Source: an uncultured Oscillospiraceae bacterium
GTDB taxonomy: Bacteria; Bacillota; Clostridia; Oscillospirales; Oscillospiraceae
Assembly (NCBI GenBank): GCA_947627715.1
Contig: CANQXK010000020.1
Location: 1 to 45,303 of the forward strand
Direction of reading: 5' to 3'
DNA: 45,303 nt
Part shown: positions 1 to 45,303 of the stretch, in pieces
How the letters are laid out: each line of letters starts with the position of its first letter
Position numbering within the stretch: the stretch's first letter is position 1
Notes under the pieces: generated by a model
What the model was told of the DNA's origin: nothing
The model's input: only the letters and a program-made list of their open reading frames with translations
The model's database searches: none
Translations under genes and position numbers: made by a program

Positions 1-771
1 TACCCCGTCCACAAAGGTGTAAAAGCGTTCAAAGAAGGAGAGCTTTTCCATGATTTTCGGAAGAAGTCCCTCCAAAAGCTCCGGCTTGAAGTACAAAACG
101 CCGGAAAGGCCCAATATCAGCACCACCGCCGCGCCGTAGGCCAGATTGACGTTTTTGGTCATGTATCGGATGAGCAGACAAAGAAGGACGGCGATAACGG
201 CCAGGGCGACGCCGGAACCCAGCGTCGTCCGGGAGACGTACTCCGACAGGCTGACGCTGTAGTAGTTTGCGAGCATCACCGCCACGCCCAGCCCGGCGGC
301 GAAGCCCTGGTTTTCGGTGAGCGACGAAAGAAAGACGCCCAGCGCGATAAGCGCAGCCCCCATCAGGAAGAAGGCCCCGATGGCGCCGTAGGAGGTGGGC
401 AGATAGACGTCCCCGTACTGGGAAAAGATAAGCGGGTAGAGGCATACGATCAAAAGCGGGATCGCGAACAGGATCAAAAGCGCCAGATATTTTCCCAGCA
501 CCACCTGGGTGGTGGTGACGGGCAGAGAGTAGATGAGCTGATCGGTTTTCTGCTTCCGCTCCTCGGCGATGGTCCGCATGGTCAGGAGCGGCACGATGAT
601 GGCCAGGATGATGGAGCAGTAGCCAAGGACATACTCAAAGTTACTGACAGACTTGTTCAGGTTGTATTGAAGGGCGCCTATCCCCACAAAGCACAACAAA
701 AAAGCCCCGAATACCCAGGCGGTCAGGGAATGAAAGTGGGATTTAAGCTCATGCTTCAAGATCGCCGTCAT
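1..771 (-). CDS. ABC-2 type transporter permease (cut by window edge)
   Basis: Membrane subunit of an ABC exporter, partnered with the ATPase encoded just upstream. Translation from the ATG at 771 begins MTAILKHELKSHFHSLTAWV. A first membrane helix follows (VFGAFLLCFVGIGAL), then a second near FEYVLGYCSIILAIIVPLL. After that comes the motif TMRTIAEERKQKTDQLIYSL, the cytoplasmic loop typical of GldF/NosY-like ABC-2 permeases. The start overlaps the end of the ATPase gene by 23 nt, which indicates translational coupling. The reading frame stays open to base 1, so the C-terminus lies outside the window. The exported substrate cannot be read from the sequence. In the GldA/GldF type of system a third auxiliary gene often follows; it would be beyond the left edge. 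Confidence 0.88.
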   Translation of the reverse strand, partial: MTAILKHELKSHFHSLTAWVFGAFLLCFVGIGALQYNLNKSVSNFEYVLGYCSIILAIIVPLLTMRTIAEERKQKTDQLIYSLPVTTTQVVLGKYLALLILFAIPLLIVCLYPLIFSQYGDVYLPTSYGAIGAFFLMGAALIALGVFLSSLTENQGFAAGLGVAVMLANYYSVSLSEYVSRTTLGSGVALAVIAVLLCLLIRYMTKNVNLAYGAAVVLILGLSGVLYFKPELLEGLLPKIMEKLSFFERFYTFVDGV

Positions 772-1738
772 GGCCGTTCGCCTCTCTTTCCGAATGAATG
801 GGAGCTTCCTTTTCCGTAAGCTCTAAGAAAATATCCTCCAGGCTCGCCTTTTTGACGCTCATTTCCAATATCGCCACACCGTTCTCGGCAAAGGCCCGGA
901 AAATAGCGCGGGTCAAATCATATACATTCCCCGATCCGGCGCTCAGCCGGAAAACCGTTACGCCGTCCTCCTCCCGGACGCTGACGGCGTGCAGGCCCTC
1001 AACGTTGAACAGGATCTCCGCCGCCTCAAAAGCCTCCGTGTCCGCGGTGAGGAGGATCTCATTATCCCCGGCAAGCTCCCGCTCCAGCGCCTCCGGCTCA
1101 CCCTGCGCGACGAGCTTCCCTCCCGCAATGATGAGAAGCCTGTCGCAGATGGCCTGCACCTCCGAGAGGATGTGCGAGGAAAAAATGACGGTATGGGTCC
1201 GGCCCAGCTTGCGGATCAGCTCCCTGATCTCCAGAATCTGAATGGGGTCCAAGCCCACGGTGGGTTCGTCCAGGATGATGACCCGCGGATCGCCCAAAAG
1301 CGCCTGGGCGATGCCGACACGCTGCCGGTAGCCCTTGGAAAGCGTGCCAATGCGCCTATTTCGGACGGACTCTATGCCCGTGGCCTCCACCGCGCTTTCT
1401 ATTTCAGTCTTCAGCTTTTCCCCGCGCAGGCCCTTGGCCTCGCCCACGAAGTGAAGATACTCCACCGGCGTCTCGCCGAGATACAGCGGCGGCTGCTCCG
1501 GGAGATACCCGATAAGCTTTTTCGCGGCCTTCGGGTCCTCAAAGATGTCGTGCCCGTCAATGTTGACGGACCCTTCGGTGGCGGAAAGGCACCCGGTCAT
1601 GATGTTCATGGTGGTGGACTTTCCCGCCCCGTTGGGACCCAGGAAGCCGTAGACGTGGCCCTCGCCGATCTCGAAGGACAGGCCGCTGACAGCCAGGTGG
1701 TCGCCGTAATATTTTGTCAGATTCTCAACCTTGATCAT
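749..1738 (-). CDS. ABC transporter ATP-binding protein, GldA/CcmA-like
   Basis: Cytoplasmic ATPase that should drive the adjacent ABC-2 permease. It has Walker A GPNGAGKST (residues 34-42), the signature LSKGYRQR, Walker B VIILDEPT, and an H-loop in the stretch FSSHIL. A C-terminal extension of about 90 residues is typical of the exporter-type ATPases that act on ABC-2 permeases. An in-frame TTG lies at 1744, but the ATG at 1738 has a correctly spaced GGAGG (8 nt) and is preferred. The gene is transcribed away from the response regulator gene at 1983. Function as an exporter ATPase is secure; the substrate is unknown. Confidence 0.93.
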   Translation of the reverse strand: MIKVENLTKYYGDHLAVSGLSFEIGEGHVYGFLGPNGAGKSTTMNIMTGCLSATEGSVNIDGHDIFEDPKAAKKLIGYLPEQPPLYLGETPVEYLHFVGEAKGLRGEKLKTEIESAVEATGIESVRNRRIGTLSKGYRQRVGIAQALLGDPRVIILDEPTVGLDPIQILEIRELIRKLGRTHTVIFSSHILSEVQAICDRLLIIAGGKLVAQGEPEALERELAGDNEILLTADTEAFEAAEILFNVEGLHAVSVREEDGVTVFRLSAGSGNVYDLTRAIFRAFAENGVAILEMSVKKASLEDIFLELTEKEAPIHSEREANGHDGDLEA

Positions 1739-1817
1739 ACGCAAGACCTCCTTTACGGTGACAGCCTACCCCTTTTACCTTAAATGGACTTAAAACGAAA
1801 AGAAAATGCGACGCCTG

Positions 1818-1849
1818 TTCAATTTTTCTTCAATATTATATGGTATAAT
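1818..1849 (+). promoter_or_regulatory. Promoter with 11-bp-phased TTCAAT tandem box (two-component operon)
   Basis: TTCAAT occurs at 1818-1823 and again at 1829-1834, exactly 11 bp apart. It is followed by an extended -10 (TGG then TATAAT, 1844-1849). The pattern is that of OmpR/PhoB-family response regulator sites, where two direct half-sites replace the -35. The same arrangement precedes the VTC gene at 3922-3954. Autoregulation by the regulator at 1983 is inferred. Confidence 0.6.
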
Positions 1850-1928
1850 ATCCACAGAGCGGATAATATATTTGATTTCATGCCGTTTCGCTCCCGCCCG
1901 GTGGGCGGAACCGCGAAACATGGCGAAT

Positions 1929-1960
1929 ATACCATCCCCGCGTTGCGGGTATGGTATAAT
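1929..1960 (+). promoter_or_regulatory. Inverted repeat overlapping a second extended -10
   Basis: A 13-bp inverted repeat (1929-1941 and 1945-1957, one mismatch, 3-nt loop) overlaps a second extended -10, TGG TATAAT at 1955-1960, 23 bp before the response regulator start. No good -35 is present. It could be a repressor operator over a downstream promoter, or an RNA hairpin in the leader of transcripts starting near 1856. Confidence 0.45.
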
Positions 1961-1982
1961 GCTGATATAAGGGGGAATCAAA

Positions 1983-2666
1983 ATGAAGCTCTTGCTCGTA
2001 GAGGACGAGAAAAGGATGGCGCAGGCGCTTTGCGAGATCCTGCGGCTTGAAAAATACGACGTGGACTGGTGCGCCGACGGAATTACCGGGATGAATGCCG
2101 TGGAGAGCGGGATCTACGATCTTATCGTGCTGGACGTGATGCTTCCCGGTAAATCGGGCTATGAGATCGCGCGGCAGGCGCGGCATTTGGGGATAAAAGC
2201 GCCCATCCTGATGCTGACGGCCAAGGGCGAGCTTGACGACAAGGTGACGGGCCTTGACAGCGGCGCGGACGACTACCTGACAAAGCCCTTTGAGACGCGG
2301 GAGCTTCTGGCCAGGCTCCGCGCCCTGGGGAGAAGGAACCTCCCCTCCCCGGACGGCCAGCTGACCTTCGGGGATATATCTCTTGACACAAATGCGGTGT
2401 CGCTTCGATGCCTCACGAACGGACAGAGCGTGCGCCTCAGCGAGAAAGAGTACCACATTTTAGAATACCTGATGGCGAACCAGGGCCGCGTCCTGACGCG
2501 GGAGCAGCTGGCGGTGAAAATATGGGGCTATGAGAGCGACGCCGAGTACAACAACGTGGAGGTCTATATGTCCTTCACAAGGCGAAAGCTCACCTTCATC
2601 GGGGCGAAGACGGAAATAAAAGCCGTCCGGGGGATCGGATATGAATTGAGGTGCGAGGATGTTTAA
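1983..2666 (+). CDS. OmpR-family response regulator
   Basis: DNA-binding response regulator of 227 residues. The receiver domain (1-115) has the acidic pair E7/D8, phosphoacceptor D51 in VLDVMLPG, and the KPF motif in DDYLTKPF. The C-terminal winged helix (about 128-225) contains LSEKEYHILEYL and the end signature VRGIGYEL of the Trans_reg_C domain. It overlaps the sensor kinase gene by 8 nt, so the two form a cognate pair. The TTCAAT tandem boxes ahead of this gene and ahead of the VTC gene are the most likely targets, by inference. Confidence 0.95.
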   Translation: MKLLLVEDEKRMAQALCEILRLEKYDVDWCADGITGMNAVESGIYDLIVLDVMLPGKSGYEIARQARHLGIKAPILMLTAKGELDDKVTGLDSGADDYLTKPFETRELLARLRALGRRNLPSPDGQLTFGDISLDTNAVSLRCLTNGQSVRLSEKEYHILEYLMANQGRVLTREQLAVKIWGYESDAEYNNVEVYMSFTRRKLTFIGAKTEIKAVRGIGYELRCEDV

Positions 2667-3909
2667 AAAATCAAAACGGAAGATCGTGGCCGCCATCATG
2701 TCCGCTCTGGTTCTGCTCTTCCTGGGTACGCTGGCCGTGATCTACATATCCAGCTACCGCGAGGTGTCCTCCCGGAACCGGGATATGCTGGAGCGGTACG
2801 CCCAGCTCTATCCCCTGAATATCCGGGACCGCCAGGGAGAGACAACGAAGCCGGACGCGGCCCCGTCGCGCCGTCCCGACGGCCCCCGGTTCGAGGACAC
2901 GCCGGCCTTCCAGCTCTCCACCTTCTATTCGGTGGCGGTGTCAAAGGACGGCGGCGACCTTCTCTCCGTGGACAACAGCGGCCGGGAGATCTATACAGAC
3001 GAGGAGCTTGGGGAATACGCTTTGCAGATCGTGCAAAGCGGAAAAACCCGTGGGACCAAGGAGCGCCTCGTCTATGTGGCGGTGGACAAGGGCGGCTACA
3101 CGCTGGTGGCCTTTATGGACAACACCATCGTGCGGGACAGCATGACAACTCTGTTCCGCTATACCCTGATTTTTGGCGGCATGGCCATCGTTTTGCTGTT
3201 CTTTGTGGCGATTTTCCTTGCCAATCGGATCGTCCGCCCTCTGGAGGAGAGCTATCGGAAGCAAAAGCAGTTCATCTCCGACGCGGGCCACGAGCTGAAG
3301 ACCCCGGTCTCCGTGGTCAACGCCAACGCGGAACTGCTGAAGCGTGAGATCGGAGAGAATCGGTGGCTCAGTAACATCCAATATGAAAATGCCCGGATGG
3401 GGGCACTGGTCACGCAGCTTTTAGAGCTGGCCCGGACCGAGAACGTCACGCCGGAGATGGCGGAGGTGGAGCTTGGCCGGATCGTCATGGGGGAGGCGCT
3501 CCCCTTTGAAACGGTCATTTTTGAAAAGGGCGCGAAGCTTCAATGCGACGTGGCGGAGGATCTGCGCGTCGTGGGAAACGCCGCCCAGCTCAGCCAGCTC
3601 GTCTCCATCCTCTTAGACAACGCCATTCGACACAACATACCCGGAGGGACCATCCGTATCGAGCTGCGCCGGGAGAAGGCCCACGCGGTCCTGTCTGTCA
3701 GCAACGAGGGAGCGCCCATCCCCGCGGAACAGCAAAAGCTCCTCTTTGACCGCTTCTACCGGGCGGACGCGGCGCGGACAGGCGGAGATGGCCGCTATGG
3801 TCTGGGCCTTGCTATTGCCAAGGCCATTGTCGAGGCGCATCACGGGCAGATTTCGGTTTCCTGTCCTGACGGCCTCATCGTTTTTACCGCTGTGATGCCC
3901 GCTTCGTGA
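2659..3909 (+). CDS. Sensor histidine kinase (HisKA/HATPase_c)
   Basis: Membrane sensor kinase of 416 residues for the regulator encoded upstream. TM1 spans about residues 9-30. An extracytoplasmic sensor region (about 31-165) carries a charged Pro-rich stretch near 60-80. TM2 is about 168-188. A short HAMP-like linker (NRIVRPLEESY) leads to the H-box DAGHELKTPVSVV with H211, the N-box ILLDNAIRH, and a G-box GLGLAIAKAI. The sensory domain matches no family I recognise, so the stimulus is unknown. The next genes form an envelope cassette, which suggests an envelope or phosphate-related signal. A gap of 76 nt with its own promoter follows. Confidence 0.93.
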   Translation: MFKKSKRKIVAAIMSALVLLFLGTLAVIYISSYREVSSRNRDMLERYAQLYPLNIRDRQGETTKPDAAPSRRPDGPRFEDTPAFQLSTFYSVAVSKDGGDLLSVDNSGREIYTDEELGEYALQIVQSGKTRGTKERLVYVAVDKGGYTLVAFMDNTIVRDSMTTLFRYTLIFGGMAIVLLFFVAIFLANRIVRPLEESYRKQKQFISDAGHELKTPVSVVNANAELLKREIGENRWLSNIQYENARMGALVTQLLELARTENVTPEMAEVELGRIVMGEALPFETVIFEKGAKLQCDVAEDLRVVGNAAQLSQLVSILLDNAIRHNIPGGTIRIELRREKAHAVLSVSNEGAPIPAEQQKLLFDRFYRADAARTGGDGRYGLGLAIAKAIVEAHHGQISVSCPDGLIVFTAVMPAS

Positions 3910-3921
3910 ACTTTTTGTGAC

Positions 3922-3954
3922 TTCAACGTTCCTTCAATCTTTCCCCGGTACAAT
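3922..3954 (+). promoter_or_regulatory. Promoter with tandem TTCAAC/TTCAAT box (VTC operon)
   Basis: TTCAAC at 3922-3927 and TTCAAT at 3933-3938 are 11 bp apart. They precede a TACAAT -10 at 3949-3954, and no -35 hexamer is visible at normal spacing. This copies the layout at 1818-1849 (second repeat to -10: 16 bp here, 15 bp there). That is the expected architecture of an activator-dependent promoter of the OmpR/PhoB type. Confidence 0.6.
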
Positions 3955-3985
3955 GGCCCCAGCATAAACGAAGGAGGGTAAGCCG

Positions 3986-4657
3986 GTGGACTTTCGGCAT
4001 GAATGGAAAATCGAGATAAGCGCCGCCGACCTCTTGGCGGTGCGAAGCCGTCTCCGGGTCCTGATGGAGCCGGACGGGCACGCCGTAAACGGCAGGTATC
4101 TCATTCGCAGTCTCTATTTCGACACACCCACGGACAAGGCTCTGCGGGAGAAGCTGGACGGCGTGGACAGGCGGGAGAAATTTCGTATCCGCTATTATAA
4201 CGGCGACACCGATTTTTTGAGCCTGGAGAAAAAGAGCAAGCTGAACGGCCTTTCCAGTAAGGAGGCCGTACAGATCACGGCCGAGCAGGCGCGGGAAATC
4301 GCCGCCGGGAACATTCCGCAAATTCAAGAGGACGCGCCGCCGCTGTTGCGGGAGCTGTGCTATAAGATGCGGACCCAGGGCCTCCGCCCGAAGACCGTAG
4401 TGGATTACACGCGGGAGCCCTTTGTCTACCGCCCCGGCAACGTCCGGGTCACCTTCGATTACGGGATACGCACCGGCCTTATGTGTACCGATTTTCTAAA
4501 CCCGGAGCTTGTGACGGTCCCGGCGGGGGACGCGCCGATCCTGATGGAGGTCAAGTGGGACGCGTTTCTCCCAGACCTTATACGGGACGCTATCCAGCTT
4601 ACGGGCCGCCGGTCCGCCGCCTTCTCAAAATACGCCCAATGCCGTATTTACGGCTGA
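3986..4657 (+). CDS. VTC-domain protein (polyphosphate polymerase-like)
   Basis: 223-residue member of the VTC / polyphosphate polymerase domain family. In yeast VTC this fold (related to triphosphate tunnel enzymes) makes polyphosphate from ATP. The expected alternation of basic and acidic strands is visible: FRHEWKIEI, YLIRSLYFDT, REKFRIRYYN, FLSLEKKSK, VRVTFDYGIR and ILMEVKWD near the end, with K/R/E residues lining the presumed tunnel. The GTG start at 3986 has AGGAGGG at the right distance. It precedes a DUF4956 membrane protein, a pairing seen repeatedly in Gram-positive genomes. Whether the bacterial protein makes polyphosphate or another phosphate polymer is not shown by the sequence. 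Confidence 0.88.
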   Translation: MDFRHEWKIEISAADLLAVRSRLRVLMEPDGHAVNGRYLIRSLYFDTPTDKALREKLDGVDRREKFRIRYYNGDTDFLSLEKKSKLNGLSSKEAVQITAEQAREIAAGNIPQIQEDAPPLLRELCYKMRTQGLRPKTVVDYTREPFVYRPGNVRVTFDYGIRTGLMCTDFLNPELVTVPAGDAPILMEVKWDAFLPDLIRDAIQLTGRRSAAFSKYAQCRIYG

Positions 4658-4681
4658 TCCACTCGGAAAGGAAGAAAAACT

Positions 4682-5353
4682 ATGACATTCAACGATATTT
4701 TCAAATCCAGCTTTTTGGACAACGTCTCCAGCGTCAGCATCCTGGACATGGCCCTTGCGCTCATCCTGGCCTTTGGCCTTGGCGTCTTCATTTTCCTGAT
4801 CTATAAGAAAACCTACAACGGCGTCATGTATTCGTCTTCCTTTGGCGTTACATTGATTGCCCTCACCATGATCACCACCGTGGTTATCCTGGCCGTCACT
4901 TCCAACGTGGTGCTGTCTCTCGGCATGGTGGGCGCGCTGTCCATCGTCCGGTTCCGCACCGCCATCAAGGAGCCGCTGGATATCGCTTTCCTCTTCTGGT
5001 CCATCGCCGTGGGCATCGTCTTAGCGGCGGGCATGATTCCGCTGGCGGTGATCGGCAGCGTCATCATCGGCCTGATCCTCCTCTTTTTCGTCAACCGCAA
5101 GTCCCACACGAACCCCTATATCGTGGTGCTCCAGTGCGCCGGCTTTGAGAGCGAGCAGGCGGCCAGGGAGTTTCTTGAAAAGCGGACGGAGCGCTGCGTC
5201 GTCAAGAGCAAGACGGCGCAGAAGGGGAATGTGGAGCTGAATCTGGAGGTCCGCCTCAAGGACGACAACACGGATTTCATCAACGAACTCTCCGGCATGA
5301 GCGGCGTATCCAGCGCGGTTCTCGTGAGCTTTAACGGGGAGTACATGGGGTAA
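4682..5353 (+). CDS. DUF4956 membrane protein
   Basis: 223 residues. The N-terminal half has four predicted membrane helices (about 23-42, 55-78, 95-118, 120-138) with the family block SLGMVGALSIVRFRTAIKEP between the second and third. The C-terminal cytosolic domain of about 80 residues (YIVVLQCAGF onward) has an alternating strand/helix pattern like a ferredoxin-like fold. It lies 24 nt after the VTC gene and 11 nt before the beta-helix protein gene, so all three are probably one operon. A role as membrane partner or channel for the VTC product is inference; the family has no proven biochemistry that I know of. Confidence 0.88.
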   Translation: MTFNDIFKSSFLDNVSSVSILDMALALILAFGLGVFIFLIYKKTYNGVMYSSSFGVTLIALTMITTVVILAVTSNVVLSLGMVGALSIVRFRTAIKEPLDIAFLFWSIAVGIVLAAGMIPLAVIGSVIIGLILLFFVNRKSHTNPYIVVLQCAGFESEQAAREFLEKRTERCVVKSKTAQKGNVELNLEVRLKDDNTDFINELSGMSGVSSAVLVSFNGEYMG

Positions 5354-5364
5354 GGAGGCGCTTT

Positions 5365-7278
5365 ATGGCTGCGCATAAGCATATTGACGCCATTTGTATA
5401 GCAATCACCGTCTTCACCCTGCTCGTCACCGTCCTCTTTATGAACGGGAAGGCCCTGGGCATCACGGTCATGGCAGGTGAGGACGAAAGCGCCGGGATGT
5501 TCACGGAAAACGATCTGGAGGTTGCGTGGAACACGTCCAGCGCCACCAGGATTCGCCTTTCGGACGAGGGCAGTACGGTGAGCGGAAACGGCGCCTACGT
5601 CTATGAGGGCGACGTCCACATCGTGTACGCGGGAAAATATGTTCTCACCGGGGAGCTGTCCGACGGGTCCATCGTCATCGAGGCGGACGGGGACGACAAG
5701 ATATGGCTCATGTTGGACGGCGTCTCTATCCACTGTGAGGACGGCGCCGCCATACGGGTGGAGCAGGCGGAGAAGGTGTTCCTGACCCTGGCTGACGGCA
5801 CGGAGAATACCCTTTCCTCCGGCTCGTCCTACAGCGAGGACGCGGTTTCCTCAGGCGTGGACGGGACGGTCTACTCCAGAGACGATCTGACGATCAACGG
5901 AACCGGCGAACTGCGTGTAACCGCGGAGTATCAGCACGGCATCGTCTGCAACGACGACCTCGTGATCACCGGCGGCACACTGAATGTAACTGCCGCGCGG
6001 GACGCCGTTCACGCCAACGACAGCGTGCGTCTCTGCAACGCCAATCTCACGCTCTCCGCGGGCGACGACGGGATCACGGCCTCCAACGACGAGGGCATGT
6101 CCTTCATCTATGTGGAGTCGGGCGTCATCACGATCCCGAACTGCTATGAGGGGTTGGAGGCGATCCAAATCACCATAGCCGGGGGGACCATCGACATCGA
6201 CCCCACCGACGACGGGATCAACGCCAACGGGAACGGCGGCAATTCCCTCATCACCATCACCGGCGGGGACATCACCATCACCGACGACAACGGCAGGGAC
6301 GCGGATGGGATCGACTCCAACGGGGACATCGCCATCAGCGGCGGGAGGCTGTTCGTCAGCGTCAGCGACACCGGCGGGAGCTGCGCCATCGACTACGGAA
6401 GCGAAAGCGGCGGCAAATGCGTCATCACCGGCGGGACCGTCCTTGCCTGCGGGAGCAGCAGTATGGCGGAGAGCTTTGATTCATCCTCCACCCAGGGCTT
6501 CCTGATGCTGAATACTTCGGCGGCAGCCGGTACGACCGTAACAGTCAAGGACGCCGGCGGGAACGAACTCCTCTCGGAGGAGGTCCCCTGCAGCTTCTCC
6601 TCCGTTCTCGTCAGCACGCCGGACATGAAGGTGGGGGACACCTGCACGCTGATTGTCGGAGATACCGAGACGCAAATGACCATCGATAATGCTTCCAGCG
6701 GCGGCTTCGGCGGCTTTGGCGGCGGACGGATGCCCGGCGGAAACGGCTTCGGCGGCGGAAAGATGCCGGGCCGGGGCGGTTTCGGCAGGGACGAAGGGAC
6801 GCCTGACAGCGGCGTGGCCGGCGAGACGCCAGACAGCGAAAACACACCAAATGGCAGTGAGCTGTCGGCGGCCGATGCCGCGCCGGCGGTCAGCCTATTG
6901 AGCGCCGGTGATTCTGAAAGTGAACCTGGCGATCTGCCAAACGAAGGCGAGACGCCTTCGGATTTCCCCTGGAGCGGAAGAGACGGCGGCACATTGCCGG
7001 AGTTCCCGGAGGGCGGTATGCCTGATTTTTCACAAAACGGAGATAACAGCGACACACCTCAGTCGGGTATCACTCCCGGCAGCGGGATCTTTGGAGGACG
7101 TCAAAACGGAGGAACCATGCGCGGCCCCAACTGGAATACGCAGGGCCAGGACAGCGTTTCTCAACCGGCAGGAGAGGAAACCCATATCTCAGCGGAATCC
7201 CTCATCCTTCTTGCCGTTTCCGCCGTTGTCCTCCTGATAGGCTGCGCCCTCGCCGCCTGCTATAAGCGGAGGGGATAA
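5365..7278 (+). CDS. Surface beta-helix protein, Cthe_2159-like carbohydrate-binding domain
   Basis: 637 residues. An N-terminal hydrophobic segment (about 12-32) serves as signal or anchor. Residues about 50-440 form a right-handed beta-helix-like array of short repeats rich in Asn, Asp, Gly and Ile (ITGGTLNVTAARDAVHAND, IDIDPTDDGINANG, ITGGDITITDDNG), characteristic of the Cthe_2159 cellulose/pectin-binding family. A low-complexity Gly/Ser/Pro/Asp/Glu spacer (about 445-605) follows, then a C-terminal membrane helix with a KRRG end, so the protein spans the wall and is membrane anchored. The repeated Asp-rich turns may bind calcium. There is no LPXTG motif. It is co-transcribed with the VTC and DUF4956 genes. 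Whether it binds polysaccharide here is inferred from the family only. Confidence 0.85.
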   Translation: MAAHKHIDAICIAITVFTLLVTVLFMNGKALGITVMAGEDESAGMFTENDLEVAWNTSSATRIRLSDEGSTVSGNGAYVYEGDVHIVYAGKYVLTGELSDGSIVIEADGDDKIWLMLDGVSIHCEDGAAIRVEQAEKVFLTLADGTENTLSSGSSYSEDAVSSGVDGTVYSRDDLTINGTGELRVTAEYQHGIVCNDDLVITGGTLNVTAARDAVHANDSVRLCNANLTLSAGDDGITASNDEGMSFIYVESGVITIPNCYEGLEAIQITIAGGTIDIDPTDDGINANGNGGNSLITITGGDITITDDNGRDADGIDSNGDIAISGGRLFVSVSDTGGSCAIDYGSESGGKCVITGGTVLACGSSSMAESFDSSSTQGFLMLNTSAAAGTTVTVKDAGGNELLSEEVPCSFSSVLVSTPDMKVGDTCTLIVGDTETQMTIDNASSGGFGGFGGGRMPGGNGFGGGKMPGRGGFGRDEGTPDSGVAGETPDSENTPNGSELSAADAAPAVSLLSAGDSESEPGDLPNEGETPSDFPWSGRDGGTLPEFPEGGMPDFSQNGDNSDTPQSGITPGSGIFGGRQNGGTMRGPNWNTQGQDSVSQPAGEETHISAESLILLAVSAVVLLIGCALAACYKRRG

Positions 7279-7727
7279 GGTAGCCCCCTGATTGAGGCTT
7301 TACCCTCCGGCAGCCGCTTTTGTCAAAAGAGAGATTACGATTCGATACGATTTGCCTCTCAACAGGAAGAGAAGGAATATCGTGAGAGATTCATCTGTTG
7401 GTATGTGAAAGCAAAACAGGTTTCTTTCTGTACAGGAGTCTTCATAAGCACAGCAAAAAGACGCAGCTGGAATTCCAACTGCGTCTTTTTTGCTGTGCCA
7501 TACCGTCTCGCCCCCGGCTCACTTCGTTTCCCAATCCCACGGGGCACATGAGCCTTGGGAAACTCCCCCGCACGTTCCCCTTGTCGAAAAAGCCCGTCAG
7601 GGATTTTTTTGTTGTGGGAAAAAAGGATTGAGCTTTGCAGTCCACGTGGGGGCAATCGGATCGGAAGGACCGCCTGAGAGGCGGCCCTTATATTTTAAAT
7701 AAATTTTCTTAAAATGGAAAATTACTA
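7279..7727. other. Non-coding stretch with a long terminator palindrome
   Basis: About 450 bases without a convincing gene. The short open frames here have no ribosome binding site and follow the palindrome. It holds the large hairpin at 7448-7498 and a weaker GC hairpin (CCGCC/GGCGG) near 7670-7685, followed by an AT-rich tract that leads into the next promoter. Confidence 0.6.
7448..7498. terminator. Bidirectional terminator / long palindrome
   Basis: A near-perfect palindrome of about 51 bp. Arms at 7448-7466 and 7479-7498 pair over 19 bp with one bulged T, and the centre is itself palindromic (TGGAATTCCA). An A5 run lies in the left arm and a T6 run in the right arm. It lies about 170 nt after the beta-helix gene and can end transcription from either side. 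It also has the form of an interspersed palindromic repeat. Confidence 0.6.
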
Positions 7728-7756
7728 TTGACTTTAATAATATTCAAGTCTATAAT
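7728..7756 (+). promoter_or_regulatory. Sigma-A promoter for the DUF2089 operon
   Basis: TTGACT at 7728-7733, a 17-bp spacer and a perfect TATAAT at 7751-7756. It lies 26 nt upstream of the DUF2089 start codon, so the leader is short. Confidence 0.82.
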
Positions 7757-7781
7757 CAATATTGTTAAAGGAGGCGGTCAA

Positions 7782-8075
7782 ATGGAGATACTGCCCGGTT
7801 GGATGTCGGAGCTGGACGAGGGGGACATGACGTTTATCAAGCGGTTCCTGCTGGCCTCCGGCTCCCTGAAGGAGATGGCCAGGGAATACGGCGTCACCTA
7901 CCCCACCGTCCGCTTGCGGCTGGACAGGCTCATTCAGAAGATTCAAATGGCGGACAGCGCTGAGAGCGAACCCTATGTGGCCCTGATCAAGCGGCTGGCG
8001 CTGGATGACCGGCTGGATTTCGATACGGCCAAGCTGCTCATCAGCGAGTACAAGAAAGGAAAAGGAGGAAACTGA
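7782..8075 (+). CDS. DUF2089-family regulator
   Basis: 97-residue protein (MEILPGWMSELDEGD...). The central part reads FLLASGSLKEMAREYGVTYPTVR, a helix-turn-helix-like segment characteristic of DUF2089 proteins and resembling the sigma region 4 / UPF0122 type. The ATG at 7782 has GGAGG 7 nt upstream; the in-frame ATG at 7728 lies inside the -35 and is rejected. The stop is 1 nt before the next start, so it is tightly coupled to a membrane protein. DUF2089 proteins commonly sit beside small membrane proteins, suggesting a DNA-binding/membrane regulator pair (inference). Confidence 0.82.
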   Translation: MEILPGWMSELDEGDMTFIKRFLLASGSLKEMAREYGVTYPTVRLRLDRLIQKIQMADSAESEPYVALIKRLALDDRLDFDTAKLLISEYKKGKGGN

Positions 8076-8076
8076 T

Positions 8077-8505
8077 ATGGTAAATTTAGAGATCAGAAAT
8101 CTGGTGGCTCTGCTTTTTATCATCGCCCTTTTTGCCGGAACCATCGTCTTACAGGTTTACCTGTCCCGCCGGGAGGGACGCTGGCCGGGGCTTGTGCTGC
8201 CCATTTTGTCCTTTGTCATTGCGCTGACGGCGGCGCTGGCGGTGGGGGTGGCGAACAGTTACACCGGCACAGGCAAGCTGACGGTAACAGAGGTAAACAG
8301 CGACGGTACGGTGACCACCCAGACCACGCCTGTGGAGCCGGGGGAGGACGAACACGGGATCGGCGAGGCCCTGATCAGAGGCGTGATCGTATTTCTTACC
8401 GCCAATATCCCCACCGTTATCTATACGGCTATCTACTTTGGCGAGCGGGAAAAATTCCGCCGCCGGGAGCAGATGAAGAAGATGAATATTCAGGATCTGG
8501 AATAA
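8077..8505 (+). CDS. Small membrane protein paired with DUF2089
   Basis: 142 residues, no family recognised. Three hydrophobic helices are visible: about 8-27 (LVALLFIIALFAGTIVLQVYL), 36-56 (LVLPILSFVIALTAALAVGV) and about 102-122 (GVIVFLTANIPTVIYTAIYF). A polar loop of about 40 residues with many Thr and Glu separates the second and third, probably outside the cell. The C-terminus is charged (REKFRRREQMKKMNIQDLE). It starts 1 nt after the DUF2089 stop. It could be a membrane anchor or antagonist for that regulator; this is context only. Confidence 0.75.
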   Translation: MVNLEIRNLVALLFIIALFAGTIVLQVYLSRREGRWPGLVLPILSFVIALTAALAVGVANSYTGTGKLTVTEVNSDGTVTTQTTPVEPGEDEHGIGEALIRGVIVFLTANIPTVIYTAIYFGEREKFRRREQMKKMNIQDLE

Positions 8506-8522
8506 TCCAAAGCTTACGCGCC

Positions 8523-8554
8523 CGCAGGGGCCGATGTAATCATCGGCCCCTGCG
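8523..8554. terminator. Hairpin between convergent genes
   Basis: Perfect 14-bp inverted repeat (8523-8536 and 8541-8554, loop TAAT), 17 nt after the membrane protein gene and before the end of the convergent glycosyltransferase gene. No T-run follows on either strand, so termination may depend on stem strength. Confidence 0.55.
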
Positions 8555-8603
8555 CCGCACTGCTGGATTCCCTATACGGACCTCCAGATTCCCGAAAATC
8601 TGT

Positions 8604-9842
8604 TCATGTCAGGTCCCGGATGGACAGATTCACCTTGTGTTCGATGGGCTTCCACTCCACCTTTCGGAAGATGGCGGCGATGGAGATGGGGATGTAGGTC
8701 ATCATGAAGAAGGGGAAGGTCAGGGTGTAGAGGACCTTTTTGGCGGCGGGGGTGTGGATGTGCCGCCACTCCTTTACGGTGGTCACGCCGCCGATGAAGA
8801 GCATAAAGAGGTAGGTGCCGAGGATGGACTGGAGCGTGGGGGCCGCCAGCTGCCACGCCGTGCCGCCGGAGAGCAGCGCCAGGACGGAGGCGGCGGTGTT
8901 GACCGCAAAGCCCACGGAGGCCAGAATGATGGCCGGCATAATGGACATCACCATGTCGAAGCAGGAGAAGCTCCCGTGGGCGGCCCCGGAGAGAAGGCGG
9001 CCTCCGTACATACGGAACACCTGCAAAAAGCCCCTGGACCAGCGCATCCTCTGCCGCCAGGACTGGCTGAATTTCACCGGCTGCTCGTCGAAAAGCTCCG
9101 CGTCGGGGGCGTAGCCGATCCTGTCCCCCCGGACCATGCAGTCCGCCGTGAACTCCGTGTCCTCGGTGAGAGAGTGGAAGGGCCAGCCGCCGTTCCGGGC
9201 GATGATCTCCCGGCTCACCAAAAACCCCGTCCCGGACACCACGGCGCTGGAGCCGAGGAGGGCGCGGGGGTGGTTGAGAAACTCCGCGTCCCGCAAAAAC
9301 CACAGGGCGTACCCGGCGGAGATCCAGTTGTCGCCGAAGTTTTTGGAGTTGCGGTAGCTGGTGACGATGGGGTGTCCGTCGGAGAACATCCGGTTCATGG
9401 CGGTTATGTATCCGGGGGAGAGGAGGTTGTCCGCGTCAAAGACGAGGTAGGCGTCAAAAACGTCCCCGCGCTCCACCTCGATGCGCCGGAGAAGAAAATC
9501 CAGGGCGTAGCCCTTGCCCACGCGCTCACGGTCGAACCGCTCATAGACCGTGGCCCCGGCGCGGCGGGCGGCCAGGGCGGTCCCGTCGGTGCAGTTGTCC
9601 GCCGCCACAAAGACGCTGACCAGCTCCGAGGGGTAGTCCTGCCCCTTGATGGACTCGATGAGGTTGCCGATGACCGCCTCCTCGTTGCGGGCGGCGATGA
9701 GTACCGCGTAGCGGTGCAGGACCTCCGGCGCGTGGGGCCTGTCCCTTTTGAAAAGGGGGATCAGCAGATACACCAGCTGATAGAAATAGCAGGCGAAGAA
9801 GAGAATGGATATGACGGTGTTGACTGCCTTGAGATAGAACAT
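8604..9842 (-). CDS. Membrane glycosyltransferase, family 2 (processive type)
   Basis: 412 residues. An N-terminal helix (about 5-30) is followed by a GT2 catalytic domain: VLIAARNEE at the nucleotide-binding start, D136xD138 in VFDADN for sugar-nucleotide and metal, LTEDTEF (E227, D228) and QRMRW (264-268), the set that marks BcsA/hyaluronan-synthase-like polymerising enzymes. Three or four C-terminal helices follow (about 290-395). It would extend a polysaccharide from the inner face of the membrane. It is shorter than BcsA and has no PilZ domain. The start ATG at 9842 has GGGAGG upstream, embedded in a structured leader. It lies downstream of the thioesterase gene but with a 134-nt gap. 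Confidence 0.87.
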   Translation of the reverse strand: MFYLKAVNTVISILFFACYFYQLVYLLIPLFKRDRPHAPEVLHRYAVLIAARNEEAVIGNLIESIKGQDYPSELVSVFVAADNCTDGTALAARRAGATVYERFDRERVGKGYALDFLLRRIEVERGDVFDAYLVFDADNLLSPGYITAMNRMFSDGHPIVTSYRNSKNFGDNWISAGYALWFLRDAEFLNHPRALLGSSAVVSGTGFLVSREIIARNGGWPFHSLTEDTEFTADCMVRGDRIGYAPDAELFDEQPVKFSQSWRQRMRWSRGFLQVFRMYGGRLLSGAAHGSFSCFDMVMSIMPAIILASVGFAVNTAASVLALLSGGTAWQLAAPTLQSILGTYLFMLFIGGVTTVKEWRHIHTPAAKKVLYTLTFPFFMMTYIPISIAAIFRKVEWKPIEHKVNLSIRDLT

Positions 9843-9894
9843 AACCGCGCCTCCCTGATTTCGTTTCTGACGAAATCATAACAGAGACGCGGTT
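9843..9894 (-). promoter_or_regulatory. Structured 5' leader of the glycosyltransferase gene
   Basis: On the minus strand, two nested inverted repeats lie directly before the start codon. The outer stem is AACCGCG/CGCGGTT (9843-9849 with 9888-9894) and the inner stem is GATTTCGT/ACGAAATC (9857-9864 with 9870-9877). The ribosome binding site (about 9849-9855) sits between them, so folding could mask it. Confidence 0.45.
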
Positions 9895-9976
9895 AAGAAA
9901 AAATCCTGTAACCGATTAAGGTTTTCTTAACGTTTTCGGTACATTTCTTTAAGGGGGCAAAAATCGCCCCGGCGCG

Positions 9977-10663
9977 TTATTCCGCGCGGGCGGCAAAGAC
10001 GAGGTTCCCGTTGTGCTTCCCCGCGGCCACGCCGTCCGGGCCACGGTAAAGCTCGATCTCGTCCCCCAGGCGCGTCTCGCTGGCGAAGTTCATGGTCAGC
10101 TCCCGCACGGACTCGATGCCGAGAAGCTCCAGCGCCATGTCGGCGTAGCGGCAGTTGTTGGTGTGGTCGTTCTCGTCCAGATCCTCCGCCGTCACGGTGT
10201 GCCGCCCCTGAAGCTCCAGCTCCCGTGGGCGTATCCGCCCGATGCCCTCCGGCATGGCGGGTTCCGGGTTGTAGACGCCCTTGAAGTCCAGATCCGTCTG
10301 CTCCACGTGGCGCGTCTCGAAATTCACGATGCACCACTGGCTGGTTCCCATCACAAGCTCCTGGCCGCCGGGGGAGAGGATGTGGAAATCGCGGTCATAG
10401 ATGAGCGACCCCGTGCGGCGGGGGAAGCTCAGAAGGGTGTACTCCGTCTGCGGACGGAGAGCGCCCAGCACCCGGAAGCGGGACTTGGTGATGACCCAGA
10501 TGAGGTTCCGGGCAATCAGCTCGTCAAAGCCCAGACCCGCCGATGAGGCGTGGGCCTTGGCAATCTCCTGAAATTCATGCAGAATTTTGGACGCCTTCAC
10601 CGCGCCCGCCGCCGTAAAATCCCCCTCCGAAAACCGCAGGGGAAGCGAATACTGGATGTACAT
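9977..10663 (-). CDS. Acyl-ACP thioesterase (FatA/FatB family)
   Basis: 228 residues with two hotdog domains, releasing free fatty acids from acyl carrier protein. The first hotdog begins YSLPLRFSEGDFTAAGAVKA and contains the strand-helix region EFQEIAKAHASSAGLG. The second carries the catalytic-region motif DENDHTNNCRYADM, where Asn and His act in plant and bacterial homologues. Start: the ATG at 10663 has GAGGTG upstream; the longer open frame extending to 11005 has low-complexity N-terminal sequence and is rejected. The gene stands alone, without fatty-acid synthesis genes around it. Confidence 0.9.
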   Translation of the reverse strand: MYIQYSLPLRFSEGDFTAAGAVKASKILHEFQEIAKAHASSAGLGFDELIARNLIWVITKSRFRVLGALRPQTEYTLLSFPRRTGSLIYDRDFHILSPGGQELVMGTSQWCIVNFETRHVEQTDLDFKGVYNPEPAMPEGIGRIRPRELELQGRHTVTAEDLDENDHTNNCRYADMALELLGIESVRELTMNFASETRLGDEIELYRGPDGVAAGKHNGNLVFAARAE

Positions 10664-11078
10664 GAAGTCACCTCTGTCAAAAGGCCGGGCCATGCCCGCC
10701 GTTACGGAAAGTTTACCACACCTCCGCCCGGTTGTCAAATGGGGGACCGCAGCGGCGGATGGGAGACTGCTGGCAATCGACAAAAGAAGAAGCTCAGGTA
10801 TCAACTCTGGGCGGAAGGGGGCTAATTCCCCAACTGCCATAAGCGATGCTGAGCTTAAAAACAGAATACAACGTTTTTGGGCAGATGTCAAGGGGAAAGA
10901 TGCGCTTTTTCGGAGCAGGAAGACAGCTATCATCCCTACACTGGCCGAAGGGTTCGGAGGGAGGGGATGGGAAGGGGAACCGTCAGGGTTCCCCTTCCGA
11001 TTCAATTATCCCGCCGCCGCGCGGCGGGCCGTCAGGGTTCCCCTTCCAAATTAATCGGTTTTCTTCTCCGCCTCCGCC
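10664..11078. other. Non-coding stretch with tandem hairpins and a 19-nt direct repeat
   Basis: About 400 bases with no credible gene; open frames cross the hairpins and lack ribosome binding sites. A 12-bp hairpin lies at 10970-10998, a GC palindrome at 11010-11028 (CCCGCCGC/GCGGCGGG), and a 19-nt direct repeat at 10980-10998 and 11029-11047. It marks the border between core sequence and the AT-rich island. Confidence 0.55.
10980..11047. repeat. 19-nt direct repeat pair flanking a GC palindrome
   Basis: The 19-mer starting CCGTCAGGGTTCC occurs at 10980-10998 and 11029-11047. The first copy forms a 12-bp hairpin with the sequence just before it; the second has lost that partner. This resembles an interspersed repeat family of GC-rich clostridia (inference). 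Confidence 0.6.
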
Positions 11079-11112
11079 AAAAAAAGGACCGCCTTTCGGC
11101 GGTCCTTTTTTT
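11079..11112. terminator. Strong bidirectional rho-independent terminator
   Basis: Perfect 15-bp stem: A7 then GGACCGCC, loop TTTC, then GGCGGTCC and T7. On the minus strand it ends the zeta-toxin operon; on the plus strand it insulates the island from the left. Confidence 0.85.
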
Positions 11113-11236
11113 GGAATAGGTGGTTAAAACTCCTATTTTTACAGAGGCCCAACAGCACAAGTTACTTTTCCATTTATCGCAATCTTGTAAGGCAAAATGG
11201 AATGGTTTGAAAACGGAATTGTGTTCACTGCTCAAT

Positions 11237-11476
11237 TTAACTATATTTTTTTAGAACAGTTGCTCTTTCTTTTGGCCTATAATCAAAATTATCCAGTAAA
11301 TATGCTATTGCCTCAGAATCAGGTGATCCTCTAAATTCAGTACTATGTTTTTTTGAAATAAAATGAGATGCGCAACCTGATTTCGAAAAACGAGAAGCTG
11401 GTAAAGGACGTAGTTTTGATTTGGAACGGACGATTACTTGAACTCTAGCGGATTTTATGCTACCATTTCTTGCCAT
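11237..11476 (-). CDS. Small basic protein downstream of the zeta toxin
   Basis: 79 residues, no family recognised. The N-terminal half is strongly basic and Ser-rich (KSARVQVIVRSKSKLRPLPASRF). The C-terminal half (SPDSEAIAYLLDNFDYRPKERATVLKKY) is predicted helical. GGAGG lies 7 nt before the ATG at 11476, and the gene starts 19 nt after the zeta-toxin stop, so it is very probably a real, co-transcribed gene. It may be an antitoxin or accessory factor, though the classical epsilon antitoxin is normally upstream and acidic, which this is not. Confidence 0.62.
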   Translation of the reverse strand: MARNGSIKSARVQVIVRSKSKLRPLPASRFSKSGCASHFISKKHSTEFRGSPDSEAIAYLLDNFDYRPKERATVLKKYS

Positions 11477-11495
11477 ATTATTTCCTCCTTATTAT

Positions 11496-12380
11496 TCATA
11501 CTTCCCATGAAGCAATGGGACTGCCATCTGAACATTCGAGAACAGATGGGCTAAGACCCTCCGTAGAAAGCTGTGCATAGCTTGCTAACATATTGCCGTG
11601 TGCTCTCTTCAACAAAAAATATATCCGTTCTGGTTCGTTACCAACCTCATCGAATATATATGAGAGGGGAACATATCGAGAGGTCTTACAAAATCTTTTA
11701 TAAGCCCTTCGTACACATTCTTTCCTATCCAAAGCCACATTAATCAAATGGACAGAATAACCGCACTTTTGCAGACGAGAAATAATCGAATCCATTGATT
11801 TATACGTTCTGCCAACTAAAGGAATTACCATATTAAACTGGCTGTATACGCAAAATTCAAAAAGGCATTCTTCAGATGCAAAAATAATATCATCTGCTTC
11901 TTCATGAACCAAAGATGCACCATCATCAGTTTCGGAATACTCTGGAAATTTTCGCTTTGCATAATCGGAATCGAGTATGTATGCGCCAGTTTCGTCAGCA
12001 AGTCTTGTGGCAATGCCTGATTTACCTGATGCAGGTGCCCCACTAACAAGATATGCTTGTTGTTCCGCAATGGGTGTCTTTGGTTTTGCACCGCCAGACC
12101 CAAACTTGATATCATCATCATGTTGAAGTCGTAGCATGTTAATCAATTCAGATAGAATGACTCTACGGAGTTTCTTTCTTTCTCTCGTTTGTCGATATTC
12201 CTTGGAACGAAAATCATAATTTGTGGAGGTCGGATGAGACTCCAATTTAGCTAAGGAAAGTTCAGCCTTAAATATCTTGCTGGCTATTATATTCAAATCC
12301 TCTGTAGGGGTCTCGTCAAAAATGCTTTCGGCAAACGTTTCTGCTAATATCTTGGTGTCTAATGGGCGCCTCAAATTCAT
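11496..12380 (-). CDS. Zeta-toxin family kinase
   Basis: 294 residues. An N-terminal helical domain (about 1-105) is followed by a zeta/PezT-type P-loop kinase domain: Walker A GAPASGKS (114-121), then LDSDYAKRKFPEY (136-148), which matches the substrate-binding Asp and basic residues of zeta toxins, then an Arg/Lys-rich lid region (ALDRKECVRRAYKRF). Zeta toxins phosphorylate UDP-N-acetylglucosamine and block wall synthesis; that substrate is assumed from the family. Low GC and AT-rich codons set it apart from the flanking core genes. A strong promoter (12424-12452) and GAGGTC before the ATG support expression. No upstream epsilon-like antitoxin is present. Confidence 0.82.
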   Translation of the reverse strand: MNLRRPLDTKILAETFAESIFDETPTEDLNIIASKIFKAELSLAKLESHPTSTNYDFRSKEYRQTRERKKLRRVILSELINMLRLQHDDDIKFGSGGAKPKTPIAEQQAYLVSGAPASGKSGIATRLADETGAYILDSDYAKRKFPEYSETDDGASLVHEEADDIIFASEECLFEFCVYSQFNMVIPLVGRTYKSMDSIISRLQKCGYSVHLINVALDRKECVRRAYKRFCKTSRYVPLSYIFDEVGNEPERIYFLLKRAHGNMLASYAQLSTEGLSPSVLECSDGSPIASWEV

Positions 12381-12423
12381 ATAATAGACCTCAGATTAAT
12401 CTTTCTTTTTTGGCCGCTTGCAT

Positions 12424-12452
12424 ATTATATCACATGAGAGCGGATTTGTCCA
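12424..12452 (-). promoter_or_regulatory. Promoter of the zeta-toxin operon
   Basis: On the minus strand, TGGACA (12452-12447), a 17-bp spacer and TATAAT (12429-12424) preceded by TG, giving an extended -10. It lies 43 nt before the zeta-toxin start. The flanking 12453-12572 is very AT-rich and holds nothing else recognisable. Confidence 0.78.
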
Positions 12453-12572
12453 TTTTTTCGTATAAAAGTTATAAAAAGTCAAAAAATTTTTATTGGCAAC
12501 TATTTTTCACATTTTTGATTAGCTCGGTTGTTAACTAATATAATTATAATATAGATTTTATTTTCACCCCAC

Positions 12573-12767
12573 CTATACATATTTAGCCAGTTCCTCGTCC
12601 ATTATAGTCTGGCCGTCCTCGCCCTTCTTGTAGCATAGGAAGCTGTTGCAGTAGTAGTCTTTTCCATCCTGGAAGTTCTTCCGATGGTCCCACTTCACGT
12701 TGCTGCTAAAAGTCTCGCTCTCTGCCTGAGCCTGGGAGAAAAACGTCAGAATCACCTCGCTGTCCAT
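12573..12767 (-). pseudogene. Serine recombinase remnant (truncated both ends)
   Basis: A 64-codon frame reading MDSEVILTFFSQAQAESET then SSNVKWDHRKNFQDGK and GYKKGEDG-like sequence. This is the end of the catalytic domain and the start of the recombinase domain of large serine recombinases, where the usual form is S-E-(V/I)-x-L-T-F-x-S-x-x-A-Q-x-E-S. The N-terminal catalytic part with the active Ser is missing, two residues appear deleted around QAQ, and a TAG stop cuts the frame just before the expected continuation. It abuts the stop codon of the next gene at 12773. It is a relic of an earlier integrase-driven insertion into this island. Confidence 0.7.
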
Positions 12768-12772
12768 GTAAC

Positions 12773-13093
12773 TTAAATAATTTTTGCCAATTTACACAAG
12801 TAGGTTCCCGCAATGTTTGCAAGCGTAGCGGCGCTAAATTGTGCAGAGAAGTTTTGCATTGCGGCCTTAAGTGAGGACAAATCGTGCTTTTTCGTATGCC
12901 CCTCCAATGTACTAATGGCGAGTAGCGCATCAGGATCTTTCTTATATTTTTTCTTGGACTTTTTGAGATGCTTTTCAATCTCATCAAAATTTACATTCTC
13001 ATAAACAATTTCGCGGGTGGGCGCTTCAAAGTTGTTTTTAATTACAGACGAGTTATCATTGAATGTGGAGCCTTGTACATTTATATTGACCAT
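12773..13093 (-). CDS. Small helical protein with N-terminal NINV-TF-NS motif
   Basis: 106 residues, no family recognised. The N-terminus (MVNINVQGSTFNDNSSVIKN) matches the extreme C-terminus of the neighbouring membrane protein (NINVKDCTFSGNSHVVTN). A Lys-rich helical stretch follows (HLKKSKKKYKKDP), then an Ala/Ser-rich amphipathic C-terminal region (NFSAQFSAATLANIAGTYLCKLAKII) that could associate with membranes. The ATG at 13093 is preferred: it has AAAGGAG 9 nt upstream, whereas the ATG at 13102 touches the ribosome binding site. It starts 15 nt after the membrane protein stop, so the two are co-expressed. Confidence 0.68.
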   Translation of the reverse strand: MVNINVQGSTFNDNSSVIKNNFEAPTREIVYENVNFDEIEKHLKKSKKKYKKDPDALLAISTLEGHTKKHDLSSLKAAMQNFSAQFSAATLANIAGTYLCKLAKII

Positions 13094-13108
13094 CTTTTGC
13101 ATCTCCTT

Positions 13109-13588
13109 TTATTTTCCAATTGCGTTGGTAACTACATGGGAATTTCCTGAAAAAGTACAGTCCTTTACATTTATATTTATTTCTCCTACGGTTTCTGGAT
13201 TTCGGATAATATCAGTAAGAAGGTTTACAACCTGCGAAAGAAACGCTTTATCGTTAAATACAATTGGAAACAAGTTCCCAGAATTTGTAACAATTGTCAG
13301 TCGTTTCATTTCACGCGCTTTTTCGACCGATGAATGCCACAAATAAATCCACACCACGCCTGCCGCCAGTACCAGTAGAGCGGCAATAACGGAGACACTG
13401 AACAAAACGAGTCCAATGAGTATGACGACAATGCTCAGCGCCGGAAAGGGTTCAACGGAAATGTCCGTTGTACTGAAAAGCGAAATATTGCTCAGTTGGA
13501 TTACAGTATCCTTAAACTCCATGCAATTTCCGCTGATTTTCAAGTATTCAGTTTCAATGTTCTTTACGCTGCGAGGATCAGTTTTCAT
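13109..13588 (-). CDS. DUF6232-like membrane protein with C-terminal NINV-TF-NS motif
   Basis: 159 residues. The N-terminal strand-rich domain (about 1-48) begins with a short polar segment and IQLSNISLFSTTDI. Two close membrane helices follow (about 49-68 and 69-84; LSIVVILIGLVLFSVSV and IAALLVLAAGVVWIYLW). A cytosolic domain (LTIVTNSGNLFPIVFNDKAFLSQVVNLLTDII) ends in ININVKDCTFSGNSHVVTN. The layout resembles DUF6232 proteins, which are small two-helix membrane proteins of unknown role. The ribosome binding site GAGG is 8 nt before the ATG. It heads a two-gene unit whose products share the terminal motif; an IS3-type element lies immediately upstream. Confidence 0.66.
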   Translation of the reverse strand: MKTDPRSVKNIETEYLKISGNCMEFKDTVIQLSNISLFSTTDISVEPFPALSIVVILIGLVLFSVSVIAALLVLAAGVVWIYLWHSSVEKAREMKRLTIVTNSGNLFPIVFNDKAFLSQVVNLLTDIIRNPETVGEININVKDCTFSGNSHVVTNAIGK

Positions 13589-13716
13589 AAGGTATACCTC
13601 TTCCTATGTATTATTGGACGGCTGACTTTGCCTCCATTTTAGTAATGTTACCAGAAAGCCGATATGTTACAAGCTTTTTACTTTTTTTCAAAAATTTCTG
13701 CTCTGTCATTACGGCA

Positions 13717-14959
13717 TGGTCGTTTTAGGAAAAACTAATATGGTTTGGTATAATTGTATCACCATATGAAAGGAGAGATGATTATGAAAAACATATATAG
13801 CGTCCAGCAAAAGCAAGCCGTTTTAAAGCGTTATCATTCTGGCGTGAGCGTCAGGGAACTTGTCACGGAGACGGGAATTCCGCGCAGCACGATTTACGCG
13901 TGGTTAAAGGAGGGGAAGATTGCCGAAAAAGACAGTACCATCAGCAGAAAAGCATACAACCAGTTACAGGAGCACACCCACCGCCTGGAGGAAATGCTGA
14001 GCATCCTGAAAACCTGAGGCAGTGCGCCACATGATCCGCTATCAGAAAAGTTGAAGGTATTGGAGCAGCTATACATGGCGGGCGGGCAAAGTGTAAGGGT
14101 GATTTGCGAGGCGCTTGACATACCCAGAGGAACCTTTTATAACCACATTTTTCGTAACAAGAGGGATGAGAGCAGTTATGAAAAGCGCCGGGAAGAGCTG
14201 CACGGGCATATCCGAAAGGTCTTTGATGACAGCAATCAAATCTTCGGGGCAGCAAAAATCGCCGCAGTTCTGCGGGAGCAAGGGAAAAATACGACGCTTG
14301 AAACGGTGTGTCAGCTCATGCGGGAAATGGGGCTGACGAGCGTCCGAAAGGGGGCGAAAAAGCAATATGAGGACGAATCCCGAAAAATGAGAAACATTGT
14401 GAAGCGCAATTTTCAGGTGGACAGGCCAAACGCGGTCCGGGTGAGCGATGTCACCTTCTTCCGATTCAACGACCTTTACTATTGCGTTTGCATCATTATG
14501 GATCTGTACGCCCGTAAGATCATATCCCACCGCGTTGGCACAAACAACAGCACACAGCTGGTCAAAAGCACCTTCCGTGAAGCGTATGAGGCCAGGAAGC
14601 CCGAAAAAGGTCTGATTATTCACTCGGATCAAGGGAGCAATTACCGCTCCTGCACTTTTCGCGCCTTCCTGGCAGAGCGCGGTGTTACCCAATCATTTTC
14701 CAATCCCGGTTCGCCGTATGACAACTCCGTGGCGGAATCGTTCTTTTCGTCCATGAAAAGCGAAGAGCTGTACAGATACAAGTACCACTCGGAGAAAGAG
14801 CTCCGCGAGGGTGTGGCACGCTACATACAGTTTTACAACTCTGAGCGCCCACATAAATCCCTCAGCTACATGACTCCAAATCAGAAAGAGCAGGAATACT
14901 GGACAGCCATGGAGAATAGTTGAATATACAGATTAGACACAGTGGTTCGAAAGTGACCA
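13717..14959 (+). mobile_element. IS3-family insertion sequence (ends tentative)
   Basis: About 1,243 bp, the usual size for IS3 elements. Candidate imperfect terminal inverted repeats are TGGTCGTTTTAGGA (13717-13730) and the complement of 14946-14959 (TGGTCACTTTCGAA), matching at 10 of 14 positions. An extended -10 (TGG TATAAT, 13749-13754) lies just inside the left end. No clear target duplication is seen. It is placed between the DUF6232-like pair and the tRNA-Ser terminator. Confidence 0.68.
13784..14923 (+). pseudogene. IS3-family transposase, frame split by an in-frame TGA
   Basis: N-terminal part (13784-14017): helix-turn-helix (VLKRYHSGVSVRELVTETGI then PRSTIYAWLKEGK) and a leucine-zipper-like helix (LQEHTHRLEEMLSIL). 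C-terminal part (from 14018, first listed start TTG 14051): HTH_21 segment and rve integrase core with D in VSDVTFF, D in HSDQGSNY and E in AESFFS, ending in the usual YNSERPHKSLSYMTP. Both parts are in the same frame, separated only by TGA at 14015-14017, where homologues that I recall carry Cys. Normal two-ORF IS3 elements use a -1 shift instead. It is therefore either inactivated by a nonsense mutation or read through. The DDE residues and both domains are otherwise intact. The ATG at 13784 has AGGAGAG upstream. Confidence 0.8.
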
Positions 14960-15065
14960 TTTTCGATTTTTTGTACTGGATTTTTCGTAAAATCCGCAAT
15001 GTGCATCTGGACATTTTGCGAATGCACAAAAGCTAAAACACGTTGGAAATCAAGGCAAAACAAAA

Positions 15066-15116
15066 GAGAGAACCTTCATGTCCAAATCTCAATGGTTAAG
15101 ATTTGAAGGTTCTCTC
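15066..15116 (-). terminator. Terminator downstream of tRNA-Ser
   Basis: A long stem: GAGAGAACCTTCA (15066-15078) pairs with 15104-15116, with an inner AAATCT/AGATTT stem (15084-15089 with 15099-15104). On the minus strand it directly follows the tRNA 3' end and is succeeded by TTTTG. Confidence 0.68.
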
Positions 15117-15120
15117 ATTT

Positions 15121-15213
15121 TGGCGGAGAAGGAGGGATTCGAACCCTCGAGGAGCTTTTGACCCCTACACGATTTCCAATCGTGCGCGCTCGACCGGGCT
15201 ACGCGACTTCTCC
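15121..15213 (-). tRNA. tRNA-Ser (anticodon GGA)
   Basis: On the minus strand: acceptor GGAGAAG/CTTCTCC, D-arm with AGCCCGGTCGAGCG, anticodon stem CACGA/TCGTG around loop TTGGAAA (anticodon GGA, reading UCC/UCU), a long class II variable arm, the T-loop sequence GGTTCGAATCC, discriminator G and an encoded CCA (15121-15123). The gene's 3' end faces the AT-rich island at lower coordinates, the usual side for tRNA-targeted insertions. Confidence 0.96.
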
Positions 15214-15249
15214 ATAGCGGTTGAGTGGTTTCTTTATTCAAGCCTTGCT

Positions 15250-15278
15250 ATTATAGTGTATTTTCAATTCCTTGTCAA
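15250..15278 (-). promoter_or_regulatory. Consensus promoter of tRNA-Ser
   Basis: On the minus strand: TTGACA (15278-15273), 17-bp spacer, TATAAT (15255-15250), both perfect consensus, 37 nt ahead of the mature tRNA 5' end. Confidence 0.88.
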
Positions 15279-15368
15279 GCCCTTTTTGCCGCCGCCCCGG
15301 AAATTTTTCCGAGACGGCGGCGTTTCCCCTTGGCAGGAAAATGGCGCAGCCATTTTTCGCCAGTTTCT

Positions 15369-17309
15369 TTAGCACAGCTTATATCCCGCGGGGATCTTGT
15401 CGTCCAGCATGAGAAGGTGGAGCTTTTCCTCGCCGTCCTCCTCCTTCACGGCGGAGAGGAGCATCCCGTTGGACTCCAGGCCCATCATCTTCCGGGCGGG
15501 GAGGTTCAAAATGGCGACAACGGTTTTGCCCACAAGCTCTTCGGGCTTATAAAATTTGGCAATGCCGGAGAGGATCTGCCTCGGACTGCCGGAGCCGTCG
15601 TCCAAGGTGAAGCGCAAAAGGCGCTCGGACTTCTTCACAGGCTCGCACGCGAGGACCTTGCACACCCGCATATCGCATTTGGCAAACTCGTCGATGGTCA
15701 CGTCCGGGAGCACCGGGTCGGACTTGGGGGCGTTTTTGGCGGCGTAGAAGTCCTCGATCTCCTGGGCCTTCTTCGCCGGGTCGATGCGGGCGAAGAGGAT
15801 CTCGGCGCCGCCGATTTTGTGGCCCTCCGGGATGGTGCCGAAGGAGGCGAGGCTGTCCCAATCGGACACGGGCAAATTGAGCTGGCGGAAGATTTTCTCC
15901 GCCGTCTCCGGCAGGAAGGGCCGCAGGAGCGTGGCGCTGATGCGAACCGTCTCCAAAAGGTTATAGAGGACGGTGGCAAGGCGGGGCTTCGTCTCCTCGC
16001 TCCGCCCCAGCACCCAGGGCTGGGTCTCGTCCACGTACTTGTTGGCACGGCGCAGAAGCGTGAATATTTCATCAATGGCGTCCGCCACATGGAGAGTGTT
16101 CATCTTCTCCTGACATCTCTTCGGAGTGGCAAGGGCCAGTTCGATAAGCTCGGCGTCCACGGGCTCCAGGGTGGAGTTGGGACCCACCACGCCGTCAAAG
16201 TACTTGTTCTGCATGGTGACGGTGCGGTTCACAAGGTTGCCAAGGATGTTGGCAAGGTCGGAGTTGATCCGCTCGATGATCAGATCGTGGCTCATGGTCC
16301 CATCGGAGGCGAAAGGCATCTCGTGGAGCACATAGTAGCGCACCGCGTCCACGCCGTAGAGGTCCACCAGGTCGTCGGCGTAGAGGGTGTTGCCCTTGGA
16401 TTTGGACATCTTCCCGTCGCTCATGAGGAGCCAGGGGTGGCCGAATACCTGTTTTGGCAGAGGCTCGCCCAGGGACATGAGGAACGCCGGCCAGTAGAGG
16501 GTGTGGAACCGCAGGATGTCCTTGCCGATGAGGTGGACGTCCGCCGGCCAGAATTTTTTGTACGTCTCGCCGTTCACCCCGTTGGGTTCAAAGCCGGGGA
16601 AGGTGGCGTAGTTGAAGAGTGCGTCCAGCCAGACGTAGACCACGTGGCGTGGGTCGAATTTGACGGGGATGCCCCAGCTGAAGCTGGTGCGGGAGACGCA
16701 CAGGTCCTGAAGGCCGGGCTTCAGGAAATTGTTGATCATCTCGTTTTTCCGGGCCTCCGGCTGGATGAAGTCCGGGTGTTCCTCAATGTACTTCTTCAGA
16801 GGCTCGGTGTACTTGGAAAGGCGGAAGAAGTACGCCTCCTCCTCGGCCCACTTGACCTCCCGCCCGCAGTCGGGGCATTTGTGGTCCACAAGCTGGCTCT
16901 CGGTCCAGAAGGACTCGCAGGGGGTGCAGTACCAGCCCTCGTACTTGGACTTGTAGATGTCCCCGGAGGCCACCATCCGCTCGAAGATCTCCTGGATCTT
17001 CCGCTCGTGGTCCGGGTCCGTGGTGCGGACAAATCGGTCATAGCTGGTGTTCATCAGGTCCCAGATGCGCCTAATCTCCCCGGAGGTGCCGTCCACAAAC
17101 TGCTGGGGGGTCACCCCGGCGGCCTCGGCCTTCTCCTGGATCTTCTGGCCGTGCTCGTCGGTGCCGGTCTGGAAGTACACGTCGTACCCCTCCATTCGCT
17201 TGAACCGGCAGATGGCGTCGGCCAACACGATCTCATAGGTGTTGCCGATGTGCGGCTTGCCGGACGCGTAGGCGATGGCGGTGGAGAGATAAAATTTTCC
17301 TTTACTCAT
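15369..17309 (-). CDS. metG: Methionyl-tRNA synthetase
   Basis: 646 residues. Charges tRNA-Met in the cytoplasm. The class I catalytic domain begins FYLSTAIAYASGKPHIGNTYE, with the HIGH equivalent in PHIGN. A zinc-binding insert has CTPCESFW and CPDCGREV. KMSKS appears exactly in SDGKMSKSKGN. An anticodon-binding helical domain follows, then a C-terminal tRNA-binding OB domain (about 545-646, DMRVCKVLACEPVKKSERLL), as in the long bacterial dimeric form. The ATG at 17309 has AGGAGG 6 nt upstream; the frame extends further but without support. No T-box leader is possible in the 85-nt gap to the HIT gene. Confidence 0.97.
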   Translation of the reverse strand: MSKGKFYLSTAIAYASGKPHIGNTYEIVLADAICRFKRMEGYDVYFQTGTDEHGQKIQEKAEAAGVTPQQFVDGTSGEIRRIWDLMNTSYDRFVRTTDPDHERKIQEIFERMVASGDIYKSKYEGWYCTPCESFWTESQLVDHKCPDCGREVKWAEEEAYFFRLSKYTEPLKKYIEEHPDFIQPEARKNEMINNFLKPGLQDLCVSRTSFSWGIPVKFDPRHVVYVWLDALFNYATFPGFEPNGVNGETYKKFWPADVHLIGKDILRFHTLYWPAFLMSLGEPLPKQVFGHPWLLMSDGKMSKSKGNTLYADDLVDLYGVDAVRYYVLHEMPFASDGTMSHDLIIERINSDLANILGNLVNRTVTMQNKYFDGVVGPNSTLEPVDAELIELALATPKRCQEKMNTLHVADAIDEIFTLLRRANKYVDETQPWVLGRSEETKPRLATVLYNLLETVRISATLLRPFLPETAEKIFRQLNLPVSDWDSLASFGTIPEGHKIGGAEILFARIDPAKKAQEIEDFYAAKNAPKSDPVLPDVTIDEFAKCDMRVCKVLACEPVKKSERLLRFTLDDGSGSPRQILSGIAKFYKPEELVGKTVVAILNLPARKMMGLESNGMLLSAVKEEDGEEKLHLLMLDDKIPAGYKLC

Positions 17310-17394
17310 GGTGTACCTCCTGAATGTTTGTCTCATTATTTTAGCACAGGGCGCGGGGAAATTGCAATCCCCCGCAGTGTAGCGGGGCGGCGGT

Positions 17395-17757
17395 TCAGGC
17401 CATCCTCTCGCCCAGCTTCGCGCCGCCCAGGATGTGGAAGTGCAGATGGGGGACGGACTGGCAGGCGTCGGGGCCGCAGTTGGAGATGACCCGGAAGCCG
17501 CCCTCCAGCCCCTCTTGGGCGGCGATCTTGGCGATGACGGTGAAGATGTGGCCCACCAGGGCCTCGTTGTGCCGGCTGACCTCCGCCACGGACCGCATAT
17601 GGACCTTGGGGACTACCAAAATGTGCGTCGGCGCCTGGGGGTTGATGTCCCGGAAGGCGTAGCAGAGTGCGTCCTCGTAGACCTTGGCGGACGGAATGTC
17701 GCCTTTGATGATCTTGCAGAAAAGGCAGGTTTCGTCGAAATTCAAAACGTCGGACAT
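17395..17757 (-). CDS. HIT-family nucleotide-binding protein (Hint/PKCI type)
   Basis: 120 residues. The sequence CLFCKIIKGDIPSAKVYED opens the domain and the histidine triad is HLHFHILGG near the C-terminus. The family hydrolyses adenosine 5'-monophosphoramidates and aminoacyl-adenylates. CxxC at the N-terminus is typical of zinc-binding Hint proteins. A neighbouring alaS and metG fit a role in clearing aminoacyl-AMP (inference). GGAGG precedes the ATG at 17757. The gap to alaS contains two palindromes. Confidence 0.92.
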   Translation of the reverse strand: MSDVLNFDETCLFCKIIKGDIPSAKVYEDALCYAFRDINPQAPTHILVVPKVHMRSVAEVSRHNEALVGHIFTVIAKIAAQEGLEGGFRVISNCGPDACQSVPHLHFHILGGAKLGERMA

Positions 17758-17830
17758 GGTGTGCCTCCTTTTTTGATACCGGCGCAGGGCCGGGAAATCC
17801 GGGGTTCCCCGGCCATCTCCGGGGTTCTCC

Positions 17831-17856
17831 ATATAGGGGCCCGCAGGCCCCTGTAT
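17831..17856. terminator. Hairpin between alaS and the HIT gene
   Basis: Inverted repeat of 11 bp (17831-17841 and 17846-17856, one mismatch, loop CGCA), followed on the plus strand by a GTTTTT run. On the minus strand it lies between alaS and the HIT gene, where it may attenuate transcription. Confidence 0.45.
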
Positions 17857-17875
17857 GGTCGTTTTTCTTCCTTTG

Positions 17876-17917
17876 TTACTTTCCATTCTTTTGACGAGAC
17901 AAAAGAATGGAAAGTAA
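17876..17917. repeat. Perfect 18-bp palindromic element
   Basis: Arms 17876-17893 and 17900-17917 are exact reverse complements (18 bp) around a 6-nt loop ACGAGA. The stem is AT-rich (core CTTTCCATTCTTTTG). It sits between alaS and the HIT gene without a T-run and looks like a dispersed palindromic repeat or an RNA processing site rather than a simple terminator. Confidence 0.65.
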
Positions 17918-17944
17918 ATCCTGTCCCCTACGGGGACGTCATTT

Positions 17945-20611
<2,667 letters not shown>

Positions 20612-20659
20612 GTGTGTGTCTATCTCCTTGAATGAAGTTTCTGTGGGGTGCGCGGGTAC

Positions 20660-22453
20660 TCAGCCGCCGTAGACGAAATTGTTGAAGGCGTCGAGGTTGG
20701 TGAAGAACCGATGGGTGCCGGCCTTGGACAGGGCGTAGAAATAATAGTCGGTGGACGCGGGGCTGAGCGCCGCGCGGATGGAGGCAAGGCCGGGATTGGC
20801 GATGGGGCCGGCGGGCAGGCCGGGATATTTGTAGGTGTTGTAGGGGCTGTCGATCTCCGTGGAGAAGTCCTCCCCGGTGTCGGCGATGGCGTAGTAGATG
20901 GTGGCGTCGATCTGCAACAGTCCGTTGGTGCCCCGGCGGTCCGGGTGGTTCAGGCGGTTGTAAATGACGGAGGCGATGGTGTCCCGCTCGTTGTCCGCCC
21001 CGGCCTCCCTCTCGATCATGGCGGCGATGTTCAGGATCTGGCGGCGGGTCAGGCCCTGCTTCTCCGCCAGCTCGTCAAATTCAGCCGTCCATTTCCGTTG
21101 GAAGTTGGCCAGGAACCGGCGGATCACCGCGTCCGGGTCGTCGTCGATATAGAACTCATAGGTGTCCGGGAACAGGTAGCCCTCCAGCCGCTTGGGGTCA
21201 CCCAGCGCGGGGACGTCGTCCGCCTTGAGAAAATCGTAGTCAAAGTCGGTGTTTGCCAGGGAGTTAAGAAGCTCGTCCCGCTCGCACACGCCGTTTTCAT
21301 CCATCAGCGTCACGATCTGGGAGATGGTGTAGCCCTCCGGGATGACGAGGGTGATGGTATCCCGCGGCCCGGAGCGGGCGGTCATGCCCTGGATGAGGGC
21401 CCTGTAGTCGAAATTCTGATTCAGCGTCCAGGTGCCGGCCTGGACCTTGATGTCGGCGTGGGAGACCTTGGAGAAGAGCTTGAAGAGCCACTTATAGCGG
21501 ATGAGGCCCTTCTCGTAAAGCTCGTCGGCTACGGCGTCCAGATCCGCCACGTCTCTGGTGACGGTCACGGGGTTGCCGTCCTTGTCCTCCTCCTCGCGGT
21601 CCTCCTTGTGGAAGATCTCCTTGGGAAGGGTGACCTCCACCAGCAGGTCCTCGCCGTTAAAGCCCAGGACGTCGGTGGCCCACATCCAGCCCAGAGAGGC
21701 GAGGACGACGCTGACGCAGATGACGAAGAGGAAGAGCAGGATCCCGGAGAGGCACCCGGTGCGCTTTGTCCGCCCGCGCCGGAGGGCCTTTTCGTTCACG
21801 TCCGGGTACTCGGCGTCAAAGTCGAACTCCACCTCAAATTTGTCCTCCCCGGTCTTGGGGCGGCGGTCCCGCCGCCGGGGGGAGGCGGCGCGCTCCCCGG
21901 ACTCCACAGGCTTTTCCGGGACGGAGGGGCCGGGGCGGCGCTCCGGCGCGGCCATGCTTTTGTCAAGCGCGGCGAAGAGGTCCGGCTCGCCGCCGGCCGC
22001 CGGTTGAGCGGGCTTGGGCGATTGCGGGGCCGGGGCGGGGGTCTCCCGCCTCACAGGCGCGGAAGCGCCGGACGGGGCTGGGGAAACCGGCTGCTGCCGG
22101 GCCGGCGCGGGGGAGGGCCTGTTCACAGGCATCCCGGCGGGCTTGGCTGCGGGAGTCTGATTGGCCGCGGGCGTTCCCGTGGGCTTAGAGACAGGGGTTC
22201 CGGCGGGCCTGGACGGCTCCTGCCGGGACGGTTCCCGCGCGGGAGGCGCGGAGGGCGCGGGACCCTCGCCGCCGGAGGGGACCGGCTTTCCGTCCCTGGA
22301 GACATATTCTATTTTGAAGCCGGGGGAGACGCCGGCCTCGCCGGACTTCTCGCCGGGTGTGCCGGGGGTCCCGGCGGGGGGAAAGATGGGGTCGTCGATC
22401 TTGAAATCCTCCCCCATCAGCTCTTTCCAAAAATCATCTTTGCTGCCGGTCAT
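20660..22453 (-). CDS. mltG: Endolytic murein transglycosylase MltG with long Pro-rich N-terminus
   Basis: 597 residues. MltG cuts nascent glycan strands at the membrane and sets their length. A long Pro/Ala/Glu cytoplasmic region (about 1-225) precedes one membrane helix (GCLSGILLFLFVICVSVVLA, about 235-265). The YceG domain follows, with the LysM-like part (VIPEGYTISQIVTLM) and the catalytic Glu motif IEREAGADNERDTIASVIYN. The end QIDATIYYAIAD...PGLPAGPIANPG is characteristic. The cytoplasmic extension is much longer than in E. coli MltG and may bind division proteins (inference). AGGAGG 5 nt before the ATG at 22453 fixes the start; the upstream in-frame start at 22480 is rejected. Confidence 0.94.
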   Translation of the reverse strand: MTGSKDDFWKELMGEDFKIDDPIFPPAGTPGTPGEKSGEAGVSPGFKIEYVSRDGKPVPSGGEGPAPSAPPAREPSRQEPSRPAGTPVSKPTGTPAANQTPAAKPAGMPVNRPSPAPARQQPVSPAPSGASAPVRRETPAPAPQSPKPAQPAAGGEPDLFAALDKSMAAPERRPGPSVPEKPVESGERAASPRRRDRRPKTGEDKFEVEFDFDAEYPDVNEKALRRGRTKRTGCLSGILLFLFVICVSVVLASLGWMWATDVLGFNGEDLLVEVTLPKEIFHKEDREEEDKDGNPVTVTRDVADLDAVADELYEKGLIRYKWLFKLFSKVSHADIKVQAGTWTLNQNFDYRALIQGMTARSGPRDTITLVIPEGYTISQIVTLMDENGVCERDELLNSLANTDFDYDFLKADDVPALGDPKRLEGYLFPDTYEFYIDDDPDAVIRRFLANFQRKWTAEFDELAEKQGLTRRQILNIAAMIEREAGADNERDTIASVIYNRLNHPDRRGTNGLLQIDATIYYAIADTGEDFSTEIDSPYNTYKYPGLPAGPIANPGLASIRAALSPASTDYYFYALSKAGTHRFFTNLDAFNNFVYGG

Positions 22454-22653
22454 TGGAACCTCCTTATGGGACACTGTCAAACGGGGCGGCTGCCGGACGG
22501 CGGCGTAAGCCGGGTGTGTCAGAGAGCTGCCGCCCGGAATAGTATGTGGCAGATGGCGGCAGGGCCATCCGGCCTCACCGAGAAAACGCGCGCGGTGGGC
22601 CTGAAAAACCTTGTTTAAAATGCCGGGCGCGTCGGCGGAATGGAGTAAATACT

Positions 22654-22797
22654 ATGTGTTTTGGCGGAAATAACTCTTGTCTGTGGATCATCCTCATTAT
22701 CATCGTCCTGTGCTGCTGCTGCGGCAACAACGGCTGCGGAAACGGCTGCGGCAACGACTGCGGCTGCGGCAACAACAACGGCTGCGGCTGCTGCTGA
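22654..22797 (+). CDS. Cysteine-rich membrane micropeptide
   Basis: 47 residues, 13 of them Cys. A short N-terminus (MCFGGNNSC) is followed by a hydrophobic helix (LWIILIIIVL, residues 10-19), four consecutive Cys (20-23), then Gly/Asn/Cys repeats (GNNGCGNGCGNDCGCGNNN). GGAG lies 8 nt before the ATG. Similar high-Cys peptides occur in clostridia, often under the automatic label chorion class high-cysteine protein, with no proven role. Metal binding or a spore/envelope structural role is possible. It is transcribed opposite to mltG, whose start lies 200 nt away. Confidence 0.7.
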   Translation: MCFGGNNSCLWIILIIIVLCCCCGNNGCGNGCGNDCGCGNNNGCGCC

Positions 22798-22798
22798 C

Positions 22799-22945
22799 GT
22801 CGTCGCGGAAGCCGCGTTCTTCGGCGCTGGGGGGCGCTAAGGCGTCCCCCCAGCGCCTCGCGCGCTGACTTCGCTCCTCCTTTCCCCACACGGCCCTGGC
22901 CGTGCGGGGACCCCGGGTCGCGGAAGTCGCGTTCCCCGGCGCTGA
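22799..22945. repeat. Intergenic repeat pair and hairpins
   Basis: A sequence of about 28 nt beginning GTCGCGGAAG recurs at 22799 and 22917 with three substitutions. Between the copies lie a perfect 12-bp hairpin (22823-22834 with 22846-22857) and a second hairpin centred near 22897 (CACGGCC/GGCCGTG). The first hairpin may end the micropeptide transcript. The rest up to 23022 shows no gene. Confidence 0.5.
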
Positions 22946-23022
22946 CTTTGCGTAGATTCCCTGCGCGGGGGAGCGTGGAAACGGACGGTCCGTCCATGGC
23001 GGGGCCCTTCGGGGCCTCGCCT

Positions 23023-23544
23023 TTATACGGTGACCACAAGGTCCACCCTCTGATCGTGCGCCTGGGTGGGGAGGGCGGGGAAGAGCTGCCCTCTCCGGGC
23101 CAGCGCCACCTTGAAGCCCGCCGTGCGGGGGAGATAGCGGTCATAGTAGCCGCCGCCGCGCCCAAGCCGGTCCCCCTCCGGCGTGAAGGCCGCGCCGGGG
23201 ACGAGAATCAGGTCAAGCGCCTCCGGCGGTATCAACTCGCTTTCCGCAGGGGGAGCGGGGATGCCGTATTTTCCGGGGACAAGCTCCTCCGCCGAGGCGA
23301 CGCGCCGCGCCTCCATAAGGCCGGGGCCGGTGATGCGGGGCAGGGCGACGAGCTTGCCGGCGGAGAGGGCGTCCTGAAGGATGGGCGCGGTGTCGATCTC
23401 CCCGCCTACGCCCCGATAGAGCAGGACCGTTTTGGCGCGTCTGTACTCCGGCAGGGAGAGGAAGCGGCGGATCAGCGCCCCGTCGTCTTCGCGTCCGGCG
23501 GCGCTTTGGACAAGCCGGCGGATCTCAGCCTTGGAAGCCGTCAT
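23023..23544 (-). CDS. 5-formyltetrahydrofolate cyclo-ligase
   Basis: 173 residues. Converts 5-formyl-THF and ATP to 5,10-methenyl-THF. It has the N-terminal basic helix (SKAEIRRLVQSAAG), LILVPGAAFTPEGDRLGRGGGYYDRYL, the ATP/substrate loop that defines the family, and the end DQRVDLVVT. It starts inside the DJ-1 gene (20-nt overlap), so translation is coupled; no strong ribosome binding site of its own is visible. It is the third gene of the wecB/tagA-like, DJ-1, cyclo-ligase unit. Confidence 0.93.
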   Translation of the reverse strand: MTASKAEIRRLVQSAAGREDDGALIRRFLSLPEYRRAKTVLLYRGVGGEIDTAPILQDALSAGKLVALPRITGPGLMEARRVASAEELVPGKYGIPAPPAESELIPPEALDLILVPGAAFTPEGDRLGRGGGYYDRYLPRTAGFKVALARRGQLFPALPTQAHDQRVDLVVTV

Positions 23545-24079
23545 AGCAGATGGAGCCGGCCACCTTCCGGGCGGCCTCCGGCCCTCTCAGCGCCGTGAGA
23601 ACGGCCAGGGCGAAGTCCCAGGACACGCCGGCGGCGCGGCCCGTGATAACGCGGCCGTCCGTGACGGACCCGGCACCGGCGCACACCTTCGCGCCGGTGA
23701 GTTCACCCTCCATGCCGGGGTAACAGACGGCGTTTTTGCCGTCCAGAATGCCAAGCGCGGCCAGCACCGTGGGGCCGGCGCAGATGGCGCAGACAAGCTT
23801 TCCGGCCTCGTGGGCGGCCTTGACGGTCTTCAGAGCTTCGGGGGAGGCCTTGATGTTCTGGACGCCCCGGAGGCCGCCGGGGACGATCACGGCCTCGCAG
23901 GACGCGGGGTCGATCTCCGAGAGGGGGACGTCGGCCAGAACCTTGACGCCGTGGCTGGCGGTGACGGTCATGCCGGTGACGCCCACGAGTTGGACGGCGA
24001 CCCCGGCGCGCCTCAGCGCGTCGGCGGGGGAGATGGCCTCCACCTCCTCAAAGCCGTCTGCCAGAAGAATGTATACCAT
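23525..24079 (-). CDS. DJ-1/PfpI family protein
   Basis: 184 residues. MVYILLADGFEEVEAISPADALRRAG is the DJ-1 opening with the conserved Glu, and the nucleophile elbow is CAICAGPTVLA with the second Cys as the reactive residue. Family members act as glyoxalase III / deglycase-like enzymes or stress chaperones; the exact activity cannot be told from sequence. The ATG at 24079 is chosen because AAAGGA lies 8 nt upstream; six further in-frame residues are unsupported. It lies between the WecB-type gene and the cyclo-ligase gene. Confidence 0.9.
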   Translation of the reverse strand: MVYILLADGFEEVEAISPADALRRAGVAVQLVGVTGMTVTASHGVKVLADVPLSEIDPASCEAVIVPGGLRGVQNIKASPEALKTVKAAHEAGKLVCAICAGPTVLAALGILDGKNAVCYPGMEGELTGAKVCAGAGSVTDGRVITGRAAGVSWDFALAVLTALRGPEAARKVAGSICYDGFQG

Positions 24080-24129
24080 AAAATCAGTCCTTTCCATTCA
24101 ATAGACACGTTGAAGAGCCGCCCGGCGCG

Positions 24130-24852
24130 TCAGCGGCCGCGCAGCCGCTCGCCCATGACGCAAAAGAGAAATTTGGGGAGCTTCATCATGCGCCCGATGC
24201 GCTTCGGCTCCTTTTTGAGGCGGTAGAGCCACTCAAGGCCCAGCCTCTGCCAGCTCTCCGGGGCGCGCTCCACCACGCCGGCGTACACGTCCAGGGACCC
24301 GCCAAGGCCGGCCATCAGGCGGACGCGGAGCTTGTCCCGGTTTTCATACATCCATTTCTCCTGCTTGGGGACCCCCAGGCACACCAAAAGGAGGTCCGGC
24401 GCAGCCTCGTTGATCTTCGCAAGGACCGGCCCGTCGTCCGTAAAGTAGCCGTCGTTTGTCCCGGCTACTACAAGTCCGGGGAAACGCTCCGAGAGCTTTT
24501 GCGCCGCAAGCTCCGCGACGCCGGGCTTCGCGCCCAGCAAAAAGACGCTCCGCCCCGTCTTCGCCATCTCGTCAAACAGCCTCAGCGCGAAGTCCGCCCC
24601 CGGCACCCGCTCAGGGAGGGGCCGGCCCAGGAGCTTCGCCCCGTAGATGATGCCGATGCCGTCGGGGAGCACCATGGAGGCGTTTTTTACGGCCTCAAGG
24701 GCCAAAGCGTCCTCCCGGCAGGTCATGACCACTTCGGGATTGGGGGTGACCACATAGTCGGGCTTCTCCGTGTCCAGCATCGCCATACCGCGCCGGACGG
24801 CCTCGTCCATGGTGACGCTGTCAAATTCCACACCCAGGACCTCAACGCCCAC
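24130..24852 (-). CDS. WecB/TagA/CpsF family glycosyltransferase
   Basis: 240 residues. TagA/WecG-type enzymes add N-acetylmannosaminuronate or ManNAc to a lipid-linked sugar in wall polymer synthesis. Family blocks are TPNPEVVMTCRED, LPDGIGIIYGAKLLG, ERVPGADF, FLLGAKPGVAELAA and the C-terminal LGVPKQEKWMYEN and GGSLDVYAGVVERAPE. The GTG start at 24852 is preceded by a GGCGGGGG sequence. A promoter lies at 24894-24921. SLH proteins in this window need a secondary wall polymer for anchoring, and this enzyme could contribute to it (inference). Confidence 0.92.
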   Translation of the reverse strand: MGVEVLGVEFDSVTMDEAVRRGMAMLDTEKPDYVVTPNPEVVMTCREDALALEAVKNASMVLPDGIGIIYGAKLLGRPLPERVPGADFALRLFDEMAKTGRSVFLLGAKPGVAELAAQKLSERFPGLVVAGTNDGYFTDDGPVLAKINEAAPDLLLVCLGVPKQEKWMYENRDKLRVRLMAGLGGSLDVYAGVVERAPESWQRLGLEWLYRLKKEPKRIGRMMKLPKFLFCVMGERLRGR

Positions 24853-24893
24853 GATACCCCCGCCTTTCTTTGGACATACTTATAAACTATAAC

Positions 24894-24921
24894 ATTTTAC
24901 CACAAGTGGGGATTTTGTCAA
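24894..24921 (-). promoter_or_regulatory. Promoter of the WecB/TagA operon
   Basis: On the minus strand: TTGACA (24921-24916), 16-bp spacer, TAAAAT (24899-24894) preceded by TGG (extended -10). Confidence 0.75.
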
Positions 24922-24967
24922 GGAGAAGAGCGCGAATTTAAAAGATGGCGGGCGGAAAGGATGGGTG

Positions 24968-24996
24968 TTGTATTCGCCGGGGAAATCTGCTATAAT
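24968..24996 (+). promoter_or_regulatory. Promoter of the dnaD-dnaC operon
   Basis: TTGTAT (24968-24973), 17-bp spacer and TATAAT (24991-24996) preceded by TGC (extended -10), 31 nt before the GTG start of the DnaD-type gene. Confidence 0.75.
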
Positions 24997-25027
24997 ATAC
25001 GCATCTATGTCGAAAGGGGGCGTCAGC

Positions 25028-26002
25028 GTGGCGGGAAACTATGTGCTGGGGGACGGCGGAAGCGTGTCCCTGACTCACGACGCCGTGACGAAGCTTCTCG
25101 GCGCGGCCAGCGGCGACGCGGCGCTTTTGTATATTTATATCCTCTCCTGTGGGGGCAGGTTCGACGCCGCTGACGCCGCCGGGGCCATCCACCGCAGCGC
25201 CGGACAGGTGGAGAGCGCCATGGACGTCCTGGCCCGGCTGGGCCTTGTGACGGCGCCGGGGGAGGCGGGGGCGGGAAAGCCCCTTGAGCGGCCTGAGGAG
25301 CTGCCGGAGTATACCGCCGAGGAGATCGCGCGGGAGGCCCAAAACGGCAGCACGTTTTCTACGCTGGTCAAGAACGTGCAGACGGATCTGGGCTGTACGC
25401 TCTCGTCAGAGGGGCTGAAGACACTCTTCGGGATCTACGACTATCTGCGGTTGGACCCGGAAGTGATCATGATGCTGGTGTCGTGGTGCAAAAAGGAATA
25501 CCAGCTCCGCTACGGCGACAGCAGACGTGTCTCCATGCGGTTTATTGAAAAGATGGCCTACGTCTGGGAGCGGGAGGGGATCTTCTCCTTTGACGCGGCC
25601 ATGAGCTATCTCAAGCGGCAGCAGGACCTTCGCGGCGGGGAGCGGGCGTTTATGGAGGCCATGGACCTGACGGGGAGGAACCTGTCCCAGACGGAAAAAC
25701 GCTACATCGACTCCTGGCTGGACATGGGCTTTTCGCCGCAGGCCGCAGCCATGGCCTACGACCGAACGGTGGTCAAGACCGGGCGGCTCACCTGGCGGTA
25801 TATGGACTCCATCATGAAGAGCTGGCACGCCAAGGGGCTTCACACCCGGCGGGAGATCGAGGAGAAGGACGCGCCGCCTGAAAAGCGGCCTCAGCAGCGC
25901 AGGCCGAACGCCGAGAAGGCCGCCGGCAGGGCCAAGCTCACCGCCAGGGAGCTTGACGAGCTGGACGCGGCCCTCAGACTTGTGGAGGGGGAGAGAAAAT
26001 GA
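25028..26002 (+). CDS. DnaD-domain primosome protein
   Basis: 324 residues. Helicase-loading protein of the Gram-positive primosome. The N-terminal winged helix (about 10-75: AVTKLLGAASGDAALLYIYILS) is followed by two DnaD-like helical domains (LKTLFGIYDYLRLDPEVIMMLVSWC and the YIDSWLDMGFSPQAAAMAYDRT block). The terminal K/R-rich tail resembles the DNA-binding ends of DnaB/DnaD proteins. The GTG at 25028 has AAGGGGG at 7 nt; upstream in-frame ATG codons overlap the promoter and are rejected. The stop overlaps the next start by 4 nt (ATGA). Confidence 0.9.
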   Translation: MAGNYVLGDGGSVSLTHDAVTKLLGAASGDAALLYIYILSCGGRFDAADAAGAIHRSAGQVESAMDVLARLGLVTAPGEAGAGKPLERPEELPEYTAEEIAREAQNGSTFSTLVKNVQTDLGCTLSSEGLKTLFGIYDYLRLDPEVIMMLVSWCKKEYQLRYGDSRRVSMRFIEKMAYVWEREGIFSFDAAMSYLKRQQDLRGGERAFMEAMDLTGRNLSQTEKRYIDSWLDMGFSPQAAAMAYDRTVVKTGRLTWRYMDSIMKSWHAKGLHTRREIEEKDAPPEKRPQQRRPNAEKAAGRAKLTARELDELDAALRLVEGERK

Positions 26003-27012
26003 GCCTTGACGGAAAGCTCCTGGCCAAGGCCAGGGAGCGGCTGGAGAAAATGCGCCGGGAAAACGAGGCGGAGACCGCCCGCCGCCGGCAGGAGGTCTAT
26101 GCCCGGAACCCGGAGATACGAAAGATCGACGCCGCCCTTCGGGAGACTATGGTGTCCGCCGTGGGGGCGGCGCTCTCCGGCGGGGACGCCCAGGAGGCGC
26201 TGGCCGCGGTGAAGGAGAAGAACATCGACCTCCAGGAGCGCCGGGGGTATGAGCTTGCGCGGATGGGCCTGCCTGTGGACTACCTGGATGAGCGGGTCAT
26301 GTGTCCCGACTGCCACGACACGGGAAGCCGCGGCACCCAGATCTGCCACTGCCTGATGGACATATACAGGCAGGAACAGACCAGGGAGCTGTCCGCCCTT
26401 TTGAAGTTGGGGGAGGAGTCCTTTGAGAGCTTCGACACCTCCTTTTATGACGACACGCCGGACCCGGAGACCGGGCGCTCCGTGCGGGAGGTCATGCTGT
26501 CCGTGTACAACGTCTGCCGGAAGTACGCCATCCACTTCTCCGACAACTCCCAGAACCTCTTTCTCTCCGGGGGACCGGGGCTGGGGAAGACGTTCCTGTC
26601 CACCTGCATCGCCAGGGTGGTGGCGGAGAGCGGCTTTTCCGTGGTCTACGAGACGGCTGTCAGCGCCCTGGGCAAGTACGAGGCCCTGCGCTTCGGGCGG
26701 GGCGATACGGCGGCCCTCGCCCAGGAGATCCAGAGGCTGGAGAACTGCGACCTCCTCATTCTTGACGACCTGGGAGCCGAATATACGACCCAGCCCTCCG
26801 TCAGCGCCCTCTACACCCTTATCAACACCCGGCTCACAGGCCGGAAGAAGACCGTCATCAGCTCCAACCTCACCGCCGGGGAGCTGGAGGGGCGCTACTC
26901 GCCGGCCATCGCCTCCCGGCTGACCGGGGAATACATCTACCTGCCCTTCGCCGGGGAGGACATCAGAAAGCGCCTCCGGGAGCGCAGGTTGACAAAACAG
27001 GAGGACAGATAA
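25999..27012 (+). CDS. DnaC/DnaI-like helicase loader ATPase
   Basis: 337 residues. An N-terminal helical region with a zinc-ribbon motif, CPDCHDTGSRGTQICHC (about 105-121), binds the replicative helicase in DnaI. An AAA+ domain follows: Walker A GGPGLGKT, Walker B LLILDDLG, sensor 1 SSNLT and the arginine-finger region AIASRLTGEYI. It is translationally coupled to the DnaD-type gene (ATGA), matching the functional partnership in helicase loading. The 400-nt region after it holds a cluster of DnaA-box sequences. Confidence 0.93.
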   Translation: MSLDGKLLAKARERLEKMRRENEAETARRRQEVYARNPEIRKIDAALRETMVSAVGAALSGGDAQEALAAVKEKNIDLQERRGYELARMGLPVDYLDERVMCPDCHDTGSRGTQICHCLMDIYRQEQTRELSALLKLGEESFESFDTSFYDDTPDPETGRSVREVMLSVYNVCRKYAIHFSDNSQNLFLSGGPGLGKTFLSTCIARVVAESGFSVVYETAVSALGKYEALRFGRGDTAALAQEIQRLENCDLLILDDLGAEYTTQPSVSALYTLINTRLTGRKKTVISSNLTAGELEGRYSPAIASRLTGEYIYLPFAGEDIRKRLRERRLTKQEDR

Positions 27013-27038
27013 TTCGACAAAAGTTCCCCGCGTAAACG

Positions 27039-27114
27039 TTATCCACACCCGGCGCGGGGCGGAAAATCCGCTGGAACGGGGGAGTTTTACACATTTTCCA
27101 CCGGGTTTTCCACA
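27039..27114 (+). promoter_or_regulatory. DnaA-box cluster
   Basis: A perfect consensus TTATCCACA lies at 27039-27047. TTTTCCACC (27094-27102) and TTTTCCACA (27106-27114) are near-matches in the same orientation, the last two 12 bp apart. No dnaA or dnaN gene is nearby, so this is more likely a DnaA titration or regulatory cluster than the origin. Confidence 0.55.
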
Positions 27115-27300
27115 GACGTTATGTCAAACGGACCAGGAAATGGGAGACGGAGCGGGGGTTACATAAGACCATTCTTCGGAGGAAAAGCGCCGTCAATATG
27201 TCAAAACAGCCAACGGGCCGGGCCGCGCAGGGGGGAGAAGGCCGGGTCCGCGCCTGCCGGAAGCGGAGCCGGGGGACCGGGAGATTTTTTCGCAAATGCC

Positions 27301-27329
27301 TTGATTTTTCCGGGACAGCGGTGTAAAAT
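27301..27329 (+). promoter_or_regulatory. Promoter of the flippase-mazG block
   Basis: TTGATT (27301-27306), 17-bp spacer, TAAAAT (27324-27329) preceded by TG, 79 nt before the flippase TTG start. Confidence 0.65.
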
Positions 27330-27407
27330 GGCGTGGCTGTGAATAGATTTGGACAGGGGACGAGCGCGCGGCCGCCCGGCCTACATTATTGAGAGGAACG
27401 ATCTTTT

Positions 27408-29027
27408 TTGGCTGAACCTAAAAAAGCAAATTACCTCACGGGGGCGGCGATCCTCGCCGCCACGGTGGCCCTGACGAAGGTTGTGGGCTTTGTCTACAAG
27501 ATCCCGCTGTTCAACATCTTGGGGGACGCGGGCGCGGGCCACTTCAACGTGATGTATTACATCTACAACCTGCTGCTGACCATCTCCACGGCGGGGGTGC
27601 CGGTGGCGCTGTCCCGGCTCATCTCCGAGGCGCGGGCGTCCTCAAGGCCGCTGCAGGCGAGGCGCTATTACTCCGTGGCCCTTGTGACCTTCGGGTTTGT
27701 GGGGCTTGCCGGGTCCGGGCTTATGTTCTTATTCGCCCCGGAGCTTGCCTCTTTCATGAAGGACCCCCAGGTCGTCCTGGGCGTCCGGCTCCTCTCCCCG
27801 GCGGTGTTTTTCGCCTGCATCCTGTCGGTGCTGCGGGGGTACGCCCAGGGGCACAACGATATGCGCCCCACCGCCGTCAGCCAGATCTTGGAGGTGATGT
27901 GCAAGCTCGTTTTCGGCCTTGCCATCGCCTGGTATCTCAAGAGCATGGGCTACCCGGTCTACGTGATCGCCGCCGGGGCCATTGTGGGCGTGGTCATCGG
28001 ACTTGGCATCTCCGTCCCGGTGCTGGCAGTGATGCGCCGGAGGGTGGCCGCCGCCAGCCCCGCCACGCTGAATCTGGATAAGCCGGCCTCCCGGCTGGAG
28101 ACGGCGAAGGAGATCCTGAAGGTCACCATCCCCATCACGCTCAGCTCCTCGGTGCTGAACGTCATCAATTTGGTGGACACCTCCCTGGTGCGCGGGAGAC
28201 TTGCCAGCGGAGCCGGTTTTTCTGCGGAACAAGTGGATATACTTTACGGTGTATATTCCAAGGGCGTTACGCTCTTCTCCCTGCCCTCCTCCTTTGTAAC
28301 GCCTATCGCCGTGGCGGTGGTCCCCGTCATCGCCGCCGCGCTTGTCTCCCGGCAGGGGGCGGAGGCCAGGAGCACCATGGAGTCCAGCATGAAGCTGACG
28401 AACCTCTTCGCCATGCCGGCGGCGGTGGGCCTGGCGGTGCTCTCCGGCCCCATCTTCGACGTGCTGTTCCCCGGCTCCAACGAGAACGGCCCCATGCTCC
28501 TGTCCATGCTGGGGATCGCCTCCTATTTTGTGTGCACCTACCTCATCACAAACGGCATCCTCCAGGCCACGGGCCACGAAAAGCTGGCGCTCCTGGCTCT
28601 CCCCGTGGGGGGCGTTTTGAAGATCTGCGTCAACTACATCCTGGTGGGGGACCCGGCGGTGAACATCGCCGGCGCGCCCATTGGGACGCTGTGCTGCTAC
28701 GGGCTTATCACCCTGCTGAACATCATCTTCCTGACGGTGAAGCTGCCGGAGCGGCCCAACTACCTGAAGATCACCCTGCGGCCGCTGCTCTGCGCCCTGC
28801 TGATGGGCGCCGCCGCCTGGGGGACCCAGCGGGTAGGCGCGGCGTACATCATCCCCTTCCTGGGCGGCGGGCGGATGGCCTCCGCCGTGTGCCTGTTCCT
28901 CAGCATCCTGGCGGGGCTTGTGGTGTACTTCTTACTCATCGTTTTGCTCCGGGCGGTGACCAAGGAGGACATTTTGCTTCTTCCCAAGGGTGAAAAAATA
29001 GCAAATATGCTGAAAATCAGAAAATAA
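27408..29027 (+). CDS. SpoVB/YabM-like polysaccharide flippase (MOP superfamily)
   Basis: 539 residues with about 14 membrane helices. It belongs to the MurJ/SpoVB/Wzx branch of the MOP superfamily, which moves lipid-linked sugars across the membrane. The N-terminal signature (LTGAAILAATVALTKVVGFVYKIPL), AGVPVALSRLISEARA and LRGYAQGHNDMRPTAVSQILE are typical of SpoVB/YabM proteins. The TTG start at 27408 is supported by GAGAGG about 12 nt upstream, and no nearer ATG exists. Gene order with mazG, an HU gene and rqcP matches yabM-yabN-(hup)-yabO of Firmicutes. The substrate, peptidoglycan or a wall polymer precursor, is not determinable. Confidence 0.92.
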   Translation: MAEPKKANYLTGAAILAATVALTKVVGFVYKIPLFNILGDAGAGHFNVMYYIYNLLLTISTAGVPVALSRLISEARASSRPLQARRYYSVALVTFGFVGLAGSGLMFLFAPELASFMKDPQVVLGVRLLSPAVFFACILSVLRGYAQGHNDMRPTAVSQILEVMCKLVFGLAIAWYLKSMGYPVYVIAAGAIVGVVIGLGISVPVLAVMRRRVAAASPATLNLDKPASRLETAKEILKVTIPITLSSSVLNVINLVDTSLVRGRLASGAGFSAEQVDILYGVYSKGVTLFSLPSSFVTPIAVAVVPVIAAALVSRQGAEARSTMESSMKLTNLFAMPAAVGLAVLSGPIFDVLFPGSNENGPMLLSMLGIASYFVCTYLITNGILQATGHEKLALLALPVGGVLKICVNYILVGDPAVNIAGAPIGTLCCYGLITLLNIIFLTVKLPERPNYLKITLRPLLCALLMGAAAWGTQRVGAAYIIPFLGGGRMASAVCLFLSILAGLVVYFLLIVLLRAVTKEDILLLPKGEKIANMLKIRK

Positions 29028-29068
29028 TCGGGATTATTTCATTTTTTACTTGCAGTTGAGGAAAAAAT

Positions 29069-29809
29069 ATGATAGATTTTGTTTACAAAAGCTCCTATGA
29101 TGTGTCCGACCTGAGACACATCGTAAAGGTCCTCCGGGGCGAGGGGGGCTGCCCCTGGGACAGGGAACAGACCCACGAGTCCATAAGGCGGGAATTTGTG
29201 GAGGAGGTCTACGAGGTCATCGAGGCCATCGACGAGCAAAGTCCTGAGCACCTGAAGGAGGAGCTGGGCGACGTTCTCCTTCAGGTGGTGTTCCACGCGG
29301 ACATGGAGGAGGACGCGGGGAGGTTTGACCTGGACGATGTGGCGGACGGGGTCTGCAAGAAGCTGATCCTGCGCCATCCCCACGTGTTTGGGGACGTCTC
29401 AGCCGCCGACTCGGCGGAGGTTTTGCGAAACTGGGACAAGATCAAGCGGGCCGAGAAGCACCGGGACACCCTGGCCGCCGACCTTGACAGCGTGGCCAAG
29501 AGCTTGCCGGCCCTCTGGCGGGCGGAGAAGCTCCAAAAGAAGGCCGCCAAGGCCGGGTTCTTCCCGGCAGGACGCGGAGAGGCGGCGGACGCGCTTCAGG
29601 AGGGCGTTCGCGCTTTGGCGCGCTCCGGGGACACGGGGGACGACGCTGCGGCTCTGGGCGACCTGCTCTTTGCCTGCGTCAACGCCGCAAGGCTCAGGAA
29701 GCTGGACCCGGAGGAGCTTTTGAACGGCGCGTCCGATCGGTTCATTGAGCGGATGGCGGCGGCAGAGGCCGGGCTGGCGAAGGAGCCGGCGGACGATAAG
29801 CGGATTTAA
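29069..29809 (+). CDS. mazG: MazG nucleoside triphosphate pyrophosphohydrolase
   Basis: 246 residues. Hydrolyses (d)NTPs to monophosphates, cleaning the nucleotide pool. The first MazG domain has GGCPWDREQTHESIRREFVEE then EVYEVIEAID and EELGDVLLQVVFHA, giving the EExxE(12-28)ExxD metal site. The second repeat (from about 155) is partly degenerate, as in other MazG proteins. The tetrapyrrole-methylase domain present in B. subtilis YabN is absent. GAGG lies 7 nt before the ATG. The stop codon lies within the hairpin at 29806-29828. Confidence 0.94.
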   Translation: MIDFVYKSSYDVSDLRHIVKVLRGEGGCPWDREQTHESIRREFVEEVYEVIEAIDEQSPEHLKEELGDVLLQVVFHADMEEDAGRFDLDDVADGVCKKLILRHPHVFGDVSAADSAEVLRNWDKIKRAEKHRDTLAADLDSVAKSLPALWRAEKLQKKAAKAGFFPAGRGEAADALQEGVRALARSGDTGDDAAALGDLLFACVNAARLRKLDPEELLNGASDRFIERMAAAEAGLAKEPADDKRI

Positions 29810-29828
29810 AGAGTGATGCACTCTTTAA
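29806..29828. promoter_or_regulatory. Palindrome at the mazG end, upstream of hup
   Basis: Perfect 10-bp inverted repeat (29806-29815 and 29819-29828, loop ATG) that includes the mazG stop. No T-run follows; it may be a weak terminator or an operator for hup, whose start is 46 nt downstream. Confidence 0.45.
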
Positions 29829-29874
29829 GATATAAAAAACTTCCCTTTGGGAAAACTCACAGGAGGAAAAAACC

Positions 29875-30150
29875 ATGAACAAGACAGAACTCATCGGCGT
29901 CGTTGCCGAAAAGACAGGACTCTCCAAGAAGGATTCCGACAAGGCCGTCAACGCGGTTCTTGACTCCATCGTTGAGGCCATGAAGGCCGGCGAGAAGGTC
30001 ACCCTCGTGGGCTTTGGCGCCTTTGAGGTCAAGGAGCGCGCGGAGCGCATTGGCCGCAATCCCCAGACCAAGCAGGAGATCCGCATCCCCGCTACCCGTA
30101 TCCCCCAGTTCAAGGCCGGCAAGGCGCTCAAGGACACCATCGCCGAGTAA
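29875..30150 (+). CDS. hup: HU-family DNA-binding protein
   Basis: 91 residues, the standard HU length. [25 protein letters not shown] is the HU helical start and [24 protein letters not shown] the arm signature, with the Pro of the DNA-intercalating tip in RIPATR. It bends and packages chromosomal DNA. AGGAGG lies 8 nt before the ATG. It lies in the mazG-rqcP interval, as in other clostridia. It is followed by two hairpins that separate it from rqcP. Confidence 0.97.
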
Positions 30151-30211
30151 GAGCCGGTTGGCAAAAACTTCGGGGTTTTCCCCAATCTGTTAAAGCTTAA
30201 AGCAGGGAGCA

Positions 30212-30270
30212 GGATAAGCGTTCATGCGCTTATCCTCTCCACAGGCTTTGCCCCGGATGGCCGGGGCAAA
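30212..30270. terminator. Tandem hairpins between hup and rqcP
   Basis: First hairpin: GGATAAGCG/CGCTTATCC (30212-30220 with 30227-30235, loop TTCATG). Second: TTTGCCCCGG/CCGGGGCAAA (30247-30256 with 30261-30270, loop ATGG). Both are perfect. The second has A/T-rich flanks and could terminate in either direction, trimming hup mRNA relative to rqcP. Confidence 0.55.
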
Positions 30271-30323
30271 ACGTGTTTATTGGAAAAATCTTACGTCTTA
30301 TCATATGATACGAAAGGCGAACC

Positions 30324-30566
30324 ATGCGGCTTGACAAATACCTGAAGGTCTCCCGCCTCATCAAACGCCGGACAGTGGCCGCTGAGGCCGCCGGCGGGGG
30401 ACGTATATCCGTAAACGGCGTCACGGCAAAGCCCTCCAAAGAGATCAAGGTGGGCGACGTCATTGAGATGAGCTTTGGCGCGAAAAAGGTGAAGGTGGAG
30501 GTCACGTCCGTGCAGGAGACCGTCCGCAAGGACGACGCCTCCTCGATGTACAGGGAGATCGTCTGA
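30324..30566 (+). CDS. rqcP: S4-domain RNA-binding protein RqcP (YabO)
   Basis: 80 residues, a single S4 domain: MRLDKYLKVSRLIKRRTVAAEA, GRISVNGVTAKPSKEIKVGD. RqcP assists RqcH in C-terminal alanine tailing during ribosome quality control in Bacillus. Position after mazG and hup matches yabO. AAAGGCG lies 4 nt before the ATG. The genes that usually follow (yabP, yabQ, divIC) are not here. Confidence 0.92.
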   Translation: MRLDKYLKVSRLIKRRTVAAEAAGGGRISVNGVTAKPSKEIKVGDVIEMSFGAKKVKVEVTSVQETVRKDDASSMYREIV

Positions 30567-30583
30567 AGCAGGAAGATGAGAAC

Positions 30584-32005
30584 ATGAAGAACTTTAAATG
30601 GGATAAAAAATATCTCTATTGGGGCGTCACGGCGTTCTGCGTGGTGGTGGCCAGCATCGCGTTTTTCTGGGTGCTGAACACCTGGAACGGCTTGCGCAGT
30701 ACGCTGGATATGATCTTGGCGGCGCTTGCGCCGTTTATTTATGGCCTTTGTATCGCCTTCCTCCTCAATAAGGTATTGAGTATATTGGAGACCCACGTTT
30801 TCTCGAAGCTCTGCGCGAAGCTCTTCAAAAAGGACCCGGTGAAGGGGCGCAAGGCGTCCAGGATCTTTTCCATCATCGTGACCCTCACCGTGGCGCTGGG
30901 GCTGATCGCGGGGCTGTTTGCCATTGTCCTGCCGGAGCTTGCCGACAGCGTCATGACCATCGTTTCCAACTCCCGCACCTACCTGTCCGTCGCCATCCAG
31001 TGGCTGGAAAAGGTCTTTGACGGCTACGCGCTGGAGCCGGTGGCGGTGGAGTGGATCAACACCATCTCCTCCAAGGTGGTCAACTGGCTGGAGACAGAGG
31101 TGCTTCCTGAGATCACCACGCTCATCGGCAACATCACCGGCGGCGTCATCTCCGTGGTCACCACGCTCTTCAACCTCTTCGTGGGCGTTATCATCTCCGT
31201 CTATGTGATGTACAACAAGGAGACCTTCGCCGCCCAGGCCAAGAAGATCGTCTACTCCGTGTTCCGCGTAAGGACCGCCAACGCCATCATGGGCGAGATC
31301 GGCTTCATCAACGAGGCCTTTGGCAACTACATCGTGGGCACGGTCATCGACTCTCTGATCGTCGGGCTGATAAACTACGTCTTTATGGCCGTCACGGGGA
31401 TGCCCTACGCGGTCCTGGTCACCATCATGGTGGCGGTGACGAACCTGATCCCGATGTTCGGCCCGTTCATCGGCGCGGTGCCCTCCACGCTCCTGATCCT
31501 CCTTGAAAATCCCACCCAGGCGCTGATCTTTGTTATCTTTACGGTGATCCTACAGCAGATCGACGGCCAGATCCTCAAGCCGCGCATCCACTCCTCCCGC
31601 ACGGGCCTTTCGGGCTTCTGGATCATGTTTGCCATCCTGTTCTTCGGCGGGCTTTTCGGCATTCTGGGCATGGTCATCGGCGTGCCCGTGACCACTGTGC
31701 TCTACAATATGTTCCGGCGGCTCAACAACCGGCGGCTGCGCCGGCGTACCCTCCCGGAGGACACGTCGTTTTACCGGGGACTGTCCTACATAGACCCGGT
31801 GACCATGGAGCCCAGGTACAGCTCCCAGAGCGGGGAGGGGCAGGAGCCGGAGGGCGAATCCGGCGGAAAAACGCAGGATGCGGCGAAGGCGGAGAGCGCC
31901 GCCCAGACCCCCGGCGACCCAAAGCCGGCGGCAGATCCCGCCCCGGAGGAACCCGCCCCGGAGACCCCCGTCCCGGCGGAGGAAGAGACGAGCGGGAAAA
32001 AGTGA
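30584..32005 (+). CDS. AI-2E family permease-like membrane protein with acidic Pro-rich tail
   Basis: 473 residues. A PerM/YtvI/TqsA-like protein with about eight membrane helices (for example YLYWGVTAFCVVVASIAFFWV and FIYGLCIAFLLNKVLSIL) and the conserved late block NLIPMFGPFIGAVPSTLLILL, then QQIDGQILKPRI. Substrates in the family vary (AI-2 export, Na+/H+ exchange, polymers), so none is assigned. After the last helix (about residue 375) comes a 100-residue cytoplasmic tail rich in Pro, Ala and Glu, unusual for the family. It begins 17 nt after rqcP. Confidence 0.9.
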   Translation: MKNFKWDKKYLYWGVTAFCVVVASIAFFWVLNTWNGLRSTLDMILAALAPFIYGLCIAFLLNKVLSILETHVFSKLCAKLFKKDPVKGRKASRIFSIIVTLTVALGLIAGLFAIVLPELADSVMTIVSNSRTYLSVAIQWLEKVFDGYALEPVAVEWINTISSKVVNWLETEVLPEITTLIGNITGGVISVVTTLFNLFVGVIISVYVMYNKETFAAQAKKIVYSVFRVRTANAIMGEIGFINEAFGNYIVGTVIDSLIVGLINYVFMAVTGMPYAVLVTIMVAVTNLIPMFGPFIGAVPSTLLILLENPTQALIFVIFTVILQQIDGQILKPRIHSSRTGLSGFWIMFAILFFGGLFGILGMVIGVPVTTVLYNMFRRLNNRRLRRRTLPEDTSFYRGLSYIDPVTMEPRYSSQSGEGQEPEGESGGKTQDAAKAESAAQTPGDPKPAADPAPEEPAPETPVPAEEETSGKK

Positions 32006-32014
32006 TGATCGATG

Positions 32015-32043
32015 GGCCGTCTCGCCTGACAGGCGAGACGGCC
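32015..32043. terminator. GC-rich hairpin after the AI-2E family gene
   Basis: Perfect inverted repeat of 14 bp (32015-32028 with 32030-32043) with a single central base. No T-run follows on the plus strand. It probably ends or protects the upstream transcript. Confidence 0.55.
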
Positions 32044-32057
32044 ATCAAAACGCGCCA

Positions 32058-32111
32058 TTGTAAAATGCCGTCCGGCTGTGGTACACTAAACCCAGTTCGG
32101 ACGGTATTTTT
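32058..32111 (+). promoter_or_regulatory. Promoter of the XRE/TPR gene with flanking inverted repeat
   Basis: TTGTAA (32058-32063), 18-bp spacer, TGG TACACT (-10 at 32082-32087). CCGTCCG (32068-32074) and CGGACGG (32098-32104) bracket the -10 and the likely start site, and a TATTTTT run follows (32105-32111). This could be an operator for the HTH protein it precedes. Confidence 0.5.
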
Positions 32112-32132
32112 GTTAAAGGAGCAAGAAAGCAT

Positions 32133-33161
32133 ATGGAGATCGGAAATCAAATCAGGTCCCTCCGCGCCCAGCGGGGCGTGACCCAGGAGACGATGGCGGC
32201 GGCCCTGGGGGTCCTGCCTCAGACGGTCAGCAAGTGGGAGACAGGCGTCACCGCGCCGGACATCCAGCTCCTGCCCGCCATCTCCGCCTATTTCGGCGTC
32301 ACCATCGACGCGCTCTTCGCCCTGACGGACCAGCAGAGGGTCGAGCGCATCCGCAATATGCTGTGGGACAACCGGGACATGGAGGAGGCGGTGCTGGACA
32401 GGGAGGCGCAGTTCCTCCAGGACAAGGCCCGCCGGGAGCCTGAAAACGGAGGGGTATGGACGATCCTGGCGCAGATGGAGAATTTCAAGGCGCGGGCGCA
32501 CCGCCGCCAGGCGGAGATCTACGCCAGGGAGGCCCTTACCCGCACCCCCGGCGACAGGGACGCTCACGCGGAGCTGGCGGAGGCGGCGGGGCTTCAGTGT
32601 CCCGACTGGTACGCCGGGACCCACTGGGCGTACATCGACTGGTATAAGGACTATATCGGGCGTCACCCCGATGACTGGCGCGCCCATCTGTGGCTGATGG
32701 ACGCCCTCCTGCAGGACCGGCGTTATGTGGAGGCGGAGGCGTGGTGTGAGAGATTCGCAAAGATCGACCACACCTTCCGCGTGCCGGACTACCGGGCGCG
32801 CATCGCGCTGGCAAAGGGGGACAGAGAACGGGCCGGGGCGATCTGGGAGCAGATGGTCCGGGACTTCCCTGAGGAGTGGATGGCCTGGGCGAGCCTCGGA
32901 GACGGGATGGCCTTTGAAGGGAAGTATGCGCGGGCGCTGGAGTGCTACCGGGAGGCCCGCCGCCGCCAGTCCCACCCCAAGGCCCTGGTGGACCCCCTGA
33001 CGGCCATGGCGCAGCTCTACGAGCTTATGGGCGACATCCCCGCCGCCATCGAGAGCAACCGGGAGCAGATCGCCGCCCTCCGGGACGACTGGAACATCAC
33101 CTGCGGCGAGGAAGTAGACGCGGTGGAGCGGGAGATCGAGAGGCTGAAGGCGAAGCTGTGA
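32133..33161 (+). CDS. XRE-family regulator with TPR-like C-terminal region
   Basis: 342 residues. The Cro/C1 helix-turn-helix occupies residues 1-65 (IGNQIRSLRAQRGVTQETMA, QTVSKWETGVTAPDIQLL). The rest is helical with tetratricopeptide-like pairs (WTILAQMENFKARAHRRQAEIYAREAL, WMAWASLGDGMAFEGKYARALECYREA) and ends in a coiled helix. Such RRNPP-like or plain XRE-TPR proteins sense peptides or metabolic cues; no peptide gene is visible next to it. AAAGGAG lies 11 nt before the ATG. The convergent esterase-like gene ends 49 nt downstream. Confidence 0.85.
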   Translation: MEIGNQIRSLRAQRGVTQETMAAALGVLPQTVSKWETGVTAPDIQLLPAISAYFGVTIDALFALTDQQRVERIRNMLWDNRDMEEAVLDREAQFLQDKARREPENGGVWTILAQMENFKARAHRRQAEIYAREALTRTPGDRDAHAELAEAAGLQCPDWYAGTHWAYIDWYKDYIGRHPDDWRAHLWLMDALLQDRRYVEAEAWCERFAKIDHTFRVPDYRARIALAKGDRERAGAIWEQMVRDFPEEWMAWASLGDGMAFEGKYARALECYREARRRQSHPKALVDPLTAMAQLYELMGDIPAAIESNREQIAALRDDWNITCGEEVDAVEREIERLKAKL

Positions 33162-33210
33162 CCGCGCCTGCGCCGCGAAAAAGGGAGGGCCAAAAACCGC
33201 CGGCGCGGGG

Positions 33211-33861
33211 TCAGGCGCACAGCCAGCGTATGGCGCGGGCGGCGCGGCCCTCCGGGTCCCTGAAGTGGCCGCCGGGTTCGGCGCGAAACACCGCCCTGGC
33301 GGCGGAGGAGCGGCAGATTTGCAGTGCGCGCTCCGTGGCGGCGGGGTTCCCGGCCATCAGCGGGTCGCGGGTATTTTTCTCCTTCCCGCCCAGGCTCAGG
33401 TAGACCTTGCCCGCCGGCGGGTGGACGGAGAGGTACTCGGTGAAGCCGGGGTACCACAGGGAGCCGGAACAGCTCCCCGCGCCGTCCAGGCCCAGTTCCG
33501 CGTGGAGCCACAGCGCCGCAAGGCCGCCCAGGGAATAGCCCACGGGGTAGACCGGGCCGAAGTCCGCCTCGGCCCGCAGACCGTCCAGCAGCGCCGGGAC
33601 GCTGTCCCTCAGCCCGGAGGCCTTCCCGGCGAAGGTCCGCCCGCCGGACTCCTCCGCGGGCCAGGGGGTGTAGTCCCGGTCCCAGTCAACGGCCTGGGGG
33701 AGGGCCAGCCACAGGGGCGGGACCCCCGCCGCCTCAAGGGCGTCCTTCAGAGGGGCGGTGAGGGCCTCCTGGCCGGAGAGGAGCAGGATCAGCGGCGCGC
33801 CGGGGGACGGCGCATCAAGGCGCTCCACGGCCCATTCCCGGCCCATGACTTTGTACTGCAT
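33211..33861 (-). CDS. Alpha/beta-hydrolase, putative esterase
   Basis: 216 residues. The nucleophile elbow GYSLGG (Ser) follows the strand FGPVYPV. A late His lies in EPGGHFRDPEG and a probable acid in the loop between. The strand LILLLSGQEAL corresponds to the oxyanion region. It resembles small esterases of the IroE/Fes-like group. The substrate is unknown. The ATG at 33861 has AGGAGG at 6 nt; the longer open frame to 33951 runs through the terminator hairpin and is rejected. It is a single gene, downstream of the nifS operon but separated by a terminator. Confidence 0.78.
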   Translation of the reverse strand: MQYKVMGREWAVERLDAPSPGAPLILLLSGQEALTAPLKDALEAAGVPPLWLALPQAVDWDRDYTPWPAEESGGRTFAGKASGLRDSVPALLDGLRAEADFGPVYPVGYSLGGLAALWLHAELGLDGAGSCSGSLWYPGFTEYLSVHPPAGKVYLSLGGKEKNTRDPLMAGNPAATERALQICRSSAARAVFRAEPGGHFRDPEGRAARAIRWLCA

Positions 33862-33888
33862 GGAAAGCCTCCTTAAAAAGCGGGAGCG

Positions 33889-33923
33889 GCCGCCGAAAAA
33901 AGTCCGCGGACTTTTTCGGCGGC
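33889..33923 (-). terminator. Terminator of the nifS-nadA-nifU operon
   Basis: GCCGCCG-A6 (from 33889) pairs with T5-CGGCGGC (to 33923) around a GTCCGCGGAC core, one bulge. On the minus strand it lies 31 nt after the nifU stop. Confidence 0.75.
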
Positions 33924-33953
33924 CCCTCCGTTGGTTTACGCGGCCGGTCAAAA

Positions 33954-34400
33954 TCAGTGTTCCGTCCCGTTTTTGGCGCAGGTGTCGCAGCAGCCGGTGC
34001 AGTCGGCGTCCTGAAGCTCAGGGGGGAGGTCCAGCCCCTGGCGCTTGTAGTAGTCGGCCAGGCACGCCCGGATGCCCTCCTCGGCCAGCACCGAGCAGTG
34101 GAGCTTCTGGGGGGGCAGACCGTCCAGCGCCTCCGCCACAGCCTTGTTGGTGAGCTTCAGGGCTTCCTCAATGGACTTGCCCTTCACCAGCTCCGTGGAC
34201 ATGGAGCTGGTGGCGATGGCGGCCCCGCAGCCGAAGGTCTTGAAGCTGACCTTCTCGATGATGCCGTTCTCGATCTTCATATAGATCTTCATGATGTCGC
34301 CGCAGACGGGGTTGCCCACCTGGCCGATGGCGTTGGCGTCAGGCAGCTCCCCCACGTTGCGGGGATTGGTGAAATGGTCCATGACCTTCTCGGAATACAT
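33954..34400 (-). CDS. NifU/IscU-type Fe-S scaffold with Cys-rich tail
   Basis: 148 residues. The U-type scaffold domain has the three cluster-ligand cysteines: GNPVCGD, FGCGAAIA and LHCSVLAEEGI. It accepts sulfur from the adjacent cysteine desulfurase. The C-terminal tail adds CTGCCDTC, giving four extra Cys absent from IscU of E. coli; similar tails occur in clostridial NifU-like proteins. AGGAGG lies 7 nt before the ATG. Last gene of nifS-nadA-nifU. Confidence 0.94.
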   Translation of the reverse strand: MYSEKVMDHFTNPRNVGELPDANAIGQVGNPVCGDIMKIYMKIENGIIEKVSFKTFGCGAAIATSSMSTELVKGKSIEEALKLTNKAVAEALDGLPPQKLHCSVLAEEGIRACLADYYKRQGLDLPPELQDADCTGCCDTCAKNGTEH

Positions 34401-34412
34401 ATTGAGACCTCC

Positions 34413-35324
34413 TTATGAATTTACCATTTTGTCCAGGCTTACCCGCGCGGCGTTCAGCTCCGCCGGGGGAAGCTCCACCTTGTATTTTTCGTCCCGCAGG
34501 CACTCGCAAAGCGCCTCCAGGGTCACTTTTTTCATATTGGGGCAGACGAAGGAGCTGCCCACGCCGTAGATTTTTTTGCCCGGAAGCTCCCGGCGGAGGC
34601 GTTCCACGATCTCGCTCTCCGTGCCGATCAAAATCTCCGGGGCGTCGGTTTTTCTGGCAAAGTCCAAAATCTCCGCGGTGGAACCCACCAGGTCCCCGTG
34701 CTTCACCACGTCCTCCCCGCACTCCGGGTGGACGGCAAAGACAGCCGCCGGGTGGGCCTTTTTGGCGGCCAGCACGTCGGCCTCGGCGATCTTGTGGTGG
34801 GTGGGGCAGAAGCCGTCGTGGAGCCAGAAGGTCTTTTCCGGCACGTTCCCCGCCACGTAGGACCCCAAATGCTTATCCGGGACGAAGATGATCTCGTCAC
34901 AGGGGAGGGCCTTGGCGATCCTCAGCGCCGAGGAGCTGGTACAGCACACGTCGGAGACGGCCTTCACGGCGGCGGAGGAGTTGACGTAGCACATGACCTG
35001 CGCGCCGGGGTGTTCCCGTTTGAGCCGCAGTACGTCCTCCCGCGTCACCATGTCCGCCATGGGACAGCCCGCGTCCGGCGAGGGGAGAAGCACCGTCTTT
35101 TCCGGGGAGAGGATCTTGGCGCTCTCGCCCATGAAGCGCACGCCGCAGATGACGATAAGGTCCTCCGGCGCCCTCGCCGCCCGCTGGGCCATGGCGAAGG
35201 AGTCGCAGACCGCGTCGGCCACGTCCTGCACCTCTAAGGGCACGTAGTAGTGGGCCAGGACCAGGGCGTTTTTCTTCTGCTTGAGCCTCAGGATCTCCTG
35301 TTGGAGTTCGTTAAAATTTTCCAT
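34413..35324 (-). CDS. nadA: Quinolinate synthase NadA
   Basis: 303 residues, standard length. Condenses iminoaspartate with dihydroxyacetone phosphate to quinolinate for NAD synthesis, using a [4Fe-4S] cluster. The triplicated fold shows LVLAHYYVPLEVQDVADAVC, ICGVRFMGESAKILSP with PDAGCPMADMV, and HPECGEDVV. Cluster ligands are probably the Cys in DVCCTSS or MCYVNSS region, HPECGE and SSFVCPNMKK. The start overlaps nifS by 14 nt and has GGAGG inside nifS. No nadB or nadC gene lies beside it. Confidence 0.96.
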   Translation of the reverse strand: MENFNELQQEILRLKQKKNALVLAHYYVPLEVQDVADAVCDSFAMAQRAARAPEDLIVICGVRFMGESAKILSPEKTVLLPSPDAGCPMADMVTREDVLRLKREHPGAQVMCYVNSSAAVKAVSDVCCTSSSALRIAKALPCDEIIFVPDKHLGSYVAGNVPEKTFWLHDGFCPTHHKIAEADVLAAKKAHPAAVFAVHPECGEDVVKHGDLVGSTAEILDFARKTDAPEILIGTESEIVERLRRELPGKKIYGVGSSFVCPNMKKVTLEALCECLRDEKYKVELPPAELNAARVSLDKMVNS

Positions 35325-36492
35325 TCAGCCGGTCCTCCCACAGGGGCGACATGGAGCGCAGCCGCTCAACGATAGGCGGAAGAGTCTCGATGATGTAGTC
35401 GATGTCCTCGTCGGTGGTGGTGTCCGAAATGGACAGGCGCAGGGAGCCGTGGGCCACCTCGTGGGGCAGGCCGATGGCCAGAAGCACGTGGCTGGGGTCC
35501 AGGCTCACGGAGGAGCAGGCAGAGCCGGAGGAGGCGCAGATGCCCTTGGCGTCCAGGGAGAGGACAAGGGACTCGCCCTCCACGCACTCAAAGACGAAGC
35601 TGGCGATACCGGGCAGCCGGTTCACCGGGTCGCCGGTGAGGCGCGAGTAGGGGATGTCCCTGAAGGCCGCGATGAGCCTGTCGCGCATGGCGGCCACGCG
35701 GGGCATGGTCTCAGGGAGGTTCTGGACGGCCTCCTCTAAGGCGGCGGCCATCCCCACGATCTCAGGGACGTTCTCGGTGCCGGAACGCTGGTTGCGCTCC
35801 TGTCCGCCGCCGTGCAAAAGCTGGGGGACGCGGACGCCCCGGCGGATATACAGCACCCCCACGCCCTTGGGGCCGTGGAACTTGTGGCCGGAGATACTGA
35901 GCATATCGATGTTCATGGCCTTCACGTCGATGGGGATGTGGCCTGCGGCCTGGACGGCGTCGGTATGGAAGAGAACGCCGTGCTCGTGGGCGATGCGGCC
36001 GATCTCCTGAACCGGCAGGATGGTGCCGATCTCGTTGTTGGCCATCATGATGCTGATGAGGATGGTGTCGGGCCGGATGGCGGCCTCCAGCTCGGCAAGG
36101 TCGATCCCGCCGTTCTTATCGGCCTTCAGGTACGTGACCTCATAGCCCTGCTTTTTCAGCCAGTCCAAGGTGTGGGTGATGGCGTGGTGTTCGATGGAGC
36201 TGGTGATGATGTGTTTTCCCCGGGCGGCCTTGGCCTCCGCGATGCCCTTGAGCGCCCAGTTGTCGGACTCCGTGCCGCAGCCGGTGAAGTAGATCTCGTT
36301 AGGCTCCGCGTTCAGGCATTTCGCCACCTTGGCGCGGGCCTCGTCAAGCCCCCGGTGGGCGCTGCGGCCCACGGAGTAGAGGCTGGAGGGGTTGCCGTAG
36401 TTCTCCTGAAGGTAGGGGAGCATCGCCTTGACGCAGGTGTCGCTCATGGCGGTGGTAGCCGCGTTATCGGCATAGACAAATTTGCTGTTCAT
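35311..36492 (-). CDS. nifS: Cysteine desulfurase (NifS/IscS)
   Basis: 393 residues, PLP enzyme that releases sulfur from cysteine. It has YADNAATTAMS, SSIEHHAITHTL, the PLP lysine in SISGHKFHGPKGVG, and the active-site Cys loop SSGSACSSVSLDPSHVL, which is of the IscS/NifS group I type. First gene of the operon with nadA and nifU; GAGG lies 11 nt before the ATG. A consensus promoter lies at 36548-36576. The set supplies clusters, probably including that of NadA. Confidence 0.96.
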   Translation of the reverse strand: MNSKFVYADNAATTAMSDTCVKAMLPYLQENYGNPSSLYSVGRSAHRGLDEARAKVAKCLNAEPNEIYFTGCGTESDNWALKGIAEAKAARGKHIITSSIEHHAITHTLDWLKKQGYEVTYLKADKNGGIDLAELEAAIRPDTILISIMMANNEIGTILPVQEIGRIAHEHGVLFHTDAVQAAGHIPIDVKAMNIDMLSISGHKFHGPKGVGVLYIRRGVRVPQLLHGGGQERNQRSGTENVPEIVGMAAALEEAVQNLPETMPRVAAMRDRLIAAFRDIPYSRLTGDPVNRLPGIASFVFECVEGESLVLSLDAKGICASSGSACSSVSLDPSHVLLAIGLPHEVAHGSLRLSISDTTTDEDIDYIIETLPPIVERLRSMSPLWEDRLNGKF

Positions 36493-36547
36493 ATGTGAAA
36501 ACGCCTCGCATCTATAAAAGTGATGGGCTTACAGTTAGCCAAAGATA

Positions 36548-36576
36548 ATTTTAACCCTGCCCGCTCAATTTGTCAA
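36548..36576 (-). promoter_or_regulatory. Promoter of nifS-nadA-nifU
   Basis: On the minus strand: TTGACA (36576-36571), 17-bp spacer, TAAAAT (36553-36548). The leader to the nifS ATG is about 50 nt. Confidence 0.85.
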
Positions 36577-36586
36577 TAACATCATG

Positions 36587-36615
36587 TTGTAATTGCGTAA
36601 ATTATGTGTTACAAT
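36587..36615 (+). promoter_or_regulatory. Promoter of rex
   Basis: TTGTAA (36587-36592), 17-bp spacer, TACAAT (36610-36615). It is back to back with the nifS promoter, -35 elements 10 bp apart. TTGTAA and TTACAA at its two ends form an inverted repeat, but no canonical Rex operator is seen. Confidence 0.75.
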
Positions 36616-36697
36616 GAGGCTGACGGGAGTCGAATTTCGCCGGCTGCGCGCCGGAGACCGTTGAAATCTGCGGCTTCCGGGTTTGGAGTGATAGGCG

Positions 36698-37357
36698 ATG
36701 AAATACAGGATCTCCGCCAATGTCATACGAAGACTGCCCCGCTATTTGCGGCGCTTTACCCTTCTTGACCGGCAGAATGTGGAGAAGATCTCCTCCTCGG
36801 CGCTGGGCGAGCAGATGGGTCTTAAGGCCTCCCAGATAAGGCAGGACTTCAACTGCTTTGGCGGATTCGGCCAGCAGGGCTACGGCTATAATGTAAAACA
36901 GCTCAGGGACGACGTGGGCGGTATCCTGGGACTGGACAGGACCCTCACCGCTGTCGTTATCGGCGCGGGCAACCTGGGCAGGGCGCTGATCTCCAACTTT
37001 GACTTTGCGTCCTGCGGCGTAAAGCTCATCGCCGCCTTTGATACCTCCAGGGCGATCGTGGGGACGAGCCTTCACGGGACGCCTATCCTTGACGCGGCGG
37101 AGCTGGAGAGCTTTTTGGAGGAGAACCGCGTGGATGTGGCCGTGCTGACCATGCCGAGATCCGCCACAGCCGGAACGGCACGGTTGCTGGCAGGGCGCGG
37201 CGTGCGGGGCCTTTGGAATTTCACGGGAGTGGACATAGACGCCGATCTGGGGGACGTGCTGGTGGAGGACGTACACCTCTCCGACAGCCTGCTCACCCTG
37301 GGGTACTATCTGCGTGGGAAAACGGAACAGCAGCCGGACGGCGCGGACAACGTCTGA
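36698..37357 (+). CDS. rex: Redox-sensing transcriptional repressor Rex
   Basis: 219 residues. The N-terminal winged helix (ISANVIRRLPRYLRRFTLLD, then LGEQMGLKASQIRQDFNCFGGFGQQGYGY) is diagnostic for Rex. The Rossmann domain has VVIGAGNLGRAL for NADH/NAD+ binding. The C-terminal helix (LVEDVHLSDSLLTLGYYL) is domain swapped in Rex dimers. It senses the NADH/NAD+ ratio and represses fermentation genes. GGAG lies 9 nt before the ATG. Divergent to the NAD-biosynthesis gene nadA, a suggestive pairing. Confidence 0.96.
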   Translation: MKYRISANVIRRLPRYLRRFTLLDRQNVEKISSSALGEQMGLKASQIRQDFNCFGGFGQQGYGYNVKQLRDDVGGILGLDRTLTAVVIGAGNLGRALISNFDFASCGVKLIAAFDTSRAIVGTSLHGTPILDAAELESFLEENRVDVAVLTMPRSATAGTARLLAGRGVRGLWNFTGVDIDADLGDVLVEDVHLSDSLLTLGYYLRGKTEQQPDGADNV

Positions 37358-37385
37358 GGAACGCCGCGGCGCGGGAGGTGGAGCG

Positions 37386-38438
37386 ATGAAAAAGTTCATA
37401 ACGGCGGCCCTGACGGCGGCGCTTCTGGCGGCGCTCAGCGGGACCCTGGCCGGAGAGGCGGGGACGGCGTCCGACCCCCTGATCACAAAGGAATACGCCG
37501 GGGAGTACGGCCAAGGCCTGCGCTCCAGTTGGGAGGAGAAGGCGGACGCCGCTTTGGAGCCAGTGTACGATATGTTCGCGTCCCGCTTTGACAAGGGCGA
37601 GACCAACTACAGCTGGACCTCCGGGCAGGAGCATTTCTTCCTCGCTTCCGGCGGGAGCTTCAACGCCGGGCTTGGCTGCGGCGTCACGGTCCTCTCCGGC
37701 GCGGTGAAGGTCACCTATTCCTCCGGGAGCGTCATTGACATCGCCGCAGGGAGCGTGGTCCCCTCCGGGACGGCGCTCACGGCGGGGAGAAGATATTTCT
37801 GCGCCGAGGAGACCGCTGCGGTGTTTGCCGCCTCCTCCGACAGCGCGCTGATGGTGGACGGTCCGTATAAGCCCGTCTCCGGGATGGAGCGGCGCGACCC
37901 CGTGCCCCCGGTCAGGCCCTATGACGACGTGGCTCCGGGGACGTGGTATGAACCCGGCGCGCTTTTCGCCCAGGAGAAGATGCTGTACCGGGACTACGAC
38001 GCAAGGCTCTTCCGCCCGGAGGACAAGCTGACGCGGGTGGAGCTTGCGTACGCGGTGTGGATGGCCTGCGGCTCGCCGGAGTCGAGCTATCAGGTCGCCT
38101 ATGTGGATCAGCCGGAGGCGTTCTATCTGCCCGCCGTCAACTGGTGCGCCGAGAAGGGCATCATGAAGGGCACGGGCGACAACTTCTTCGGCACCAACGA
38201 CCCGCTGAACCGGGTGACGGTGGTGGAGGTGCTGTTCCGCCTGGCGGGGGGAAGCGGCCGCGACGACCTGAGCCGGTTCACGGACGCCAATCAGGTGCCC
38301 GATTGGGCGCAGGAGTCCATGAGCTGGAGCGTCGCCAATCAGATCGTGCTGGGCCTGGACGAGCGGACCCTGGCGCCCCTGGCCGCCATCAACCGGGCGC
38401 AGGTGGCCCTGCTCCTCCAGCGGATGGACCTCTCATAA
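37386..38438 (+). CDS. Secreted protein with three SLH domains
   Basis: 350 residues. A signal peptide (MKKFITAALTAALLAALSGTLAG) is followed by a region of about 150 residues with Gly/Ser-rich strands (LGCGVTVLSGAVKVTYSSGS) and no recognised domain. Three S-layer homology repeats follow: YDDVAPGTWYEPGALFAQEKML, the YLPAVNWCAEKGIMKGTGDNFF repeat, and WAQESMSWSVANQIVLGL. SLH domains attach proteins to pyruvylated wall polymer. The ATG at 37386 has GGAG upstream and starts the signal peptide. It follows rex by 28 nt and may be co-transcribed, though no functional link is obvious. Confidence 0.87.
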   Translation: MKKFITAALTAALLAALSGTLAGEAGTASDPLITKEYAGEYGQGLRSSWEEKADAALEPVYDMFASRFDKGETNYSWTSGQEHFFLASGGSFNAGLGCGVTVLSGAVKVTYSSGSVIDIAAGSVVPSGTALTAGRRYFCAEETAAVFAASSDSALMVDGPYKPVSGMERRDPVPPVRPYDDVAPGTWYEPGALFAQEKMLYRDYDARLFRPEDKLTRVELAYAVWMACGSPESSYQVAYVDQPEAFYLPAVNWCAEKGIMKGTGDNFFGTNDPLNRVTVVEVLFRLAGGSGRDDLSRFTDANQVPDWAQESMSWSVANQIVLGLDERTLAPLAAINRAQVALLLQRMDLS

Positions 38439-38452
38439 TGGGCATCTGAAAG

Positions 38453-38477
38453 AAAAAAACGCCGCCCGGTGGGCGGC
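38453..38477 (-). terminator. Terminator between the SLH gene and the recombinase
   Basis: GCCGCCC/GGGCGGC (38461-38467 with 38471-38477, loop GGT) with A7 at 38453-38459, so the T-run is on the minus strand, ending the recombinase transcript. Confidence 0.75.
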
Positions 38478-38526
38478 ATCCAATAAAACAAGTTCAGATT
38501 GTTTTCGGAGTGCGGCATGATTTCGG

Positions 38527-40464
<1,938 letters not shown>

Positions 40465-40472
<8 letters not shown>

Positions 40473-40851
40473 TGAGTACCTCCCTTTTTTTCTTGGATAT
40501 TCTTGCGACTTTTCCTTCCCATTTGGTTTCTTCTTTCAAGCGCCCTCTGAGTGCGTCGTTCACCTGTGCCATGCCCGCATGAAGCTCTGCGATGTCCTCG
40601 GCATAGAAATTGCCGGTGGTCTTCATGCGGTAGGCGATCTGGTTGATGTTGCTGCCGATTTTGCTCACTGCGGCACACAGCTTTCTCAGCTCGGTGTAGT
40701 CCACGTTGATGATGTATCCGTCGATCAGCATCTTGCGGGCATACGATCCGAAATTGTGCGTCCCAAGCTCTGCCATCTTGGATTTGATGATCTGTTCCTC
40801 CTGTTCGGTCAGGCAGATTTCCTTGCGAATTGGTCTTACTCTGTTTGCCAT
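40465..40851 (-). CDS. mobC: MobC-like relaxosome protein
   Basis: 128 residues. MANRVRPIRKEICLTEQEEQIIKSKM, a ribbon-helix-helix-like N-terminus, is followed by the MobC block GSYARKMLIDGYI and ELRKLCAAVSKIGSNINQIAYRM. MobC assists strand opening at oriT for mobilisation. AGGAGG lies 8 nt before the ATG at 40851; the upstream in-frame ATG at 40917 is rejected. Normally a relaxase gene overlaps its end; here TnpW and the recombinase follow instead. Confidence 0.85.
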
Positions 40852-40917
40852 GTTCGATTCCTCCTTTGGCTGGCAATAGGTTTTCAGGTGAGAGGGTATT
40901 TCCTCACTATACAACAT

Positions 40918-41059
40918 ACAACGGACATCTCCGCGCCCTTTTGGGGGTATGCCATCGAAAATATCCCTCTATAAGACAACGGACATTTCAGAGCAAAAAC
41001 TTGACACCCAATGCGAAATTATTGAAGCACCAACTTTCCCTCTCACTTTACAACGGACA
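40918..41059 (+). repeat. Three direct repeats ACAACGGACA upstream of mobC
   Basis: Exact copies at 40918-40927, 40976-40985 and 41050-41059 (offsets 58 and 74 bp), each preceded at about 10 nt by a CCTC-type pyrimidine stretch. They are possible recombinase or relaxosome binding sites. Confidence 0.65.
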
Positions 41060-41102
41060 ATTTCTCAACAAACGAGGGGGTGTTGAGAAAGATTATTTTG
41101 AG

Positions 41103-41146
41103 AACAGCGGCATTCTCTGCTTTGAAAAGCCGAGGATGCCGCTGTT
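41103..41146. terminator. Hairpin beyond the SLH-flavodoxin-DUF362 gene
   Basis: AACAGCGGCAT (41103-41113) pairs with 41136-41146, 11 bp perfect, 22-nt loop. It lies downstream of the minus-strand operon and may act as its terminator or as a structural part of the mobile element end. Confidence 0.45.
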
Positions 41147-41294
41147 GCATGGATATGCTTTAAGAAGAATAGCAAGCAAATCCGCTGTCCGTACACAGCG
41201 GAAAAATGACCGCTCTCCACATTGTTGATAACGGCCATTTTTGTCCGTGGGATAATCCCACACCCTTTTACGCAAAGCAAATGCAAGAATTGAA

Positions 41295-43697
41295 TTACTT
41301 TGTAATTTGAATGAGTTCGATCCCTTCACTTTTTCCGAGATTACGGCTATACAGCTTTTCCGTGGAGTTGCACCAATGCTCATGGACGCCCAGGTTCGTG
41401 ACGGTGTGCCCCTGACTGTCCGTGTAGACGGTGCCGGAGGGGGCATTGGCGATGAGTCCCGCCTCGTGGAGGTAATTTTCCACGTTAGGGTTGTTCCGCA
41501 GAGCGCTGTTGTGCTCCGTCACGGCGGGCTCGTTCATCAGAAAATCCGCACCCACACTGTCAATGGCCACCGGGTCCTGAGAGGCAAACACGCTTGATGT
41601 GTAATCCCCGTTAAAGGGTGCCTGCTGCCATCTGGAATTGCTTCCAGTGATGGAGGCCCCCTCGCTGGGGGCGCAAATCAAGGCGTCCAGCATATACAGC
41701 ACCGTTTTACCGCCAAGGTCGGCGTTTGCCATCAGATCAACAAGAGGGCTGTAAATACCCATCTCGTTTCGGGTGAGCCATTGATGAAGGTTTGCGCCCT
41801 CCGGCGGGCGCATGGTGTTACCGTTGATAAACGAACCGAAGTGATTTTTCCCGCAGAGCGTAATGCCGTAACTATGGCCTTTGAGGTTAGCAAGGTTGAT
41901 GATATAAGTCGCTTCGGTTACACAGGTTGGAAGGTAGTTGACCTTGCCGCTGAATTCATGCGACCAGACAATGGAGGCGGACTCGTCCGCCACGCCGGTG
42001 TCCCGGTCCACAAAGCGGACGCCTCTCAATTCTCCCTCAGTACACATCTCTACCATATAGTCCGGGAAGAGCCGGGACACGTCATAGACGGTGATGTTCT
42101 CCGGCGCGACACCGGCTTCCTCTACCAGTGATGTGAGCAGAGCTTTCAGCAGAACGGGGTTCGTGTAGCTCATTTTCGTTTCGCCGGAGGTGTCATCGTC
42201 ATAGACGGCGGAGCCGTTGATGTTGGCTTTGATCGCTATTTTTTCGCCCGCTTTATACCCGCCAGTTCTTCCGCGGGCGTTGTTATTCGCGGTAAACAGC
42301 GCCGCCCAGCCATCCCGTGCGGTCTCCTTCCCACCGAGCGCGGCGACGGAGTCATTGACCATATTCAAGATAACGCTCTCGTCGAAGTGGTCAAGCTCCC
42401 ACCAATAGCCGTTCCCGTCCCAGTCCACACTGTCCGGGTCGTAGGTCCAGACCACCCGCCCCGGCATGGCACCGACGCCTGTTCCGTATGGTTCATGCTG
42501 TGGATAAATCCCGTCGTAAGGCAATGTGGACACCTCATTCTTCTCTATTATTTCAAGACTCTCAAGCCATGCCTGTATTTCCGATTCGGAGGTTCCTGCC
42601 GCAAAGCGCGTACCGTCCAGCCAATTTGCGTTCGGAGCAAGAGAGTGAAGATTGCTTGCACTGGAACCAATCCCGCTGGAATGAGAGGTGCAGAAGGGGA
42701 CGATGGTTTTCCCGGCAAAATCGTAGCTTTCCAGGAAAGTATAAATTATTTTGGGACCCTGGCCGTGCCAGATGGGGTAGCCCAGGAACACGATATCGTA
42801 ATTTTCCATGTCCTCCATACTACCCGCAATGGCGGGCCGCGCGGCGGGGTCGGCCTGTTCCTGATCCGCCCTACCGCCACTGTAATAGTCAAGGTCAGCC
42901 TCTGTATAGGGGACTTCCGGGACGATTTCAAAGAGGTCGGCACTCAGATAGTCCGCGATCTCTATTGCCACGCTTTCGGTGGTATTGGTACAGGAGAAAT
43001 AGGCCACCAGGATTTTCGCGTTTTGCGGATTGGTAGTCTGACGACGGAAGAAGTTATACAAAATCATCGCCGCCTCCGCTCTTGTGGTATTGGCCTTGGG
43101 ATCGAAGCGGTTTCCGCCCTTCCCACTTATAATGCCGTTTTCTCTTGCCCATTTTACCGCGTCCTTCGCCCATGGAGAGATTATGCTTTCATCCACAAAG
43201 GCATCGGTTGTACCGCTTGCCGGCGAATCAGCATAGCGCCAAAGGACGGCAGCAAACTGCTCTCGAGTCACTGGGTCGTCTACGCCGAAGGTTCCACCGC
43301 CATATCCCTCCATCAGTTTTTCCGACGCCGCCCAGCGCACAGCCTCGGTGTACCAACTGCCTGTTGGTACATCGGAGAAATCCATCAGGAAATCCACCAA
43401 TGGTGCATTCTCCATCCGCCAGAGAACCGTAGCCAGCATTGCGCGGGACATGGTGCCGTTGGGGGAAAATTCAGTCTCGGATACGCCGCTCATGATCCCG
43501 TTCTCCCGACACCAGGCCACCGCCTCGGCATACCAGGCATCGGTGGGAACATCCGTAAAACTGTCCTGTGTTGATGTGCTGCTCAGCGGGACAGCATTTG
43601 CCGTTTGTTCTTCCGCTCCGCCGATCCCTGCCGCTGTCCCGCAGGCAACGCAGAAAAGCGCCAAGCAGAAGGCCAGTAAAAACGCTATTCTTTTCAT
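41295..43697 (-). CDS. Secreted SLH-flavodoxin-DUF362 fusion protein
   Basis: 800 residues. The signal sequence ends at FCVAC (Cys19), a plausible but atypical lipobox. Three SLH repeats lie at about 46-95, 106-155 and 167-215 (each with a DVPT or similar start, WYAEAV-like helix and TRAEAAM-like end). Next is a flavodoxin_4-type domain (226-382) with the FMN phosphate loop YFSCTNTTESVA and FLGYPIWHGQGP. A DUF362 domain fills about 414-790 (KAGEKIAIKANINGS, NLANLKGHSYGITLCGKNHF, SSVFASQDPVAIDSVGAD). No CxxCxxC ferredoxin motif is present, unlike many DUF362 proteins. The protein should sit on the cell surface. It is third in an operon, 14 nt after the hydrolase gene. A redox role is inferred; the substrate is unknown. 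Confidence 0.85.
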   Translation of the reverse strand: MKRIAFLLAFCLALFCVACGTAAGIGGAEEQTANAVPLSSTSTQDSFTDVPTDAWYAEAVAWCRENGIMSGVSETEFSPNGTMSRAMLATVLWRMENAPLVDFLMDFSDVPTGSWYTEAVRWAASEKLMEGYGGGTFGVDDPVTREQFAAVLWRYADSPASGTTDAFVDESIISPWAKDAVKWARENGIISGKGGNRFDPKANTTRAEAAMILYNFFRRQTTNPQNAKILVAYFSCTNTTESVAIEIADYLSADLFEIVPEVPYTEADLDYYSGGRADQEQADPAARPAIAGSMEDMENYDIVFLGYPIWHGQGPKIIYTFLESYDFAGKTIVPFCTSHSSGIGSSASNLHSLAPNANWLDGTRFAAGTSESEIQAWLESLEIIEKNEVSTLPYDGIYPQHEPYGTGVGAMPGRVVWTYDPDSVDWDGNGYWWELDHFDESVILNMVNDSVAALGGKETARDGWAALFTANNNARGRTGGYKAGEKIAIKANINGSAVYDDDTSGETKMSYTNPVLLKALLTSLVEEAGVAPENITVYDVSRLFPDYMVEMCTEGELRGVRFVDRDTGVADESASIVWSHEFSGKVNYLPTCVTEATYIINLANLKGHSYGITLCGKNHFGSFINGNTMRPPEGANLHQWLTRNEMGIYSPLVDLMANADLGGKTVLYMLDALICAPSEGASITGSNSRWQQAPFNGDYTSSVFASQDPVAIDSVGADFLMNEPAVTEHNSALRNNPNVENYLHEAGLIANAPSGTVYTDSQGHTVTNLGVHEHWCNSTEKLYSRNLGKSEGIELIQITK

Positions 43698-43711
43698 CTA
43701 TTCACTTCCGC

Positions 43712-44725
43712 TTATGCCCCGAGATACTTGCGGAAGAAATCCGTCAGCTTGTCAAAGGGGATAGCGCCCTTCCCTCCGCCGTCATATAGATTGGTGTGGA
43801 CGGCGTCTGGGATGATAAGCAGTTCTTTGTTGTCCGTGTACCTGCTGTCCTTTATCATGGCCGCGTAGGCGTCCTTTGAGAAGTAGCAGGAGTGCGCTCT
43901 TTCACCGTGCATGATCAAAACGGCGCTTCTGATTTCATTGCTGTATTTGAGAATCGGCTGATTGAGGAAGGATTCACAGCCGATCACATTCCAGCCGCCG
44001 TTGGAGTTGAGGCTGCGGGGATGGTAGCCGCGCTGGGTCTTATAGTAATCGTAATAATCCTTTACGAAGAACGGCGCGTCCTCCGGCAGAGGATCAACTA
44101 CACCGCCGCCGAGGGCGTAATCTCCCGCTTTCAAGTCCGCAAGCCTCTGTGCGCACATGGCCGCCTTTTTCTGATAGCGGGCTTCCTCGCTGTCCTCCGC
44201 GTCAAAATACCCCTTGGCGTTTACCCTCGTCATGTCGTACATAGTGGAGGCGACGGTCGCTTTTACTCTCGTGTCCAGCGCCGCCGTGTTCAGCGCCATG
44301 CCGCCCCAGCCGCAGATGCCGATAATACCGATTCGGTCGGGGTCGGCCTTCTCGTGCAGCGACAGGAAATCCACCGCCGCCATAAAGTCCTCGGTGTTGA
44401 TGTCGGGGGACGCCATGTAACGGACATTTCCTCCGCTCTCGCCGGTAAAGGAGGGGTCAAAGGCAATCGTCAGAAATCCACGCTCCGCCATGGTCTGGGC
44501 ATAGAGCCCCGCCGCCTGCTCCTTCACCGCTCCGAACGGGCCGCAAACGGCAATCGCCGGAAGCTTGCCCTCCACATTTTTCGGCACATACAAATCCGCC
44601 GCCAACGTGATGCCATAACGGTTCACGAAGGTGACTTTGCTGTGGTCCACCTTCCCGCTCTTTGGGAAGGTTTTATCCCACTGCGCCGTCAGTTTCAGTT
44701 CTTCCTTTTTCATGATGTTTGCCAT
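43712..44725 (-). CDS. Alpha/beta-hydrolase-fold protein (YcjY/dienelactone-hydrolase-like)
   Basis: 337 residues, no signal peptide, so cytosolic. It has the oxyanion strand AIAVCGPFGAVKEQ, GESGG and the elbow RIGIIGICGWGGMALN (about 131-146). In close relatives that I recall the elbow is CGSGG with Ser; here Trp occupies that place and Cys138 is the only nearby nucleophile. A late His lies in IPDAVHTNLYD and an acid in HGERAHSCYFSKDAY. Activity is therefore uncertain. The start at 44725 touches its AAAGG; the ATG at 44713 is an alternative. It lies 7 nt after the small helical gene and 14 nt before the SLH-flavodoxin gene. Confidence 0.82.
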   Translation of the reverse strand: MANIMKKEELKLTAQWDKTFPKSGKVDHSKVTFVNRYGITLAADLYVPKNVEGKLPAIAVCGPFGAVKEQAAGLYAQTMAERGFLTIAFDPSFTGESGGNVRYMASPDINTEDFMAAVDFLSLHEKADPDRIGIIGICGWGGMALNTAALDTRVKATVASTMYDMTRVNAKGYFDAEDSEEARYQKKAAMCAQRLADLKAGDYALGGGVVDPLPEDAPFFVKDYYDYYKTQRGYHPRSLNSNGGWNVIGCESFLNQPILKYSNEIRSAVLIMHGERAHSCYFSKDAYAAMIKDSRYTDNKELLIIPDAVHTNLYDGGGKGAIPFDKLTDFFRKYLGA

Positions 44726-44732
44726 CCTTTCG

Positions 44733-44960
44733 TTATTTCATTGATTGTTTTTCAGTCTTCCGTATCAGATAATCTATAAGGTCTACCCGCTGTTGGCTTT
44801 CGTGCATCCGGTCAAGCAGACCGCAGCGGCATTGCTTGAGGAATTTTGTAAGCTCTCTCATGTTGCCCGTTTGTAAGATACGCTCGGCTTTCACAATTTC
44901 CTCCGCTTTGCATCCCGCGTCGGCCATCCCCGTGAGCAGATTTTCCGTTTGTTCGCTCAT
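44733..44960 (-). CDS. Small helical protein at the head of the flavodoxin operon
   Basis: 75 residues, no family recognised. All-helical with MADAGCKAEEIVKAERILQTG and LTKFLKQCRCGLLDRMHESQQRVDLIDYLIRKTE. It contains three Cys, two of them as CRC. The ATG at 44960 has AAAGGATGAG upstream; the longer frame runs back through the lysR promoter and is rejected. It may be a regulatory or binding partner for the hydrolase, whose start is 7 nt downstream. Confidence 0.65.
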   Translation of the reverse strand: MSEQTENLLTGMADAGCKAEEIVKAERILQTGNMRELTKFLKQCRCGLLDRMHESQQRVDLIDYLIRKTEKQSMK

Positions 44961-44998
44961 GATCTCATCCTTTCCGCGTCCGGCTTTTTGACAATCAC

Positions 44999-45076
44999 AG
45001 TGTAGCACGTTGACATATTTCTCGCTAATGGTTATAATGAATATCATGATATTCTCTTGGCAAATATCATGATATT
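44999..45076. promoter_or_regulatory. Divergent promoter region with two identical palindromes
   Basis: Plus strand: TTGACA (45010-45015), 17-bp spacer, TATAAT (45033-45038), perfect consensus, toward lysR. Minus strand: a TACACT -10 (45004-44999) toward the hydrolase operon, with a poor -35. The 14-bp palindrome AATATCATGATATT occurs at 45040-45053 and 45063-45076, covering the lysR start-site region. Probable LysR regulator sites. Confidence 0.75.
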
Positions 45077-45093
45077 GAACGGAGGATAACAAT

Positions 45094-45303
45094 ATGGAAA
45101 TTCGTACTTTAAGATACTTCCTTGCCATTGCAAGAGAAGAAAACATGACCAAAGCCGCGGAGATTCTGCACGTTACGCAGCCCACTCTTTCCAAGACGCT
45201 GCGAGCATTAGAGGACGAGCTGGGGGAAAAGCTGTTTACACGGCACAGCTTCAGTATTTCGCTGACCGAGGAAGGAATCCTTCTAAGAAAGCGGGCGGAA
45301 GAT
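45094..45303 (+). CDS. LysR-family transcriptional regulator (cut by window edge)
   Basis: The first 70 residues, MEIRTLRYFLAIAREENMTK then AAEILHVTQPTLSKTLRALE and the GEKLFTRHS wing region, are a complete LysR helix-turn-helix domain. The effector domain lies beyond the window. GGAGG lies 8 nt before the ATG. Divergent to the small helical protein, hydrolase and SLH-flavodoxin-DUF362 operon, which it probably controls through the two palindromes. Confidence 0.93.
   Translation, partial: MEIRTLRYFLAIAREENMTKAAEILHVTQPTLSKTLRALEDELGEKLFTRHSFSISLTEEGILLRKRAED

Follow-up and report, generated by a model that had tools for sequence, protein, structure and literature searches.

The window analysed here, a stretch of 45,303 nucleotides from an uncultured Oscillospiraceae bacterium that probably lives in the gut, carries on its reverse strand an operon in which a gene for a small protein of 75 amino acids (ORF at 44733..44960) is followed after a 7-bp gap by a gene for an alpha/beta hydrolase of the S15/DLH-like type (43712..44725; ORF and Pfam) and, 14 bp further on, by the last gene (41295..43697), whose product joins three SLH repeats, a Flavodoxin_4 domain and a DUF362 domain. 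No Pfam family scored above its cut-off with the small protein. Upstream, a divergent gene for a LysR-type regulator starts on the forward strand, and its N-terminal part (45094..45303; HTH_1, E 1.5e-22) lies within the window before the gene runs off the end. Between the regulator and the operon, motif search located two copies of the palindrome AATATCATGATATT, 23 bp apart at 45040..45053 and 45063..45076 (no strand assigned), against 0.04 matches expected when up to two mismatches are allowed, and these twin palindromes are likely to be the LysR operator. Just downstream of the operon (38527-40917) are genes for a serine recombinase with a DUF4368 domain and for a MobC/NikA-like protein, which make up a mobilizable element. 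Another SLH protein, with two SLH stretches and a start resembling a signal, is encoded at 37314-38438, downstream of a Rex-like regulator, and its N-terminal part gave no Pfam match.

The main gene is a single intact frame of 800 residues starting with ATG, as the preliminary description of this DNA had stated, and all three domain types assigned in that description scored above the curated Pfam cut-offs: SLH in three stretches (E 1.9e-40), Flavodoxin_4 (PF12682) at residues 228-380 (E 7.9e-51; 172 bits against a cut-off of 24), and DUF362 (PF04015) at residues 488-718 (E 1.5e-13; 51.7 bits against a cut-off of 24). The flavodoxin subfamily NF005501 of NCBIfam was narrowly missed (195.6 bits against the required 198), and the DUF362 part indeed has no ferredoxin CxxCxxC motif. 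Five relatives share its domain order. The DNA of two of them, L052 and L043, aligns with the last 4 kb or so of the window, beginning where the DUF362 gene ends, in single alignments running through all domain junctions (89.2% identity over 4136 bases and 87.0% over 4032 bases, respectively); the other three with this order are L061, L063 and L089, the last of which lies on a 585-kb scaffold of Acutalibacter sp. 1XD8-36. In the comparison with L043, the dN/dS values were 0.124/0.83 (about 0.15) for the SLH part, 0.101/0.44 (about 0.23) for the flavodoxin and 0.040/0.57 (about 0.07) for DUF362. The frame is a real, conserved gene. Literature searches among open-licence PMC papers found none on the SLH-flavodoxin-DUF362 order, in agreement with the earlier remark that no described system of this architecture was known.

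The predicted signal sequence (residues 1-19; 43641..43697, reverse strand), recognised by eye and with a hydrophobicity rule and already pointed out in the preliminary description, is hydrophobic and ends FCVAC↓G with a lipobox-like Cys19. Since the residue at position -3 is also Cys, this is not a textbook lipobox, and lipidation of Cys19 is therefore likely but not certain. Under loose rules, the survey of family N-termini detected a hydrophobic segment in 79 of 81 frames, the other two being frames that miss their start, and a lipobox-like Cys in 66 of 81. The three SLH repeats (residues 43-222; 43032..43571, reverse strand) form the putative anchor module, for which the nearest solved chains are Sap SLH domains (6bt4, E 2.8e-13). 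The wall ligand to which SLH domains bind is produced by CsaB, and a CsaB match above the cut-off is present in the window's own genome. The signal, the repeats and CsaB together support, as a prediction, display of the protein on the cell surface, where the preliminary description had placed it. Among the 19 DUF362 carriers tested, CsaB was found in all three that have SLH versions; four carriers had no CsaB match over the cut-off (one weak match in G458) and no SLH version either, and 12 had CsaB (split in two and under the cut-off in G733) though no SLH version, so that tracking of CsaB by the SLH module is consistent with these data but not significant.

A scan of named genomes yielded at least 550 relatives of the DUF362 core, and in the 80 loci kept from these the core of about 410 residues is 73-93% identical. 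The 80 loci belong to Oscillospiraceae, Lachnospiraceae, other Clostridia and two Treponema, mostly as MAGs, and genome titles such as Lapin and iMGMC, together with the genus names, suggest gut bacteria. Modules were counted in the 80 frames and in the window protein with profiles built in this work. DUF362 stands alone in 39 of these 81 proteins; it follows a flavodoxin in 13, precedes a cyclophilin-like module in 12, comes third after SLH and flavodoxin in six (the window protein and the five relatives named above), precedes a flavodoxin in five, follows SLH directly in four, and is combined once each as cyclophilin-DUF362 and DUF362-cyclophilin-cyclophilin. Flavodoxin_4 is thus fused in 24 of the 81, ahead of DUF362 in 19 and behind it in five, and the fusion must therefore have arisen at least twice. 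Cyclophilin-like modules, which are not known as redox carriers, occur in 14 of the 81, and no protein among the 81 has both module types. Pfam applied to 74 proteins (L033 and L089 being one gene, and eight of the 80 loci being left out) agreed with these counts: DUF362 in 74, Flavodoxin_4 in 24, Cyclophil_like2 in 14, SLH in 11 and dockerin in two.

In a tree built from 76 DUF362 domains, which omits the long or truncated L098, L111, L116, L119 and L120, the presence of flavodoxin changes at least 15 times and that of SLH at least 10 times, as gains or losses. A single-clade origin of the six SLH-flavodoxin-DUF362 proteins, a group defined before this tree was made but after a quick tree of all 81, was rejected (p-AU 5e-68). 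The constant part of the family is DUF362, with flavodoxin and SLH as optional modules, and because these are optional on a conserved exported core, the three-domain fusion would not be the unit of function. In L098 (389-3619), a frame of 1077 amino acids places a CspB prodomain and a subtilase (12-315) ahead of flavodoxin-DUF362, by either a true fusion or an assembly fault. In L030 (818-2730, the same gene as L049), the flavodoxin is split over two overlapping frames ahead of an intact DUF362.

The surroundings of the gene recur among its relatives. According to tblastn counts, the hydrolase lies directly upstream in 38 of the 68 relatives whose upstream DNA extends for 1.3 kb or more; for the 56 with at least 3 kb, the divergent LysR was found in 46, LysR and hydrolase together in 31, and a similar small protein in 21. 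Of the 56 relatives in which a LysR start was located, seven have the pair of palindromes at equal spacing, in some cases with changed centres, and 17 have one or more ATATC-GATAT sites. A labelled redox gene occurs in the flanks of 11 of the 39 module-less loci, a count made over flanks of unequal length with many unlabelled genes; L096 would be the twelfth. In this locus (951-9230), the hydrolase and exported DUF362 genes enclose, on one strand, genes for two HGD-D proteins, a Fer4 protein predicted to have a membrane part, a BadF-type ATPase and a DsbD-like protein, a cluster by which low-potential electrons might be led out of the cell.

Within the order, the DUF362 part was found in seven of 394 genomes, one being the window's own; the other six carriers lie in three other families (in G506 just a fragment is present, where the contig ends), and the order search listed three further species of the window's genus, all of which lack it. 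In the class, 15 of 391 genomes contain it, again including the window's own, with a distant match in G562 (E 4e-84) and a match in pieces in G900. The GC content of the main gene and the hydrolase gene is 55-56%, compared with 59% in positions 1-35000 of the window, and this difference together with the patchy distribution over families makes transfer between families likely. From the window's own family, 200 genomes were sampled and five candidates scored per genome, and among the matches listed only the SLH and flavodoxin parts were present. Ten of these frames were scanned for domains: SLH-flavodoxin is followed by an aldo/keto reductase in L009, L010, L011, L014 and L015 (in L015 with a cyclophilin-like domain in between), by a cyclophilin-like domain in L017 and L018, and by a second flavodoxin in L024 and in L016, which the contig end cuts short; L022 is a flavodoxin-reductase without SLH. 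On contig C33 of the window's own genome (L040, 4732-9018; L157, 462-2496), a lipoprotein-like DUF362 of another type is clustered with an ArsP_1 permease, a DUF4405 protein, aldo/keto reductases and a free Flavodoxin_4, and an SLH-flavodoxin frame in this cluster stops ahead of its reductase part; the DUF4405 gene has the lipoprotein-like DUF362 gene and a broken SLH-flavodoxin/aldo-keto reductase pair as neighbours.

The exported DUF362 core (residues 389-800; 41298..42533, reverse strand) was delimited from Pfam, family profiles, alignment and a structure model. Many of its residues are invariant over 74 aligned rows (73 of the 80 loci plus the window), and in these rows the motif LKGHSYGITLCGKNHFG shows little or no variation. 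The family alignment and comparison with other DUF362 proteins define the core motif LKGHSYGITLCGKNHFGSF (residues 605-623; 41829..41885, reverse strand), whose His608 and Lys617 the cytosolic DUF362 proteins in this comparison likewise have; K490, H608, K617, G621 and S706 are common to other DUF362 proteins (ten sequences, two of them ferredoxin-bearing). The model of residues 391-800 has a mean pLDDT of 81 and a pTM of 0.89, with pLDDT below 50 in the motif region (218-256 of the core model), as might be expected, at a guess, of a site awaiting its cofactor. A sequence search found no solved relative of the core. Several DUF362 kin bear ferredoxin domains, and the window's own genome encodes such a protein (L149), which lacks a signal and has a C-terminal 4Fe-4S dicluster domain; our reading is that in this bacterium DUF362 would have a ferredoxin-type partner inside the cell and a flavodoxin partner outside. 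COG2006 corresponds to DUF362. An oxidation-reduction role has been guessed for COG2006 from a network (PMC4510573), and Fer4 motifs nested in DUF362, of clan CL0471, have been noted (PMC7955657); the portions of the literature searched held predictions alone and no tested DUF362 activity. PMC12423673 was discarded as DUF362 literature, its matches being to DUF3623.

With a little less than even confidence, we favour the explanation that the operon encodes a LysR-controlled surface oxidoreductase with DUF362 as its catalytic core and flavodoxin as an optional electron module; the electron transfer, catalysis and substrate of the protein are what we infer, as is the extracellular redox step proposed in the preliminary description. 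The protein would be secreted and tied to the membrane by the Cys19 lipid and/or to the wall by the SLH repeats; DUF362 (residues 389-800) would perform catalysis, and the flavodoxin would hold FMN non-covalently and pass electrons to or from it, in parallel with the probable role of the ferredoxin domains in cytosolic DUF362 proteins. LysR, acting at the twin palindromes, would induce the operon, and the hydrolase would act on the small molecule handled by DUF362, an ester or carbonyl compound, perhaps plant-derived; the dockerin-bearing kin hint at plant-derived substrates. Several lineages have a flavodoxin fused in front of DUF362 or behind it, and this, together with the cytosolic kin that carry ferredoxin, is the strongest support for a surface oxidoreductase. 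It is also favoured because SLH-flavodoxin is joined to another oxidoreductase, the aldo/keto reductase, in the same bacterial family, and because the hydrolase and DUF362 genes of L096 enclose HGD-D, Fer4, BadF-type and DsbD-like genes. The strongest doubt arises because 39 of the 81 proteins have no module, only 11 of these 39 with a labelled redox neighbour, and because a cyclophilin-like domain takes the place of the flavodoxin.

The same module-less proteins and cyclophilin-like replacements count in favour of an exported non-redox enzyme of the LarA clan (metal racemase, epimerase or lyase), in which the flavodoxin or cyclophilin-like modules would only bind substrate or aid folding, and which we regard as unlikely though worth serious consideration. 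LarC is needed for the nickel-pincer cofactor of LarA. It was found in one of seven carrier genomes, G375, which favours such an enzyme, as the second SLH-flavodoxin-DUF362 protein of the order-level set is encoded by this genome; LarC (PF01969) had no match in the other six, including the window's own genome, which is 99.6% complete. The DUF362-ferredoxin protein L147 matches Lar_N over its motif (E 2.8e-5), and DUF362 and LarA are placed in one Pfam clan in the accessible part of PMC11770544. However, hhalign of the exported core against LarA-like proteins gave 1.2%, between the controls of 0.6% and 2.6%, as against 31.8% for other DUF362 proteins, and the ferredoxin domains on several DUF362 kin also argue against a non-redox enzyme. 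A nickel-pincer enzyme of the LarA type in particular is disfavoured for the window's genome. This genome does encode a Lar_N-family protein (L174; G000 C4:3657-4250) though it has no LarC match.

The Flavodoxin_4 module (residues 227-381; 42555..43019, reverse strand) was delimited by Pfam, structure matches, family profiles and loop alignment. Its nearest solved chains are 3klb, 4ici and 4j8p; the closest is 3klb (E 5.4e-43), with 75 of 155 aligned residues identical (48%). Alignment with 3klb and 4ici confirmed the FMN phosphate loop that had been assigned to the domain at the outset, SCTNTT (residues 235-240; 42978..42995, reverse strand), a variant of SxTGxT; the phosphate-loop Ser and Thr, the GYPxW loop and the PFxTS loop are all kept. 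The ApbE flavinylation motif was searched with the strict pattern Dxx[ST]xA[ST]; it is present in none of the 24 flavodoxin-DUF362 fusions, the window protein included, and matched elsewhere in three other proteins (L067, L073 and L114). ApbE itself was found in 10 of 10 genomes tried, the window's own among them. DUF4405 is present in four of the 10, with one gene in the window's own genome; as only three of seven carrier genomes have it, DUF4405 as an obligatory electron donor is not supported.

The absence of the ApbE motif, which sets the 24 fusions apart from published extracytosolic flavodoxins, means that FMN may be lost outside the cell. The module could then be apo there, Sec export being an unfolding step and free FMN scarce, and serve as a spacer or binding domain; the replacement of WW in the second loop of 3klb and 4ici by WHG in 19 of 22 fused copies aligned would also fit such a role, which we nevertheless judge quite improbable. 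Against it stand the retained loops, the dN/dS of about 0.23, and the non-covalent FMN reported for 3klb (PMC11334425, seen in part), so that FMN binding outside the cell may be supposed. Candidates for wall-anchored flavinylated flavodoxins are the SLH-Flavodoxin_4 frames of the window's family with ApbE-type motifs (DAITSAT, DAVSGAT and similar), found in five of 13 such frames (L009-L021): L009 at residues 476-482, L017 at 212-218, L018 at 244-250, L019 at 213-219 and L021 at 134-140.

The preliminary description had also suggested electron transfer to a surface acceptor, and the protein might then be an electron conduit of a general kind, as in extracellular respiration. The predicted wall placement, the ApbE in every genome tried and the DUF4405 gene of the window's own genome agree with this; but an operon with LysR and a hydrolase is of the substrate type, the constant part of the family is the DUF362 core rather than the flavodoxin, and the distribution is patchy, with six carriers besides the window's own genome among 394 of the order, all of which makes a conduit very unlikely. 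An assembly fusion of separate genes, named in the preliminary description as one finding that would overturn it and conceivable for a draft genome of 100 contigs, has practically no chance of being correct, because L052 and L043 are colinear over the junctions at 89.2% and 87.0% DNA identity and the identical order is repeated in three further loci.

Taken further, the favoured surface oxidoreductase might represent a new class of surface redox enzyme, in which an exported DUF362 has flavodoxin with non-covalent FMN fused on or off at either end, the anchor is exchanged to match the wall of each host, and a LysR-hydrolase operon directed at a specific gut molecule has spread between gut families; in this full form the proposal is a doubtful one, though not far-fetched. 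Two of its elements have been published before, namely Flavodoxin_4 outside the cytosol (PMC11334425) and modular DUF362 of a secreted type (PMC5742341). A conserved exported DUF362 branch with a conserved operon and a flavodoxin at either end offers a defined entry to DUF362 function, and with this family one can also test if an extracellular flavodoxin is able to function when its flavin is not covalently fixed.

The preliminary description had remarked that flavodoxins normally work in the cytosol; the presence of one outside it is not itself without precedent, since Huang et al. (2024) described extracytosolic Flavodoxin_4 proteins that are flavinylated by ApbE and often co-encoded with DUF4405 membrane cytochromes (PMC11334425, in the part accessible). 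What appears in PMC5898192 as an "extracellular flavodoxin" is unrelated, being a flavodoxin-like domain within a membrane protein from archaea. The published ApbE-flavinylated proteins likewise lie outside the cytosol in Firmicutes, and the window's own genome has both ApbE and DUF4405, but the DUF362 fusions have no flavinylation motif (0 of 24), and the window flavodoxin is fused to SLH and DUF362 and sits in a LysR-hydrolase operon. The Bacteroides flavoprotein 3klb shares the domain and the FMN loops with the window flavodoxin, whereas the solved chain is a single domain of 162 residues with WW in the loop where the window protein has WH. In the SLH-Flavodoxin_4-aldo/keto reductase proteins L009, L010, L011 and L014, anchor and flavodoxin are 49-55% identical to those of the window protein over 343-390 residues, but the C-terminal enzyme is an aldo/keto reductase instead of DUF362, and L009 has the flavinylation motif. 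Cytosolic DUF362-ferredoxin proteins such as L149 have K490, H608 and K617 in common with the window core, and differ in that L149 has no signal and carries a 4Fe-4S dicluster where the window protein has a flavodoxin. With the nickel-pincer lactate racemase LarA, the core shares the Pfam clan (PMC11770544, in part), but it gave no significant profile match, and its own genome gave no LarC match. Finally, the DUF362-CBM9-dockerin proteins from beaver and moose gut enrichments, as presented in the part of PMC5742341 available, are likewise modular DUF362 proteins of a secreted type, and a dockerin was also found in two of the 74 family proteins scanned here; likened by architecture alone, they carry a carbohydrate-binding module and a dockerin where the window protein has SLH repeats and a flavodoxin.
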